A stretch of DNA of 64,000 nt, taken from Woeseia sp. (GTDB lineage Bacteria > Pseudomonadota > Gammaproteobacteria > Steroidobacterales > Woeseiaceae). This document shows positions 1 through 64,000 of this stretch, piece by piece (the first letter of the stretch is position 1; the number at the start of each line of letters is the position of its first letter). The stretch lies in NCBI GenBank assembly GCA_021773015.1, contig JAJFKW010000001.1, positions 3,207,305-3,271,304 on the forward strand, read 5' to 3'. The notes under the pieces were generated by a model. That model worked only from the letters and a program-made list of their open reading frames with translations. It did not search any database and was not told the origin of the DNA. A program made the position numbers and the translations under genes.

Positions 1-2
1 TT

Positions 3-104
3 CCGGCTCACGGTGTGCGCGTTTTGACTACTGACGCCGCATTCTCGCACGCCGAACGGCAGGCAGTATTGGCTGATTTGCAGCTAAAGGCACGCCGCGA
101 CTAG
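3..104 (+). CDS. 3' end of an unidentified protein (partial)
   Basis: The frame starting at base 3 is open from the window edge to a TAG at 102-104 and encodes the last 33 residues of a protein, ending in LQLKARRD. The fragment is too short to assign a family. It is convergent with the LacI-type gene. The two stop codons share the palindrome CTAG (101-104), so the genes overlap tail to tail by four bases. Because LacI-type regulators often sit beside their target genes, this could be a sugar-metabolism gene, but that is only inference from the neighbour. Confidence 0.5.
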   Translation, partial: PAHGVRVLTTDAAFSHAERQAVLADLQLKARRD

Positions 105-1135
105 CGAGGCTTCCCGCCGCAAGAATCGCGCACGATCAGTTTTGGGGCCATCAACTTCGATTCGACGGGTCGGTCCTCTATGAGAGCGACGATTCCTTCG
201 ACCAGACCTTCGCCGCCTAGTCGCGCATTTTGCTGAACGGTGGTCAAGGCCGGCGAAACATGTGCTGCCAATGGCATGTCGTCGAACCCGACGACGCTAA
301 CATCTTCCGGCACTGATATGCCGTTGTCAGCTAACGCCCGCATTGCGCCGATCGCGATCAAGTCGGTGACGGCAAAAATCGCGTCGAACGAAACACCTTT
401 TGATAGCAACTGCTGCACGGCGTCGTAGCCTAGTTCTTCGGAGTTATCGGCCGGCACGTGGAGTTCGTCGCCCGGTGTCACACCTGCGCCGCGCAAGGCT
501 CTGACATAGCCCGCGTATCGCGCGGCATGCTCAGGACTCCGACGTGCCCGTCGGCCAACATAGGCAATATTCTTTCGACCGAGATCGAGCAAATGTTGCG
601 TTGCCTGCCGACCGCCACTCTCGTTGTCGCAGCCGAACGAATGCCCGGGTTGGTCGTTGACAATGGGTCCCCAAATCATGAAGCGCGTATGGGCAGTGGC
701 CAGTGCGTCCAGTTTTTCCCTGTACTCGGCGTAGTCGCCGTAGCCGAGCAATATCAGACCGTCCGCCCGATGACTTGCTTGGTATTCGATATGCCAGTCG
801 TCGGTGAGTTGCTGCAGAGAAACGAGAACGTCATAACCGCGTCGAGCGGCCGCGCGCGTTATGTTGTCGAGCATTGACCAGAAAAACAAGTTCATCTTCT
901 TGTCGGTGCCGTCGGTTTCATCGAATAACAATAATGCGAGCGTACTGCTCTGGTGCGTACGCAGTCCGGCCGCGTTGCGGTTGACGAAGTAGTTAAGTTC
1001 TCGAGCTATTTTCTGGATGCGGTCGCGCGTCTCCGGTCGGACCAAAGGACTATTGCGAAGCGCGCGGGAAACCGTTGCCTGAGACACGCCGGCTATATCG
1101 GCAATATCACGTGATGTCGGGTTCTCCATCTTCAT
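101..1135 (-). CDS. LacI/GalR-family transcriptional regulator
   Basis: A 344-residue DNA-binding repressor of normal length for the family. Residues about 8-53 form the LacI helix-turn-helix (DIADIAGVSQATVSRAL) with the hinge following. Residues about 63-340 are a periplasmic-binding-protein-like sensor domain ending with the typical VPEDVSVVGFDDMPLAAHVS and LTTVQQ segments. ATGs exist at residues 1 and 3. Such proteins bind a sugar or a sugar phosphate and control nearby catabolic or uptake genes. The likely target is the truncated gene to the left, since no sugar gene lies to the right. The ligand cannot be predicted. Confidence 0.93.
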   Translation of the reverse strand: MKMENPTSRDIADIAGVSQATVSRALRNSPLVRPETRDRIQKIARELNYFVNRNAAGLRTHQSSTLALLLFDETDGTDKKMNLFFWSMLDNITRAAARRGYDVLVSLQQLTDDWHIEYQASHRADGLILLGYGDYAEYREKLDALATAHTRFMIWGPIVNDQPGHSFGCDNESGGRQATQHLLDLGRKNIAYVGRRARRSPEHAARYAGYVRALRGAGVTPGDELHVPADNSEELGYDAVQQLLSKGVSFDAIFAVTDLIAIGAMRALADNGISVPEDVSVVGFDDMPLAAHVSPALTTVQQNARLGGEGLVEGIVALIEDRPVESKLMAPKLIVRDSCGGKPR

Positions 1136-1246
1136 CGACGCAATACTAGTCGATTAACGGACTGTTACTAGAAATTTTTTGGGGTTCTTGGCCCAAACCG
1201 CCGAAAATTTGCACTAGTGAGCCCGGGCTTTCGGGAGCGTAGAGAG

Positions 1247-1741
1247 CCTGTGTGTGGCGAATTACGACTCAGGCTGCAATAGGTAGCTGAGATAGGCTTC
1301 GGCGGTGACTCTGCCAACAGTAGAAATGCAGATCCACAACCTTCGACTGTGTCTTCAGGGCTTTTGCTGTCGGTGTTTCGCCGTCCAAGGCATAATGGCA
1401 GCGCTGATGATTGTAGCGTTCTGTGAAGTGATGCAATTTTCGCCGCAGGTCACTAGCGCTCCAGAAAGGCACACGGTCGAGATACTCTCGCCGAACTGTG
1501 CCGATGAGTCGCTCCACGAAACAGGGAGAGAGCGGTACATGGGGCGCAGTCTTAACTTCGGTAACTTCGAGTATTCGAAGATTAGCCTTCCACCGATGGA
1601 AACGGAATAGCGGATCATTGTCACTACTGCTGTATATCGGCGGTTCTGTGCCGCGGATTGCCCGGTTGAACATTCGACACAGTGTGGGTCTATCGACAGT
1701 TCCTGCGTGTATACCAAAGCCAATAATTCGCCACATACAGG
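1247..1741. mobile_element. Internally deleted insertion sequence with both terminal inverted repeats
   Basis: Two near-identical inverted sequences bound this 495-bp stretch: CCTGTGTGTGGCGAATTA at 1247-1264 and, inverted, TAATTCGCCACATACAGG at 1724-1741 (17 of 18 bases match). The interval carries only the C-terminal half of a transposase on the minus strand. One inverted repeat sits directly against the truncated transposase start, so the 5' half of the element appears to have been deleted. No target-site duplication is visible in the flanks (GTAGAGAG versus TTGAAAAA). It is a dead or non-autonomous element. Confidence 0.7.
1269..1736 (-). pseudogene. DDE transposase (integrase-core, rve type), 5'-truncated
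   Basis: The minus-strand frame encodes the C-terminal half of an integrase-core transposase. It includes the segment GFGIHAGTVDRPTLCRMFN, the second catalytic Asp region (SSDNDPLF), the catalytic Glu in FVERLIGTVRREYLD, and a tail ending in LSQLPIAA. The first catalytic Asp and the N-terminal helix-turn-helix domains are missing. Upstream of the conserved RIIGFG the frame runs straight into the inverted repeat, so an active enzyme cannot be made. The family resembles the common phage-integrase-like insertion sequences of Proteobacteria. Confidence 0.85.
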
Positions 1742-1931
1742 TTGAAAAATAAGAAAACAAAGAGGTGATACAAATCCACCTTTCGATTTTGAATCAATTA
1801 GTGGCTGCGGGAGTTTTGCGTGATTCGGTAGTGCTACGTTATGCATAGTCGGGCAAAACGTGCAACGAACGCCCCTACGACTCTTCAATTATTACAATAA
1901 CTTACGAATCAGTGATCTAACTTCGAACCTA

Positions 1932-2012
1932 GTACCCGATGAGGAGTGCCAATCGGTTGGTGCATAGTTTCTATTGAGACGGTCGGGAGTTCGAATCTCT
2001 CCGGGTGCGCCA
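1932..2012 (+). pseudogene. tRNA-Arg-like remnant ending in CCA
   Basis: Bases 1981-2012 read as the 3' half of a tRNA: a T arm with GTTCGAATC in the loop, an acceptor strand CGGGTGC, discriminator G and encoded CCA. The upstream GTACCCG at 1932-1938 can pair with the acceptor 3' strand (seven pairs, one G-T). The middle does not fold normally. The linker before the D arm is too long, and the only anticodon-like stem (GTTTC/GAGAC) encloses just four bases. The 3' half strongly resembles tRNA-Arg. It may be a decayed tRNA or an attachment-site copy left by an integrated element. Confidence 0.55.
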
Positions 2013-2383
2013 TCAATTCGAAATTAGATCAAGCGGTTATCGCATCGCGCGCTAGCTACTTTTTCTTCAGCACGACCAATGTGGGAAAATTGTGCGACTC
2101 CCGTCCGGCAACCTTAAGCGCAGACATCTTCCACAAAACCATAATTCAAGAGTGATCCAGGTCCGCCAAACTTCCGCGATTCACCAGCAAACACGTTTGT
2201 TCTTTTGATAGAAAATCTTGTTGACGAGCTAGGTTGTCTCGAACAGTGGAAAAGGCCGCTTTGTATTTGAAGGCGGCCGTTCGAATGGCCAATTCATTGT
2301 ACTATTCAGCGACTGCTGCTGACCCAAATAGGACATTCGTTCTCACTCCAAATCTGAACATAAATAGTACTTTAGTGGACGAA
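2013..2383. other. Intergenic region without recognisable gene
   Basis: This stretch lies between the tRNA remnant and the GFA-type gene. Short open frames are present on the plus strand, but none has a convincing ribosome binding site or a recognisable motif. It continues the scar-like region that begins with the deleted insertion sequence. Confidence 0.5.
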
Positions 2384-2929
2384 TTACGACGAGCTATAGG
2401 AGGCTGTTTTTCTCGATGTAAGGCTAATCTCGGAGGGCGCGTATTCATCGTATTGAGGTAAATCACCGCCAATAGTTTCACAAAGCGATTTTGAGCTTAC
2501 GAAAATGTGCATTTCACTTTCCTTAGGATGTCCCGGTGTGGCGTCACCCTCAAGCGTGGCTGGCATATACCAGACAGCCTCGGGATTGTGATCATGCTCT
2601 GCGAATAAGTGACATCCACAAACCTTGCAAAAGCGCCAATGGGCCAGGGGGCTATCGTAAAGCGTCAGACTCTCTTCTCCCTGCTCGATCGTTAGTTGAT
2701 CACGCTTGATGTACGCATAGGTAGCGAAGAGCGCTCCATGTAAGCGTCGACATCTCGAGCAGTGACAGTGGTACATCTCAGCTGCCTCCGCAGTTACCGT
2801 GTAACGGATGCTGCCGCACTCGCATGTGCCGTAGATTGGTTTGAATTGACCCATAACTTTGCCAATTGATAACTGTTGCTTTGGCAGACAGTTTACCCGA
2901 AAGTTGGCTTCGTCTTGTTGGTCAGACAT
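2384..2929 (-). CDS. GFA / Mss4-like family zinc protein
   Basis: A 181-residue protein of the family named after glutathione-dependent formaldehyde-activating enzyme. Cysteines expected to bind zinc are visible: C36 and C38 (CECG), C55, C57 and C60 (CHCSRC), C101 and C104 (CKVCG). Most members are not true formaldehyde enzymes, so the reaction is unknown. The ATG at 2929 gives a non-conserved N-terminus. The ATG at 2854 (MGQFKPIYG) begins just before the conserved domain and is an alternative start. The tail after about residue 165 is serine-rich and not part of the family fold. It stands alone next to the scar zone. Confidence 0.85.
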   Translation of the reverse strand: MSDQQDEANFRVNCLPKQQLSIGKVMGQFKPIYGTCECGSIRYTVTAEAAEMYHCHCSRCRRLHGALFATYAYIKRDQLTIEQGEESLTLYDSPLAHWRFCKVCGCHLFAEHDHNPEAVWYMPATLEGDATPGHPKESEMHIFVSSKSLCETIGGDLPQYDEYAPSEISLTSRKTASYSSS

Positions 2930-2960
2930 TCTTTGGAAAAGGGCCGCTTGCGGCCGATAC

Positions 2961-2992
2961 CGAACTACAGGCGAACTACAGGCACTACAGGG
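2961..2992. repeat. Short tandem repeat of about 11 bp
   Basis: CGAACTACAGG occurs twice in tandem (2961-2971, 2972-2982), followed by a shortened third copy, CACTACAGG. It abuts the left arm of the inverted-repeat element at 2991-3061. Confidence 0.6.
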
Positions 2993-3061
2993 ACATCCAT
3001 AATAAATCCTAGATTTGGGGCTAGAGTTTAATTTGCTGTATTGGCGTTATGATGGATGTCC
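2991..3061. repeat. MITE-like element with 15-bp inverted repeats
   Basis: GGACATCCATAATAA at 2991-3005 is repeated in inverted orientation at 3047-3061 (TTATGATGGATGTCC) with one mismatch, leaving a 41-bp spacer with no gene. The arms could form a hairpin or be the ends of a miniature transposable element. No second copy is visible in this window, so mobility is inferred from form only. A further inverted repeat (GTCTCC 3090-3095 / GGAGAC 3113-3118) lies between it and the receiver gene. Confidence 0.55.
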
Positions 3062-3146
3062 TAGTGGCGCCGCAATCTAATATCGTTAGGTCTCCGGCTG
3101 CGCGGCCGTCCAGGAGACTCGAAAAATAATGAACGACAAAAGCTAA

Positions 3147-3518
3147 TTACGAGGAGTAGCCAAAGTGTTCTTTTGCATGAGCAACTAATTGGCGAACGCT
3201 GACGGGTTTCTCCATAAATCGCAGGTTCGGAATATCTCGAGTCCAGACCCTATGATCCAATGCGGTATGAGACGTGAGTACAACGATCGGAAATTGGCGG
3301 TCCGGAAACTGACTTTCTATGGTTAGGCATAACTCTTTTCCGCTCATACGCGGCATTTCAATATCCGTAACCAGCATGTCTGGCGCTTCGTCACTGAGTC
3401 TTTGCAGAAACTCCGAACCGTCAGTTGCTGACTCGACTTGAAAACCGGCGAGTTCCAGCCCCATTCGTATCACGCGAATTACAATCGGGTCATCGTCTAT
3501 GATAAATATTTTTTTCAT
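3147..3518 (-). CDS. Single-domain response regulator (receiver only)
   Basis: A 123-residue CheY-like receiver with no output domain. The acidic cluster IDDDP (residues 7-11), phosphoacceptor D52 (VTDIEMPRMSG), Thr in VLTSH and Lys in MEKPVS are all present, so it should accept phosphate. It is the last gene of the minus-strand run of porin, cupredoxin protein and hybrid kinase, starting 98 bases after the kinase stop. The natural partner is that kinase, whose Hpt domain could pass phosphate to this receiver. How it signals onward is not visible. Confidence 0.92.
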   Translation of the reverse strand: MKKIFIIDDDPIVIRVIRMGLELAGFQVESATDGSEFLQRLSDEAPDMLVTDIEMPRMSGKELCLTIESQFPDRQFPIVVLTSHTALDHRVWTRDIPNLRFMEKPVSVRQLVAHAKEHFGYSS

Positions 3519-3616
3519 TTTTTACTCAATTACTCACTTCGGTTATCGGTCTGTTGACGCATTTCTTTAGGGTCTGCACAGCCAACTGAACTAAGCAATT
3601 TCAATTTCATTCACGG

Positions 3617-6292
3617 TCAGGCATTTTCGCGACAAAAAATAGTACGTAACTTTTCGTTCGCTATGTCTGATTCCTGTTTTAGTTTGGCGAGCGCCTCCGC
3701 CAATCTGTCCCAGCCCGCATGTGTTGCGTCTTCGTTTAACTCAAAGCAGATACTTGCGACATTGTGAGCTCCAACCTGGCCACAACCGCCTTTAAGTTTG
3801 TGCGCGAGCGCTTTGAGGGCCTCTCGGTCCTGCGACTGGATTGCCGTCGTCATTCCAGCGATGCTTGCAGCGCTGCCCTCAACATAACAGGTCACAATTT
3901 CTTTAAGATCTGCGATGCTCGCGCCAAGCTCTCTTAGCTCGTCAAGCTCGGGAATGCCAGTGGCCGGTGTATCCGCGCCGGAAACAAGGGTAACCGTTGA
4001 CCGATTTTCCGGTAACCATCGCTCGATGCCTTGTTTGAGATCTATGAGCCTATATGGCTTACTGATGTAGTCGCTCATGCCGGCGGCCAGGCAACGTTCA
4101 CGATCAGAAATAAGTGCATTCGCGGTTACCGCGATTATTGGAATGGGATTTGCAATTTGTTGTCGCTTTTCCCAATCTCGAATTTCGGCCGTGGCGGCGA
4201 AACCGTCCATGTTTGGCATTTGGCAATCCATCAGTATCATGTCATAGGATTGCTCAATCGATTTTGAAAGGGCTTTCTGACCGTCCTCGGCAAGATCGAC
4301 CTGGCAACCAAGCATGCGCAGCATAGTGATCGCGACCTTCTGATTTGCGGCGTTATCTTCGGCCAGAAGAATGCTTGGCGAACTCCGAAGAGGCTCGACA
4401 CTTCTTGCGGACAGAGACATAGGCAATTCGCCGTTTACTAACAATGCGCTCGAACCCGCAGTGCTTTGATCTTGTAGCGAATGACGGTCGGAAACCTTGC
4501 TCAATACGACCTGAAACCAGAATGTAGATCCTGCCCCTAACTCGCTAATGGCACCTATCTGGCCACCCATTAATTCCACCAACTCCTTGCTGATCGGCAG
4601 TCCCAGTCCGGTTCCGCCAAAACGCCGATTGTCGGAACCATCCACTTGTGTGAAGGAGTCGAAAATGTGCGCTAAGTCTCCCGTTCGGATGCCGATGCCC
4701 GTATCAGTAACCTCTATTTTCAATGTCGCGTCATCTTCGGTTTCGTCGACTAGAGCGGTCCGAATCCGAATTTGCCCGTCTTGCGTGAATTTGACGGCGT
4801 TGCCGACAAGGTTCATCAGGACCTGTTTGAAGCGTAATTTGTCCCCACAGACCCATAAATCCTTATCTGGCTGCGGTGGAAGGGTCAGTTGCAAGCCCTT
4901 GGCTTCAGCCTGATGACTGAGCATTGCAGCTATCTCCGCAACTGCTTCAAAGGCACTAAATTGCGAAAGATTAAGTTCGAGTTTTCCTGCCTCGATTTTC
5001 GAAAAGTCGAGCACGTCGTTGATGATGGTCATCAACCCATCACTGGAGTCGAGGATGGTCAACGCGTATTCACGCTGCTTTTCGCTGATACCTGATGTAA
5101 GTAGTAGCTCCGCCATGCCCAGCACGCTGTTCATCGGTGTTCGGATTTCATGACTCATGCGCGCCAAAAACTCGCTCTTCGCGAGATTCGCAGCCTCCGC
5201 CGCATCCAAACTGCTTAAGAGCTTTCGACGTTGCTCAACGATTTCTTCCGCCATTGCGTTGAACGCCTTGGTCAAGGAGCCTATTTCATCTGTTGATGCC
5301 GGCTCAAGTCGAATGTCAAAATTCCCTTGCCCAAAGTCGGTAGTAACCTTCGTGAGCTGAACAATCGGGCGACTGATTCGGGATGCGATCCGGAAACACA
5401 AGCCCATGCCGAGTAGGATGACGATCGCACTGCAAATCAAAACGAACCTTCGGACTGCGGCAACGCCGGAAGCTGCCAGATCCAGTTCCTGATGAAAAAC
5501 TAAATCAGCGGGCAAATTCGGGTAGGTGATCGTAGCCTCAAAAAAGAGACTGCCGTTGGCCGTGAGTCTCTCCAGTGGAACTCCTTCGATCCGACGAATA
5601 ACCTCTCCAGCATGGGCAATCGTGCGAGCGGTCTCAACGTCGGAAACCAACAAATGATCTCCATGAGATATTTTGCTCGAAGACTGTTCTGTTAGTTCGT
5701 GTGACCACGCGACGTTTGTACCTGTAACATCTTCCGCCAGTCTAATTGCGGCGTCGCCGTCGATCCTCTGACCTGCCGCGACCAAACCAAGTACTTGATA
5801 GTTGCTGATTACCGGAACTATGGCCATTTGGTACAAGCCATTATCGTTACTTGAACGTCCGAAATAGATTTCGCCAGCCAGCGCCTGCTGAACGCCAGAT
5901 CCGAAGTCGATTCCGTTTTCGGTCACATCGAAGTCGCTGACGTCGGCCATTAACTCACCGGAATCACTGAAAATTAGTAGCAATTCCAGGTTTGAAACTC
6001 CCTCCAGGTATTGACCGGCAACGCGCACCGTTGCGGAATCAACGTTGGGAATTGCAAGGGTTGCAATCAGGTGGGCGGTTTGCGCAACTGACAGCGCTCG
6101 GGTTACCAATAACTCCTGGCGTTGTTCGTCGAATCGACGATACGCAACCACGGCGCTTTCTAATTCGATCAGAATCTCTCGTTCTGCGATGTCGTGCAGT
6201 AAAGTTTGAACAATTAGGTTAACGGCAACGACAAAGACGATTACTACGCTCAGCAAGCCAAAGAACATTCTTCGCTGAACGGTCATTTTCAC
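3617..6292 (-). CDS. Hybrid sensor histidine kinase (HAMP-HisKA-HATPase-REC-Hpt)
   Basis: An 891-residue inner-membrane phosphorelay kinase. Order: TM1 at about 9-31, periplasmic sensor at about 32-282, TM2 at about 283-303, HAMP at about 304-357, dimerisation/phosphoacceptor domain with H381 (MSHEIRTPMN), ATPase domain with N-, G1- and G2-box motifs (VGNAVKF, DTGIGI, GGTGLGL), receiver with D689 (LMDCQMPNMDG), and a C-terminal Hpt with H831 (ALAHKLKGG). The architecture is that of ArcB/BarA-type kinases. The start lies two bases after the stop of the cupredoxin-like gene, so the two are co-transcribed. The sensor region is not a family recognised here. A signal from the porin/cupredoxin pair, such as copper or redox state, is a guess from the operon. 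Confidence 0.95.
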   Translation of the reverse strand: MKMTVQRRMFFGLLSVVIVFVVAVNLIVQTLLHDIAEREILIELESAVVAYRRFDEQRQELLVTRALSVAQTAHLIATLAIPNVDSATVRVAGQYLEGVSNLELLLIFSDSGELMADVSDFDVTENGIDFGSGVQQALAGEIYFGRSSNDNGLYQMAIVPVISNYQVLGLVAAGQRIDGDAAIRLAEDVTGTNVAWSHELTEQSSSKISHGDHLLVSDVETARTIAHAGEVIRRIEGVPLERLTANGSLFFEATITYPNLPADLVFHQELDLAASGVAAVRRFVLICSAIVILLGMGLCFRIASRISRPIVQLTKVTTDFGQGNFDIRLEPASTDEIGSLTKAFNAMAEEIVEQRRKLLSSLDAAEAANLAKSEFLARMSHEIRTPMNSVLGMAELLLTSGISEKQREYALTILDSSDGLMTIINDVLDFSKIEAGKLELNLSQFSAFEAVAEIAAMLSHQAEAKGLQLTLPPQPDKDLWVCGDKLRFKQVLMNLVGNAVKFTQDGQIRIRTALVDETEDDATLKIEVTDTGIGIRTGDLAHIFDSFTQVDGSDNRRFGGTGLGLPISKELVELMGGQIGAISELGAGSTFWFQVVLSKVSDRHSLQDQSTAGSSALLVNGELPMSLSARSVEPLRSSPSILLAEDNAANQKVAITMLRMLGCQVDLAEDGQKALSKSIEQSYDMILMDCQMPNMDGFAATAEIRDWEKRQQIANPIPIIAVTANALISDRERCLAAGMSDYISKPYRLIDLKQGIERWLPENRSTVTLVSGADTPATGIPELDELRELGASIADLKEIVTCYVEGSAASIAGMTTAIQSQDREALKALAHKLKGGCGQVGAHNVASICFELNEDATHAGWDRLAEALAKLKQESDIANEKLRTIFCRENA

Positions 6293-6294
6293 GG

Positions 6295-7011
6295 TTAGTA
6301 CTTCTCACGATATCGCTTGCCGAATTTATTCCTGTGTTGGATAAACCGCTTGGTCTCGTGAACCTCGAACGATTCGTCGAATCGGTCACCACCGCTGTGC
6401 GTGATCGTGCGACTTTGTTCATCGCTAAATTCGCTCCAAACACGGAGTGTTACTTGGCCATCCGGCGCGCCTTCAATTTGGAACTTTCCATCCGGCCCGG
6501 TGGTTGCGAACAGGTTGTTATTCAACACCAATATGGTACTGGTCATTCTTGGGTGAATGTTGCAATGTATTTTTATCAAACCTGGATCAGAGAACGTAAC
6601 GAGCTTGGATGTCCCCTCTGGATAGATACCTAAATCAAATGTTTTCGACTCAGATAACGAAAATACATTGTGATAGATATTGTCGTCGTTAAGAAAGTCG
6701 ACAGTGGTTCCCCGAACCAACGGCAAAACTCTGGGTGAGAATTGACGATCTTTGTGAGATACCTGAGGTGGTTTGGGTAGCGTCCGATAAACTGGCGAAT
6801 CGGGCAAGCCATCGATAAAGACGACGACACCCGAGCGGTCCACCAATTCATCGCCGTTAAGATCGAAAATCCGAACGGTGCCACTGATTGAACTCGTTGC
6901 CGTATTATCGGATTGCGCGGCTGTGCTTAACGTTGCGAATCCAGCAAGGAGGGTTGTAAAGCAAATTCGGCGCAGAGCGCCTGACGCCCTTATGTGGATG
7001 AATGCAGGCAT
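6295..7011 (-). CDS. Periplasmic cupredoxin-like protein (methylamine-utilization/plastocyanin type)
   Basis: A 238-residue secreted protein with a signal peptide (residues about 1-32, ending LSTAAQ). The C-terminal half holds a cupredoxin-like fold with all ligands expected for a type 1 copper site: H114 (IYHNVF), C150 and H153 (HCNIHPRM) and M156. After it comes a short carboxypeptidase-regulatory-like segment (TTGPDGKFQIEGAPDG). It is the middle gene of a tight operon, with gaps of two bases on both sides to the porin and the kinase. It could carry electrons or bind copper in the periplasm for the sensor. The function is inferred from fold and context. Confidence 0.85.
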   Translation of the reverse strand: MPAFIHIRASGALRRICFTTLLAGFATLSTAAQSDNTATSSISGTVRIFDLNGDELVDRSGVVVFIDGLPDSPVYRTLPKPPQVSHKDRQFSPRVLPLVRGTTVDFLNDDNIYHNVFSLSESKTFDLGIYPEGTSKLVTFSDPGLIKIHCNIHPRMTSTILVLNNNLFATTGPDGKFQIEGAPDGQVTLRVWSEFSDEQSRTITHSGGDRFDESFEVHETKRFIQHRNKFGKRYREKY

Positions 7012-7013
7012 TC

Positions 7014-8384
7014 TTAGAAACCTACTGCAATCTCGAAACCCACAAAGCCTCGGTCCCCGTTATTCGGGTTAAGTGGCGATACTTCAATTAGCTCAAACCA
7101 ATCTTTGGCGATTTCCAGCTTGGCTTTTACATGCGGGTTAGGTGTCCACCCGAGTCCCAATGAGAGGCGTTGGAATCGTTTTGTGTCATAGCCGAACGCA
7201 GAATTTCCGCCGGCGAAAGTTTTACCGTCGAAATGGTAGCCCTCGTCGTTCTCATAGGTGCCAATCTCGCTATACCGGAGAATCGCATACCAGTTCTGGT
7301 TGATGCGAATCGATGGCTCTATGAAGAACCACCTAAAATTGCGGTCAAATGCCGGTTCGTTGTCGTCAATGTCGGCGGCTCCAAACGACAGCGCCAGGTA
7401 CGCGTCGTAAGTCAAAAACGAAAGCTCGTACTTGAGGTCAATCTCCGCCAAGTTGGCGTCAATCTCGCTGCTGGGACTGACGCCAAGCGTAGATTGATGG
7501 CCGAATCCGCCAATGGGTTGAAGAAAGCTGCCGGCGAATTGCATTGCACTCACCGAAGTGCTTCCATTGCTCATCACGCTGAAGCTTAAATACAGTGGCT
7601 CAAGTAGCTGACCGTAAATTTTCAGATTGATAGCCTTGTCGGAGTTTTGTTCTCGACCGCGAAAAAGGAGTCCGTCCGTAGCGGACAAGATCCATCCGAT
7701 ATCCTTGAACTTGCCATAAAATTCAATTCCTTCGTCTGTAGCGTACGGCCAACCAGCTGAGTTCGTTATCAATGGGTTATCGAAAGCGTCTTGCCACAAG
7801 TATTCCTCCCCGAACGGGATGTCGAGACGGCCAAATTTCATTCCAATAGATGTGTTAGCAGATATCGCAATGTCATGAAAATGAACATAGACTTCGCCAG
7901 TTCGAGTGAATTGATCGCCGTCCCTTCCGAGCCGATTCGTCTGAAACTCCACAAAAAATTCAACATCGTCCCAGACATCTGCGGATATGAATAACGATGC
8001 TTCCTTAATCTCGAAACCACCTTTGTCTCGTGTACCTGCAGAGCCTGTGTCGTAAAAGCCAACGGCGCCAAATCCGGAGAAGTCGATATTTCTCCACCAT
8101 GGATTGCTTAGGGTGTTCGAATCACCTGCGTCTTCAATTGCGGGTTTCTGTTGCGGAGTAAGATTGACAAAAGATGTTGTTTCAGTCGCTGCTTCAGAGT
8201 TTTCGAGTGCCGTCTCTTCATGCAGATTTTTGTCCGCCTGCTCCCGGTGAATTTTCTCCCCTAATTCCTGCAGCTGTCGACTCAACTGATCGAACTGTTC
8301 CTGCAGCGACCTATCGTCCTCTGCGGCGAGAGCAATCGGTGCCAGCAAGAGGAATCCAAACGTTATGCAAATTGATCGAACCAT
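7014..8384 (-). CDS. Outer-membrane porin, OprO/OprP-like
   Basis: A 456-residue outer-membrane protein. The signal peptide ends at about residue 20 (PIALAAED). A short coiled coil (QEQFDQLSRQLQELGEKIHR) follows, typical of trimeric porins with an N-terminal periplasmic helix. The rest alternates short beta strands rich in aromatic residues, such as GFGAVGFYDTG and FFVEFQTNRLG, and ends GFEIAVGF with the C-terminal Phe needed for BamA insertion. It is the first gene of the operon with the cupredoxin protein, hybrid kinase and receiver. The substrate is unknown; the phosphate-selective label is family-level only. Confidence 0.85.
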   Translation of the reverse strand: MVRSICITFGFLLLAPIALAAEDDRSLQEQFDQLSRQLQELGEKIHREQADKNLHEETALENSEAATETTSFVNLTPQQKPAIEDAGDSNTLSNPWWRNIDFSGFGAVGFYDTGSAGTRDKGGFEIKEASLFISADVWDDVEFFVEFQTNRLGRDGDQFTRTGEVYVHFHDIAISANTSIGMKFGRLDIPFGEEYLWQDAFDNPLITNSAGWPYATDEGIEFYGKFKDIGWILSATDGLLFRGREQNSDKAINLKIYGQLLEPLYLSFSVMSNGSTSVSAMQFAGSFLQPIGGFGHQSTLGVSPSSEIDANLAEIDLKYELSFLTYDAYLALSFGAADIDDNEPAFDRNFRWFFIEPSIRINQNWYAILRYSEIGTYENDEGYHFDGKTFAGGNSAFGYDTKRFQRLSLGLGWTPNPHVKAKLEIAKDWFELIEVSPLNPNNGDRGFVGFEIAVGF

Positions 8385-8415
8385 TTATCTTTCCAAGTCG
8401 AACCTACAAATAAAG

Positions 8416-8441
8416 GCATGAATGGATACCCATCCATGCAT
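8416..8441. promoter_or_regulatory. Inverted repeat upstream of the porin operon
   Basis: ATGGAT at 8422-8427 and ATCCAT at 8432-8437 form an inverted repeat with a four-base spacer. Partial symmetry extends outward (GCATG on the left, GCAT on the right). It lies about 35-55 bases upstream of the porin start codon, where an operator or leader hairpin would be expected. No matching regulator is identified. Confidence 0.35.
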
Positions 8442-8669
8442 TTTCGCCAGAAGTCCTATTCAAATAGCGGCCTGGCAGGGTTTAACTTGAGAGGGTCGTG
8501 GAGAACTGCTCGGATTATGTGATGAGGCTCACATCGCTGTAGCGGCGATACGCACTCGGCTATATGTCGTAGCAATTCTTAGGCTGATTCCACATACCGC
8601 CGCCCGATGTCACCCGAATAATCGAAATACAGCCATTCCCAGGGAGAGCGCCAAGGGCACGTGGACTGG

Positions 8670-8708
8670 CCGGCGACAATTCTTATCATGTGGGAATTGT
8701 GTCGCCGG
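8670..8708. other. Long imperfect hairpin in a 519-bp gene-free region
   Basis: CCGGCGACAATTC (8670-8682) pairs with GAATTGTGTCGCCGG (8694-8708), giving 13 pairs with a two-base bulge and an 11-base loop. It is not followed by a T run on either strand, so it is not a classical terminator. The whole interval 8385-8903 between the porin operon and the cytochrome gene holds no credible ORF. Confidence 0.5.
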
Positions 8709-8903
8709 GGGGGCGAGCGTATTGACGGGGACTGACTAGGACGACGCCGTTGAAACTGTTGTGATCTGTTAATCCTGCGGGGCAAACACGTGATTCGGTC
8801 ACATGTGGCTATGCAAAGTCAGGTTGCAGATGCAATAAAGGCTCGGCGACTTGTCCGGCCGTTCCGGTCCCCCGGTTTCCTCACAGTAACCTGCGGATTG
8901 CTG

Positions 8904-9356
8904 CTACGGGTATATCCTATATTCGTAATCTGGTGGGATCACTTTGTAGTAAGGCTGCAGAAACATGACGATATCGACTAGTTCCTGAACCGTCATAAGC
9001 CTGTTGTAATTGTACATGTTGGATTCACCATTCTTAGAAACCAATTCTTCCGCGTAGCCATCGGCTAACTTGTGCGAAGGATTGATGATCGACGTCACCA
9101 GCTCGCCATAGGTTTTCACCCTGGTCACTTTGCCGCCGAGCTCGACGTATGGCGGATCGTCTATCGGAAGATCCGGCGATTCGTCGCCGGCTATGGAGTG
9201 ACATTGAGTGCATTGCATATAGAGATATGTCTCGCGGCCAGCGACTGCATCGCCCTCTGGCAAGCGGAATCCCTTCTCTGACATCCTGTCTCGATCACAA
9301 CCGCTGACAAGAACAAGTGATGCGACCAGTATCGCGATTGCAATTTGTTTTTTCAT
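8904..9356 (-). CDS. Lipoprotein c-type cytochrome (paralogue 1)
   Basis: A 150-residue monoheme cytochrome c. A lipobox (LVSGC, Cys20) predicts a membrane-anchored lipoprotein. The heme motif is C49-T-Q-C-H53. A conserved block GGKVTRVKTYGELVTSIINP follows, and the probable sixth heme ligand is a Met near MTVQELVDIVMFLQ. It ends with a tyrosine-rich tail. A second copy of the same family lies at 15014-15484. Both sit in the stress cluster and may carry electrons to or from a periplasmic or membrane partner not present here. It precedes the DUF4136 gene in the opposite reading order, with about 70 bases between them. Confidence 0.85.
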   Translation of the reverse strand: MKKQIAIAILVASLVLVSGCDRDRMSEKGFRLPEGDAVAGRETYLYMQCTQCHSIAGDESPDLPIDDPPYVELGGKVTRVKTYGELVTSIINPSHKLADGYAEELVSKNGESNMYNYNRLMTVQELVDIVMFLQPYYKVIPPDYEYRIYP

Positions 9357-9427
9357 GTTGACGCTCCAAGGCAGTTAGAAAAGACTAAGCAGACTGCAAG
9401 CGATATGGCTCCTCGGTAGCACACATG

Positions 9428-10018
9428 CTACCGAGGAAAGTTCGTAAGAAGTTGATTGACGCCTGCCTTAATAAGCGATGTTGGATCGCGACGATCATCG
9501 CTGGTAATCGTTTTCTCCGCCCAGCCGTGCCATACCGGCTCATCGGTTCTCCTGTCAAAAACGTCGACGCCCAGTGTGCCCCGTGTATAGATGTGGCTCG
9601 TCGTATTGCGACCGTAGTAACTGCCACCGTTGACGTGCCAGGCCCAGCTGCCAAGGTAGTAGTTAGGGTAGCTGTCAAGAACCAATTTTTCCCGAGTGCC
9701 AACCGTATAACTAATCAAGAAGTCTGATTGACTTCGGTCTTCCTCGAATGCATAACCTTTGTTTCGCAACTCTGCTTCAATAGCATCTTCAATTTTTTTT
9801 TGTGTTAGTGCGCTGATCGAGATATCGGATTCCATCGTGCCACCTACGAATGGCGTCTCCGAAATCCAAGAATAAGTCTGATAGCCCTCGACGTTGACGG
9901 ATTCGTTGAAGTGAGATCCTGTCTTTATCGTTGCGCAGCCAGAAGCGACTACCACCAGGACGCTCACTAGTATGATCCAAAGTTTTGAGATGAGTTGCAT
10001 ACGACAATTAGTATTCAT
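9428..10018 (-). CDS. DUF4136 family lipoprotein
   Basis: A 196-residue lipoprotein. A hydrophobic segment ends in the lipobox VVASGC (Cys28). The body matches the DUF4136 pattern: YQTYSWI near the start, ALTQKKIEDAIEAELRNKGY, then SDFLISYTVG, and a C-terminal strand GTLGVDVFDRRTDEPVWHGW. The role of this envelope family is unknown. It is divergent from the Hsp20 gene, and the intergenic region between them contains the inverted repeat at 10083-10108. It is followed by the cytochrome gene on the same strand. Confidence 0.85.
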   Translation of the reverse strand: MNTNCRMQLISKLWIILVSVLVVVASGCATIKTGSHFNESVNVEGYQTYSWISETPFVGGTMESDISISALTQKKIEDAIEAELRNKGYAFEEDRSQSDFLISYTVGTREKLVLDSYPNYYLGSWAWHVNGGSYYGRNTTSHIYTRGTLGVDVFDRRTDEPVWHGWAEKTITSDDRRDPTSLIKAGVNQLLTNFPR

Positions 10019-10082
10019 CGCGCGGGCGCCTGTTCGTTAGAATGCAGTAACCTATTGTGCGCTCATTGATGAATGGGCCAAT

Positions 10083-10108
10083 CCGTAGCTATGCGAATTT
10101 CGCTACGG
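10083..10108. promoter_or_regulatory. Perfect inverted repeat between DUF4136 and Hsp20 genes
   Basis: CCGTAGC (10083-10089) and GCTACGG (10102-10108) are exact inverted copies with a 12-base spacer. They lie in the divergent promoter region, 65 bases upstream of the DUF4136 start and about 180 bases upstream of Hsp20. A nearby CTACCTACAG resembles one half. This could be an operator for the FixJ-type regulator of the cluster, but the link is inference. Confidence 0.4.
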
Positions 10109-10287
10109 GCTCTACCTACAGTGCCATTCGTCTGGGCAAACTGTAGTGCACTGCGGCGATCCTCGACGCAGTAGTTACAAATACGGATTCATAAGCGCCG
10201 TAAATACGACGATGATCAATGTGTCCCGCAGCCGACACGTGTCGCAAGCGAGAATTCAAAACCAGTGATTACATTGAGGAGACGCTG

Positions 10288-10737
10288 ATGAACATCGTAG
10301 GTTGGAGTCCATTTCGGGAAATGGACGATCTATTTAGTCGATATCGACAGATGGCGGGTCCGTTGACGTCCAACGGTGATCGCTCAACGTCTATCGATGG
10401 TCATTTAGATTGGCGCCCGGTAGCGGATATATCCGAGTCGAAAACGGAATACGTTATCAAGGCGGAACTTCCTGAGGTCGAGAAGGACGACCTCAGTGTT
10501 ACCGTCGAAAACGGTCGCGTCACGATTTGTGGCGACCGAAAGATGGAAAAAAAAGACGAGGAGGCGACCCAGCACCGTATTGAGAGTTTCTACGGAACGT
10601 TTTCAAGAACGTTTGCGCTGCCGGAAGATGTTGACGAAAACGCAATTTCTGCCGCCGTGCGCAACGGAGTACTAAAAGTACACCTACCGAAATCGGAAGT
10701 GGTTGAATCAAAGCCGGTACAGATAGTCGTCGAGTAG
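10288..10737 (+). CDS. Small heat shock protein, Hsp20/alpha-crystallin family
   Basis: A 149-residue ATP-independent chaperone that holds unfolding proteins. The ATG at 10288 is preferred because TGAGGAGA lies just upstream and the family normally begins MNIVxWxPFREMDDLF. The alpha-crystallin domain spans about residues 40-140: RPVADISES, VEKDDLSVTVENGRVTI, FSRTFALPEDVD, and NGVLKVHLPK. The C-terminal V-Q-I-V gives the IxI-type oligomerisation motif. It begins the plus-strand part of the stress cluster, followed by the DksA-type gene. Confidence 0.95.
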   Translation: MNIVGWSPFREMDDLFSRYRQMAGPLTSNGDRSTSIDGHLDWRPVADISESKTEYVIKAELPEVEKDDLSVTVENGRVTICGDRKMEKKDEEATQHRIESFYGTFSRTFALPEDVDENAISAAVRNGVLKVHLPKSEVVESKPVQIVVE

Positions 10738-11007
10738 TCGCTTTGCTGATCGGGGCTAGGCCGGTATTAGGCACTCGGTCTGGCCTTGATTGGGAGACCA
10801 AGGTGATAAGTCACGTAAGCGATAGGGTTGATAGCGTGGCCGGGAAATATCTGTGCTTTCGCGTAATGCAATAGCCAGATTTTCTGAGCGACTATTTTAT
10901 CGCGTGTTCAACCACCGCATCTAGGGATTTGTACGGATTTCGAACCCCTTTTTGGCGCGCTTAAATGAACGTTGTGTTTGGATGTCAAGAAGGCAGCAGA
11001 AAACGAA

Positions 11008-11358
11008 ATGGGAACTCAATCCTCTAAAGAACTACGTGAAAGACTCCTTTCAAAGAAAGCCGAATTGTCCGGGCGTCTCGAACGTATCAACGCCAATCTA
11101 CGCCGGCCGCTTAACTCCGACTCCAAAGAAAGAGCAATGGAGTTGGAGAGTAGCGAAGTTGTTGACGCGCTCGGCAACGAAGCGCGCGGAGAGCTGGCCA
11201 AAATTTCCGACGCTTTGGCGCGAATGATGTCCGGGGAATTCGGAAAGTGTGTCACTTGCAGCAAAGCGATTGACAACCAGCGTTTGTCGGTCTACCCCTA
11301 TGCCACGGAATGCATTGAGTGTGCTAAGACGAACGAACAGCAAAGAATTAGGCGTTGA
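11008..11358 (+). CDS. DksA/TraR-family C4 zinc-finger protein
   Basis: A 116-residue protein with an N-terminal coiled coil (ELRERLLSKKAELSGRLERI) and a C-terminal zinc finger with four cysteines: CVTC, then CIEC 17 residues later. Proteins of this family bind RNA polymerase in its secondary channel and shift transcription under stress. The acidic D-A/D-D tip residues of E. coli DksA are not obvious here. The frame also opens at a TTG at 10972, adding 12 residues. The ATG at 11008 (MGTQSSKELRERL) fits the family start better. It is convergent with the FixJ-type regulator. Confidence 0.88.
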   Translation: MGTQSSKELRERLLSKKAELSGRLERINANLRRPLNSDSKERAMELESSEVVDALGNEARGELAKISDALARMMSGEFGKCVTCSKAIDNQRLSVYPYATECIECAKTNEQQRIRR

Positions 11359-11448
11359 AAGCAGTAGTCTTGTAGTTCTCTCACGACCGTTACGTAGGGG
11401 CTGTAGTGGTGAGATTCACACCGCGATCGGCTCTTGTTGCGCTTTACG

Positions 11449-12063
11449 CTACAGCGCCATGTGCTGGCGAACCAGTTCGGCAAGCGAGTGTGCCTGCATT
11501 TTTTCCATCACCCGGCTCCGGTGAATCTCCACTGTTCGCTGACTAACACTTAGGTCGTAAGCGATAATTTTGTTTGGTTTTCCAGTGACTACCAGATCCA
11601 GCACTTCACGTTCGCGATTGGTCAGCAATTCGGCGCGCTGCCGAACGCCAGACGATGCCTCCAGCTTTGAGCGATTCGTTCGGTCGGCTTTTAGCGCCGC
11701 GCTGATACGGTCGAGCAATTCCTGATCGCGAAATGGCTTTTGAATGAAATCGACAGCGCCATTCTGCATGGCCTCGACCGCCATAGGAATATCACCGTGG
11801 CCAGTAATAAAAATGATTGGCAATGCGCTGTCACGTTTCGCCAAATGTTCTTGCAATTCGAGTCCGCTCATTCCTGGCATACGGATGTCAAGCACCAGGC
11901 AGCCGGGCCGATCCTCCGGGATCCGTGTCAAGAAATCGTTGGCAGTTTCGAAGGTTTCGCAATCCAGGCCAATTGACTCCATCAGTAGTCCCATAGCGTC
12001 ACGGATAGCATAGTCGTCATCGACAATGAAAACTGTTTGTTTGAGCGACATTGATTGTGTCAT
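11449..12063 (-). CDS. FixJ-type response regulator (REC + LuxR-type HTH)
   Basis: A 204-residue two-component regulator. The receiver has acidic residues VDDDY (14-18) and phosphoacceptor D59 (LVLDIRMPGMSG). Conserved Thr (ITGHGD) and Lys (FIQKPFRD) follow. The LuxR-type helix-turn-helix at about 140-200 has the usual LTNREREVLDLVVTGKPNK and SQRTVEIHRSRVMEKM. Such regulators pair with PAS kinases that sense oxygen or redox state, and the PAS hybrid kinase diverging at 12456 is the obvious partner. It probably controls neighbouring stress genes; that is inference from location. The start may be M1 or M5. Confidence 0.94.
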   Translation of the reverse strand: MTQSMSLKQTVFIVDDDYAIRDAMGLLMESIGLDCETFETANDFLTRIPEDRPGCLVLDIRMPGMSGLELQEHLAKRDSALPIIFITGHGDIPMAVEAMQNGAVDFIQKPFRDQELLDRISAALKADRTNRSKLEASSGVRQRAELLTNREREVLDLVVTGKPNKIIAYDLSVSQRTVEIHRSRVMEKMQAHSLAELVRQHMAL

Positions 12064-12455
12064 AGAAAATACCGTCCGTCGTTTTGGTGAAAACGTGCGG
12101 CTAGCATTGCCGCCGTTCTATAGTGTTGCAGGTTCCAGCTAGCCGACCATTGGCTATAATTTTGCTGAGTACAGGGCGTATATGGATGGTCGAACGATAC
12201 AGTTAATTACAATAATTTTAGCGGATGAAGCCACCCTCTCGAATACGTAGATTCCGCAATATTGTTGTTAGGCTTGTTCAGTAAGCTCGAACCCCGTGAT
12301 TTCAATACTCCAAATATGCTGCTGTGACTATTTCGGCGGGGCACGCAGATTTACACCGTCTATACGATCAACAACGTATTGCCACCCGCTGAACGCGCTT
12401 CTGCAGATACGAGAAACTTGGCCTACCGAGCGCAGTGCTTGGATAACGGATAATA
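12064..12455. promoter_or_regulatory. Divergent promoter region, FixJ-type regulator / PAS kinase
   Basis: This 392-bp gene-free region separates the divergent two-component genes. It must hold promoters for both. AT-rich stretches such as GGCTATAATTTTG near 12152-12164 could be a -10 element, but no clear operator palindrome is visible. Confidence 0.35.
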
Positions 12456-14348
12456 GTGGATTTACCGATTAAACAATTGCTCGATGCAGCACCCGACGCA
12501 ATGGTCATCGTGGATGGATCGGGCGCCATTGTCCTAGTCAATTTGCAAGCCGAGTCGGTGTTTGGCTACCCGCGCGACGAATTGTTGGGCCGCCAAGTTG
12601 AAATCTTACTCCCAACGCGATTTCGTAAACGTCACACTATGCATCGTCGAACGTTCCATGACGGTCCGCGACCTCGAGCGATGGGTGAGCGCCTTGACTT
12701 GTACGGTCTGCACAAGAACGGTACCGAATTTCCTGTTGAAGTCAGTTTAAGTCCCGTAGAGTCCCCGCAAGGATGGTTTGTCGCGAGCGCGATTCGTGAC
12801 GTAACCGCGCGCAAGGCGGCGGAGCAATCATTTCGTGAGAGTGAGGCGCGCTTTGCGCTGGCGGTGTCCGGCTCGCATACCGGATTATGGTATTGGCCGG
12901 ACATTAATCAGGATGCGGAGTGGTGGTCGCCGGTTTTTTACGAGTTGCTCGGCTACGCGGAAGGCGAAATAGAAGCGAGTTACTCGAATTTCCTGGCCGC
13001 ACTGCACCCGGATGACATTGAGCGTATGGCCACTGCGGTTGGAACCCACTTCGAGCAACGGGCGCCGTTCGATCTTATTTACCGTCTGAATGTTAAATCT
13101 GGCGATTATCGTTGGTTTCGCGGTCGTGGTCAGGCTGCCTGGGACGTTAGCGGAAAGGCCTACCGAATGGCGGGTTCAATTCACGACATCAGCGACCAAA
13201 TCGCGAGTGCAGATGCGTTAAAAGCGTCCAAGACTGAAGCTGATCGGGCGAACGCTGGAAAGTCACGATTCTTAGCGGCTGCGAGTCACGACCTGCGGCA
13301 GCCGTTGCAGTCGTTGGGTCTGTACTTGTCAGTGATGAAGCGCAAACTCGAACCGCTTCAGTTACCGAATCTCGAGGATATCGGTAATAAAATGCGATCA
13401 TCGCTGGATACGATGGGCGAACTTCTGGATGCGCTGCTGGATATCTCGAAATTGGATGGTGGTGCAATCAAACCGGAGATGAGCAGTGTTCGAGCTAAGT
13501 CGCTATTGGAGCGGATCGTTTCGGACAATATTCAGCTCGCGGAAGAGAAAGGGTTACGGCTTGAATGTGTAGCAGATGACTTAGACGTACACACGGACCC
13601 GGTTTTGCTTCAGCGGGTGATTGACAATTTCGTCAGCAACGCGATTCGCTACACGGAGCGTGGTGGTATCACGATTGCTTGCCGACAACACGAGGACATT
13701 GCTCAGATTTCGGTCGCGGATACCGGAGTTGGGATTGCCGCGAGTGATTTAGAAAACGTCTTTGAAGAATACTATCAACTCGACAATTCTGTGCGCGACC
13801 GGCGTAAGGGTTTGGGATTGGGCCTCGCGATTGTGAAGTACATTGCACGGTTGCTCGATCATCCGTTGAGCGTAACTTCGACACCGGGTCGAGGGTCCGT
13901 TTTCACTGTTTCCGTTCCACTTGGATGCCGTGAGATCGAGCGTGCTGATCAGCGGGCCACGGTGGACGTGATCTCTGAAGGTAACGACCGGTCTGTCGTA
14001 CTGTTCATTGAGGACGATGCGGCCATCGTCGATGCGACGACAATGCTGCTGGAAGTATCAGGCTTCGAAGTCCACGCCGCATTGAGCGGCGAGGACGCGC
14101 TCGCCCTTGTTGCCGATGGCATACGCCCGGATATTGTGATCTCCGATTATCGCTTGCCAGGATACGATGGCGTGGAGGTCATTCGTCGTGTACGCCAAGC
14201 AACCGACGAGGACCTCCCGACGGTGCTAATTACAGGGGATACAGCGACAATTGCAATTGACAAAGGCAACCTCGCGAACTGCGCAATCCTGCATAAACCG
14301 GTTGATACCGACCAACTCATTTCTCTGATCGAACAACTAACTGCCTAG
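12456..14348 (+). CDS. PAS-domain hybrid histidine kinase with C-terminal receiver
   Basis: A 630-residue soluble sensor kinase with no membrane segment, starting at GTG. Residues about 5-120 form a PAS domain (AAPDAMVIVDGSG) and about 133-250 a second PAS/PAC pair. The kinase core has H278 (FLAAASHDLRQPLQSLGL), NAIRYT (N box), DTGVGI and KGLGLGLAIV. A receiver follows with D564 (ISDYRLPGYDG). The H-box form HDLRQPLQ is the subfamily that partners FixJ-type regulators. No heme-binding PAS signature can be confirmed by eye. It sits next to a second receiver gene with Glu replacing Asp. Confidence 0.94.
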   Translation: MDLPIKQLLDAAPDAMVIVDGSGAIVLVNLQAESVFGYPRDELLGRQVEILLPTRFRKRHTMHRRTFHDGPRPRAMGERLDLYGLHKNGTEFPVEVSLSPVESPQGWFVASAIRDVTARKAAEQSFRESEARFALAVSGSHTGLWYWPDINQDAEWWSPVFYELLGYAEGEIEASYSNFLAALHPDDIERMATAVGTHFEQRAPFDLIYRLNVKSGDYRWFRGRGQAAWDVSGKAYRMAGSIHDISDQIASADALKASKTEADRANAGKSRFLAAASHDLRQPLQSLGLYLSVMKRKLEPLQLPNLEDIGNKMRSSLDTMGELLDALLDISKLDGGAIKPEMSSVRAKSLLERIVSDNIQLAEEKGLRLECVADDLDVHTDPVLLQRVIDNFVSNAIRYTERGGITIACRQHEDIAQISVADTGVGIAASDLENVFEEYYQLDNSVRDRRKGLGLGLAIVKYIARLLDHPLSVTSTPGRGSVFTVSVPLGCREIERADQRATVDVISEGNDRSVVLFIEDDAAIVDATTMLLEVSGFEVHAALSGEDALALVADGIRPDIVISDYRLPGYDGVEVIRRVRQATDEDLPTVLITGDTATIAIDKGNLANCAILHKPVDTDQLISLIEQLTA

Positions 14349-14430
14349 TTATCGCCCCAGTGCGCGCCGCCTCTGCTTCTAGGTACAAACCGTGATTTCA
14401 CCCAGTTAGCGGCACCTTTACTATGATGCA

Positions 14431-14817
14431 ATGGATACGCTCGTACATCATTGCCGGGTCGCAGTGGTCGACGACGACGAAGCCATTCTGGACGCAATCC
14501 ACTTGGTGCTACAGTCACACGGCTGGTGTGTTCGGACGTACACAAGCGGCCAAGCCTTTCTTGCTGACCTCAACCGTCATAGACCAGACTGCCTTCTTCT
14601 TGAGCCGCACGTCACAGGTGTCCGCGCTGTGGCGATCGCCCGATCAATAGCCCACGGCAGCGGCCGCATTCCCATTATTGGCTTAACGGCGCGGCCGGCC
14701 AGTGCACAAACAATGGACCTCGTAGATGTTGGGCTACACGCGATGCTGACGAAACCCGTCACTGCCGAATCTCTCTTCGCTCACATTCATGCTGCGACCG
14801 GCCAGTTAGGACGTTGA
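14431..14817 (+). CDS. Receiver-domain protein with Asp-to-Glu at the phosphorylation site
   Basis: A 128-residue stand-alone receiver. The acidic pocket VVDDDE (12-17), the switch Thr (LTARP) and Lys (LTKPV) are kept. At the phosphoacceptor position the residue is E58 (LLLEPHVTG) where the paralogue at 11449 has Asp. Glutamate there can mimic the phosphorylated state or make the domain signal-independent. It follows the PAS hybrid kinase on the same strand, 82 bases downstream. It may act as a constitutive partner or competitor in that pathway. Base composition resembles its neighbours, so it is not obviously decayed. Confidence 0.85.
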   Translation: MDTLVHHCRVAVVDDDEAILDAIHLVLQSHGWCVRTYTSGQAFLADLNRHRPDCLLLEPHVTGVRAVAIARSIAHGSGRIPIIGLTARPASAQTMDLVDVGLHAMLTKPVTAESLFAHIHAATGQLGR

Positions 14818-15013
14818 TCTGAGCGTAACCTTGTATCCAAACTATCAACGGTCTATGCGACAAGATGCTCCAGGAGTTCGGTTTTGGCTTCACACCGCCT
14901 CGTCGATCAGGAGGCAGGGTGACCAAGTAGGTTTATTCCACAATGGATTCGATCTGCACTTCCGTGGCACCTTAAGAGCCATGAATTCTCGAAGTGAGCG
15001 GCGAAAAAGGGAT

Positions 15014-15484
15014 ATGCGGATGAGCAAGTTTCTAAGATTCGCAGGGTCGATGATTGTGTTGCTGTTCGCTTCTGCTTGTGAATACGGAGTTGAATCGTCA
15101 AAGACGATTGTTCTTCCCGACGGAAATGCTGAGCATGGGCAAGCGCTATTCGTTAATCTGCAATGCACCGCTTGCCACACCATTAGAGGCCTTGATCTTC
15201 CACAGTCGGAAGTCGAACGCCCGTTCGAATTCGCGCTCGGCGGCAGTGTAACGCGCGTTAAGTCCTACGCAGAACTTGTAACTTCCGTTATTAATCCGTC
15301 GCACACGTTAGCAAGGGGCTTTCGCGGAGACAATTCTTACCAAGACGGTAAGTCACCGATGACCATCTATAATGATGTGATGACGGTGACAGAACTCGTT
15401 GATCTCGTCGCCTTTCTTCAAACTCGTTACGAAAAAGTGCGACGGCCTGGGTACCGCTATGTACCGTACCCCAGCACTGAATGA
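15014..15484 (+). CDS. Lipoprotein c-type cytochrome (paralogue 2)
   Basis: A 156-residue monoheme cytochrome c. The ATG at 15014 follows AAAAAGG and gives a good lipoprotein signal (IVLLFASACEYG, Cys22). The frame is open further upstream to 14831, but that extension has no signal-like features. The heme motif is C51-T-A-C-H55. It shares a long block with the protein at 8904 (GGSVTRVKSYAELVTSVINP) and the C-terminal MTVTELVDLVAFLQ, so the two are duplicates. It lies between the receiver gene and the hemerythrin gene. Confidence 0.86.
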   Translation: MRMSKFLRFAGSMIVLLFASACEYGVESSKTIVLPDGNAEHGQALFVNLQCTACHTIRGLDLPQSEVERPFEFALGGSVTRVKSYAELVTSVINPSHTLARGFRGDNSYQDGKSPMTIYNDVMTVTELVDLVAFLQTRYEKVRRPGYRYVPYPSTE

Positions 15485-15590
15485 CGGCTTCGAACCGATG
15501 TTGGCGTTACGAAGTGGGAGTTACAATTTCTAACAGATGACGGGCCCGTTGCGACGTAGTTTGCGAATGTCATCGTGAACGGAGATTGCA

Positions 15591-16049
15591 ATGCATGAAC
15601 TTATCAACAGTTTGCAGCAGTACCACCACGAGAAAGCGCATGTTTTGTCGCAAATAGACTCGCTGGTGCTTGAAATCGGAAAGCGCGAGCAGTCCGCGCG
15701 TACCGAATTGCGAGCACTGCTTGAGTCTTTCCATAGCGGAGCGGAATCTGCTCATCATCACAATGAAGAGCTCATTCTGCTTGAACTTAGAAAAACGGCG
15801 GTGCCGATTCATCGTCTAATCGAAAATATCTCCGAAGAACATGCGGCGTTTCATCGAATTTTGGGGCGACTTAACGCTCGCGTTGTCGATTCGTCAATAT
15901 CTTGTGAGGTCGTGTCCTCGGATATTATTTGGTTCGCACGTCAATACGATGAACATGCTACCGCTGAGGAAACAATATTTTTTCCAGCCGCTGACAATGC
16001 CTTATCTTCTGACGCGTGGTCTCGCGTGGAAAAAGCGTGGCGGCGATGA
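15591..16049 (+). CDS. Hemerythrin-like (HHE) domain protein
   Basis: A 152-residue four-helix protein expected to bind a di-iron centre that reacts with oxygen or NO. Candidate ligands are spread as in the family: H12/H13, H56-H57 with E60 (AHHHNEE), H84 and H88 (EEHAAFH), H122 and E126 (DEHATAEE). A ribosome binding site (CGGAG) lies before the ATG. It stands alone on the plus strand after the cytochrome gene. Its presence beside FixJ-type signalling, cytochromes and Hsp20 suggests a low-oxygen or nitrosative stress role, which is inference. Confidence 0.88.
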   Translation: MHELINSLQQYHHEKAHVLSQIDSLVLEIGKREQSARTELRALLESFHSGAESAHHHNEELILLELRKTAVPIHRLIENISEEHAAFHRILGRLNARVVDSSISCEVVSSDIIWFARQYDEHATAEETIFFPAADNALSSDAWSRVEKAWRR

Positions 16050-16219
16050 CAATGGAATGCTGTTCTACTAGGTATCTTTCTTTGGTTTGCAGGTACAGTT
16101 AGGGAAGTGTGCGACACGCGCACTCTACCCATAGCTTTATTGGTTCGCGCATTTTGACAGCTGAACGAAGATGAGAGTGGCACTCATTCAACATGAACTT
16201 CTGAAAAGTGTTGCCGCGA

Positions 16220-17275
16220 CTAAGGCGTTATCGCGATTTTTAACACGCCGTCTCGTTGGTTTGCGAAAAGCTCGTACGCGTCCTCTATTTGCTCTAGTTT
16301 GAATCGGTGCGTGACTAAGGGTTTTAGATCAACTCGCCCAGATGCAACGACATTTAACAAGCGGCGCATTCGCTCTTTCCCTCCGGGACAAAGTGTCGTC
16401 ATAACTTTGATGTCGCCCAAACCGGCTGCGATCGCATCCAACGGCAGAGTCAGCTTGCCAGAGTATACACCCAGGCTCGAAAGCACGCCGGCCGGTTTAA
16501 GTACCCGAAGGCAATTTTCAAAGGTTTCCTGAGTACCAAGAGCCTCGATGGCGACATCGACTCCGCGTCCTTCTGTGATACGCATGATTTCCTCGATGGG
16601 GTCAACCTTTCTGTAGTCAATCACTATGTCAGCACCCAAACTTCGAGCGACCTTCAGCCGTTCCGGCACGGTATCCACAACGATAATCTTGGTCGCGCCC
16701 TTTAATTTGGCGCCCGCGGTTGCACACAATCCGATCGGTCCCTGAGCAAATACGACGACAGTGTCGCCAATACCGATTTGGCCCGATTCGGCCCCGCCGA
16801 AGCCGGTACTCATAATGTCCGGACACATCAACACTTGCTCGTCTGTCAGGTCATCGGGAATGGGCGACAAGTTCGCCTGCGCGTTCGGTACCAGCAAGTA
16901 TTCGGCTTGGCAGCCGTCGATTGAATTACCAAACCGCCATCCGCCGATCGACCTACCACCGCACTGCGCCTGGTGGCCATCAAGGCAGTGATAGCATTGT
17001 CCGCAGGGGGTTATCGCGCCAACAATGACACGCTGTCCGAGCGCATAACCCGTAACGCCATCACCAACTGCCTCAACAATACCGACGGGCTCATGGCCGA
17101 CCGTTAGGCCGGGCTTGACAGGGTATTCTCCTTTGAGAATGTGTACGTCTGTGCCGCAAATCGTTGTCGTTGTTATTCGAATGAGCGCATCCCCGGCTCC
17201 AACGACTGGCACAGGCTTGTCCTCCAAAACGATACTGCCCGGTTTAACAAACACCGCTGCCTTCATCATTCTCAT
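16220..17275 (-). CDS. Zinc-dependent alcohol dehydrogenase, isopropanol-dehydrogenase-like
   Basis: A 351-residue medium-chain dehydrogenase. The ATG at 17275 is chosen because GGGAG lies eight bases upstream. Catalytic zinc region: CGTDVHILKGE and GHEPVG. Structural zinc cysteines: CGQCYHC and the later C in GHQAQC. The segment GGWRFGNSIDGCQAEYLLVP is typical of the isopropanol/secondary-alcohol group. The nucleotide fold carries AQGPIG instead of GxGxxG, and the second strand ends IIVVD, where Asp favours NAD over NADP. It may oxidise or reduce small alcohols and ketones during stress. It neighbours the OsmC gene on the same strand. Confidence 0.92.
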   Translation of the reverse strand: MRMMKAAVFVKPGSIVLEDKPVPVVGAGDALIRITTTTICGTDVHILKGEYPVKPGLTVGHEPVGIVEAVGDGVTGYALGQRVIVGAITPCGQCYHCLDGHQAQCGGRSIGGWRFGNSIDGCQAEYLLVPNAQANLSPIPDDLTDEQVLMCPDIMSTGFGGAESGQIGIGDTVVVFAQGPIGLCATAGAKLKGATKIIVVDTVPERLKVARSLGADIVIDYRKVDPIEEIMRITEGRGVDVAIEALGTQETFENCLRVLKPAGVLSSLGVYSGKLTLPLDAIAAGLGDIKVMTTLCPGGKERMRRLLNVVASGRVDLKPLVTHRFKLEQIEDAYELFANQRDGVLKIAITP

Positions 17276-17336
17276 CGAATCATCTCCCAATCACTTATCA
17301 TGTTTATTGGCCGTCCCAGCTCGTCCACAATCTACG

Positions 17337-17774
17337 TCAGGACACGAGGCGAACGTCAGTTTCAAGGTGGACGTCAGCATTTAGCGAGTTCGTGATCAGG
17401 CAGGATCGCTCCGATTTTTCGAGCAGTCGCTGTGCAGTTTGTTGGTCGATACTTTGCGGCGCGTCTAGGGTCACGCGCAGTCGAAATTCAGTGAATCGGG
17501 AGACCTTGTTGGGGCGGTCAAGGACGCCCTCAATATTGCAGCTGATCGATATCCAGTCCATTTTCGATGCTCGGGCAATCGCCCTAAATGTGAGTATGAA
17601 GCAGTCGGCGATCGCAGCAACGAGTAGCGTTTCCGGGGACCACTGGTCGCCTGGCCCATCGAACTCGGCGGGCGGGGCAGATTCGATGTGAGGCAGCCCC
17701 GGGCTTCGTAGGTTAACAATTCCCTCGCGGTTGCCCGTCGCGGTTACCGAATAGTGGTGTGGAAACTCTTCCAT
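17337..17774 (-). CDS. OsmC-family peroxiredoxin-like protein
   Basis: A 145-residue OsmC/YhfA-type protein. The conserved Glu-bearing segment and the first Cys (SPETLLVAAIADCFILTFRA, C58 region), followed by the second Cys near the C-terminus (EKSERSCLITNSL), form the redox pair used to reduce organic peroxides in this family. It is 62 bases upstream of the alcohol dehydrogenase on the same strand and is probably co-transcribed with it. The substrate is not known. Confidence 0.9.
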   Translation of the reverse strand: MEEFPHHYSVTATGNREGIVNLRSPGLPHIESAPPAEFDGPGDQWSPETLLVAAIADCFILTFRAIARASKMDWISISCNIEGVLDRPNKVSRFTEFRLRVTLDAPQSIDQQTAQRLLEKSERSCLITNSLNADVHLETDVRLVS

Positions 17775-18238
17775 TAGCGTTCCTTATCGCTCGCCGAAAA
17801 AAATCGCTGTGGTTGCGATCTCGATTGAAATGCGAAGGACAAAATAGGATTTCTCAAACGCAAATCACTCACTCAATTCTGCGCGTCAATTGGGGAACGT
17901 CCAATCCGTGCGTACCCAGATCATATTGCGGGCAATACATACAGAATTCGCTACGATGCCGATTTCGCTTCAGAGAAAGGTGGCGCGACAAGTTGGCCGA
18001 AAGGTAGCTGATGAATACGAGGGTGGGGTTGCTATTATGATGACGCAGTTTGACGATCCGAGAATGTGCCTGGCGGCGCCCAACACCTGAAGCTGTAAGG
18101 CCATCGATGGAACTCTCGACAAAGCAGAATACCAAGCACTAATTCGCATCTGCTGCAGTTCAATTCAATACGTACATTTACGCGTTGCGCACGCTGCGCA
18201 GCAAGGCGATGGTTGTTGCTGGTACAAGTCCGTGAGGT
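17775..18238. other. Intergenic region, possible short orphan ORF
   Basis: This stretch lies between OsmC and the host-attachment family gene. A 43-codon frame starting ATG at 17956 (MPISLQRKVARQVGRK) and ending TGA near 18090 is possible, but it has no clear ribosome binding site and no recognisable family. Promoters of both flanking genes must also lie here. Confidence 0.3.
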
Positions 18239-18709
18239 TTGGGTTTGATAGCTGCGGTCAGCAAAAATGGTGAAAAACTTCACTGGATAGTGGTTGCAGA
18301 CCGGTCGCGTGCCATATTCTATGTGCGAGAATTTAGGCGCAGCCCACTGAGGAAGCTATTTTCGATGGATAATTCCTTAGCCCGTGAAAAGATGTCGAAT
18401 CTCATCAGTGGCAGAGGCGGGCGGAGCTTTGACAGCCATGGCCATGGACGCCACACGATGCTACGAGAAAACACGGGACCGAAGAGGCGTGCATCAAAGG
18501 CTTTTGCAAAAGAAATTGCGCGGTGCATCATCAGCGCTACGAGCGACGGCAGCTGCAGGGATTTCGCCCTTATCGCGGCACCACACTTCCTGGGCGAATT
18601 GAGAGACGCTTTGTCGATACAGTCCAGCAGCGTTCCAATTTTTTCCATTGACAAAGAAGTGGTTGGCAAGGACATTGGTTTTATTGAAAAACTGATTACC
18701 GACGTATAG
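18239..18709 (+). CDS. Host attachment family protein (AtsE-like)
   Basis: A 156-residue member of the family annotated as required for attachment to host cells. Features include the N-terminal strand WIVVADRSRAIFYV, the glycine-rich stretch FDSHGHGRH, and the C-terminal half with FALIAAPHFLGELRDAL and a conserved KD near the end (VVGKDIGF). The fold resembles release-factor/pelota-like domains. In free-living bacteria it is usually found in stress clusters like this one, so the literal attachment role is doubtful. The start is a TTG at 18239. Confidence 0.85.
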   Translation: MGLIAAVSKNGEKLHWIVVADRSRAIFYVREFRRSPLRKLFSMDNSLAREKMSNLISGRGGRSFDSHGHGRHTMLRENTGPKRRASKAFAKEIARCIISATSDGSCRDFALIAAPHFLGELRDALSIQSSSVPIFSIDKEVVGKDIGFIEKLITDV

Positions 18710-18846
18710 CCGGATAGATTGCTTGTCGCGTTCGCGCTCGACCTCTTACACGTTGGAAATGTAGTGGCGAATGCCTCCTCTATCCTGTCGTCGCGTTGCT
18801 TGGTTCGTATTGTTTATCGTCGACGGGTGCTCGAATGTCCGCAAGC

Positions 18847-19158
18847 TTACCGATCCAGGTTGTGACGACGAATCCTGGAACGTAGCGTATCGACTTCATC
18901 TAGTAGCTCGAGGACCAGTGCAACACCGGCCAGATTGATACCAAGATCGTGCTCCAATCGCTGCGCAGCGTGTGCTCGCGAAACACAGCTGCCAACAAAC
19001 ACCCAGTCGCCGGGACTATTTCCCAATGGATCTAGAATGCCCTCGTTAACCAGAGCGACGACCCATTCGTTGCCTGCGGAACAAAATTGGCTGAGCTCTT
19101 CTAACGAAAGGCGTACTTGCTCATCAAGTAATGTGCCGCTCAGGGGTTGTGTGGACAT
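18847..19158 (-). CDS. cbpM: Chaperone modulator CbpM
   Basis: A 103-residue MerR-type helical protein. It shows SLEELSQFCSAGNEWVVALV near the N-terminus and HAAQRLEHDLGINLAGVALV with LELLDEVDTLR in the second half. CbpM binds the J domain of CbpA and inhibits it. It lies six bases after cbpA on the same strand, the standard cbpAM order, so the assignment is firm. Confidence 0.92.
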   Translation of the reverse strand: MSTQPLSGTLLDEQVRLSLEELSQFCSAGNEWVVALVNEGILDPLGNSPGDWVFVGSCVSRAHAAQRLEHDLGINLAGVALVLELLDEVDTLRSRIRRHNLDR

Positions 19159-19164
19159 AATGGT

Positions 19165-20103
19165 CTATACCTCTATATGTGCACGTGGATCGTAGTTCAT
19201 GTCTTGTTGCATTTTTTGATAGAAATCTTTATCGGTTGCAGTATTTGCCGGCGGCAGTGTGAGTTCTGCAGTAACGAAAAAATCGCCGGCGGGTCGACTC
19301 GGTATTCCACGCCCCTTGAGTCGTAGCTTTCGCCCATTGTGGGTATCTGGCGGAATCTTCAAATCGACTGCTCCTGCCGGTGTCGGTATTTTCACCGTCG
19401 TTCCCAAGACCGCCTCCCACGGTGTCAGTGGTAACGTCAAGTGCACGTCACGGTCATCAATCGTATACAGGCGATGCGGTTGAATCTCAATTTCGAGATA
19501 CAAATCGCCGGCAGCACCCCCGCCAAGGCCGGGTGAGCCTTGCCCCGCCAAGCGGATGCGCTGACCTGGACGCACACCCTTGGGTATTCTGACGTTCAGC
19601 GTCCGGTCTTTGGTCGTCACATGCCCGGTATCATCGATTTCGGGTGCACGCAAACTGATCGCGCGCGTTGCGCCGCGGTATGCGTCTTCGAGTTCGACCT
19701 GAATTTTTGCATGGTGATCACTGCCTAATGTCTGAAACCCCGATCTGGAGTGGGGAGCACCGCTGCGTTGACCAAAGAGTGACTCAAAGAGCTCGCTGTA
19801 GGCGTGGACACCATCGCCACGACCGTCGCCGCTGAACTCGAAGCCAGCTGCCCAATCCGTTGGCCGGTGAAAATCCTCCCCGGATTTCCAATTGGCACCC
19901 AGTTCATCGTAGCTTGCGCGTTTTTCCGGATCCTTTAATACTGCGTACGCCTCACCGAGTGTCTTGAAGCGCGCTTCCGCGTCGGGTTCTTTGCTGACAT
20001 CTGGATGATATTTACGCGCCAGTTTTCTGTATGAACGCTTGATGTCATCCTGACTGGCGTTTCGCTCGACACCCATCACGGCGTAATAGTCTTGGAATTC
20101 CAC
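19165..20103 (-). CDS. cbpA: Curved-DNA-binding co-chaperone CbpA (DnaJ-type)
   Basis: A 312-residue Hsp40 protein. The GTG at 20103 (reading [12 protein letters not shown]) is chosen because GAGG lies just upstream and CbpA proteins begin this way. The frame continues upstream to a TTG. The J domain spans about 4-70 with the HPD motif (KYHPDVS). A glycine/serine-rich linker follows, then two C-terminal beta domains (RNVRIPKG-like [20 protein letters not shown] and [12 protein letters not shown]). It stimulates DnaK and binds curved DNA in stationary phase. It is followed by cbpM. Confidence 0.93.
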
Positions 20104-20177
20104 GCTTGCCTCAAATGTTAGGACCAACCAACTGTGACGCCGATCTACAACTATTCTCGCGCAGCACCAAGCGAAAG

Positions 20178-20187
20178 TACCTAGGTG
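20178..20187. promoter_or_regulatory. TACCTAGGTG palindromic motif between cbpA and lipoprotein gene
   Basis: This near-perfect palindrome sits in the divergent region between cbpA and the lipoprotein gene at 20260. A perfect version, TACCTAGGTA, occurs at 53874-53883. The form resembles sites of FixJ/NarL-type regulators. The link to the regulator at 11449 is a guess. Confidence 0.3.
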
Positions 20188-20259
20188 TAAATACCGATAT
20201 CAACCTGCCCATTGGGACGTAGCATAGTGATTCCTCCAAGCCATTCGCGACGATGATCA

Positions 20260-20883
20260 ATGGGTCATGTAATACGAATTGCGGGCGTGTTCTTATTTGC
20301 TATCGCGATAATGTCGCTTGGCTGCGCTCGGCAAACACATATCGTGAAAATGTACAGCGACCCGGCGCGACTAACAGCATCGTTTGAACGTTTGCTGGTA
20401 ATCAGTATCACCAGCAGTAAAGATCAGCAACTTGCATTCGAAGACCAAATCGTCACGAACATTGTAGGCGCGGAGGCCGAAGCAGTTGCCAGCCATACGA
20501 TGATCGATGCACAAGACGGAATTCTTCAGGAAGACATAGATCGGGCAGCCAACGAAATGTCAGCGGATGGAATTTTGATTTCCCATGTCGTCAGTGTAGA
20601 TACCACTGTCGAACTGAAGGATGGTCGGGAACACATGCTTTCGGAATGTCGGGGCGGCGATCTGCTCGACTATTTTCTGTATGACCGCGAGATCCTAAAA
20701 GAACCGGATTCCGTTAGTCTGGCAACCACAATCATCGTCATTACAAACCTTTACGAAGTTCAAAGTCAGAAGCGAGTATGGACGATTCAGTCTACCTGCT
20801 TCGATAAGGCCAGTTTGGCCCAGGCCATTCAGGCAGAGGCGGACGCAATCGTTCGTCAGTTGCTCATCGATCATCTGATATAA
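20260..20883 (+). CDS. Hypothetical lipoprotein
   Basis: A 207-residue protein with a lipoprotein signal (IAIMSLGCARQ, Cys22). The mature part is an alpha/beta sequence with no family recognised by eye: FERLLVISITSS, then an amphipathic stretch around DIDRAANEMSADGILISH, and a C-terminal helix AIQAEADAIVRQLLID. It resembles the general form of envelope proteins that describe themselves by DUF numbers (GNA1162-like or TssJ-like), but no assignment is justified. It diverges from cbpA. Confidence 0.75.
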   Translation: MGHVIRIAGVFLFAIAIMSLGCARQTHIVKMYSDPARLTASFERLLVISITSSKDQQLAFEDQIVTNIVGAEAEAVASHTMIDAQDGILQEDIDRAANEMSADGILISHVVSVDTTVELKDGREHMLSECRGGDLLDYFLYDREILKEPDSVSLATTIIVITNLYEVQSQKRVWTIQSTCFDKASLAQAIQAEADAIVRQLLIDHLI

Positions 20884-21246
20884 CCTTCCCGGAACTTCTT
20901 GGCCGCCGCCCCGTTTGGTCTCGCAACAATTGTCGTTGACTGAGCGCGCCCACTAAATGTCCGGTTTTCCGCGCATGTTGAACGCGGGTCAGTCAGCGTG
21001 CGAAGCAAGCAGGAAATTCACCGCGAGTGCGGCTGAATAAGCCACTCGGTGATCACCTGTTCTAGCAATGATCCCGGTAAGTAATATCCCCTAAATTATT
21101 GCTTGTATCCAGCATGGCGGCTGGCTACGCGTATCCGTAATGTGTCATTGCACGCGATGACGTTTCGTTCGGAATCTGACCTAACCGAGTATGAAAGCCG
21201 CGTCTCCAATCGAACGACAGCATTTAGAAATATAAATCGGAGAGCA
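20884..21246. other. Gene-free region before the coiled-coil gene
   Basis: Between the lipoprotein stop and the ATG at 21247 nothing gene-like is seen other than an open extension of the downstream frame to 21103. Confidence 0.4.
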
Positions 21247-21711
21247 ATGATGGTAGATCACAATGTACAGGCATATCGGAATGCCCTGCAGGGAGCCAAA
21301 GATGACTTTCTAAAATCGGCGAAGAAGGCCAAGCAACGTCTGACAAAGGAGAGAGATCGGCTGACGTCGGAAATCAAACGTGCCAATACACGCATCAAGC
21401 GCGCGGAAAGAGAATCAAAAATCAAGTTAGAGCGGCTGGCAAAGTCGTCACGCTCACACGCGAACAAAACTAGCAAAGACCTGAAAGGGGCAGTATCCAA
21501 GCTCAAAGATTCGATAGCTGAACTGAAAAGGGAAGCCAAACGCATGCGGGTTGAACTCAAAATAGTGCGCGAGGATCTTGCGGACGCTGGCCATCACTTG
21601 TCTCATGCGCTGCATATTGATCGCGCAGCGAAGTCTATAGAAAGCAAACTTAAGATAGTGAAGGAGAAACGTCGCCAGCGAAATGCCGATGCAAAAAAAA
21701 CCGTTGCGTGA
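21247..21711 (+). CDS. Coiled-coil hypothetical protein
   Basis: A 154-residue, Lys/Arg-rich and almost entirely helical protein with long coiled-coil segments (TKERDRLTSEIKRANTRIKR and KDSIAELKREAKRMRVELKI). The ATG at 21247 or 21250 is preferred because GGAG lies five bases upstream. The frame is open to 21103, but that extension lacks a binding site. No known family. Charge and heptad pattern suggest nucleic-acid or membrane association, which is a guess. It sits between the lipoprotein and the cation antiporter. Confidence 0.65.
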   Translation: MMVDHNVQAYRNALQGAKDDFLKSAKKAKQRLTKERDRLTSEIKRANTRIKRAERESKIKLERLAKSSRSHANKTSKDLKGAVSKLKDSIAELKREAKRMRVELKIVREDLADAGHHLSHALHIDRAAKSIESKLKIVKEKRRQRNADAKKTVA

Positions 21712-21815
21712 TTTTCGCCACATCGACCGGCGTAACATGCCGTCTTGGAGGTTAATGCGTTCGAAACGCGGGCCCGAGCGACAGTGTTCAACCGTTGCAG
21801 CTTGCTAGACGAAGT

Positions 21816-22757
21816 ATGGATGTTCTGACTATTGTTGTTGGTGTTGCGGGTCTTTGGTTTGGAACGGAACTGACCATCCGCGGCGCGGTTTCCGTTGCTC
21901 AACGCTTTCATCTATCCGAATTCGTAATCGGTGCGGTGATATTGTCGGTAGGGAGTGACATACCAGAACTCGCGGTCGCGATTGACGCTGGGATAAGAAA
22001 CGCAAGATTTGGCGATGCGTCTGACGTGGTCGTTGGTACAGCGGTCGGCAGCGCGCTTGCGCAAATCGGCTTCGTACTTGGTTTCGTCGGTCTGTTCGGT
22101 TACCTAACAGCACCCAGGCGTGTCATTTTCGGCCATGGAGGCATGCTGTTAGGGTCGATTGTGCTGCTTGCGTTCGCTGGCGCGGACGGCTCTGTTACCC
22201 GAACTGAAGGCATCTCGCTGCTGATCGTTTACTTCGTCTATTTCGCCTACGTTCTGGTAGACCGCAGCGGTTCCCAGGCGACTATTGCTAACCAATCGCG
22301 CGTCTCTACCAGCAGGGAGATGTTTTATCTCATCGCAGGCGTCGCATTGGTTATTTTGTCCTCGGAGTTCACGGTCGCGGCGGCGATTCGCATGGCGGAA
22401 TCGTTGCAAGTTCAGCCCATTTTAATTTCGATATTTCTCATCGGTCTTGGCTCAAGTCTGCCGGAACTTTCTATTTCCCTCGTAGCCGTGCTGAAGGGAA
22501 GGAATCAATTGTCCGTAGGCAATCTCATAGGCAGCAATATCTTCGATACGTTAGTTCCGGTCGGGGCCGCCGCTATTATCTCCAGCATTGAATTTAGTCG
22601 TACACTTTTGTTTTTCGAATTACCTGTCTTGCTTTTTCTATCATTGGTCGTGTTGTTTCTGCTAAACCGCGTCAAAGGCTTGCAGAAGCACGAAGCGGCT
22701 ATCGTTCTGACGATTTTTTTGGTCTACGCGTTCTTCCGCGTGACAACAATTGCGTAG
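21816..22757 (+). CDS. Calcium/sodium antiporter family protein (YrbG-like)
   Basis: A 313-residue inner-membrane cation:cation antiporter of about ten membrane segments. The two alpha repeats are visible, one around GSDIPELAVAIDAG and the other around GSSLPELSISLVAV followed by GNLIGSNIFDTL, both carrying the acidic residue that binds the ion. The ATG at 21816 (MDVLTIVVGVAGLWFG) is the natural start; seven upstream codons are also open. It exchanges Na+ or H+ for Ca2+ or a similar ion. No regulator is adjacent. Confidence 0.9.
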   Translation: MDVLTIVVGVAGLWFGTELTIRGAVSVAQRFHLSEFVIGAVILSVGSDIPELAVAIDAGIRNARFGDASDVVVGTAVGSALAQIGFVLGFVGLFGYLTAPRRVIFGHGGMLLGSIVLLAFAGADGSVTRTEGISLLIVYFVYFAYVLVDRSGSQATIANQSRVSTSREMFYLIAGVALVILSSEFTVAAAIRMAESLQVQPILISIFLIGLGSSLPELSISLVAVLKGRNQLSVGNLIGSNIFDTLVPVGAAAIISSIEFSRTLLFFELPVLLFLSLVVLFLLNRVKGLQKHEAAIVLTIFLVYAFFRVTTIA

Positions 22758-22899
22758 TTTCTTTGCCGGCTTGTGGGGCGAATAATCGCAAAGCGAAGCA
22801 TGACTAATCGGCACCATATCGCCCTGTTGGGAAGCTGGTGCGGTGACCTTTGCTCGCGCCTCAACAGGCGTCTGGCGATGACCGTTTTGCTGCCCATGT

Positions 22900-23862
22900 C
22901 TACTCTATACTGTCATGCTTGATCTGGACTGGTGTTTCGAATGACGGGGGTTTTACCACCAACAGATCACAGGGTAGTCTGCCCAATGTGAATTCCGCCG
23001 TTGCACCTATGAAGATACGCTTTAATTGACTTCGAGCGACTGCACCCATGACCACTAAGCCTGCAGAGATTTCGGTAGCTAAAACTGGCAAGGTTTCGTG
23101 CGTTGCTCCTTCGACAAGGTGTGTCCGGTCGTCGGTAATTTCGTTTTGCCGGGCGATCTCGTCGAAGCGACTCCTGTGGTGTTGGAGCATCGCCGTCCTG
23201 AGCTCGGTCGAATCAAAGAAGGTTGGAACGTAGATGCCAGGAGACCTCGGCACGTTTGCAAACCGGGTATCCACCGAATGGAATGCGTGAACCTCTCCGT
23301 CGAGCGCCTTGGCGACGATATTCGAAAGGTGCAAGATAGTGTTATCCAGTTCAGCGGGCTTATCGTGCTCATTTGTCGGGTCGATCGCCGCTATTATTCG
23401 TGCCGGTTCAGGTAACTTACCTGGCTTTACGAGCCATAGCGGCACTGGACATGTTCTGATCAAACTCCAATCGGAGTTGGAGAGTGCGCTAAGCCCAAAG
23501 CCGGCATGCTGATGTGTATCTTTGAATACCATGTCAGCACCCGTTGCTGATGCATGGCGTACAATTCCCTCGTGCAAGGGGTGGTCCCAAATCGCGCTGA
23601 CGGAAATTATCAAGTCCGTAACACTATTCTCATCCGCCAGTTCCTGCAGTCGCTTCTCGTGTTGCCCGATTATTTCTATGCGAGCTTCTTTCATCGATCG
23701 CGAGTCGAACAAACGATTGCTAGCCAGCACCTGGTTGTAGTCGCAGATCAACAAATCTAACTTGGCGCCGAATTGAACCGACAGCCGCACCGCACGCAGG
23801 AGCGCGGGCTGCTCTAACGCCGTCGGATCAACGACACAAAGAATGTTTTCGATTTTCCGCAT
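22900..23862 (-). CDS. Tandem universal stress protein (UspE-like)
   Basis: A 320-residue cytoplasmic protein with two Usp domains (about 1-150 and 155-310). The ATG at 23862 (MRKIENILCVVDPT) is the start; the frame extends four codons to a TTG. The second domain ends MGAVARSQLKRIFIGATAE, close to the ATP-binding loop, but the second Gly of G-2X-G is replaced, so nucleotide binding is uncertain. The first domain has TDLIISVSA and HASATGADMVFKDTHQH, the UspE pattern. It fits the stress cluster. Confidence 0.92.
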   Translation of the reverse strand: MRKIENILCVVDPTALEQPALLRAVRLSVQFGAKLDLLICDYNQVLASNRLFDSRSMKEARIEIIGQHEKRLQELADENSVTDLIISVSAIWDHPLHEGIVRHASATGADMVFKDTHQHAGFGLSALSNSDWSLIRTCPVPLWLVKPGKLPEPARIIAAIDPTNEHDKPAELDNTILHLSNIVAKALDGEVHAFHSVDTRFANVPRSPGIYVPTFFDSTELRTAMLQHHRSRFDEIARQNEITDDRTHLVEGATHETLPVLATEISAGLVVMGAVARSQLKRIFIGATAEFTLGRLPCDLLVVKPPSFETPVQIKHDSIE

Positions 23863-24260
23863 TTTGGGCCCCAAATGTCCGAAAGATAGGTGGCTTGATT
23901 TCCTTTCACCATCCTAGGCCCCGACGCGCGTCTCTCCCATTAGGATTAATGACTAACAACTCGTGGGTATTACGGATGCCGGCAATCAAATTCCGCCGGC
24001 CATGGAAAGTTTGCTGTTGCGGAATCGGACGAATCGAACTGTGATCATCCCAAAGCAATGGACGAATACCGTGTGTGCTAGGTGCATGCCGCAAACCGTG
24101 ACGGCAACTACGACTTCGAAGTGTCCTTCGATTGCCACACAATTCGAATTGCTGAATGTTCAAATGGTGTTTGAAAGCATTGAACACCGCCGACGAGCAA
24201 CGCCCGGATATGCTGGACACCGGCATTGATCTGGCCAAGTTCGCTATGTAGATCTGAGCA
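23863..24260. other. Gene-free region with a possible decayed short gene
   Basis: On the plus strand around 24059-24248 there are two coding-like pieces in different frames, one reading NRDGNYDFEVSFDCHTIRI and one ending DTGIDLAKFAM. They are broken by an in-frame stop and a shift. This may be the remains of a small protein gene; no family can be named. The rest holds nothing recognisable. Confidence 0.25.
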
Positions 24261-24950
24261 ATGGCGTGTAACAGACAGGCAAGAATAATGTGTATACCGC
24301 GACCGGCACCGTCGCGCCGGATACCTGCGATGTTATTGGCAATCTTTTGTGTAGTTTGGCTTTTACTAGCTATCAATCCGTTGTACCGGCAGGACTGGTT
24401 ACTTGAAAACGTGATCGTTCTTGTTGCGGTCGCCGCTCTGCTGCTCACGCACCGGTCAAGGCCGCTGTCAACGGCATCATATGCAGTCATTTTCGTCTAT
24501 CTGTTGCTTCACGAGATCGGCGCGCACTATACCTACGCTGAAGTACCGTACGACGACTGGTGGAAAAGTATTAGCGGTTTTTCCCTCAACGCGACTTTCG
24601 GTTGGGAGCGGAATCATTTTGATCGCCTACTACACCTACTCTACGGCGTGCTCATAAGCTATCCGGTGTATGAGTGCGTCGTTCGCGCGGCAAACGCGCG
24701 CGCCGCATGGACATACGCGGCACCCGTTCTTGTTATCGTGTCGACGTCGACGACGTTTGAGCTCTTTGAATGGGGCGCGGCTACGGTATTTGGCGGCGAC
24801 CTCGGTATGGCATACCTCGGTACTCAAGGTGATGTCTGGGACGCTCACAAGGATATGTCCCTTGCGGCTGTTGGTGCCGTCGCGACGATGGCCGTTGTTT
24901 CAATAACCTCAAGAAACACATCCGTTACGCAAAACTGGGTAGCTGATTAA
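24261..24950 (+). CDS. DUF2238 (YjdF-like) membrane protein
   Basis: A 229-residue inner-membrane protein with about six hydrophobic segments. It carries the family's signature pieces: LLLHEIGAHYTYAEVPYDDW, GWERNHFDRLLHLLYGVLIS, FELFEWGAA, and the C-terminal YLGTQGDVWDAHKDM. Conserved His, Asp and Glu residues suggest metal or substrate binding in the membrane, but the function is not known. It overlaps by 26 bases, tail to tail, with the Na/phosphate transporter gene. The start could also be the ATG at 24288. Confidence 0.9.
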   Translation: MACNRQARIMCIPRPAPSRRIPAMLLAIFCVVWLLLAINPLYRQDWLLENVIVLVAVAALLLTHRSRPLSTASYAVIFVYLLLHEIGAHYTYAEVPYDDWWKSISGFSLNATFGWERNHFDRLLHLLYGVLISYPVYECVVRAANARAAWTYAAPVLVIVSTSTTFELFEWGAATVFGGDLGMAYLGTQGDVWDAHKDMSLAAVGAVATMAVVSITSRNTSVTQNWVAD

Positions 24951-26598
24951 GCGCGGCTGCCTCATATTCGTCTAGGCAATACTCCTGGAGCGCGAGCACT
25001 AATGCCGAATTGGAATTGAGTATCTCACGGTTGACATTTAGAAGTGACGAAATTTCATAGTCGGCCAGCGTGCCATGAGTGATGTCTGAGTAGATTTCGC
25101 GATGCAGTTGGTCCTGCCACTCGTGAACACGCTTAATTAGACTGGCGAAATCCTGAAACATGGCTTGATCTTCTCCAACGCTACGAAGGCGGAAGATTTC
25201 ACTGTAGAACTCGGTCATTACACTTCTGAAGTGATCCAAATAAGCATTGACTTCGGTGCGCGGCGAATCGGCGAACTCCTCGAGATTATGATGGATATCG
25301 CGCAATGACTTGGCCGAATTCACCGCGTGACGAATTGCCGAGAGCAGTCGATTGAGGCGTTTTGATTCGCTTTGTTCAAGCGGTTCAGCCTGCACCTTTA
25401 GCGCGAAACTGACTATCTCTCCTTCAAGCCGTTTGTTTTTTCGATATAGCTCATCAAACGAGCGCGACTCAATTCCAAATTCAATCGGTGTGCTTATCGG
25501 CGGTCGCCCTGGCGGTATGGGCAAGGCCGGCGAAAACACATGCATATTCTGATCGATTACGCGGCCAATGATGTGAGCGGTTTCCTCCGTAATCGCCATG
25601 ATGGCAGCATCAGAGACGGCAGGCGTTGTTTCGCTGACGTAGAGACTCTCGTGCTGCATCTTGGTCATGAACCGTCGTTGCAGAAAACGGGCGAACGGCT
25701 TTGTGATGGGAAGAAAAATTACGATGCCTAGAAAATTGAAAAGCGAGTGAAACGTTACCAAGCTAAACAGAGGGTCACTGATGCCGGCGGCTCGAACGAG
25801 TTTCAGAAGCGGTGTCAGGAGAGAGAACGCGAGTACTGCTGTTGTGACGTTAAAGATGAAATGTGCTATTGCAACTCGTTTTTTGCCGGCTGCTCCTTGA
25901 ACGGCCCCGATTAGTACGGTGCCGGTGGTTCCTAGGTCCGCGCCGATGGCTACCGCGGCGGCGGCCGGCAATTCTACGACTCCGGAATGCAATGCCGCGA
26001 GGATCACCAGCATCACTGCTGAGCTTGACTGCACTATCGCGGCGAAGACAACACCGAATAACAAGTATTGCCAACTGGCTAGGTCTGCCAGGCGCTCTAA
26101 CTCGAATGTGTTCCCAAGCGATCCGACACTACTTTTCATTAGCGAAAGACCCATGAGTAGAAAGCCGATCGCGGCCGCCATTCGTCCAATGTTGGCGATA
26201 CGACCCTTTAGCCCGACCAGCATCAGTGAGCCGATGCCAATCAGCGGAAGCGCAGCGTCTTCAAGGTTTAGTTTAAAGCCGAGTGTTGTTACTACCCACC
26301 CTGTCAGGGTCGTACCAAGATTTGCTCCAAAGATGACACCTAAGGCATTTTCCAAAGACATGATGCTTGCGCCGACAAATGCGAGCACCATTAGGCTTAC
26401 GAGTGAGCTGCTTTGGAGAAATGCGGTCGCAATCGTACCGGTGGCGACTGCCTTTAGTGGCTTGTCGGTGTGGTTTTGTAAGAAGCGCTTTAACGATCGT
26501 CCGGCAAAACTCTTCAGTGCGGATTCCAACTGCGACATTGCAAATAGAAACAAGCCGATGCCCCCGACAAACTGCCAAATGTCGATTTGGGTATTCAT
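24925..26598 (-). CDS. Na+/phosphate cotransporter family protein (NptA/PhoU-like tail)
   Basis: A 557-residue inner-membrane protein. The N-terminal part has two Na/Pi repeats, each with the QSSS motif (residues 62-65 and 190-193). The C-terminal third (about 360-557) is soluble and helical, like PhoU domains. It moves phosphate with sodium, or controls phosphate flux. It belongs to the same strand and general area as the VIT-type gene. It is tail to tail with DUF2238. Confidence 0.93.
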   Translation of the reverse strand: MNTQIDIWQFVGGIGLFLFAMSQLESALKSFAGRSLKRFLQNHTDKPLKAVATGTIATAFLQSSSLVSLMVLAFVGASIMSLENALGVIFGANLGTTLTGWVVTTLGFKLNLEDAALPLIGIGSLMLVGLKGRIANIGRMAAAIGFLLMGLSLMKSSVGSLGNTFELERLADLASWQYLLFGVVFAAIVQSSSAVMLVILAALHSGVVELPAAAAVAIGADLGTTGTVLIGAVQGAAGKKRVAIAHFIFNVTTAVLAFSLLTPLLKLVRAAGISDPLFSLVTFHSLFNFLGIVIFLPITKPFARFLQRRFMTKMQHESLYVSETTPAVSDAAIMAITEETAHIIGRVIDQNMHVFSPALPIPPGRPPISTPIEFGIESRSFDELYRKNKRLEGEIVSFALKVQAEPLEQSESKRLNRLLSAIRHAVNSAKSLRDIHHNLEEFADSPRTEVNAYLDHFRSVMTEFYSEIFRLRSVGEDQAMFQDFASLIKRVHEWQDQLHREIYSDITHGTLADYEISSLLNVNREILNSNSALVLALQEYCLDEYEAAALNQLPSFA

Positions 26599-26765
26599 TC
26601 GCTGCGTTGCTCTAAATTTGCCAGGCGCCAGTAACCTGTTCTTGCGTTGCCGCAGCCAGAAACACTAATGAGTAGTGGGGTACGACTTCTCAGTTCGATG
26701 TTTGCTGCGCTCAAATCGGTGCTCGTGATCCGAATAAGGAACATGTCGTCCGACGCTATCTGTTA

Positions 26766-27458
26766 TCACGTGACGACATTGAACAATTTACCGACGCTCG
26801 CGGTGAGAGCCATTGCGAGGGCTCCCCAAAACGTAACCCGGCCTATTCCAATCAACGCGTTTGCGCCACCCGCACGCGCCGCCATCAGTCCCAAGACTGC
26901 GAGCGATATCAGCGAACCGATAGCAACAGAAATCAGTATCCGTGCAGGTGGCGTCGACAGCAGCACCAGTAGTGGCAGAGCCGCACCGGTAGCGAATGTA
27001 ATTGCTGAGGTAACTGCCGCTTGGATTGGGCGCGCAGCGTTATCCGCGGATATGCCGAGTTCGTCACGGGCATGGGCAGCGAGCGCGTCGTGATTCATTA
27101 GTTGCTCGGCAACTTGTGCCGCTAGGGATGAATCCAGTCCACGATTCACATAAATCTGTGCCAATTCACGGTGTTCAAATACAGGGTTTGTATCAAGCTC
27201 CAGCCGCTCGCGCTGCAAGTCCGCTTTTTCAGTGTCGGCTTGAGAGCTGACCGACACATACTCACCTGCTGCCATCGACATGGCACCGGCGACCAAAGCG
27301 GCGACACCAGCGACGAGTACTTCGCTTCGTGCAACGTTAGCGGCCGCTACGCCGATAACCAGGCTTGCTGTGGAAACAATACCGTCATTCGCACCAAGCA
27401 CGGCGGCCCTTAGCCAGCCAACGCGTTTCGAAAAATGTTTTTCGGCGTGCGATTTCAT
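26766..27458 (-). CDS. VIT1/CCC1-family iron/manganese transporter-like protein
   Basis: A 230-residue membrane protein of the vacuolar iron transporter family. It starts with a soluble segment ending LRAAVLGANDGIVSTASLV, a strong family signature. GAMSMAAGEYVSVSSQAD follows in the second helix, then a cytoplasmic stretch rich in Glu/His (residues about 88-150) and three C-terminal helices. Such proteins move Fe2+ or Mn2+ out of the cytoplasm. It has no ferritin-like domain. It is upstream of the Na/Pi gene in the same orientation. Confidence 0.92.
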   Translation of the reverse strand: MKSHAEKHFSKRVGWLRAAVLGANDGIVSTASLVIGVAAANVARSEVLVAGVAALVAGAMSMAAGEYVSVSSQADTEKADLQRERLELDTNPVFEHRELAQIYVNRGLDSSLAAQVAEQLMNHDALAAHARDELGISADNAARPIQAAVTSAITFATGAALPLLVLLSTPPARILISVAIGSLISLAVLGLMAARAGGANALIGIGRVTFWGALAMALTASVGKLFNVVT

Positions 27459-27755
27459 TTACAATTTCAGCGTATGAGTAAGCTGCTGCGCGCGTTCAGA
27501 ATCGCATCTCGGTGTTGTGCCAAAGTCTTTTGCCAATTCATACATAGCGCGCTTGTCTAAATGTCATTGACGGATTGTGGATAATGCCGCCGGATCGGGG
27601 CTGTGATCCATAGTGGTTGTCCGCAAACCAGCGCGGCATCTACGAATTTCGATCATCACTATCGCGTGTGACAGTGCACTCCTAGTCATATTGAAGGAAA
27701 TTCTTACTGTTGCACCAGCTGGCGTGTGCGCAGAAATAACAACGGAGGAATTCCA

Positions 27756-28121
27756 ATGTTCCAGGTTTTGCCGAATGGTCCCAACCGAATTGACATCAAT
27801 TTTGGTGGAAAGCTCGACAGCAATGATATGAAAACTGCGTTGGATGATCTGATTCAGAAATCGGATGGTATCGAGCACGGTCGAATGTTATATCGGATTG
27901 ACGATTTCAAACTTCCTACATTGGGAGCGATCGCGGTTGAGTTCTCACGCTTACCAAAAATGCTTGGATTGATTGGAAAATTCGATCGTGCCGCAGTGCT
28001 GGCGGACAAAGAGTGGGTGCAAAAGGCCAGCGAAATTGAAGGCGCACTCATTCCCGGACTTGAGATAAAGGCGTTCGATCTTGATGAGACAGACGAAGCA
28101 GAGCGATGGCTGAATAGCTGA
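27756..28121 (+). CDS. SpoIIAA-like (STAS/SEC14 type) protein
   Basis: A 121-residue protein of the SpoIIAA-like family. The ATG at 27756 follows GGAGG. Features are FGGKLDSNDMKTALDDL, the strand HGRMLYRIDDFKLPT, and RAAVLADKEWVQKASEIEG with the tail ALIPGLEIKAFDLDETDEA. Members are thought to bind small lipid-like or nucleotide ligands; no reaction is known. The remains of a metallo-hydrolase gene follow directly. Confidence 0.88.
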   Translation: MFQVLPNGPNRIDINFGGKLDSNDMKTALDDLIQKSDGIEHGRMLYRIDDFKLPTLGAIAVEFSRLPKMLGLIGKFDRAAVLADKEWVQKASEIEGALIPGLEIKAFDLDETDEAERWLNS

Positions 28122-28528
28122 TGGCGAAACGTTTCGGATCGGTGAGCTGGCGGTACAGGCGATCCATACGCCTGGGCATACACCCGCGTGCGTGACCTAC
28201 ATCGTTGGCGAGACGGCTATTGTGGGTGCTACCCTGTTTATGCCTGACTACAGTACCGCAGTTGCAGATTTTCCAGGTCGCGATGCCAACACTTTCTTAT
28301 CGATCTATTCATAAAGTGCTAGTGCTGCCTGACTATGCACGTTTATTTATGTGCCACGATCATCTTGTCCCGGGGCGGGATGAATATGCTTGGGAAACGA
28401 CGGTTATTGAAGGACGAAATTCCCGTCAATGCATTTCGACCGACGGTTGCAGAATAGCGAGGCCGGAATTCGAGGACGCACCACAGGAAGTCATGAATAC
28501 CGTAGCATTCCTAGAGCTGCCGACCTGA
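28122..28528 (+). pseudogene. Metallo-beta-lactamase-fold hydrolase (persulfide dioxygenase / Blh-like), truncated and frameshifted
   Basis: Two frames together read like the C-terminal half of an MBL-fold hydrolase. The first frame holds IHTPGHTPACVTYIVGE and ATLFMPDYSTA, then stops at TAA near 28310. The second continues IHKVLVLPDYARLFMCHD and WETTVIEGRNS. The N-terminal HxHxDH metal-binding half is absent, and the expected metal ligand Asp in GDTLF is Ala (GATLF). The original protein is likely from the ETHE1/Blh group, which often sits beside YeeE/YedE genes as here. It is almost certainly dead. Confidence 0.75.
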
Positions 28529-28640
28529 CGCCCGTTTTCGAATCTCGTGGTACCCACAGTAAATGAAAGCTTGCCGACAATCCTGGAAACGATTGATGAA
28601 TTTGACCAGCATGAACGAACCCAGACGGTCGAAATAGGCA

Positions 28641-29384
28641 ATGTCGACGCGCACCGCCTATTCCGTCTGGGATCGCACCACCCGTTTGTTTCACTGGCTG
28701 AATGTACTGTGCATCTTTGGATTAGCTGTACTCGGCATAGCTATTCTAAATGAGAAAGCGTTTGGTGTCAGTGCCGAGGGCAAATTGCTGCTCAAGACGC
28801 TACACACATACGTCGGCTACGTCTTTGCCCTGAATTTATTTTGGCGATTGGTCTGGGCTTTCATCGGCGGTTATTATTCTCGCTGGAAACGTATCCTGCC
28901 ATTCGGCCGTGGATTTGCAGCGTCGCTGCGTGCCTACGTGCGCGGCCTAATCAGCGGCAATCCGCCGACCTACGCAGGCCACAACCCTCTGGCGCGCCTA
29001 ATGGTGACGCTCATGCTGATGTTGATGCTGATCCAGGCCGGCACCGGGTTAGTGCTGGCAGGCACCGATCTTTACAAGCCCCCGTTGGGTAGCGTGTTCG
29101 CAATGTGGGTTACCGAGGGCGATCCAGAAAAACTCAGCCGACTCCAAGCGGGATCGAAAGAACATGTTGATCCGGCCGCGTACGATGACATGCGCGCATT
29201 CCGCAGCCCGATTGTGACCACGCATAAAACAACGTTTTATGTCCTTATGGTGACTATATTACTGCATATTATTGGCGTGGTCGTGACTGAGCTGCGAGAG
29301 AAAAACAGCTTGGTGTCGGCGATGATCACTGGAGAAAAAGTGCTTTCCGATTCACCGGTCGATACAACAGGAAAGATCGAATAG
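28641..29384 (+). CDS. Cytochrome b561-type di-heme membrane protein
   Basis: A 247-residue integral membrane protein of the b-type cytochrome family that includes Ni-Fe hydrogenase cytochrome b. Four membrane helices carry candidate axial histidines: RLFHWLNVL, LKTLHTYVGYVFAL, TTHKTTFY, and LLHIIGVV. It ends one base before the ATG of the first YeeE/YedE gene (TAG-ATG), so it is part of that operon. It would shuttle electrons between the quinone pool and a periplasmic partner, possibly in sulfur metabolism; the partner is not in the window. Confidence 0.88.
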   Translation: MSTRTAYSVWDRTTRLFHWLNVLCIFGLAVLGIAILNEKAFGVSAEGKLLLKTLHTYVGYVFALNLFWRLVWAFIGGYYSRWKRILPFGRGFAASLRAYVRGLISGNPPTYAGHNPLARLMVTLMLMLMLIQAGTGLVLAGTDLYKPPLGSVFAMWVTEGDPEKLSRLQAGSKEHVDPAAYDDMRAFRSPIVTTHKTTFYVLMVTILLHIIGVVVTELREKNSLVSAMITGEKVLSDSPVDTTGKIE

Positions 29385-29816
29385 ATGATTGAATTTACCC
29401 CGGTGTCAGCGCTGCTCGGTGGGGCGATGATTGGCCTCGCAGCAGTACTGCTACTCAAGTTCAACGGCCGTATCGCCGGGATTAGCGGCATCGTCAATGG
29501 TGCTATCTCGATACAGTCTGGCGACCGGCTTTGGCGCGTACTGTTCCTAATTGGACTGGTGATTGGCGGCTACGGCTACCAGGTCATTACGGGTCAATCT
29601 CTTATAACGCGAGAGGGCTTTCCGATCGTGCAGTTGGCCGTCGCCGGACTGCTGGTTGGGTTTGGTACCCGGCTGGGCAGTGGTTGTACCAGCGGGCATG
29701 GTGTATGCGGCGTTGCACGTCTGTCACCTCGATCCATCGCGGCAACCGTAGCGTTTCTGATCACCGCTATGATTACGGCCAGCGCCATTTACTGGGTATT
29801 TGGGAGTGACGGGTGA
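29385..29816 (+). CDS. YeeE/YedE-family sulfur transport half protein (PmpA-like)
   Basis: A 143-residue membrane protein with four helices. The motif [11 protein letters not shown] carries the Cys residues used by YeeE/YedE proteins to pass thiosulfate or persulfide sulfur. The short form splits the protein in two, with the second half starting in the overlap GTGA at 29813. It belongs to the operon with cytochrome b and follows the decayed MBL gene. Confidence 0.9.
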
Positions 29817-30232
29817 TCGTCCGCCGGTCCATCGCGGGATTGTTTGTTGGTGTACTGTTCGGCGTGGGACTTGCCGTTTCGCAGATGGCGAATCCGGAGA
29901 AAGTGTTAGCGTTTTTGAATGTTGTCGTCAATTGGGACCCCAGTTTGCTGCTGGTCATGGGTGCGGCATCCGGCGTGGCTTTTGTCGGTTTTCGCTGGGC
30001 CACAAACAATGCGCCACTGTTTGAGTCGCACCATTATTTGCCGGCCGCAAGTGATATCGGCTACCGACTCATTGTCGGCGCGGTGATTTTCGGACTTGGC
30101 TGGGGACTTGCCGGTTATTGTCCGGGGCCGGTCATCACCGGATTAACCAGCGGTTCGAGCGAGCCGTATATTTTCATCGCTGCAATGCTAGTCGGTAGCC
30201 AGCTCACGCGGTTACTCCCGTCATCACAATGA
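29813..30232 (+). CDS. YeeE/YedE-family sulfur transport half protein (PmpB-like)
   Basis: A 139-residue membrane protein. It starts at GTG overlapping the upstream TGA by four bases, so translation is coupled to the first half. GWGLAGYCPGPVITGL is the second-half signature, with the functional Cys. Together the two halves would form one transport channel for reduced sulfur. The hydrolase that would use the sulfur is broken in this genome segment. Confidence 0.9.
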   Translation: MIVRRSIAGLFVGVLFGVGLAVSQMANPEKVLAFLNVVVNWDPSLLLVMGAASGVAFVGFRWATNNAPLFESHHYLPAASDIGYRLIVGAVIFGLGWGLAGYCPGPVITGLTSGSSEPYIFIAAMLVGSQLTRLLPSSQ

Positions 30233-30247
30233 TGCGAAAGCCGTGTA

Positions 30248-30628
30248 TCAGCGCGATTTGATGTCTGATCTGTGTCTTCGTCCGCGCCGCACTATGCTTG
30301 GCATGACCGCGAAGAATACCAACGCGATGACGTAGGCAGCGCCCGATATCGGATCGCGTGCAGCGATATACTCTCCGACCGATAGACCGCGCACCCAAAA
30401 TACGACAGCGAGTTCTGCGACCAATAGTAAGCACAACCCTACGACACCGACAAGTTGTCGCGAAAGCGGTGTACCGGGAATATCAAAACGTCGAACGATC
30501 CAACACGCCGCGAGATAGGCCGTGATGAGCATAAAAGGCATTTCCAGCAGTTCCACAATGCACTCACCGAAGCGTGGTACGGCCCACAATTCGCGAATCG
30601 ACGCCAGCCCGAAACCAATCGCGAACAC
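30248..30628 (-). CDS. Membrane protein of unknown function, start uncertain
   Basis: A 126-residue protein with about four hydrophobic segments. Homologous-looking sequence continues upstream of the GTG at 30628 in the same frame (RIIKAGTLYFIVV), completing the first membrane helix, but reaches a TGA near 30697 without any ATG, GTG or TTG. Either the GTG inside the helix is used, or the true start was lost by mutation or a small shift (a frame with ATG runs beside it). The motif SVGEYIAARDPISGAAYVI is distinctive. Function not recognised. Confidence 0.55.
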   Translation of the reverse strand: MFAIGFGLASIRELWAVPRFGECIVELLEMPFMLITAYLAACWIVRRFDIPGTPLSRQLVGVVGLCLLLVAELAVVFWVRGLSVGEYIAARDPISGAAYVIALVFFAVMPSIVRRGRRHRSDIKSR

Positions 30629-30889
30629 AACGATGAAATAAAGCGTGCCAGCTTTGATGATTCGCGACGGCTGTCCGATCGATCTAGGCGTGTCGATTCA
30701 AGATACATTTTTTGCTCCGGGCGGCAATATTCAGGATGATTTTTGTTCATATGGAGCCATCTGGACAGCATAAAAATCCACCAACGCGACGTAAATTGAG
30801 GTTTGTACTTAGCTGCGGATAGTGGCACGGCAGGCGAGGTTAATATCTGATTGGTCGACTGTTAGCGATGTATTCTTGTGCCGGCGCAT

Positions 30890-31162
30890 CTACGCCTGCC
30901 AAATAGTCCAAACCCCGACCGCAATAAACACGAGACCTGCAATATTAGAGAGAATTCTTTGATCCAGATAATTGGATACGATGGCGCCGGCCAGCACACC
31001 GATCGCGGTGGTGGCGATCAGGGCAGATGATGCTGCGACAAAAACCGTTAACAAGCTTGATCGGTCTTGTGATGCAAACAACAACGTAGCAAGTTGAGTT
31101 TTATCTCCTAACTCGGCAAGAAAGATCGTGCCGAAAATTGTTGCGAATAGTTTCATATCCAT
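30890..31162 (-). CDS. GDT1/TMEM165 (UPF0016) half-size manganese exporter
   Basis: A 90-residue membrane protein with the family motif twice reduced to one copy: FLAELGDKTQLATLLFA in the first helix. It is half the length of eukaryotic GDT1 and must act as a dimer or with a partner. The family exports Mn2+, sometimes with Ca2+. The leader upstream on the same strand contains a probable yybP-ykoY manganese riboswitch and an intrinsic terminator, which strongly supports Mn2+ control and the Mn2+ export assignment. Confidence 0.92.
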   Translation of the reverse strand: MDMKLFATIFGTIFLAELGDKTQLATLLFASQDRSSLLTVFVAASSALIATTAIGVLAGAIVSNYLDQRILSNIAGLVFIAVGVWTIWQA

Positions 31163-31307
31163 AGCTGTAGATCGTTCTCAATGGGCAGGTGCGGAATCAA
31201 AATCGGTTGGGCAAAACTTTTAAACGTGGCGCTGGCCATAATCGCGATGTTTGCGTGCACTCCACTCAGAAACATTCGGTGACTTTGGATTTTTCTGCAA
31301 CGGAACA

Positions 31308-31337
31308 AAAAAAGCGGCGATGTCGCCGCTTTCTTCG
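31308..31337 (-). terminator. Intrinsic terminator in the GDT1 leader (expression platform)
   Basis: Read on the minus strand, AAAGCGGCGACATCGCCGCT is followed by a run of seven T. GCGGCG pairs with CGCCGC around an ACAT loop. It lies between the riboswitch aptamer and the GDT1-like gene, about 145 bases before the start codon, so Mn2+ binding would be expected to prevent its formation. Confidence 0.8.
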
Positions 31338-31349
31338 ATAAGAGGACGC

Positions 31350-31465
31350 AAGGGCAGGTCTGCTGGTCCCATTTTCTTAGCTCACTTCCGAGTCACTCTC
31401 CTTTCGTCGAGTTCTCCGTGCGCGAGCCCGAACCTGATCTTAATATCGGGCTACCCTCAGGTATA
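31350..31465 (-). promoter_or_regulatory. Probable yybP-ykoY manganese riboswitch
   Basis: On the minus strand the leader has CTGAGGGTAGCCCG, close to the GGGGAGUAGCC core. AGCCCGA pairs with TCGGGCT as the P2 helix. At the 3' side GGGACCAGCAGACCTGCCC contains the AGACC seen at the closing part of this riboswitch class. A strong terminator and then a GDT1/UPF0016 exporter gene, a standard target, follow. The match to the core is not exact (GAGGGTAG), and no covariance check was possible. Confidence 0.65.
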
Positions 31466-31578
31466 GCGTTCTAATTCTTCCGAGGAGTCAAAACGTTCCG
31501 TAAGTTCCGTTGGTTAGCTTTCGCTCAACAACTTCCCTTTTGGTTCTACCTTCCGCATCCACCGTCCCCGATACTGGC

Positions 31579-31649
31579 AGAGGCTCGGACCTCTTTCAGC
31601 AGGGCGGCGCTAACAACCGAGGCGATTAGCACTTGAGGCCGAAGCCTCA
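31579..31649. other. Three consecutive hairpins, possible structured RNA
   Basis: AGAGG/CCTCT (31579-31594), GCTAA/TTAGC (31609-31630) and TGAGGC-CGAA-GCCTCA (31634-31649) follow each other within 71 bases of a region without genes (31466-31844). The last has a perfect stem with a four-base loop. It lies upstream of the riboswitch on the minus strand, or downstream of nothing on the plus strand. No known RNA class is recognised. Confidence 0.35.
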
Positions 31650-31844
31650 GGATTAATGCTAGCCAAACAGCTGTTCGACCGCAATCGTGATAAATACTTA
31701 TTACCCGATAAATCTTTGTCCAGATGTTGACTAGTGTCTCATTGGGCAAGTGACCCTGTAGGGGTAATCAAGATTCTGTGACAGCGTCGGGTGACGGAGT
31801 CGTTCAAGGATCGATCGCCCGGTACAATGAGCAATGCCGATTCG

Positions 31845-32570
31845 CTAATAGATCGTAAAGTTCTTGAGTACTCGATACGTTATCTGCTGATTGGTTGCAG
31901 TATCGACCTGCAAGCGAGCGCCCTTGTAATTGATGATGTCGCCCTCGTTTAGGTCCATCGTGAAATCTTGCGTCACCGGAAAGGCTATTTGTCCACCGGT
32001 TGTCTCGCGATAAGTAAAATTTAGAGTGCTACCTGATTTTCCGTTGTATTCGATCGCTTGTTGTAAAGTATTGGGTCGGGAACAAACCGATCCGGTGTGG
32101 AACTCAAATTGCGCTTCGGAAGCGTCGAAACAACCGGACCAGAAGTCGTCAATGCATAATTCGCCAGTGTCTTGCTTGTAGCTCACGTCGTTGGCGTAGC
32201 CACGTGCACCGCCAATGAAATTCAGGAACATCACGGCCCGATTATCGAAACTAAAAAACTCCCTGGAGCCCGGCGCCCGCCTGCAAAATGTCGCATTCGA
32301 GATCACAGCAAATTTTCCGCGAACGGAACTGACGCGCAGCGTGTCGGCGTGAATCCCGTGGCCCTGGTTGAGCAGTGGCTCGCCGAGGTATGCGTCTGAC
32401 GTTACGTTAAGCGCTGGATAGGAAATTTCTTGCCACAAAATTGACGGCGCGCTCGCGCACCCAGCAAGTAACAATATGATCAGAAGTAGACCGGATGTTT
32501 CTACCAAACGGTCACAGCGAGCATGGGTATCTCCATTTGTATTGGGTTTACAGATTGAATTGATGAGCAT
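31845..32570 (-). CDS. Hypothetical lipoprotein
   Basis: A 241-residue protein. A long N-terminal region precedes the hydrophobic segment IILLLAGCASA, with lipobox Cys38. The mature part is beta-rich, with several cysteines that may form disulfides (FCRRAPGS, ELCIDDFWSGC, GSVCSRP) and a C-terminal half ending in QQITYRVLKNFTIY. No family recognised. The ATG at 32570 leaves an unusually long n-region of about 26 residues; a later start is possible but has no better binding site. Confidence 0.7.
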   Translation of the reverse strand: MLINSICKPNTNGDTHARCDRLVETSGLLLIILLLAGCASAPSILWQEISYPALNVTSDAYLGEPLLNQGHGIHADTLRVSSVRGKFAVISNATFCRRAPGSREFFSFDNRAVMFLNFIGGARGYANDVSYKQDTGELCIDDFWSGCFDASEAQFEFHTGSVCSRPNTLQQAIEYNGKSGSTLNFTYRETTGGQIAFPVTQDFTMDLNEGDIINYKGARLQVDTATNQQITYRVLKNFTIY

Positions 32571-33461
32571 CGTAGACTCCTCATGTTGTGCCAGTGGTCA
32601 GGCTCTATTTGCTGGTTTCCCTATCTTGTTAAGCTGCAACGGTCCTGAAATTTGCCCAAGAAATTTGCTGGCTCCGATGTGCAAGTAACAGGAGCCAATA
32701 TCGGTCGAAATCAGCAGCACCGTTTGCGAGTATTTGCGGGTTGCAATGTTTTGCTGGCAAAGACGGGTATTTGAAAGACGTGGGGTCGGTTTTCTCTACT
32801 CCAAAGATGGAAATCTCTGATATCCGCCTTCACGAGGCACGGATCGAAATGCTGACCTTGTCGTCGCCATCTCGCAGAATCTAAAGAATGACGGGTTTCG
32901 CCCGCAAAAATTGAAAGTTACTTTTGGCAGAATCTTGCGCGCGACGGACAATATCGGCTGCAAATAACGGCGCGCGCTGCCGAGTGCCAATCGCGAACTA
33001 ATTGCCAAACCATGGCCTTGTAGCGGCGCCCCAATCTAACGGGCATTGCAAGCACCGCCGGTCAACGGCGACTGAAAAGGAAGATCCTGCTGTAAGACTT
33101 GAATAGATCTATATGAATTTAAACGATAGTTTAATTGCCACCTCAACAACTACTCGGTATTCGAAACACTGAAAGAATTTTTATTGCTACAACAAACGCA
33201 GGCGAAGACGTGTGCATAGAAAATTGGAGATATTGCAGGGAAAGTGGCCGCTGAGATTGTTAGAAAAAAACTTCAGCGGAAGTGCAAGTGAAGCGTTACA
33301 GTGACGCGGTAGTTGAAGTATCATATCTGGGACAAAAAGCCAAAAAGCGGTCCAACCGCAAAAATAAGATCGACGCTTGAGCGTTGTACTCGAAGCCGAT
33401 CAACACAAACAGTTAAAGAGTTGCCTTTGTTGCCTATTGAAACGAGCGTAGGAACTTCGGG
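32571..33461. promoter_or_regulatory. Long gene-free region upstream of the type I secretion operon
   Basis: This 890-bp region has no credible ORF. It becomes AT-rich near 33100-33190. A palindrome TTAAAC-GATA-GTTTAA occupies 33119-33134, about 330 bases before the ABC transporter start. It probably holds the promoter and control sites of the secretion operon. Confidence 0.4.
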
Positions 33462-35603
33462 ATGACGGCGGATGCTGGTCAACCAATATCTGCGGTCGCT
33501 GTTGACACAGGGTTAACCAGCATCGTCATGCTAGCCAGGCTTCAGGGTGTCTCTGCCGATCCGCAGCAGCTACAACATCAGTTTGTCGAATCTGGCGAGC
33601 AATTTAATGAGGCGCTCATGCTGCGCGCTGCAAAATTCCTTGGGCTGCGCGCTAAAGCATTTGACTCCGACTGGGAGAAGTTGAAGAAATCGGCCATGCC
33701 GGCAATTGCCGAATTCGTCAACGACCGGTTTGTGGTAGTTGGCCGAATGGTTGGCGAAGAAGTTCTGATTCAAGATCCGGCGGAACGCGAACCACGCAAG
33801 CTCAGCAAGGCGCAATTTTCTGAGCTCTGGACAGGCCGGTTGATACTGGTCACAAAACGGTCCGTGTTGCCCGGGATGACGGGTAAGTTCGACTTTAGTT
33901 GGTTCATACCCTCGATACTTAAATATAGAAAGTTGTTGACGCAAGTCTTAATCGCCTCGTTTTTCATACAACTTTTTGCACTCATCACGCCGCTTTTCTT
34001 TCAGATTGTCATCGACAAAGTGCTTGTGCATCGTGGCCTAACGACGCTCGATGTTCTGGCAATCGGTCTGATTGCCGTATCGTTTTTCGAGGTCATTCTC
34101 AGCGGCCTGCGAACGTATTTGTTCAGTCATACAACAAATAGAGTGGATGTTGCACTCGGCGCTAATCTCTACCGCCATTTACAAGGGCTGCCCGTCGGCT
34201 TTTTCTCGTCCAGACCCATTGGGTCGATTGTCGCCAGAGTTCGCGAACTAGATTCGATTCGCAATTTCATTACCGGATCTACCCTCACCGTCGTCATTGA
34301 TCTGTTTTTTACGGTCGTATTTTTTGCGGTTATGTATCTATATAGCAGTACCTTGTTTTGGGTTGTCGTGGCGGCGATTCCTTTTTATGTGCTGCTATCG
34401 ATTTTCGTAACTCCGGTGTTACGCCGTCGCCTCGAAGAGAAATTTATGCGCGGGGCCGCCAATCAGTCGTTTCTGGTCGAGAGTGTGGGCGGTATAGAGA
34501 CGGTCAAGTCGATGGCGATCGAGCCGCAGATGCAACGTCGCTGGGAAGATCAATTAGCGGCATATGTTAGTGCAGCTTTCAAGACAGCTAATCTGGGCAA
34601 CATCGCGAGTCAGATCGCTGCATTTGTGAACAAAGTAACAACGGTGATGATTTTGTGGATTGGTGCTCGTTTGGTCATTACCGGACAGATCACAGTGGGT
34701 CAGCTGATCGCTTTCAATATGTTGGCCGGTCGTGTTAGCGGTCCGATACTTCGCTTGGTTCAGTTGTGGCAGGAATTACAACAAGCGGGAATATCAATGG
34801 ATAAACTTGGCGATATTTTGAACACGCCAACCGAACCCGGGCACAATCCAAACAAACCCGCATTGCCGACGATACACGGCAGGGTCACATTTGATCATGT
34901 CACATTTCGCTATGGGCCAGATAAGCCAGAAGTGCTGTTTGACGTAACCGCATCGATAGAGCCGGGCGAGATTATTGGTGTTGTTGGCCGATCCGGTTCG
35001 GGAAAGAGTACGTTGTCCAAACTGGTGCAACGATTGTATGTGCCGGGCTCAGGGCGCGTGTTGATTGATGGCGTCGATATCGCAATGGTCGATCCGACAT
35101 GGTTACGTCGACAGATTGGTGTTGTGTTACAGGAGAATTACTTATTCAACTGCAGCGTGCGTGACAACATCGCGCTTGCCGACAAAGGAATGCCTATCGA
35201 ACCCATTATGGAGGCCGCAAAGCTGTCCGGTGCTCACGAGTTCATCCTTGAGTTGTCAGAAGGCTACGATACCGTTATCGAAGAGCAAGGTCGCAATTTA
35301 TCCGGCGGACAGCGACAACGAATTGCGATCGCACGAGCGTTGGTCATGAATCCCAGAATTTTAATTTTTGACGAAGCAACCAGTGCGCTCGATTACGAAT
35401 CTGAGCGCATCATTCAGGAAAACATGCGCGCTATTTGTGCCAACCGAACGGTGTTCGTGATCGCACACCGTTTGTCGGCGCTTCGCGAAGCGCAGCGTAT
35501 GTTAGTTCTCGATAATGGGCGACTGGTTGAACACGGTACTCAGGCCGAACTGCTTGCGTTGCAGGGCCATTATGCGGCGCTATTTGCGGCGCAGGCAGCG
35601 TAG
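33462..35603 (+). CDS. Type I secretion ABC transporter with C39-like domain (HlyB/LapB type)
   Basis: A 713-residue inner-membrane exporter. The N-terminal 130 residues form a C39-like domain whose catalytic Cys is missing (DTGLTSIVMLARLQGVS), as in HlyB, so it binds rather than cuts the substrate. Six membrane helices lie at about 150-430. The ATPase has Walker A GRSGSGKST (509-517), the signature LSGGQRQRIAIARA and Walker B ILIFDEATSALD. It is followed 11 bases on by the HlyD gene and then the giant RTX gene, which is the clear substrate. Confidence 0.96.
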   Translation: MTADAGQPISAVAVDTGLTSIVMLARLQGVSADPQQLQHQFVESGEQFNEALMLRAAKFLGLRAKAFDSDWEKLKKSAMPAIAEFVNDRFVVVGRMVGEEVLIQDPAEREPRKLSKAQFSELWTGRLILVTKRSVLPGMTGKFDFSWFIPSILKYRKLLTQVLIASFFIQLFALITPLFFQIVIDKVLVHRGLTTLDVLAIGLIAVSFFEVILSGLRTYLFSHTTNRVDVALGANLYRHLQGLPVGFFSSRPIGSIVARVRELDSIRNFITGSTLTVVIDLFFTVVFFAVMYLYSSTLFWVVVAAIPFYVLLSIFVTPVLRRRLEEKFMRGAANQSFLVESVGGIETVKSMAIEPQMQRRWEDQLAAYVSAAFKTANLGNIASQIAAFVNKVTTVMILWIGARLVITGQITVGQLIAFNMLAGRVSGPILRLVQLWQELQQAGISMDKLGDILNTPTEPGHNPNKPALPTIHGRVTFDHVTFRYGPDKPEVLFDVTASIEPGEIIGVVGRSGSGKSTLSKLVQRLYVPGSGRVLIDGVDIAMVDPTWLRRQIGVVLQENYLFNCSVRDNIALADKGMPIEPIMEAAKLSGAHEFILELSEGYDTVIEEQGRNLSGGQRQRIAIARALVMNPRILIFDEATSALDYESERIIQENMRAICANRTVFVIAHRLSALREAQRMLVLDNGRLVEHGTQAELLALQGHYAALFAAQAA

Positions 35604-35614
35604 GGGAGGCGTCG

Positions 35615-36943
35615 ATGGCTGGCAACGAAAGCGAAAATGCATTTCTACCGGCCGCCCTTGAAATTCAAGAGCAGCCACCATCGCCGATCGGCCGAGCCAT
35701 TATTTGGGCAATCGTTGCGTTTTTTACGGTTGCCGTGATTTGGGCATTCGTGGGCCAGCTCGACATCGTCGCAGTCGCCCAAGGTAAAGTGATTCCGAAA
35801 GGCCGCAGCAAAATAATTCAACCGTTCGAGACCTCGGTCGTGCGCGCGATTCATGTTGAAGACGGCCAGCGTGTCTCACAGGGAGATTTGCTGTTAGAAC
35901 TTGATGCGACGGACGTTGAGGCCAGCCTGGAACAAGTTCGCGACGAATTACGCGCTACATTGAATGAGCAACGACGGTCCAATGCACTCTTGCAAGCGCT
36001 GGTCCGTGGACAATTGGATACTGCAACGAGTGCAGAGTTGTTCGACCCAGTCGACTGGCCGCTACAGGAGCAACTGCTCCGAGCTGCATACGATGAGATA
36101 TCGGCAAGTGCCAGCGAGGTCGAAAACGCAATAGAGCGCGCCAAGTCATCAAGAACATCTGCCGAAGAACAAGTGATGAAACTTGAGTCCGTCCTGCCGC
36201 TAATACAAGAACGTACAGATGGATTGGAAGGGCTGGCAGATAAGAATCTCGTTTCGCGCAGCCAATACTTAGAGCTGAAACAGCAACTCATCGAAGCGGA
36301 ACAGGACCTCAAATCACAGCGCGCATCACGCCAGTCAGCCGCCTCGCAGGTTAGCGAACTGTCGAGTCGTTTGTCAGCAATGGTTGCGCGCGAGCGCAGC
36401 AAGATTCTAGTCGAACTTGAAGAGCTGGAAAGACGTGTAGATAGCCTGCATCAGGAGCTTACAAAAGCATCGCAGGCGACCGCTCATCGCACACTTTCGG
36501 CGCCGGTCGACGGTGTCATACAGCAGCTGTCCGTTAATACGATCGGTGGTGTTGTAACGCCAGCCGAACAACTCATGGTCATCGTGCCCGGAGATCAGCA
36601 CTTGGAAGTGGAAGCGATGGTGTTGAATAAGGACATCGGTTTTGTGCATGAGAATCAAGAGGCGGTCGTCAAACTCGATGCATTTCCTTATACCCGTTAC
36701 GGGCACATCATGGCTTCGGTTGTCACCCTAAGCGATGACGCCGTTCCCATTGAAGACCTCGGTCTGGCGTACACCGCAAAGATCGAACTGGATAAAACCT
36801 GGCTACTGGTCGAAGGACGGCAGGTGAGTCTGTCTCCCGGTATGTCGGTGACAGTAGAAATAAAAACCGGTAAACGGCGTGTGATTGAATTCTTATTAGC
36901 GCCGTTACTTAGATATAAATCGGAAAGCGCGAGAGAGCGCTAG
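35615..36943 (+). CDS. Type I secretion membrane fusion protein (HlyD family)
   Basis: A 442-residue adaptor. One membrane helix lies near residues 27-47, followed by the first lipoyl half (FETSVVRAIHVEDGQRVSQG). A long coiled coil of about 200 residues follows, then the second half with APVDGVIQQLSVNTIGGVV and a beta barrel. It bridges the ABC transporter and a TolC-type outer-membrane channel; no TolC gene is in the window. A strong GGGGAGG lies before the ATG. The RTX gene follows with a 25-base gap. Confidence 0.95.
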   Translation: MAGNESENAFLPAALEIQEQPPSPIGRAIIWAIVAFFTVAVIWAFVGQLDIVAVAQGKVIPKGRSKIIQPFETSVVRAIHVEDGQRVSQGDLLLELDATDVEASLEQVRDELRATLNEQRRSNALLQALVRGQLDTATSAELFDPVDWPLQEQLLRAAYDEISASASEVENAIERAKSSRTSAEEQVMKLESVLPLIQERTDGLEGLADKNLVSRSQYLELKQQLIEAEQDLKSQRASRQSAASQVSELSSRLSAMVARERSKILVELEELERRVDSLHQELTKASQATAHRTLSAPVDGVIQQLSVNTIGGVVTPAEQLMVIVPGDQHLEVEAMVLNKDIGFVHENQEAVVKLDAFPYTRYGHIMASVVTLSDDAVPIEDLGLAYTAKIELDKTWLLVEGRQVSLSPGMSVTVEIKTGKRRVIEFLLAPLLRYKSESARER

Positions 36944-36968
36944 TGCCAATTTTTTGGAGGTAAGTTAG

Positions 36969-39900
36969 ATGCCACAGTCAGTTACAGCAACCACAGCGCA
37001 CGATGCGCTCGATGCAGCTCTTCTTGCCAGAGCGGCGTATATCGACTTTCACCCGGCCGACGGGGCGACACCGACGTCACTTCGGGTCGCGCTCACATTC
37101 AAGGGCGGATTTACTGAAGCGGAAGCTGATTACATTGTTGAGCGCTACGAACTCTTATCAGTTACGTCGGATCCGGTAGACCCTTTGAGTTTCGCTGTTG
37201 GATTCAAAGGTACGTTGTGGCGAAGGCTTGACGTTGGGGCGAGTCTATTCGATGAATACGTCGTAGCATTTGGAGGTACAGATCTAGATTCTTTGGGGGC
37301 GGCGACGCAAGACATTATCGCTGACGGTCTGCTCGGAGTTACCGGTGAGGCGCTTGGTCAGACGCAAGCGCTTAAGGTTTGGGTGGAGAGGCTCTACACA
37401 GGCACCTCGGCAACAGTATTCGGCTTACCAGGCCTCGGCCTCCTAGATAGATTCGACGTTGTTGATGTCACGGGTCACTCGCTTGGAGGTCACCTAGTCC
37501 AATATGCAGTGGGCCAATTCAACGCCGGTAATCCTGATCGCAATTTATGGCTGCCAGATCAAGCTTTCACCGATGGCTATACTTTCAACGGTGCTGGCAT
37601 CGGACGATTTTTTGGGCTTGGCATACCCGGCAACCCGAAGAAACTACTGGGTCAGTTAGGTTACTTGACCTCTGCCAACACAGCAATACGTGGAAACTAT
37701 CTGTGGAACGAAGGTAATTTTGGCATCGAAAATTTCATTAGCGAGGCGGGCATCAGTGTTGTGCCGACGTGGATCAGCGGTATGCGTCCCGGCGAAGACG
37801 CGAGCTTATTCATCGAGGATCAGGGCTCGCATCCCGATGCCATCCGGAGTGTTATCGGCAATCACGGGGTTATCTACCAGGTTGATAGCCTTTTTGTTTA
37901 CAACATATTCGAAGGTTTCGTTGGCTCAGATCAAGCGCCGCTCGAAAGAGTGGCATTCATGCAGGACATGCTGTCGATACTGCGCGCCAGCTCGAACGAT
38001 GCATTTGAAAGCCTCGAACGCGTTGTCAATCATCTTCGTGAGTTTTTCCCGAATATCGTAGCAGACCCCAATCTCGGTCCGGCCGCTCGTGAAGATCGGA
38101 ATGCGTTAATCGCGCTTTCAATTGCTATCTCTGATGAGCTGGAGGCTAATCCTCGCCCGGCGACCATTACAAATCTGGTAACCGATGGTGAGTTGTTCAA
38201 TAGCATAATTGCTCGTATGGATACGCCGGAGGGATTGGCCCGCCGCGTTGCGTTGATTCTCGGACAGCCGTTTGTGTTGGACGGTCTGGATTATCAGGCG
38301 GCGTTTAATCAGAACGGCGACTACGATCTCGAAAACTTTACTGATAAATTTCTCAAAGATCGCGCGGCCTATGCCGCCGCATTATTCGAAGCCAACGCCG
38401 AAGATGTTGAGGCGGGCGGGCGAGTATCGCTTTTCCCACACTATTTCGAGAATCGTCTTGGTGAATTTGAAAGTATCGTCGCGTATGACAATGCACGCGG
38501 CGAGCCGCCACCAATTAACGAATTGAAGCAGACGCTCTTCGGCGGGGATGATGCCGACACGCTTGCCGGAGGTGACGAAGACGATGCGATCTACGGTCTG
38601 GACGGGGCCGATATACTCGAGGGTGGTGAGGGCAACGACTACATCGAGGGCGGCGACGGTAACGATGAGCTAACAGGCGGCGCCGGTAACAACGTATTGC
38701 TCGGTGGCGACGGCTTCGATACGTACCGTGTTGGCGTGAACGAGCGGGTCGACATTACAGACTCGGACGGATTCGGTGCGATAGTCGTCGAACTTTCAGA
38801 CGGCACATTCTTTACGTTGGGATCGCAAACAGTCAGCGCCGTAGCGGATCAGGCCGATGTGTACCGGGACGATGCGGGTTTTACCTATGTTGTCAATGGC
38901 CCTGATGTCATCGTCAGTACGCCTGACGGCGGACAAATCGCAATTCGTGAGTTCGATTTCCTGCTCGACTCACTCGGAATAAACTTAGGCGGCTTCCAAG
39001 GCATCGATCCACCCGGACAGGCGCTGACTTTTGATGTGGACTTCACCATCCAGCCACCTCCTGGCGATCCCAACTCAATCAACCAGCTCGGGAATTTTAG
39101 CAACGGAACGCAACAGTGGCTAAGCCCGGGATTCTGGTTTCTGCGGCAGGACGTTGAGGTGATTAATGCAGTCGCCGTGCCGGATGGGGCGTTGAATGGG
39201 TCAATAACTGAATTTGTCACGATTATCGGTGGCTTCGGAGATTCGTTTATGACCGGAGACGATGGATTCAATATATTTCGTGATGATGGCGGCCTTTTTC
39301 CGTCGACACCGTATCTAGGTGGTTACGGAATGGGCCCTGTTATGGGCAACGACGTGTTGGATGGTCGCGGCGGAGATGATTGGCTGTTCTCCTCTGGCGG
39401 TGACGATTTCGTAATGGGTGGGGCTGGCAACGACATCATTGTCGACAGTCATTCTGGCTTTGATATCACGCAAGCATTGAACGGCGATCCGCTGCCGCTC
39501 GAATTTACGAGTTACGGCGACGTGGAATGGATCACGCTACCCGGTAATAGCAGCAACGATACATTGTTGGGTGGTACCGGCGATGACTACATTGCGGCGC
39601 ATGGCGGTAACCAGGTTATGGATGGCGGTGATGGCGCCGACGAATTATTTGCCGGAGCAGGCGATGATGTTCTGATCGGCGGTGCTGGTGATGACGTTCT
39701 TTTGGGAGATACGCGCCTATCAGACAGCCCGATCGAAATGGCGCCCGGAACGGTGCCAGCCGACTTCGAATTTGTATTCAACGGCGACAACCTCACGTTT
39801 GATGCATCGAGTAGCGACCAATGGGGTAACGACACCCTCGATGGCGGTGAAGGCAACGACACACTTTACGGCGGTGCGGGCAACGACTCTCTTTCAGGTG

Positions 39901-42900
39901 GTGCCGGGAACGACAGGCTGCAGGGAGATTTTGTTTTCGCGTATGCAGACTTGAGAGCAGGCTTGCTGAATCGCCCCACCGACCCAACCAGCATCCATGG
40001 CGACGATATTTTGCTGGGTGGTGCTGGGAATGACGAATTACTTGGCTACGGCGGCGATGATCTCATCGAGGGCGGTGACGATGATGACGTTGCTGCCGGT
40101 GGTGAGGGCAGTGACATCGTTCGCGGCGACGGCGGTAATGATGAATTGCAAGGCAATGAGGGCGATGACTTTTTATTCGGCGGCGATGGCGACGATACGT
40201 TGTTTGGTCAGGAAGACAATGACGAATTGCATGGCGAAGAGGGCGCGGATCAGTTGGTAGGTGGAGATGGTGACGATTTCCTGAGCGGCGGCAATGGGGA
40301 CGACGCGTTATTCGGGGAGGCCGGCCAGGATACGCTACTAGGTGGTGCCGGAATCGATGATCTGCAAGGCGGTGATGATGACGACTTTCTCATCGGTGGG
40401 GTTGGCAATGACTTACTGTTCGGAGGCGCTGGCGATGACACCTACATTATAACGGGCTCCGATGGGCAGGATCAGCTCACCGACACGCAAGGCAGCAACA
40501 GATTAGTGTTCAATTTTGTGCCGACAGAATTGAGTGTCTCAATAGAGAACGGTGTCTATTTCGTCGATTATGCGCCGGGTAACTATTTGTTTATGGACGC
40601 AGAGACGTTCAATTCGATAGACGAAATCGAGTTTCTGGGTGGCATAACCGTAGATCGGGATGTCTTCGTCGATCAATACCAGCCAGGTAATTCGAACGGC
40701 GGTTTGATTACTTTGGCAAATGGGGCGCTAGCCGGAGATCTTACGATATTCGCGCGGAATGACGATCTAATTATTTCTTACAACGGCCCGGTTGTGGACT
40801 GGATCGATGTCGCGGCGTTATCCGACAGAGATATCCTAGCGATCGAAGGCGATGCTCTGGATTTCGGTGCTGCAACTAGTGCTCCGGCCATAGCGTTAAA
40901 AAATTGGTATCTCGCTGGTCCACTAGGCTACGTAAGATTTATCACCGATGGCGTCGGCGGCAACATTAACTTGGACAATGATGCTCCCGTTGCGCGGATA
41001 TTCGATGGTGGACCAGATGAGTCGTTGCTTACCGGGTCGGACGAGGCCGATACATTTAGCGGCGGGGCTGGCCATGACATTTTCATTGCGGGTGACGGAG
41101 ATGATCAGATCACGGGTGGGGAAGATGCCGATACGCTAATCGGCGGACCTGGAAATGATGCCTATTTCTATAATATTGCCGATGGTAACGACATCATCGC
41201 AGATGAGTCTGGTGTTGACTCGCTGACATTCGGGCCTGGGATCAGTGCGGCAGACCTCACCATCACCATGAATAGTGGCGCGCTGGTCATTCAGATCGGC
41301 CCCGAAGAGAATTTCGATAAAATTACCGTATCAGATTGGTTAGCGGACACTGATCGACCCATCGATTCGATTGTTTTTGACGACGGGAGTTCTCTGACTG
41401 TTGCCGAAATAGAAGCCCTGGTTACTGGCAATCGCGCTCCAACACTTGTTACTCCGTTCACAGATCTGGAGTTGAGCTTTGAGCAGCCATTTTCATTCGA
41501 TATACCCGCCGGCTCATTTACCGATCCAAACGGTGACGCACTGACATACGATGCACAGCTATCTGATGGTTCGCCGCTGCCGAGTTGGTTGTCATTTGAT
41601 CCGCTGACACAAACTTTCAGTGGTATCACGCCGCCGCAACTCGAGTCGGGTACATTCAGTATCATAGTCACCGCGCGTGACCCATTAGGTCTGCCTGTAT
41701 CCGATACGTTTACATTCAGCGTGGGGCTTAACCGAATTCTCGGCACTGCCGGTAACGATACGCTCGCTGGGGACGCGCTCGACAATACGATTCTTGGATT
41801 TACCGGTGACGACAGGCTCTCCGGTGGAGACGGCAACGATTTCATTCGTGGCGATGAGGGTCGGGACTTTTTATTCGGCGATGCTGGTGACGACACTCTT
41901 TTCAGCAATCTTGGCTTCGACGATCTAAGAGGTGGTGCCGGTAATGACTTGCTGATATCCGGGCCGGATGCGGACGGTTCCAGACAGTTTGGCGAAGACG
42001 GGGACGATCGGCTGATCGGCGGTCCCGGCAGGGACGCATTCGACGGCGGCGATGGAAATAACACCTACGAAATTGGTTTGGGTGGCGGCGTCGACACCCT
42101 TAATTATCAGTCTTTGGGCACGCACACGGTGCGATTCGGTGCTGGCATTCAATTGTCAGATCTCACCGCATCATTCGAAGGGCTCGGCAATCAGTTTGAC
42201 CTAACAATTTTTTATAATCCATCTGACGCGACCGACAACATTACGTTAGATGAGGTGTTCATCCGCACTATCAGTAATGGCGGGCAGCAGGCATCTCCAC
42301 CGTTCACTATCGACCCGCTTAACTATGTTTTTGAGTTCGAGGATGGTTCGAGCGTGACGGTTATCGAATTGGGAGATCTTGCGGTGATCCCAACGGATGG
42401 CGCCGACTTCATATTCCCAAATAGTCAGAACGACATCGTATTCGGCGGTGATGGTGACGACGTAATTCTTGGGCGTACCTATCAATTCAACTCGGATCTC
42501 AATGCGAATACGCTGTTTGGCGAGGGCGGTAATGACGATATCGAAGGCGGCGTTGGCGACGACTTTCTTTCAGGTGGCGATGGCGATGATGAATTAGGCG
42601 GTGGTGACGGCGACGATACGATGGAGGGCGGTCTGGGTGATGACTTCCTCAGCGCCGGTGACGGAAACGATAATCTGGACGGCGGAGATGGCGCTGACAG
42701 TCTTCACGGTGGCCGCGGCGATGACATCATCATGGGCGGTGCTGGTGATGACGTCATTACCGGCGATCCTCAAGCATTCAATTTCGATGGCTTCGATCAA
42801 CTTTTCGGTGAAAGCGGCAACGACAATATTTTTGGTGGGGCACGGGCCGACCTTATTGAGGGCGGTTCCGGAGACGATATCATCGACGGCGGCAGCAGTA

Positions 42901-45900
42901 GCGTCGATTTACGTGACACGCTGCGCGGTGGCACGGGCGACGATCAATTTGTGGAAGCAAGAGACAGTGGTGCGACACACTATCTTTATGATGCGGGCGA
43001 TGGCCACGACACCATTTCAGATACCGGACACGTCGACCTAATAGGCACTGGCGGCGAAGTCTTCTTGCTTGAAGATAGATTCGAATTTGTCGATGGATCG
43101 GGAATTCAATTAAACGATTTGCAGGTCACACGCGTCGACGACAACCTCGTTCTCACGGTTTCGCCAACGGATAGCATTACATTCCAGAACTGGTTCCTGT
43201 CGATCGACAATCAAATTGAAGAGTTCATCACCTATGACATCGCGGGCAATCCGATCGTCAATACAGCGGCGGACATCGAAGCACTAATTGATACCGTGAA
43301 CGCGGCACCAGTTCTTGATAATCCGCTCGCCGACAACGCTGCGACTGAGGGTCAGGTCGTTAGCATTGCGGTTCCCGCCAACACCTTTAGCGATCCGGAC
43401 GCTGGCGATGTCTTAAGTTATTCCGCACGTCTCGTCGGTGGTGCAGCGTTGCCGGCCTGGTTGAGTTTCGATGCCGCCACACAGACGTTCACGGGTACAC
43501 CACCAAACAACAGCAACGGAAACCTCGATATCGAAGTGACCGTGACCGACGCGGGTGGTCTTTCGGTGAGTGATGAGTTTTCGCTGGCGATTGCGGACGC
43601 TAATTTCGCGCCGCAGCTGGACAATGCAATTGCGGATACTAGTGTTGCTGAGGACTCGGCACTAAATTACACAGTACCTGCAGACGCGTTTTCAGATTCG
43701 GATATTGGCGACTTGCTCAGTTACTCGGCACAGTTGAGCGGCGGCGGGGCGCTGCCGCTGTGGTTGAACTTCGATGCCATAACGCGCACGTTTACGGGAA
43801 CACCGCCGAATAACACCAACGGTGACATCGATATTGAAGTAATCGCGACGGATGGTGACGGACTGTCCGCAAGTGACATATTCACGTTGGCGGTAACAGA
43901 TACGAATTTTGTGCCGACGTTGGACAACGCAATTACTGACGCCGCGGCAACCGAAGGTGAAGTGCTGAACTTGGTGCTTCCGGCCAACACGTTCAGCGAT
44001 CCGGATACTGGCGATACGCTAACCTATTCCGCGCAATTGAGTGGTGGAGGTGCGTTACCCACTTGGCTGAGTTTTGATGCTGCAACTCGAACGTTCACGG
44101 GCATACCGCCGAATAATTCCAACGGTAATGTCGATGTAGAAGTCACCGCAACGGACAACGGTGGTTTATCAGCCAGCGACGTCTTTACGATCGGCATTGC
44201 TGACGCGAACTTTGCGCCGTCGCTGGACAATGCAATTGCCGATGCAAGCGCGACAGAGGGACAGGTGCTCAGCTTTACGGTTCCTGTAGATGCGTTTAGC
44301 GACGCAGATGCTGGCGATACATTGAGCTATTCCGCGCAATTGAGTGGCGGCGGTGCATTACCCGCCTGGCTGAGTTTTAACGCCGCAACACGAACGTTTG
44401 CAGGGATACCGCCAAATAATTCTAATGGCACGATCGACGTTGAGGTCGTTGCAACGGACAGTGGTGGTTTATCGGCCAGTGATGTCTTTACCATTGACGT
44501 TGCAGACGCAAACTTTGTCCCGTCGCTGGATAACGCAATTGCGGACGCTGTCGCGACCGAGGGCGAAGCGCTGAACTTGGTGGTTCCGGCCAACACGTTC
44601 AGCGATCCGGATACGGGCGATACGCTAACCTATTCTGCGCAAGTGAGCGGCGGTGGTGCGTTGCCCGCTTGGCTGAGTTTTGACGTCGCAACTCGAACGT
44701 TCACGGGCATACCGCCAAACAATTCCAATGGCACGATCGACATTGAGGTCGTTGCAACGGACAGTGGTGGTTTATCGGCCAGTGATGTCTTTACCATTGA
44801 CATTGCTGACGCAAACTTCGTACCGACGCTGGACAACGCAATTGCGGCTGCCGCGGCGACCGAAGGTGAAGCGCTGAATTTAGTACTTCCGGCTAACACG
44901 TTCAGCGATCCAGATGCTGGCGATACATTGAGCTATTCGGCGCAAGTAAGTGGCGGTGGCGCGTTACCCGCTTGGCTGAGTTTTGACGCCGCAACTCGAA
45001 CGTTCACGGGCATACCGCCAAACAACTCGAACGGCAGTGTGGACATCGAGGTGATCGCCACTGACGGTAGTGGTTTGTCCGTCAGCGACGTCTTTACCAT
45101 AGACATTGCTGACGCAAACTTCGTAGCGACGCTGGACAACGCAATTGCGGATGCCGCGGCGACCGAAGGTGAAGCGCTGAATTTAGTACTTCCGGCGAAC
45201 ACATTCAGTGATCCGGATGCTGGCGATACGCTAACCTATTCCGCGCAATTGAGTGGCGGTGGTGCACTACCCGCTTGGCTGAATTTTGACGGCGCAACAC
45301 GGACGTTCAATGGGATACCGCCAAATAATTCTAATGGCACGGTCGATATCGAAGTCATTGCCACAGACAGCGGCGGGTTGTCCGTGAGCGATACGTTTAC
45401 ACTCGATATTGTTGACGCAAACTTTGCGCCAAGGCTCGACAATGCGCTTGCCGACGCTGCTGCGACTGAAGGTCAGGTGTTCAGTCTGACGTTGCCGGCA
45501 GATGCGTTTAGCGATCCAGATGTTGGTGATGTTCTAACGTTCAGTGCGCAACTCAGCGGCGGTGGCGTGCTACCGGGTTGGCTGAGTTTTGATGCGCTCA
45601 CGCGAACGTTTTCTGGAATCCCGCCAAATGACGCGAGTGGAACGATAGACGTTGAGGTGGTAGCAACGGACAGTGGTGGATTATCAATCAGTGATACGTT
45701 CACGCTAAATGTTCTAGACGAAAATTTTGCACCGACGCTGGACAATGCAATTGCCGACACCGCTGCGACCGAGGGCGAAGCGCTGAACTTGGTGGTTCCG
45801 GCCAGCACGTTCAGCGATCCGGATACGGGCGATACGCTAACCTATTCTGCGCAAGTAAGCGGCGGTGGTGCGTTGCCCGCTTGGCTGAGTTTTGATGCTG

Positions 45901-48900
45901 CAACTCGAACGTTCACGGGTATACCGCCAAACAATTCCAACGGCCCGATCGATATTGAGGTCGTTGCAACGGACGGTGGTGGTTTGTCGGCCAGTGACGT
46001 CTTTACCATTGACATTGCTGACGAAAACTTTGTGCCGATGCTGGACAACGCAATTGCCGATGCCGCTGCGACTGAGGGGGAATCGCTGAACTTCGCGCTT
46101 TCGGCCGACACTTTCAGTGACTCAGATAGCGGAGACGTGCTTACTTACACTGCGCAGCTTAGTGGCGGCGGTGCATTGCCCGTTTGGTTGAGTTTTGATG
46201 CCGCAACGCTGACCTTTTCCGGCATACCACCAAACAACTCGAACGGCAGTGTGGATATCGAGGTGATCGCCACTGACGACGGTGGTTTATTTGCCAGTGA
46301 CACGTTTACGCTGGATATTGCGGACACGAATTTTGCACCGACGCTGAACAATGCGGTTGCTGATGTCAACGCAACTGAGGGACAGCTGTTCAGCGTGACG
46401 GTGCCAGCAGACGCATTTGGCGATCCTGATGCTGGCGATACGCTGAGTTATTCAGCTCAACTCAGCGGTGGTGGCGGATTGCCGGCATGGCTGAGTTTTG
46501 ATGCTGCAACTCGAACGTTCACGGGTATACCGCCAAACAATTCCAACGGCACGGTCGATATCGAAGTCATCGCCACAGATAGCGGTGGGTTAACCGCTAG
46601 CGATGTGTTCTCACTTGATATTGCGGACGTGAATTTTGCGCCGTTGCTGGACAATCCGCTCCTTGACGCTGGGATCATCGAGGGACAGGCATTTAGTTTT
46701 GCCATCGCGGCCGACGCCTTCAGCGATTCGGACGTTGGAGACGTATTGGCATTCACGGCACAGATCAGCGGCGGCGGAGCACTGCCGGCTTGGCTGAATT
46801 TTGACCCCGTTACGCAGACGTTTTCCGGTACTCCGCCTAACTCAAGTGCCGGCGATGTCAGCATCGAGGTCATCGCAACCGATTCTGGTGGGCTTTCTGT
46901 GAGCGACGTTTTCATCCTAACCATCAGCGATACGAATGTTGCGCCAATCTTGGACAATCCTATCGCCGATGCGAACGCCAACGAAGGCCAGGCGCTGAGT
47001 ATTACGGTTGCGCCTGACGCGTTCAGCGATCCGGACGCTGGCGATACGCTTACCTACTCTGCGAGGTTGGCGGGTGGCGGCGCGCTACCGGCATGGCTGG
47101 CATTTGATGCGGTGTCCCGAACGTTCACAGGAACGCCACCCAACAATTCGAACGGCAGTATTGAGATTGAAGTCGTTGCAACAGATAGCGGCGGACTATC
47201 TGCAAGCGATTCGTTTACGCTGGATATCGGCGATGTGAACTTCGCGCCAATGCTCGACAACGCGGTTGCCGATGCCGCTGTGACCGAAGGAGAAGTGCTG
47301 AACGTGGTGCTTCCGGCTAACACCTTTAGTGACCCGGATGTCGGCGATACGCTGAGCTATTCGGCGCAATTAAGTGGCGGTGGTACGTTACCTCTTTGGC
47401 TGAGTTTTGACGCTGAAACTCGAACGTTTACCGGAATACCGCCGAACAATTCCAACGGTTCTATCGACATTGAAGTTATTGCAACGGACAGTGGCGGGTT
47501 ATCTGCCAGTGACGTCTTTACGCTGGACATTGCTGACGCAAATTTTGCACCGACGCTGGACAACGCAATTGCTGACGCCGCTGCGGGCGAAGGCGAAGCG
47601 CTGAACTTAGTGCTTCCGGCCAATACTTTTAGTGATCCGGATACTGGCGACACGTTGACATATTCTGCTCAGTCCGCGGGCGGCGGCGCACTACCCGCAT
47701 GGCTCGACTTTGATACCGTAACAAGGACGTTCTCAGGCACCCCACCTAACAATTCGAATGGCAGTGTCGACGTTGAAGTTACCGCAACGGATACAGGCGG
47801 CCTTTCGGTTAGCGACACGTTCACTATAAGTATCGCCGACGCAAACTTTGTTCCTAACCTCGATAACGCAATCACCGATGTGAACGCCACAGAGGGTGAG
47901 ATCTTCAGTTTTGCCGTACCGGCCAATACATTTAGTGATCCCGACAACGGCGACACGCTCGTATATTCTGCTCAGTCCACGGGCGGTGGCGCGTTACCCG
48001 CATGGCTCGCCTTTGATGCCGTAACCAGGACATTCTCTGGCACGCCACCTAACAATTCCAATGGCAGTGTCGACGTTGAAGTCATTGCAACGGATTCGGG
48101 TGGCCTTTCGGCTACTGATATATTCACGCTCGATATTGCTGATGCAAATTTTGCACCGACACTCGACAACCCCATCGCGGATACGGGTGCTACGGAAGGG
48201 CAGCTATTTAGCCTGACAGTAGCTACGGATGCGTTTAGCGATCCAGATGTTGGCGATGTGCTGACCTACTCGGCGCAGCTTGGTGGAGGCGGGGCGCTAC
48301 CCGCTTGGCTCAGTTTCGATTCTGTCAGCCGGACCTTATCCGGAACGCCACCAAATGGCAGCAGTGGCGCTTTCGATGTAGAGATCACGGCGACGGACAT
48401 CGATGGACTCATGGTGAGCGATACGTTCACAGTTGATGTATCGGCGACAAACTTTGCACCAACTCTGGATAATCCCATTGCAGATGCCGGTGCAACCGAG
48501 GGTGATGCGCTTACGTTGACGGTGCCGAGCAACACGTTTAGCGACCCGGATACGGGAGATTCCTTGACGTATTCCGCACAGCTTGAGGGTGGTGGTGTGC
48601 TGCCCGGTTGGTTGAATTTCGATGTCGCGACACGGACGTTCACGGGGACACCGCCAAATAATTCGAACGGGAGTGTCAGTCTTCAGGTTACCGTGACCGA
48701 CAACGGGGGTCTATCGGTCAGTGACACGTTCGTATTGTCGATTGACGACAGCAACTTTGCGCCAAACCTCGACAATGTGCTTATCGATGCGAATGCAATG
48801 GAAGGCGCGGCCTTTAGTCTCGTCGTGCCAGCCAATTCATTTAGTGATCCGGACGACGGCGATACACTCACCTATGCAGCGCGGCAAAGTGATGGCAACC

Positions 48901-51650
48901 CGTTACCGGTGTGGCTTAACTTTGATTCCACAACCCGCACATTCACTGGAACGCCGCCAAATAATTCAAACGGGAATATCGATATAGAGGTCGTCACAAC
49001 AGATTCTGGCGGCTTGACGGCAGCGGATACATTCGTCTTGACCATCGCCGATGCCAATTTTGCTCCTAGTCTCGACAACGCGATTGTGGATACCAACACT
49101 GCGGAGGGCGCTACTTTCAGCTATACAATTCCAGCCAATACATTTAGCGATCCCGATATCGGAGATACGTTAACGTATTCGGCACAGTTGAACGGCGGCG
49201 GCGCGCTGCCAGCATGGCTCACCTTCGATCCTGCGACGCGAACGTTCACAGGGATACCGCCAAATAACTCAAACGGCAATATCGAAGTTGACGTTGTCGT
49301 GACGGACACGGGAGGTTTATCCGTTAGCGACTCATTTACCCTGAACATCGCTGATACGAATTTCGCACCGTCTTTGGATAATGCACTCGTCGACGCAAAT
49401 GCAGCCGAGGGTCAAGCCTTCAACTTAGCGGTGCCAGTGGATACATTTAGCGATTCTGATATCGGCGACACGCTGACCCTATCTGCCCGGCTTGTTGGCG
49501 GTGCAGCGCTGCCATCCTGGCTAAATTTCGATGCTGTTGCGGGTGCATTTAGCGGTACGCCGCCCATCGGTACTGAGGGAGTTATTGATGTTGAAATTAT
49601 CGCCACGGACAGCGGTGGATTGACGATTGCGGATGCATTTAATATTTCAATTGGCAGCGGCAGCAACGTGATTACCGGTACCGCAGGTGACGATGTGTTG
49701 GTTGGTACGTCGGCAATGGATCAGATCTTCGGTCTCGGTGGAGACGATACCCTGCGCGGCGGTGCCGGTGATGACAGTCTCATTGGCGGCGCTGGCAATG
49801 ACGATCTTCGCGGCGGCAGCGGAAATGACATGCTGCGCGGCGGCGCAGGTAGTGACAGCATCCGTGGACATGGCGGCAACGATGATATTTCCGGTGGCGC
49901 GGCGAACGACTTTATCAGGGGTGGTGGTGGCGCAGATACCATTCGGGGCGATCGCGGAGATGATGAAATATTCGGAAATGGTGGCGCGGACCTAATTTTT
50001 GGTGGCGCTGGAAACGACACAATAAGTGGCGGCAATGGTGCTGACGAGATTCATGGAAATGGTGGAAGCGATATAATTTTCGGTGGGGGCAGCGCAGATA
50101 CGATCAGCGGAAACGGCGGTGCTGATACGATTCTCGGCGAAAACGGCAACGACAGCCTGAGTGGCAATGGAGGCCGCGACGTGATCGAGGGTGGCGCCGG
50201 CGGAGATACGATTATCGGCGGCGCCGGTAGGGATACGCTTTCTGGCGGTGACGGATCGGATGCATACATATATGAAATTGGTGATGGTTCGGACACGATA
50301 AATAATGCAAGTATCGATGCGGCGACCGATACGTTACGGTTTGGCACTGGAGTTGCGAGTGGCGAGCTTGCTTTCACGCAATCAGGTAACGATTTGCTGA
50401 TAGATGTTGGAGCGAGCGGTGGTTCCATTCGGGTCGAGGGCTGGTTTGCCAGCGCCGTACAGGAAATTGACTTCGTAGAAACCATTGACGACGGCGTGGT
50501 TTTGACTGCGGCGGACATCAACACGATCGTTGCCACGGCTGGCATTTCACAAACCAGTATTTCTCGAACAGTGTCGGACACCACGGAACCGTTTGTTGCG
50601 GCAAAGGGCGTTAACGACATGTTAGTCCCGATAGATCGAGAAATAGAATTTGTCGAGCCTACTGTCGTCGCGAAGGGAGGTCGCAGCGTACCCGTGCCGA
50701 TAGAGCGAGTAGTTGACGTTGCCGATACGTCTGTTGCCGAAAAGGGCGGTAGTGAAAAGCGCATACCGATGGAACGACAAACCGACTTGCGCATCGGGCG
50801 TTTGCAAAGGTGGTTCGGCTTACGTGGTTCCAATCGGATTAAGCAACCAAGGGACTCGATTTCGGCGGCTTCAGACAGTTCGACTGTGATTGCGTCAATG
50901 AAGGGCCCACAGGTTTCCGTGCCAATGACTAGATCGATGCCCGATGACGAGGTTGACGATAACGTAACCGCAGGTGACAGAACGCACGTGTTGAATAGCG
51001 GTGCCGTAGTACCGGTTATGACGGACTTGGCAGCGTTGGCTGACGCTGGCTTATCAACCGTTCCGCCAGCGCTGTCAACGGTGCCGGTTGCGCGCATCTC
51101 CGTACCAATGACGAGAACGCTACCCAGCAATGAGGTTAACGATAGCGTCTCTGCTGACGAGAGAATGCACGTAATAAACGCTGGTGCAGTTGCGCCGATC
51201 ATGACGGATCTTGCGACGCTAGCCGACGAAGGTCTATCAACCGTTTCACAGTCAGTATCAACAATTTCAGATACGCAGCCACTAATAGCGACACTGCCAG
51301 CAACGGACGGACAGCATCGCGCATTCGCTGATCCAGAATTTGAAACGTTTCGTTCAGCGATTGACGCGCTCGATGCAACGACGGTGGCAGGAGTTTCCCG
51401 GCGTCAGGAGTTAGTGAAAATCGGCGAGCTGACTGAAGCAAATTTCGACGCGGCAGCGACGAGTACCACCGATGCCGAATCTGAGGTGACCATGGCTGGC
51501 TCCGCTACTGATGAAATTGATCGATCCTTAAATCAGTTTGTGGCCTCAATTGCCGGCTTCGGCGATGCCAGGGACCACGTTGGGGACGGTTTTTCCTCTG
51601 TGGAGGACTACGATTCAGTTCCGCAGATTACGGTTCCGTCGGTCAACTAG
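36969..51650 (+). CDS. Giant RTX protein with lipase-like domain and tandem Ig-like (He_PIG) repeats
   Basis: A 4893-residue secreted protein, start ATG with GGAGG eight bases upstream. Residues about 1-350 form an alpha/beta-hydrolase (class-3 lipase-like) region with GHSLG at 169-173 (Ser171). Calcium-binding GGxGxD repeat blocks occupy about 520-590, 750-1170, 1350-1410, 1590-1700, 1810-2020 and 4230-4430. One isolated He_PIG-type domain lies at 1488-1588, and 21 tandem copies of about 101 residues run from 2111 to about 4228. The tail (about 4430-4893) carries the VP[IM]xR repeats listed separately and should hold the type I signal. It could be an adhesin with lipase activity. The catalytic Asp and His are not assigned. 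Confidence 0.93.
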   Translation: MPQSVTATTAHDALDAALLARAAYIDFHPADGATPTSLRVALTFKGGFTEAEADYIVERYELLSVTSDPVDPLSFAVGFKGTLWRRLDVGASLFDEYVVAFGGTDLDSLGAATQDIIADGLLGVTGEALGQTQALKVWVERLYTGTSATVFGLPGLGLLDRFDVVDVTGHSLGGHLVQYAVGQFNAGNPDRNLWLPDQAFTDGYTFNGAGIGRFFGLGIPGNPKKLLGQLGYLTSANTAIRGNYLWNEGNFGIENFISEAGISVVPTWISGMRPGEDASLFIEDQGSHPDAIRSVIGNHGVIYQVDSLFVYNIFEGFVGSDQAPLERVAFMQDMLSILRASSNDAFESLERVVNHLREFFPNIVADPNLGPAAREDRNALIALSIAISDELEANPRPATITNLVTDGELFNSIIARMDTPEGLARRVALILGQPFVLDGLDYQAAFNQNGDYDLENFTDKFLKDRAAYAAALFEANAEDVEAGGRVSLFPHYFENRLGEFESIVAYDNARGEPPPINELKQTLFGGDDADTLAGGDEDDAIYGLDGADILEGGEGNDYIEGGDGNDELTGGAGNNVLLGGDGFDTYRVGVNERVDITDSDGFGAIVVELSDGTFFTLGSQTVSAVADQADVYRDDAGFTYVVNGPDVIVSTPDGGQIAIREFDFLLDSLGINLGGFQGIDPPGQALTFDVDFTIQPPPGDPNSINQLGNFSNGTQQWLSPGFWFLRQDVEVINAVAVPDGALNGSITEFVTIIGGFGDSFMTGDDGFNIFRDDGGLFPSTPYLGGYGMGPVMGNDVLDGRGGDDWLFSSGGDDFVMGGAGNDIIVDSHSGFDITQALNGDPLPLEFTSYGDVEWITLPGNSSNDTLLGGTGDDYIAAHGGNQVMDGGDGADELFAGAGDDVLIGGAGDDVLLGDTRLSDSPIEMAPGTVPADFEFVFNGDNLTFDASSSDQWGNDTLDGGEGNDTLYGGAGNDSLSGGAGNDRLQGDFVFAYADLRAGLLNRPTDPTSIHGDDILLGGAGNDELLGYGGDDLIEGGDDDDVAAGGEGSDIVRGDGGNDELQGNEGDDFLFGGDGDDTLFGQEDNDELHGEEGADQLVGGDGDDFLSGGNGDDALFGEAGQDTLLGGAGIDDLQGGDDDDFLIGGVGNDLLFGGAGDDTYIITGSDGQDQLTDTQGSNRLVFNFVPTELSVSIENGVYFVDYAPGNYLFMDAETFNSIDEIEFLGGITVDRDVFVDQYQPGNSNGGLITLANGALAGDLTIFARNDDLIISYNGPVVDWIDVAALSDRDILAIEGDALDFGAATSAPAIALKNWYLAGPLGYVRFITDGVGGNINLDNDAPVARIFDGGPDESLLTGSDEADTFSGGAGHDIFIAGDGDDQITGGEDADTLIGGPGNDAYFYNIADGNDIIADESGVDSLTFGPGISAADLTITMNSGALVIQIGPEENFDKITVSDWLADTDRPIDSIVFDDGSSLTVAEIEALVTGNRAPTLVTPFTDLELSFEQPFSFDIPAGSFTDPNGDALTYDAQLSDGSPLPSWLSFDPLTQTFSGITPPQLESGTFSIIVTARDPLGLPVSDTFTFSVGLNRILGTAGNDTLAGDALDNTILGFTGDDRLSGGDGNDFIRGDEGRDFLFGDAGDDTLFSNLGFDDLRGGAGNDLLISGPDADGSRQFGEDGDDRLIGGPGRDAFDGGDGNNTYEIGLGGGVDTLNYQSLGTHTVRFGAGIQLSDLTASFEGLGNQFDLTIFYNPSDATDNITLDEVFIRTISNGGQQASPPFTIDPLNYVFEFEDGSSVTVIELGDLAVIPTDGADFIFPNSQNDIVFGGDGDDVILGRTYQFNSDLNANTLFGEGGNDDIEGGVGDDFLSGGDGDDELGGGDGDDTMEGGLGDDFLSAGDGNDNLDGGDGADSLHGGRGDDIIMGGAGDDVITGDPQAFNFDGFDQLFGESGNDNIFGGARADLIEGGSGDDIIDGGSSSVDLRDTLRGGTGDDQFVEARDSGATHYLYDAGDGHDTISDTGHVDLIGTGGEVFLLEDRFEFVDGSGIQLNDLQVTRVDDNLVLTVSPTDSITFQNWFLSIDNQIEEFITYDIAGNPIVNTAADIEALIDTVNAAPVLDNPLADNAATEGQVVSIAVPANTFSDPDAGDVLSYSARLVGGAALPAWLSFDAATQTFTGTPPNNSNGNLDIEVTVTDAGGLSVSDEFSLAIADANFAPQLDNAIADTSVAEDSALNYTVPADAFSDSDIGDLLSYSAQLSGGGALPLWLNFDAITRTFTGTPPNNTNGDIDIEVIATDGDGLSASDIFTLAVTDTNFVPTLDNAITDAAATEGEVLNLVLPANTFSDPDTGDTLTYSAQLSGGGALPTWLSFDAATRTFTGIPPNNSNGNVDVEVTATDNGGLSASDVFTIGIADANFAPSLDNAIADASATEGQVLSFTVPVDAFSDADAGDTLSYSAQLSGGGALPAWLSFNAATRTFAGIPPNNSNGTIDVEVVATDSGGLSASDVFTIDVADANFVPSLDNAIADAVATEGEALNLVVPANTFSDPDTGDTLTYSAQVSGGGALPAWLSFDVATRTFTGIPPNNSNGTIDIEVVATDSGGLSASDVFTIDIADANFVPTLDNAIAAAAATEGEALNLVLPANTFSDPDAGDTLSYSAQVSGGGALPAWLSFDAATRTFTGIPPNNSNGSVDIEVIATDGSGLSVSDVFTIDIADANFVATLDNAIADAAATEGEALNLVLPANTFSDPDAGDTLTYSAQLSGGGALPAWLNFDGATRTFNGIPPNNSNGTVDIEVIATDSGGLSVSDTFTLDIVDANFAPRLDNALADAAATEGQVFSLTLPADAFSDPDVGDVLTFSAQLSGGGVLPGWLSFDALTRTFSGIPPNDASGTIDVEVVATDSGGLSISDTFTLNVLDENFAPTLDNAIADTAATEGEALNLVVPASTFSDPDTGDTLTYSAQVSGGGALPAWLSFDAATRTFTGIPPNNSNGPIDIEVVATDGGGLSASDVFTIDIADENFVPMLDNAIADAAATEGESLNFALSADTFSDSDSGDVLTYTAQLSGGGALPVWLSFDAATLTFSGIPPNNSNGSVDIEVIATDDGGLFASDTFTLDIADTNFAPTLNNAVADVNATEGQLFSVTVPADAFGDPDAGDTLSYSAQLSGGGGLPAWLSFDAATRTFTGIPPNNSNGTVDIEVIATDSGGLTASDVFSLDIADVNFAPLLDNPLLDAGIIEGQAFSFAIAADAFSDSDVGDVLAFTAQISGGGALPAWLNFDPVTQTFSGTPPNSSAGDVSIEVIATDSGGLSVSDVFILTISDTNVAPILDNPIADANANEGQALSITVAPDAFSDPDAGDTLTYSARLAGGGALPAWLAFDAVSRTFTGTPPNNSNGSIEIEVVATDSGGLSASDSFTLDIGDVNFAPMLDNAVADAAVTEGEVLNVVLPANTFSDPDVGDTLSYSAQLSGGGTLPLWLSFDAETRTFTGIPPNNSNGSIDIEVIATDSGGLSASDVFTLDIADANFAPTLDNAIADAAAGEGEALNLVLPANTFSDPDTGDTLTYSAQSAGGGALPAWLDFDTVTRTFSGTPPNNSNGSVDVEVTATDTGGLSVSDTFTISIADANFVPNLDNAITDVNATEGEIFSFAVPANTFSDPDNGDTLVYSAQSTGGGALPAWLAFDAVTRTFSGTPPNNSNGSVDVEVIATDSGGLSATDIFTLDIADANFAPTLDNPIADTGATEGQLFSLTVATDAFSDPDVGDVLTYSAQLGGGGALPAWLSFDSVSRTLSGTPPNGSSGAFDVEITATDIDGLMVSDTFTVDVSATNFAPTLDNPIADAGATEGDALTLTVPSNTFSDPDTGDSLTYSAQLEGGGVLPGWLNFDVATRTFTGTPPNNSNGSVSLQVTVTDNGGLSVSDTFVLSIDDSNFAPNLDNVLIDANAMEGAAFSLVVPANSFSDPDDGDTLTYAARQSDGNPLPVWLNFDSTTRTFTGTPPNNSNGNIDIEVVTTDSGGLTAADTFVLTIADANFAPSLDNAIVDTNTAEGATFSYTIPANTFSDPDIGDTLTYSAQLNGGGALPAWLTFDPATRTFTGIPPNNSNGNIEVDVVVTDTGGLSVSDSFTLNIADTNFAPSLDNALVDANAAEGQAFNLAVPVDTFSDSDIGDTLTLSARLVGGAALPSWLNFDAVAGAFSGTPPIGTEGVIDVEIIATDSGGLTIADAFNISIGSGSNVITGTAGDDVLVGTSAMDQIFGLGGDDTLRGGAGDDSLIGGAGNDDLRGGSGNDMLRGGAGSDSIRGHGGNDDISGGAANDFIRGGGGADTIRGDRGDDEIFGNGGADLIFGGAGNDTISGGNGADEIHGNGGSDIIFGGGSADTISGNGGADTILGENGNDSLSGNGGRDVIEGGAGGDTIIGGAGRDTLSGGDGSDAYIYEIGDGSDTINNASIDAATDTLRFGTGVASGELAFTQSGNDLLIDVGASGGSIRVEGWFASAVQEIDFVETIDDGVVLTAADINTIVATAGISQTSISRTVSDTTEPFVAAKGVNDMLVPIDREIEFVEPTVVAKGGRSVPVPIERVVDVADTSVAEKGGSEKRIPMERQTDLRIGRLQRWFGLRGSNRIKQPRDSISAASDSSTVIASMKGPQVSVPMTRSMPDDEVDDNVTAGDRTHVLNSGAVVPVMTDLAALADAGLSTVPPALSTVPVARISVPMTRTLPSNEVNDSVSADERMHVINAGAVAPIMTDLATLADEGLSTVSQSVSTISDTQPLIATLPATDGQHRAFADPEFETFRSAIDALDATTVAGVSRRQELVKIGELTEANFDAAATSTTDAESEVTMAGSATDEIDRSLNQFVASIAGFGDARDHVGDGFSSVEDYDSVPQITVPSVN
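38536..40445 (+). repeat. First clusters of RTX (GGxGxDxL) calcium-binding repeats
   Basis: Nonapeptide coding repeats (for example GGEGNDYIEGGDGNDELTGG) occur in several blocks separated by non-repeat beta regions, each block ending in a haem-peroxidase-like strand pattern such as GFDTYRVG. Each block would fold into a parallel beta roll once calcium is met outside the cell. Confidence 0.9.
43299..49653 (+). repeat. 21 tandem 303-bp repeats encoding Ig-like (He_PIG) domains
   Basis: Each unit of about 101 residues starts NFAPxLDN, has FSDPDxGDTLxYSAQ, then LPAWLSFDAATRTFTGIPPN and ends GGLSxSDxFTLxIADA. Copies 3-10 are the most alike, with long stretches identical at the DNA level between units 5, 6, 7 and 9, showing recent duplication or gene conversion. 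Copies near the ends (1, 12, 13, 19-21) have diverged more. Copy number is likely to vary between strains. Confidence 0.92.
49666..50260 (+). repeat. C-terminal RTX calcium-binding block
   Basis: About 20 consecutive GGxGxD-type nonapeptides, residues about 4233-4430, starting GTAGDDVLVG and ending GGDGSDAYIYEIGDG. This is the longest uninterrupted beta-roll block in the protein and lies next to the secretion-signal region, as in other type I substrates. Confidence 0.9.
50577..51284 (+). repeat. Novel C-terminal repeats: three 23-residue units and two 61-residue units
   Basis: After the last RTX block the protein repeats a core [VI]-P-[IM]-x-R at residues 4553, 4576 and 4599, exactly 23 apart, each preceded by a KG dipeptide (AAKGVND, VAKGGRS, AEKGGSE). 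The core returns as VPMTR at 4651 and 4712, each opening a unit of about 61 residues with EVxDxVxAxxRxHVxNxGA and MTDLAxLADxGLSTV. No known family is recognised. Confidence 0.85.
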
Positions 51651-51884
51651 TTCCGCTTGGGAATGTGACTGGCCGCGTTCGACGTATTGAAAAGCGACGC
51701 GGCGATCTCGTGGATGCGGTCCTTCGGCTTCTCAAGATTGCTTTGCGTCGCTAGCAAATAGAGACATTTTTTCGATAGGCGCACTCCGGATCTAAGGGTT
51801 TCGCAGTTCCTGCCGTTAACCCATATAGGAGCCTCATCCATGGGCGATGCAACCGCGGAAGATTGACCGCAAGTAGAACTGAGA

Positions 51885-53753
51885 ATGGCAGACGACATTA
51901 CGCAGAAGATCGGGCGCTACGAATTGATTCGATCCGTTGGTCGAGGCTCTCAAGGTACCGTGTATTTGGCGCGCGACCCAACTTTGGACCGGCACGTAGC
52001 GGTCAAAGTATTGACAGATGCAGATGCCGGCCTGAACCGGATGACCGAAGACGGCGCGCCGCTGGAAGCACGTATTGCCGGCAAGCTAAAACATCCGGGT
52101 ATCATTCCCATTTTCGATGCTGGCGAGTGTGACGTCGGACCGTATTTAGTCTTCGAATACGTCGAAGGGAAAACCCTCGCTCAGCGTTTAAAAAGCAGCG
52201 GGGGAATGTCGATTGAAGCGGCGGTCCCACTTGTATCTGCAATTCTTAAAGCACTTGCTGTTGCCCATACGTCTGAAATTTTACATCTCGACTTGAGTCC
52301 GCGAAATATACTGATTGATGATAATCAACTGCCAAAAGTGATGGATTTCGGCTTAGCACAGTACGTCAGTAATGCGCGCGAACCGAAGGAGTTTGCAACC
52401 GGCACGTTGCGCTACATGGCGCCCGAACATTTCTTGGGCGAGCCGCTTGGGCCGTGGACCGATGTATTTGCCCTCGGCAGCACGTTTTATGAGGTGGTCT
52501 CGGGTGAACGGGCAATGCAAGGTATGGAGCTGCTAGAAATTCAAAATAGAATTATTGCTGGTGACGTCGATTTTTCGCTATTGAAAAATGATCCGCATGG
52601 TGATGCGTTCGCACGGTTTCTTGCTGGCGCTTTAGAGGTTGGTCGCGAAGGTCGTTACGCTGATTGCTCTGTAATGAGCGAAGCATTTGAACTGTTTCTT
52701 AACGAAACGGACTTGGTCAGTGAGGCGAATGCCGATGGATCCAACCACAGCACCATCGAGTTTCTGCTTCGGCGTATGCAGCGAACAGGCGATTTTCCGA
52801 CTATTTCTCGAACGTTGTCTGATATCAATCGTCTGACCGGCGACGACAGTGGCGCGAGCGCAGACAAACTTGCCAGTGTCATCCTGCGCGATTTTGCGCT
52901 GACCGGAAAGCTCCTCAAAATTGTCAACTCAGCATTCTATGGCGCGCACGCGACGGAAATTACGAGCATCTCCCAAGCAGTTGTTTTTCTAGGTGTGGAC
53001 AAGGTGCGAATGACCGCTAATAGTCTGAGTTTTTTCGGCCATATGAAGGGTGACTCGGCTATCCTCAAGGATTCGATGACGAAATCGTTTCTGAGCGGCC
53101 TGATTTCCAGACATCTGGCGCAACGCCAAAAAATTCCGGGTGTGGAAGAGGCGTTTATCTGTGGTATGTGCCAAAACCTTGGCGAGACACTGGTAATTTA
53201 CTATTTTCCCGAGGAATTCGAAGGCATCAGCAAGTTGCAGCTTGACAAAGACCTAGATAAGTTTGCCGCGGCACGCGGTGTGCTTGGCGTGAGCTACTCT
53301 GATCTGGGTGCGGCCGTCGCAAAATCTTGGAATTTGCCGCGGTCGATCATCGAGTCCATTCGAGGTGTGCCTCCAGGGCCACTAAAGACTCCAGAGTCCG
53401 ATTTAGACAGTCTCCGTGATATTGCTGCATTTTCAAATCAACTATGCGATTTGTTTCAGCAATGTGCCCAAGAAGATATTGAGCGCAACATGTCGGAATT
53501 GCTCGAGCGTTACAAAATGAGCGTGCCGCTCGAAGCGGACTTTTGCGTTAGCCTGGTCAACGCGGGGCTGGAGAAGTTGAAACAATATGCGCCGATATTC
53601 GAAATAAGCGTAGCATCCAGCGGATATTGCCAGGCGGTGCAGTCGTGGGCCGACATGCAAAGCAAAGCTCTGGGCCAAGATGGTGCTACCAGCGGGACGC
53701 AGAGTGATACTGACCGACCCAGGCCGAAGTCTTCTAAGGCAGTAAGCGCCTAA
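51885..53753 (+). CDS. Serine/threonine protein kinase fused to HDOD domain
   Basis: A 622-residue cytoplasmic protein. Kinase domain at about 11-270: glycine loop GRGSQGTVYLA, K41 (VAVK), catalytic loop H134-L-D136-L-S-P-R-N141, and D154-F-G. The HRD Arg is Leu and the loop Lys is Ser, so it is a non-RD kinase and may be weak. The HDOD domain at about 286-500 carries FLLRRMQRTGDFPTISRTLS and LRDFALTGKLLKIVNSAFYG. HDOD proteins act in signalling to motility, biofilm or cell cycle. It lies 234 bases after the RTX gene and could tie signalling to that system; this is inference. Confidence 0.9.
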   Translation: MADDITQKIGRYELIRSVGRGSQGTVYLARDPTLDRHVAVKVLTDADAGLNRMTEDGAPLEARIAGKLKHPGIIPIFDAGECDVGPYLVFEYVEGKTLAQRLKSSGGMSIEAAVPLVSAILKALAVAHTSEILHLDLSPRNILIDDNQLPKVMDFGLAQYVSNAREPKEFATGTLRYMAPEHFLGEPLGPWTDVFALGSTFYEVVSGERAMQGMELLEIQNRIIAGDVDFSLLKNDPHGDAFARFLAGALEVGREGRYADCSVMSEAFELFLNETDLVSEANADGSNHSTIEFLLRRMQRTGDFPTISRTLSDINRLTGDDSGASADKLASVILRDFALTGKLLKIVNSAFYGAHATEITSISQAVVFLGVDKVRMTANSLSFFGHMKGDSAILKDSMTKSFLSGLISRHLAQRQKIPGVEEAFICGMCQNLGETLVIYYFPEEFEGISKLQLDKDLDKFAAARGVLGVSYSDLGAAVAKSWNLPRSIIESIRGVPPGPLKTPESDLDSLRDIAAFSNQLCDLFQQCAQEDIERNMSELLERYKMSVPLEADFCVSLVNAGLEKLKQYAPIFEISVASSGYCQAVQSWADMQSKALGQDGATSGTQSDTDRPRPKSSKAVSA

Positions 53754-54145
53754 CTCGCGCTAGGTGCGAAACTGTCTGGCGCGTGAAACGCAACGCTTAT
53801 CCGGTCCATATTAGAAGCGGGCTGACCACTCCCTCAGATTCGAACTAAATACCTGCCGGGTGAGTCAGATCCATACCTAGGTAGGGTGGCGCCGACGGGT
53901 GAGGTATCTGGTGTGCGAAACGATTTGCGATGTTTGGTCAGCACCGAGCGGCACGAATCCGCTAAGGCGCGATGCCTCCGTACTTGCAGCGGTGAGCGCT
54001 GGATGTTGAAGATTTCGCTACTTCAAGCAAACTAAATATTTGTTAAATCGAAGATTATCGCGAATCCGATAGCGGAAACCCCTAGGTCGCTCGTCTTATG
54101 CAGTGATTCTGCAAAAGGTTCGTCTGGTTTGAGAGGAACGGGCAC
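53754..54145. promoter_or_regulatory. Intergenic control region of the ECF-FecR-receptor operon
   Basis: This gene-free 392-bp stretch contains the perfect palindrome TACCTAGGTA at 53874-53883, the inverted repeat TTGAAG/CTTCAA at 54006-54026, and an AT-rich stretch near 54030-54060. The palindrome repeats a motif also seen at 20178-20187. The -35/-10 pair recognised by the ECF factor cannot be assigned by eye. Confidence 0.35.
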
Positions 54146-54721
54146 ATGGCTGATGACCAAAAAATTGCGAAAATTTTCCTGTCCATACGTTCGGGGCTTG
54201 CACGTGCGGTAATGGGAATTGTGCCACCCAGGGATGTCGAAGATGTTGTGCAGGAGTCGTATGTACGGGTCTGCCAGGCAGAGAAAAAAGGTGCCATTCG
54301 CGACCCCAGGTCGTTTCTATATAGGACGGTCCGTAATTTGGCGCTCGATCAAGTAAAAAGTGCCCAATCACGCTTAGTAATTAGTGTTGAAGACGATCGA
54401 GCGGCGGGTTACGAAGATGAGCAGCGAAATGCAGATGAAACAGTGCAGCAGGTTTCATCTCACGAGGAGTTCGCAATTTTTTGCGAGGCAGTGAGATGCC
54501 TGCCTGTTCAATGTCGACGGGCGTTTGTACTAAAGAAAGTTTACGGCTATACGCAGAAGGAGATTGCGTGCGAATTAGGACTAAGTGAGAGCACGGTGGA
54601 AAAACATATCGCACAAGGCGTTAAGCGTTGCACGCTGTTCATAATGGACCATGACAAGAGCGGCGCTGATATCGGGCGCCGGTCAACGTTGACCAACGCA
54701 CGACAAGGAAGTCGCTCATGA
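54146..54721 (+). CDS. ECF-type RNA polymerase sigma factor (FecI-like)
   Basis: A 191-residue sigma factor with regions 2 and 4. Region 2: DVEDVVQESYVRV and DPRSFLYRTVRNLALDQ. Region 4: LPVQCRRAFVLKKVYGYTQK, then a helix-turn-helix ELGLSESTVEKHIAQG. GAGAGGA precedes the ATG. It overlaps fecR by four bases (ATGA), which couples translation. With FecR and an STN-type TonB receptor it forms a cell-surface signalling system: ligand at the receptor releases the sigma factor through FecR. Confidence 0.95.
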   Translation: MADDQKIAKIFLSIRSGLARAVMGIVPPRDVEDVVQESYVRVCQAEKKGAIRDPRSFLYRTVRNLALDQVKSAQSRLVISVEDDRAAGYEDEQRNADETVQQVSSHEEFAIFCEAVRCLPVQCRRAFVLKKVYGYTQKEIACELGLSESTVEKHIAQGVKRCTLFIMDHDKSGADIGRRSTLTNARQGSRS

Positions 54722-55761
54722 GTAATGTTCACGAATTGCCAGTGTCTTCAACGGTATTTGATGAAGCAAGCGCTTGGATAGCGAGGCTTGACAACGGATT
54801 ATCCACTGCACAGGCGGAAGCGTTACGACAATGGTTGATAGCGAGTCCGAAGCACAAAGAGGTTCTATTCGAGATGGCTGCGCTATGGGACAGAATGGAG
54901 GGCTTATCGCGCCTTTCGGATATCTGTCCACACTCCGTAAACCAGTCAAACAGGTATCGCTGGTTTCTGCCAGCTGCGAGTCTGCTGATAGTCATATTGG
55001 GGGGAATGTGGGGCACTTATCACGCGTACTACTCAGATTCGCAGATCGAACGCCCCGTTGCCGAAGTAAGGAATCCAGTAGATTTTTACGAAACGGCCAT
55101 CGGAGAGCAATCGACGATCCATCTGCCAGACGGCTCGCAGCTTGTACTCAATACGAATACGCGAGTGCAGGTCAAATTCACTGATCGATACCGTTTATTG
55201 AAGCTGGACCGCGGGGAACTGCATGTTGTGGTTGCCCCGGATGAATTCCGACCACTGAGCGTTATTGCTGGCGATAGGATAATTCAGGCCATTGGAACCG
55301 CATTTAATATCGAAATCAGGGAAGATCATGAGATTGAATTGGTCGTAACAGACGGAAAAGTGCTGATTGGGATATATGAGGGACATCAACCAGGTGGTGG
55401 TCATTCAGTTCCCGTGATTTTGCCGCCGTCTTCGATGACTGTTTCGGCGGGTGAGGAGACTGTGCTTACCTCCGCAGAATACGAGTTGGATACGATCGAG
55501 ACAGACGAAATTGCCGTCAAATTGTCGTGGCGCGAAGGAAATCTAATTTTTCGCGGCGAGACATTAGAAGATGCGGTCGCGGAGATAGGGCGATATACCG
55601 CAGTCGAGTTTGTCATCCTCGACGAGGAGTCAAAAAATGTTCGAGTCGCAGGTATGTTCAAGGCTGGAGACGTCAATGGGTTGCTTGTCGCGCTAGAGAA
55701 GAATTTCAATGTGACTAATCGGCGTATCGGCGACAAACAAATTTTGTTGAGAGGCCGATAG
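54718..55761 (+). CDS. FecR-family anti-sigma/sigma regulator
   Basis: A 347-residue inner-membrane regulator. The cytoplasmic DUF4880 part (EASAWIARLDNGLSTAQAEA, WLIASPKHKE) binds the sigma factor. One membrane helix lies near residues 84-102. The periplasmic FecR domain (STIHLPDGSQLVLNTNTRV, LDRGELHVVV, GTAFNIEI) follows, then a C-terminal STN-like half (LIFRGETLEDAVAEIGRYT, VTNRRIGDKQILLRGR). It receives the signal from the receptor's STN domain. It overlaps the sigma gene and sits 44 bases before the receptor gene. Confidence 0.95.
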   Translation: MSNVHELPVSSTVFDEASAWIARLDNGLSTAQAEALRQWLIASPKHKEVLFEMAALWDRMEGLSRLSDICPHSVNQSNRYRWFLPAASLLIVILGGMWGTYHAYYSDSQIERPVAEVRNPVDFYETAIGEQSTIHLPDGSQLVLNTNTRVQVKFTDRYRLLKLDRGELHVVVAPDEFRPLSVIAGDRIIQAIGTAFNIEIREDHEIELVVTDGKVLIGIYEGHQPGGGHSVPVILPPSSMTVSAGEETVLTSAEYELDTIETDEIAVKLSWREGNLIFRGETLEDAVAEIGRYTAVEFVILDEESKNVRVAGMFKAGDVNGLLVALEKNFNVTNRRIGDKQILLRGR

Positions 55762-55805
55762 TAATAGAAAAGAATTAGTTCTATATAATCAAAAAGTATT
55801 TCCCG

Positions 55806-58800
55806 ATGTCGTTGTCTATATGGCGGAAAAAAATTACTGGATCGTCTAGTACTCAAGCGACTCATGTAGTCGTTGCCGAGAAAAAAGATTCGGTGTTTTT
55901 CCGATGTTTTCTTATTGGCTGCCTGTTTGTCGTGCCAGGTTACTTACTGGCGGACAGCCGAACAGATAACGGCGTGCATCAATTCGATATTCCCCGGCAA
56001 CGAGCGGATCTGTCGCTCACACAATTTGCAGAACAGGCAGACCTAACTCTAATTTTTCCGTTTGAAAACACGCGAGATAGGACCGCCAACCGGCTAGTCG
56101 GTGAGTATTCCCTTGCAGAGGCAATTGACAAGCTTCTTGCAGGGACTGGCCTAAAGCCGGAGTTCAGCGTCGAGAAAGTTTTGACGATAACTACAGACGT
56201 TAAGTCGATGTCCGGGGGGAGAACGATGAACAAAGCCAAGAAAGCGGGATTCGCGGCGCTATTGTCAGCCGTATTTGTTAGTTCAGGTGCTGGTGCCCAA
56301 GAGGAAGCTGAAAACGATGGGGCCGATGTACTCGAGGAAGTCGTGGTTACAGGTTCGAGAATTCGCAGGGCCGGATTCGATACCTTGCAGCCAGCAGTGC
56401 AAATCGACTCCGATTTTCTGGAAACGCGCGGGTTCATAAATGTCGCCGATGCGCTAAATGAAGTGCCGACGTTTGGTCCACCGGGCGCTGGCCCTGTTGG
56501 CCAAGGCAACGGTACGGCTGTCGGCCAGAATTTTGTTAATGCGTTTAGTTTGGGTTCGCAGCGCACATTGGTTCTGATAAATGGCCGGCGAGTTGTATCG
56601 CAAAATTCACCGGGAACAACCGGAATCACGTCCGGCCAGCAAGTTGACCTCAATATCGTTCCGACGGCTCTGATTGAGAGAGTCGAAACAATATTCAATG
56701 GAGGTGCGCCGATCTACGGTGCCGACGCGGTAGCGGCAACTGTCAATATTATTCTCAAAGACAATTTCGAAGGGGCGCAATTCGATGCTCAATACGGAAT
56801 TGCTGACGAGGGTGATGCAGATAACTATCTCTTTCGCGGCCTCTTCGGTGGAAATTTCGACTCCGGCCGTGGCAATGCCGTTCTGTCTGTCGAATATGCC
56901 AGGCAAGAAGGCGTGTTGCCCGGTGATCGGACCATTGGCCGCCGCGACATCAATTTTCAGGACAATCCGGACCCCAACGGTCCCAATCAGATCATTGCCG
57001 ATAACTCAGAGATGGTTTGGCAAGTTCCACTGACGGGTGTCCCCTTGCTGAATCCTGGCTTTTGGGACGTGCCCGTCGGCGGGACAAACGGGTTTGTGGA
57101 TGCAAATGGCAACGGGCTGATTTTCGAGACCGATGGCCAGTCTTTGATTTCCGCAACATCCGACATAATCGGCACCCCGTGGAACATCGTGTTTGGCACG
57201 GACCCCGGCGGATTTGATAATCCATATGTTATCGCGCTCGGCCGCACCAATACGCTATTGACGCCAAGTGAACGTTGGGCCGCAACGGCAATTGGTCACT
57301 ATGACATCACAGACAATGTTCAGGCCTTCTCCGAATTCCTGTTCTCACGCACCGAGTCGGTAGACCGCGTCAATCAGCCGCCCTGGGGTGGTGGATTTTT
57401 CGCTCCCGGTGCATCATCGGCAATCATGGTGCCGCTCACTAACCCGTACGTTAGTGCGAACGTTGCTGGAACCATTCGAACGCAACTTGAGGCGAGAGAC
57501 CTAGACGGCGATGGATTGCCAGACGGTGACGCAAATCTTCTCGATCTTGATCGGGACGGCATTGCAGAAACGCCCGGCTTTTTCCTCACGCGTCAAAATG
57601 GGGATATCGTCGGAGACAATCCCAATTTCCGAGATCAGAACGTTTTTCGGGTCGTTGCGGGCCTAAAAGGCGACTTCGAGTTAGCCGGTAGGTCCTGGGA
57701 GTGGGAAGCTTCCTACAATTTCGGACAAACTGATGCAGATTCGCGAGTAACTACGTTGAATCCAACCCGCTATCCGCTTGCGCTCGACGCGGTAATCGAT
57801 CCGGCGAACGGCGAGATTGTCTGTCGGTCAACGCGTGACGGAATCGTTCAACCTGGTGGCACCATCCTTTCGCAACCGACTATTATTGACGATGTCGCCA
57901 ATTGCGTGCCGATTAATCCACTAGGGTTTGGCAATTTTAGCGAGGAAGTCCGGGACTATTTAGTGCAGGAGCAATTTCGTAGAACAAAGATTCGTCAGCA
58001 GGTATTCGAGCTAACCGCGAGTGGTGATCTGTTCGATTTGCCGAGCGGAACTGTGCAAATTGCCGGTGGTGTGACGCACCGAAAAGAGGAGGCGGGTTTC
58101 TTCTCAGATCTGGCGAGTGAAACCGGTATCGAGCCACTTTTTGAGCAGGCTGTGCTGACGACTGAAGGTGAGTACGATACAAATGAATACTACGTTGAAG
58201 CACTTATTCCGGTATTTCAAGACGGCAGTCGTTGGGACATCCCAGGCGTGTCGTCGCTAACTTTGGACGGTGCGGTACGCTTTGTTGATAACAGCGTGGC
58301 TGGATCGGATACCACATGGACAGCTGGCGCCAGGTTGCGCTTCGACTTACCCTGGTTTGAAGACGGTCTAATGATCCGCGGAAACGTGACGCAGGCAATT
58401 CGATCACCCTCGATCACCGAATTTTTCTTACCGGAATCTCCGGCAACAGATCGCGGTAACGACCCTTGTGACGAGGAATTCGTCGATACCGGAATCAACC
58501 CAGCGGCTCGTCGGGCCAACTGTCAGGCGGAACTCACTGCCGCACAAGCTGCTGCCGATCCGACAGCGCCAATTCAGACTGTGACTCTGGATAACTTCAT
58601 GTCGACTGTCGTGAACGCATCGGGACCTGGTATTGTTTCAGGAAGCACAGCACTCGACAATGAAATCAGTGATTCATGGACTGTGGGAATTGTATTTACG
58701 CCGCCGCAAATACAAGGGCTGAGACTATCGGCGGACTGGACGCAGATCGAAATCGACGATGCGATCGTAAATGTGAGTTTGAACACGATATTCGCCGCCT

Positions 58801-59429
58801 GCTATGACGATCCGAGTTCTCCGGCTGATGTTTGTGGGCGGGTTGCGCGCGATCCGAATACATTCCAGGTGGCGAATTTTCAGGGAGGATTCTTGAATGC
58901 CGCTGAGCGGGACTTTGAGGGATTGGTCGTCAACATTGACTACAGCACGGATGCTGCTGACTTACCGTTCTTGTCAAATATTCCGGGCACAGTGTCGTTT
59001 GCCTCCTCATACTTGCACACGAGCTTTCAGGGAAGTGCAGTAACAGGTGTGACGCCGCAGGACGAAACGGGCGAACGTGGATTCGAGCAAAACATGTGGC
59101 AGGGCAACCTTGGATATCAACGTGAACGTCTGGGTTTCTTCTGGCAAACACGTTGGTTGGGAGAGGGCAACGCCGACAATGCGGGCGGACCGAACCAATT
59201 TAGTACTCGAACTTACGACAATCTGGTTATCAATAACTTCACGACCACATACCAGCTATCTGAGAAAATCAGTTTACGTCTCGTCGTCAACAACGTATTC
59301 GACGAATTTCCCAGTGATTCGCGGATCGCGTTCTCTGGCGACACTTCGACAACTGGTGGTGGTAACGCCAATTTCTTTGACGACCCTGTCGGACGCCGGT
59401 ATCTGTTTGCGGTAAGCGCTAAGTTCTGA
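55806..59429 (+). CDS. TonB-dependent receptor with STN domain and an internal second signal peptide
   Basis: A 1207-residue outer-membrane transporter. Signal-like region at about 30-50, STN domain at about 60-135 (LSLTQFAEQADLTLIFPFEN, LLAGTGLKPEFSV). Then at M141 a second good signal peptide appears, MNKAKKAGFAALLSAVFVSS ending GAGAQE, preceded by GGGGGGAGAACG at 56213-56225. The TonB box is near EEVVVTGSRI, the plug at about 180-310 and the barrel to the C-terminal F. No SusD-type gene follows. It probably signals to FecR and imports an unknown ligand. Confidence 0.92.
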   Translation: MSLSIWRKKITGSSSTQATHVVVAEKKDSVFFRCFLIGCLFVVPGYLLADSRTDNGVHQFDIPRQRADLSLTQFAEQADLTLIFPFENTRDRTANRLVGEYSLAEAIDKLLAGTGLKPEFSVEKVLTITTDVKSMSGGRTMNKAKKAGFAALLSAVFVSSGAGAQEEAENDGADVLEEVVVTGSRIRRAGFDTLQPAVQIDSDFLETRGFINVADALNEVPTFGPPGAGPVGQGNGTAVGQNFVNAFSLGSQRTLVLINGRRVVSQNSPGTTGITSGQQVDLNIVPTALIERVETIFNGGAPIYGADAVAATVNIILKDNFEGAQFDAQYGIADEGDADNYLFRGLFGGNFDSGRGNAVLSVEYARQEGVLPGDRTIGRRDINFQDNPDPNGPNQIIADNSEMVWQVPLTGVPLLNPGFWDVPVGGTNGFVDANGNGLIFETDGQSLISATSDIIGTPWNIVFGTDPGGFDNPYVIALGRTNTLLTPSERWAATAIGHYDITDNVQAFSEFLFSRTESVDRVNQPPWGGGFFAPGASSAIMVPLTNPYVSANVAGTIRTQLEARDLDGDGLPDGDANLLDLDRDGIAETPGFFLTRQNGDIVGDNPNFRDQNVFRVVAGLKGDFELAGRSWEWEASYNFGQTDADSRVTTLNPTRYPLALDAVIDPANGEIVCRSTRDGIVQPGGTILSQPTIIDDVANCVPINPLGFGNFSEEVRDYLVQEQFRRTKIRQQVFELTASGDLFDLPSGTVQIAGGVTHRKEEAGFFSDLASETGIEPLFEQAVLTTEGEYDTNEYYVEALIPVFQDGSRWDIPGVSSLTLDGAVRFVDNSVAGSDTTWTAGARLRFDLPWFEDGLMIRGNVTQAIRSPSITEFFLPESPATDRGNDPCDEEFVDTGINPAARRANCQAELTAAQAAADPTAPIQTVTLDNFMSTVVNASGPGIVSGSTALDNEISDSWTVGIVFTPPQIQGLRLSADWTQIEIDDAIVNVSLNTIFAACYDDPSSPADVCGRVARDPNTFQVANFQGGFLNAAERDFEGLVVNIDYSTDAADLPFLSNIPGTVSFASSYLHTSFQGSAVTGVTPQDETGERGFEQNMWQGNLGYQRERLGFFWQTRWLGEGNADNAGGPNQFSTRTYDNLVINNFTTTYQLSEKISLRLVVNNVFDEFPSDSRIAFSGDTSTTGGGNANFFDDPVGRRYLFAVSAKF
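56213..56228 (+). promoter_or_regulatory. Internal ribosome binding site and ATG inside the receptor gene
   Basis: A strong purine-rich sequence (CGGGGGGAGAACG) lies just before an in-frame ATG at 56226 whose product starts with a complete signal peptide. Translation from here would give a receptor without the STN domain. Confidence 0.55.
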
Positions 59430-59453
59430 AGTTGAGATTTCGTTGTAGCTTCG

Positions 59454-59488
59454 GCCTGCCCGAGATGTTCTCGGGCAGGCTTTTTCTT
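59454..59488 (+). terminator. Strong intrinsic terminator after the TonB receptor
   Basis: A perfect 12-base stem (GCCTGCCCGAGA / TCTCGGGCAGGC) around a TGT loop is followed by TTTTTCTT. It ends the sigma-FecR-receptor transcript 25 bases after the receptor stop codon and separates the amidase gene. Confidence 0.95.
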
Positions 59489-59563
59489 GCAAAACGTCTG
59501 ATCTGCACATAGCGTTGCAGGTCAATTTTCAAGATTGTCGTAAATTATGTTGGGACGCGCATT

Positions 59564-61171
59564 GTGACATTCATTTTTGGCAGATCCGCGGAGCATAATA
59601 AGGGCTATCAGGTCTGTGCTGTGCTGGCCTGCGCGACGATAAGCACCGGGTTGCACGCTTGCTCTCAGCGAGAAGCGGTCGAAACGAATATCTCGCGCTA
59701 CGACCCGCTAATGTCCACTGTTGCGTCAATTCAAAGTGGGCTGAAAGACGATTCATTTACTTGCCATCAGGTCATAGCAAAGCACCTCGCACGCATCGAG
59801 AAGTACGACAAAAGCTCTGGGCTTAACGCAATATCCGTCATAAATTCGCACGCGCTGGAGCGAGCCGCAGAGATTGACTCAAAAATTGCCATCGGCGAAC
59901 AAATTGGACCATTGGCTTGTGTGCCAATCGTCGTCAAGGATAATTTCGATACTCATGACTTACCAACGACGGCCGGGTCGCTCGCATTACGCGACAGTTA
60001 TCCGCCGGACGACGCTTTTCAAGTTAGCCAGTTACGGCAAGCTGGTGCGATCGTCATCGCAAAGTCCAATATGGCCGAGTGGGCGTTTAGCCCTAGACAA
60101 ACAGTAAGTTCCACGCATGGTACGACAGCGAATGCATACCAGTTAGACCGCACACCGGCGGGCTCTTCCGGTGGTTCTGCATCGGCGGTTGCAGCCGGAT
60201 TCGCGGTTGCGGCCTTAGGTTCGGACACCGGTAATTCGATACGTGGTCCATCTTCACATTTGTCACTCTTCGGAATTCGTTCAACGCTTGGATTGACAAG
60301 TCGTGACGGGGTGATTCCGTTGGCGCTGGATCGAGACATTGCCGGTCCGATGGCGCGTAATGTGGAGGATGCCGCAATACTATTTTCGGTTGTCGCCGGA
60401 TACGATGCTGCGGATCCGGTTACCGAGTTAGGTCGCGATTTTGGGGAGCGAGACTACACAGACTACTTACATAAAGATGGCCTGAGCGGTGCTAGAGTAG
60501 GCGTGCTCCGATATCTTGCTAAGGCCGACGAGGCTGATGCTGAGGTGCTGATGCTCTTTGGAAACGCCATTACCGATCTCAAACTCGCTGGTGCAACAGT
60601 TGTCGATCCGTTAACAGTCGGCAACATCGACCGACACGTCAAGGATGGATACTACTGTCCTACATTCCGCGCTGATATGGCCGAGTATTTCGGAAGCTTG
60701 GGCGAAGCTGCGCCCTACAACGATGTACTGAATCTGCTTGAAGATGACCTGGTACCCAAAGAACTAGAAGATACATTCAGGTATTTTGCGCGTGGCCCGT
60801 TAGATCGCTCTTACGAAGCAGAGTGCCCGTTTTATCTCGACCATCCGGGCAGACGTGCGTTCCTTGACGACGTTGTCGCTGCTATGAACAGTGAGAACAT
60901 AGACGTAATAATTTACCCAACGTGGGCGTACCCGCCGGCTTCGTTGGACAACGCGCGCGAAGATTATAGGGGCGACAATTCACAACTTATTGCACCGACA
61001 ACGGGTATGCCCGCGGCGACAGTACCCATGGGGTTTACGAAATCCGGACTCCCCATCGGTTTACAGATACTCGCTCGGCCATATGGGGAAGATGTCATTT
61101 TTCGTATGGCGTACGCGTACGAACAAAAGACCGGCCACCGCCGGCAACCGAAGCTATTTCCTAATCTTTAG
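59564..61171 (+). CDS. Amidase-signature family hydrolase, predicted lipoprotein
   Basis: A 535-residue amidase, GTG start. An N-terminal hydrophobic segment with Cys33 (STGLHACSQ) suggests export and a lipoprotein anchor. The catalytic triad is K125 (VVKDNFD), cis-Ser S202 (PAGSSGGSAS) and nucleophile S225 in GSDTGNSIRG. The usual TGGS is TGNS here, so the oxyanion loop is altered. It would hydrolyse an amide, perhaps a peptide or aryl amide taken up with the neighbouring receptor's ligand; the substrate is unknown. A terminator before it means it has its own promoter. Confidence 0.92.
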   Translation: MTFIFGRSAEHNKGYQVCAVLACATISTGLHACSQREAVETNISRYDPLMSTVASIQSGLKDDSFTCHQVIAKHLARIEKYDKSSGLNAISVINSHALERAAEIDSKIAIGEQIGPLACVPIVVKDNFDTHDLPTTAGSLALRDSYPPDDAFQVSQLRQAGAIVIAKSNMAEWAFSPRQTVSSTHGTTANAYQLDRTPAGSSGGSASAVAAGFAVAALGSDTGNSIRGPSSHLSLFGIRSTLGLTSRDGVIPLALDRDIAGPMARNVEDAAILFSVVAGYDAADPVTELGRDFGERDYTDYLHKDGLSGARVGVLRYLAKADEADAEVLMLFGNAITDLKLAGATVVDPLTVGNIDRHVKDGYYCPTFRADMAEYFGSLGEAAPYNDVLNLLEDDLVPKELEDTFRYFARGPLDRSYEAECPFYLDHPGRRAFLDDVVAAMNSENIDVIIYPTWAYPPASLDNAREDYRGDNSQLIAPTTGMPAATVPMGFTKSGLPIGLQILARPYGEDVIFRMAYAYEQKTGHRRQPKLFPNL

Positions 61172-61599
61172 ACACGGTTTAATCGATAATCTCAATTGTT
61201 TTACGGGCCTATAGCGGGCTGAAATTCGAAATTTCGTCGACGGTAGACGAAATATCCTTTCCGAGCGGAAATTCTGCGTTGGGACAAAGCGCAGGCAAAC
61301 GGCAGTGACACGCTAGTTACACCAGAAATCGCATAAACGGTTTCAAGTGCGTCAACCTGTCAAATCTGGCGCGACAACCCACGTTCGTTCACCGTAACCA
61401 TTAACGCCAGCGATGTCGTGTCCCCGTCTCGACTATCGTTGGGTGACTTTTCCCCATCCTCCTGTATTCGTTGAGAAATAGCCGGTTTACTCAACTAGAT
61501 CAGATAATCCTAAGCAATTAATCAACAATCCCTCAAGCGGCGCTCTGCCGATCTGCCGAAACTTTGTCCTGCGGTAAAGAAAACAACAAGGGGCGGATT
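61172..61599. other. Intergenic region with an 8-bp perfect hairpin
   Basis: ATTTCGTC (61231-61238) and GACGAAAT (61246-61253) form a hairpin with a seven-base loop, about 60 bases after the amidase stop. It has only a weak T tract after it and may be a poor terminator. The rest up to the start at 61600 holds promoter elements only. Confidence 0.45.
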
Positions 61600-62340
61600 A
61601 TGCATATCAGATCTTTAGTGGCAGTTCTATTTGGTCTTCTAATTAGTGGCACTTCAATCGCCGGCGAGAATGTGAACTTTTCGATTTCTCCTCGTGCTTA
61701 TTTTACCTATATCGACAGCAGCGACTTTGCCGAAGTAACGCCGGTAACGTTGGGTGGTTTGTCGATAACGATAGGTCCTGCAGCTGGAAGTTGGGATCTC
61801 ACCGTGAGCGGTCTTGTCGGCAGCGGCGACAGCGGGTTTACCGAACTCGCGGAGGATGCCTTCGGTGGGCAAGAAGGGCAATTTGAAATAGACCGCGTCG
61901 ACTATGAAGCGCTCTGGCGTTATCGGTTCAAGGATAGTCCGGTATACATCGGCTTTGGCGCACGATTCATTGATATTGAAGAAGAGTTTATCGGTGAGTT
62001 CAGTGGCCCAGTTGAGTTTCAGACGACGGAGATTGTTCTGGGCGAGTTTGCCGTTGGCCTATCGGGGCAAGTTTCGGAAGGTAGTCGACATTCGCTGTTC
62101 AGCAATTTAGTCGTCGGAATCGGCTCATTCGAATCTGATCTGATGGAAGTTGGTGAGCCCGACGATTCAGATGACGGCGCTACGTTCTTGTTCGATGCAA
62201 ATCTTGGCTACCAATACGTCATGAATCAGACATCGAGTATCAGCGCCAGATATCGCGTCATCGCGGTGCAGACGGCCGGATTTGAGGACGAACTGACCGT
62301 CGTCCATGGCCCTGAAATAGCCCTGACTTTTCGATTCTAG
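61600..62340 (+). CDS. Outer-membrane beta-barrel-like protein
   Basis: A 246-residue secreted protein. The ATG at 61600 follows AAGGGG and opens a signal peptide (HIRSLVAVLFGLLISGTSIA). The body alternates short strands with turns rich in Gly, Ser and Asp, and ends DELTVVHGPEIALTFRF with a terminal Phe, the BamA signal. This matches a small barrel of perhaps eight to twelve strands. No family recognised. The next gene, of the caspase family, follows after 41 bases. Confidence 0.75.
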   Translation: MHIRSLVAVLFGLLISGTSIAGENVNFSISPRAYFTYIDSSDFAEVTPVTLGGLSITIGPAAGSWDLTVSGLVGSGDSGFTELAEDAFGGQEGQFEIDRVDYEALWRYRFKDSPVYIGFGARFIDIEEEFIGEFSGPVEFQTTEIVLGEFAVGLSGQVSEGSRHSLFSNLVVGIGSFESDLMEVGEPDDSDDGATFLFDANLGYQYVMNQTSSISARYRVIAVQTAGFEDELTVVHGPEIALTFRF

Positions 62341-62381
62341 TCACACGCTTACCAATGCAAACATATGAGGATAGCGAAGCC

Positions 62382-63236
62382 ATGAGAACACACGGCACGC
62401 AAAATTGGACGGCTCGGAAACTCGTTCCTGTACTCGCTGGCGCTTTGATGAGTGCGCCGCTGATGAGTGAAGCGGCAGATCGCGTTGCAATTGTCCTGGG
62501 CAATGGCAACTACGTAAACACATCAACATTACCGAATCCTGCCAACGACGCAGCGAGGATTTCCGCGAAACTGAAGAAACTAGGGTTCCAAGTGGAAACT
62601 TTGATTGATGCTTCAAGGGAAGACCTTGAGCAGCTTCAAATGAATGCTGGTCGACTATTGGCTAAAGCTGATGTCGGTTTGTTTTTCTATGCAGGTCATG
62701 GGCTACAAATTGACGGCGAAAATTACATGGTGCCAGTCGATGCAACATTTGCAGATCCCGACAATGTTGCGCAGCAGCTAGTGAGTATGACCCGTTTCCT
62801 GTCGGAAATGGAGAAGCACGCAGACACCAATATCATTTTCCTCGACGCCTGCCGAAACAACCCATTTGCTGATGCTATAGAAACGCAACTTTCAATTGGG
62901 CGGTCGATGTCCGCAGATGGCCAAACGGAGATTCGCGATATAGGCAAGGGATTGGCTGAAATGAAGGCGAGTGCCGGCACCTTGATTGCCTATGCGACGC
63001 AACCGGGAAATGTGGCCGAAGATGGCACTGGCAGCAATAGCCCATTCACTAGCGGAATTCTGCAGAACATTAGCAAACCAGGTGTGGAGATTCGGGAAAT
63101 TCTGACACAAGTACGTGTGTCAGTTCTGAACCAGACAAATCAGCGGCAAATTCCTTGGGATCACTCATCGCTTACCGAAGAGTTCTATTTTATCGAGCCC
63201 GTGCGTTCGCGCGACATTCCGATTCCACCGCCATAA
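62382..63236 (+). CDS. Secreted caspase-family (C14) peptidase-like protein
   Basis: A 284-residue protein with a signal peptide (LVPVLAGALMSAPLMSEA). The ATG at 62382 is chosen because GAGG lies upstream; the frame extends back to 62355. The p20-like domain has VAIVLGNGNYVN, the catalytic His in FFYAGHGLQ (H106) and Cys in IIFLDACRNNPF (C157). C14 proteins cut after basic or acidic residues; the target here is unknown. It is in an operon-like run with an OmpA protein (16 bases). Confidence 0.9.
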   Translation: MRTHGTQNWTARKLVPVLAGALMSAPLMSEAADRVAIVLGNGNYVNTSTLPNPANDAARISAKLKKLGFQVETLIDASREDLEQLQMNAGRLLAKADVGLFFYAGHGLQIDGENYMVPVDATFADPDNVAQQLVSMTRFLSEMEKHADTNIIFLDACRNNPFADAIETQLSIGRSMSADGQTEIRDIGKGLAEMKASAGTLIAYATQPGNVAEDGTGSNSPFTSGILQNISKPGVEIREILTQVRVSVLNQTNQRQIPWDHSSLTEEFYFIEPVRSRDIPIPPP

Positions 63237-63252
63237 AGATTCGAGAACCGTC

Positions 63253-63879
63253 ATGAAAAGAAAATCTAGTTATTCAACGTATACAACCAGCCGAATGCCT
63301 GCGACGGTCCGTCCATTGGCCGGTGTATTCGCTGTGTCTCTGTGTGCGATTACACTGTCGTTGGACTTCGCCAGCGCACAGGATGTGACGCCGGCAGACG
63401 AACTGGTACGGCAATTGGAGGTGAAGGAAGAGTCGAAACCGACGCAGGAGGCACAGACGCAAAGTGCTACACGCGGCATTGTTACGCGGGGCATAACGAT
63501 CAACTCTGCGCTTGCGGCAAGCAAGACTGATGGCAGGGTAAGCTTTAACTCGATTCAGTTCGAACATGATTCCGCAAGGCTTACCGAAGAGTCGACCGCT
63601 CAATTGGTTGAGCTTGGCAAGGCGCTTTCCAACGAGCGCCTCCTGAAAGAGACTTTTGCCATTGAAGGTCATGCCGATGCGCATGGTGATGACCAATACA
63701 ACAAAGAACTTTCGCTACGGCGTGCCGCGGCCGTGAAGGGATTTTTGTCTGCGAATGCGGGTATTGCCGACGCGCGATTACAGGCTATCGGTAAAGGCGA
63801 AGAGGAACCAAAAACAGATGACCCCTACGACTCGGAAAATCGCCGCGTCGACGTGGTCAATACAAGGGTATATGAGTAG
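63253..63879 (+). CDS. OmpA-family outer-membrane/periplasmic protein
   Basis: A 208-residue protein with an N-terminal signal (PLAGVFAVSLCAITLSLDFA, then SAQD), a linker rich in Gln/Glu/Thr, and a C-terminal OmpA peptidoglycan-binding domain: FNSIQFEHDSARLTEES, FAIEGHADAHGDDQYNKELS, RAAAVKGFL and the closing NRRVDVV. It would anchor the cell wall. It follows the caspase-family gene by 16 bases and probably shares its transcript. Confidence 0.93.
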   Translation: MKRKSSYSTYTTSRMPATVRPLAGVFAVSLCAITLSLDFASAQDVTPADELVRQLEVKEESKPTQEAQTQSATRGIVTRGITINSALAASKTDGRVSFNSIQFEHDSARLTEESTAQLVELGKALSNERLLKETFAIEGHADAHGDDQYNKELSLRRAAAVKGFLSANAGIADARLQAIGKGEEEPKTDDPYDSENRRVDVVNTRVYE

Positions 63880-63988
63880 GTGTGGTCGGACTCCTGACAC
63901 GTGTAGTGCAAGTTTTAGCAATTGCATATATCGACAATTCTACAACGCCGCTAATTGTAGTTAACGAAGTAGTTATGGAGAAAATGGC

Positions 63989-64000
63989 ATGAACAGAAAA
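63989..64000 (+). CDS. 5' end of an unidentified gene (partial)
   Basis: ATG at 63989 with GGAG eight bases upstream starts a frame reading MNRK that runs off the window. It may belong to the caspase-OmpA run (109 bases after the OmpA stop). Confidence 0.5.

Follow-up and report, generated by a model that had tools for sequence, protein, structure and literature searches.

A probable second translation start with its own signal peptide inside a TonB-dependent transducer gene of Woeseia sp.

TonB-dependent transducers such as FecA, FpvA, PupB and FoxA are built in the order signal peptide, STN signalling domain, TonB box, plug and barrel, and have ECF sigma factor and FecR genes as neighbours as well as an ECF promoter. 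According to PMC11637429, a flexible linker connects their STN domain with the TonB box, whereas in the gene analysed here the same interval holds a second signal peptide (SP2) together with a start codon and a Shine-Dalgarno sequence (SD) of its own. For FoxA of P. aeruginosa the same study proposes that the signalling domain is separated from the receptor by the periplasmic protease CtpA and acts alone on the anti-sigma factor; the family described below would be similar in this separation but would have it encoded in the gene.

The gene lies in a 64-kb stretch of Woeseia sp. DNA, the whole of which is referred to as the window, and its features are collected in Table 1. ECF sigma factor and FecR genes adjoin it, the STN domain follows an N-terminal signal peptide (SP1), and behind these come LEEVVVTG, which we take to be the TonB box from its motif, a plug and a barrel, the last recognised by weak NCBIfam C-terminal matches alone. 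The Pfam STN match (E 1.1e-5, 25.6 bits) falls below the curated cut-off of 28.4 bits; in a genome-wide search the domain scored 30.8 bits, above that cut-off, and a profile of the family matched the solved domains of PupA, FpvA, PupB, FecA, HasR and FoxA in PDB. A plain flexible linker between the STN domain and the TonB box was not found; the linker ends in GGGGGGAG-AACG-ATG, so that, as the initial annotation had it, an ATG at residue 141, an internal SD and a full signal peptide are all present, in frame and after the STN domain. Internal in-frame starts yielding a short form without the N-terminal part are known from CheA (long and short), IF2 and ClpB. These proteins are cytosolic, whereas the window gene carries its own export signal at each start. 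Among titles and abstracts searched in the open-access literature, none describes an STN receptor that has a second signal peptide or starts internally, which is weak evidence of novelty.

Table 1. Features of the STN-receptor locus (positions in the window)
Feature	Position	Strand	Basis or remark
ECF-type promoter match GGAAA-N12-TCGTC ahead of sigma gene	54074-54095	+	pattern scan
ECF sigma factor, FecI-like	54146-54721	+	Sigma70_r2 and r4_2 matches
FecR-type anti-sigma regulator	54718-55761	+	FecR 2.5e-17, FecR_C 5.4e-6
STN-receptor frame, 1207 aa	55806-59429	+	SP1, STN, SP2, TonB box, plug, barrel
ECF-type promoter match GGAAA-N12-TCGTC ahead of STN-receptor gene	55825-55846	+	pattern scan
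First signal peptide SP1, from GTG 55893	55893-55952	+	start inferred; weak SD (-3.0)
STN signalling domain	55980-56189	+	Pfam residues 81-129; family profile against PDB
Internal SD GGGGGGAG	56214-56221	+	4 bases before ATG; duplex -9.4 kcal/mol
Internal ATG (56226-56228, residue 141) and SP2 MNKAKKAGFAALLSAVFVSSGAGA	56226-56297	+	predicted cut site Ala164|Gln
Predicted short product, plain receptor, 1067 aa (precursor)	56226-59429	+	translation
TonB box LEEVVVTG	56331-56354	+	by eye from translation
Plug domain	56379-56738	+	residues 192-311, E 1.9e-11
Amidase gene, next downstream of receptor	59564-61171	+	domain match

The amidase gene is possibly an operon member with the STN receptor; on a Novosphingobium plasmid (L158) an STN receptor gene is likewise followed by an amidase gene. 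Elsewhere in the window, positions 51885-53753 hold a serine/threonine kinase domain and an HDOD domain in a single frame, and positions 36969-51650 a frame of 4893 aa with many repeated units, calcium-binding or cadherin-like by eye. About 12 kb past the end of the window the same genome carries a degraded second copy of the STN receptor (L044:7570-8564), in which an STN frame of 116 aa stops inside the SP2 start region, SP2 is frame-shifted and the receptor is cut to 211 aa.

In order to find relatives, 396 genomes of the order were searched with residues 1-140, the STN part alone, so that SP2 could not bias their choice. Matches were obtained in 76 genomes, and the stronger rows, down to about E 6e-7, gave 115 distinct STN frames; the weaker matches G080 and G126:C18 were fetched as well and excluded from every count. 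A loose rule for SP2 was passed by 63 of the 115 frames, but also by 556 of 2300 tails after shuffling. Seven of these (L075, L086, L088, L090, L092, L109 and L118) were dropped by hand, the hydrophobic stretch lying after the TonB box or being unlike a signal peptide, and L095 was retained despite its weakness. An in-frame SP2 between the STN domain and the TonB box was thus assigned to 56 of the 115 frames (44 clusters at 60% identity), and the layout of the window gene recurs in its homologues; these 56 loci are partly hand-picked and related, so that the test counts given below are not independent and overstate independence. With a stricter rule, 51 of the 56 are retained and three further frames gained, at 165 positives among 5600 shuffles. 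Two of the 56 frames (L031 and L042) run off contig edges shortly after SP2. In most of the remaining STN frames the linker to the TonB box contains no SP2-like segment.

The promoter pattern GGAAA-N12-TCGTC has only the two matches of Table 1 in the window, against 0.22 expected, and 24 in the whole genome against six for a reversed control. A looser ECF promoter pattern was found at 27 of 56 loci with SP2 and at 3 of 54 without, and a FecR gene lies upstream in 47 of 56 and 36 of 55 loci, respectively. Position 55806, the listed start, holds as the beginning of the open frame but not as the first start: it lies upstream of the promoter match, its SD is almost absent (-0.4), and in relatives the sequence ahead of SP1 shows the evolution of non-coding DNA (pN/pS 0.97), so that translation probably begins after this stretch. 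It would therefore be merely a mechanical frame start, and the GTG at 55893 is the likelier one. The upstream start is uncertain, since 13 of the 56 loci have no ATG or GTG within 25 codons ahead of the SP1 core. The best SD at SP1 has a median of -3.8 in receptors with SP2 and -8.1 in those without (p 2e-4). A conserved 'WRK....SSS' before SP1 was rejected as a peptide: it coincides with the ECF promoter match, of which it is the translated shadow, it is interrupted by a stop in the relative L026, and the pN/pS of the stretch also speaks against it. In the presumed leader between the promoter match and SP1, an ATG is directly followed by TAG (55864-55869).

In receptors with SP2 it is this second signal peptide, and not SP1, that has the strong SD. 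SP2 is headed by ATG in 47 and by GTG in nine of the 56 loci, and by neither in none (ATG was sought before GTG). The SD at this start averages -8.18 kcal/mol (energies assume the usual 16S tail; the 16S was not found in the assembly), whereas the 247 internal ATGs of the same frames average -2.60 and 539 internal GTGs -2.64; the internal ribosome binding site seen in the window is thus conserved. Synonymous resampling gave -5.94 ± 0.28, none of 2000 resamplings being as low as observed, and when codon order was shuffled 200 times the SD at this start, present in 44 of 56 loci, was reproduced in a mean of 8.7 and a maximum of 17. Within 30 codons after the STN domain, an ATG or GTG with an SD of -7 or lower occurs in 47 of 56 frames that have SP2 but in just 2 of the 57 that lack it, and the internal layout is accordingly no accident of the window. 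Under the fixed start rule the SD is weaker than -7 in 15 of the 56 (e.g., L095, -1.7; L023, -3.0). A cut site of the form small-x-Ala followed by Gln, Glu or Asp is present in 53 of 56, and in an alignment of 39 of the 56 the Ala column of SP2 is one of three invariant columns (39/39). All 56 frames are open from the STN domain into SP2, across linkers of 16 lengths. Pooled over 13 pairs, pN/pS was 0.23 for STN, 0.46 for the linker, 0.40 for SP2, 0.36 for the receptor, 0.70 for SP1 and 0.97 for the stretch before it, and these comparisons show the STN domain to be under protein-level constraint. Since start codon and SD are kept in 56 frames, all of them open across 16 linker lengths, selection seems to act on the fused frame as well as on the inner start.

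A profile of the STN-SP2 region matched 26 of 369 genomes in a sample of the class (E ≤ 1e-6) and 85 of 398 in a sample of the phylum (E ≤ 1e-8), mostly by the STN domain alone. SP2 was recognised by eye in four loci of the class outside the order (L130, L132, L155 and L156) and, in the phylum search, in about six of 26 loci (L183-L187 and L191). Several of these have no strong SD; outside the order the layout is therefore sporadic, with thin evidence from the SD. In genus g214, which does not belong to the order, L156 has the SP2 start, while in L133 and L135 it seems worn away, which suggests that an inner start may be subject to loss.

Because related genes keep this layout, the signalling and transport parts are probably made, or cut, apart. 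We consider it likely that one frame of a TonB-dependent transducer carries two translation starts, and the locus is best read as yielding its signalling domain as a minor product or one that can be separated. The ECF promoter, presumably read by the neighbouring sigma factor, would give a single mRNA. Weak upstream initiation, probably at GTG 55893, would yield a long chain of SP1, STN, SP2 and receptor, and strong initiation at ATG 56226 a short chain of SP2 and receptor, that is, an ordinary transporter; given this difference in initiation, STN would be a minor signalling product beside abundant transporters. In the long chain SP2, lying between the STN domain and the TonB box, would probably be cut by signal peptidase I, freeing an STN domain that may act on the FecR protein. 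The two products envisaged by the initial annotation thus find support at the level of sequence, in the SD, start codon, signal peptide and open frame kept in 56 frames, from which we infer also their presence in cells and their ratio, the cut at SP2 and the action on FecR. In addition, where members of one receptor family lack the STN domain, they begin at the position corresponding to the inner start, behind strong SDs. A functional SP2 in the long chain would, however, obstruct an ordinary covalent transducer, and this would count against the two-start reading.

In an alternative scheme, signal peptidase I would cut one long chain at both SP1 and SP2, giving a free or SP2-anchored STN domain and a plain receptor from one translation event, the inner start being secondary. 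This scheme, which is compatible with two starts and which we rate at somewhat under even chances, is favoured by the invariant Ala of SP2, the cut site in 53 of 56 loci, the open frame in all 56 and the cleavage proposed for FoxA (PMC11637429), but it leaves unexplained why the SD is stronger than the protein sequence requires and why ATG or GTG heads SP2 in 56 of 56, and it places a signal peptide awkwardly behind an already exported domain. STN and receptor could also be two genes between which a stop is absent by chance, the long chain being unimportant. The strong receptor start and weak STN start would suit such an arrangement, which is nevertheless very improbable: no stop separates STN from SP2 in any of the 56 frames whatever the linker length, the sole broken case seen is the degraded copy L044 in the same genome, and the STN domain is constrained as a protein yet has no stop of its own.

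The initial annotation had also offered a recent fusion of a signalling domain to an ordinary receptor. If STN cassettes had been fused to whole receptor genes recently or repeatedly, SP2 and its SD being undecayed leftovers, this would agree with the shuffling of parts: receptors of L016 and L100 are 83% identical with STN domains 39% identical, and those of L048 and L065 75% with STN domains 36%. The receptors of the window and of L016 have STN-free relatives, and the apparent loss of the start in g214 fits as well. However, when the presence of SP2 is mapped on the STN tree, which comprises 112 rows and 70 columns and leaves many forks unresolved, 4 changes suffice (shuffled mean 37.7), whereas the receptor tree needs 19; the latter has 99 rows, a further 9 in which the pattern found no TonB box being omitted. 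SP2 similarity follows that of STN (Mantel r 0.288, p ≤ 0.001) more than that of the receptor (r 0.087, p 0.05). The STN-free relative of the window receptor (L010, 82% identical, apparently on the same contig as L013 of a Gammaproteobacteria metagenome-assembled genome) has a GGGGGGA SD and an unrelated signal peptide, against which the window SP2 scores 1 in alignment; against the SP2 of L054, whose receptor body has no BLAST match to that of the window, it scores 69. Together with an SD stronger than synonymous expectation, this makes fusion of that kind unlikely. Since SP2 tracks STN rather than the receptor, the signal peptide of the STN-free relative is unrelated, and a single receptor family is found both STN-free and with two STN types, SP2 appears to be part of the signalling cassette, with receptor bodies exchanged behind it, and STN-SP2 to be an old cassette rather than a recent fusion.

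Signalling front ends and receptor bodies, in other words, evolve as exchangeable modules, and where starts are assigned automatically one of the two predicted products will be overlooked. It is a matter of debate by which route a signalling domain in the outer membrane gets to an anti-sigma factor in the inner membrane; a recent study proposes that the domain is cut off beforehand (PMC11637429). A conserved family in which the separation is seemingly encoded in the gene makes this cut-first proposal directly testable.
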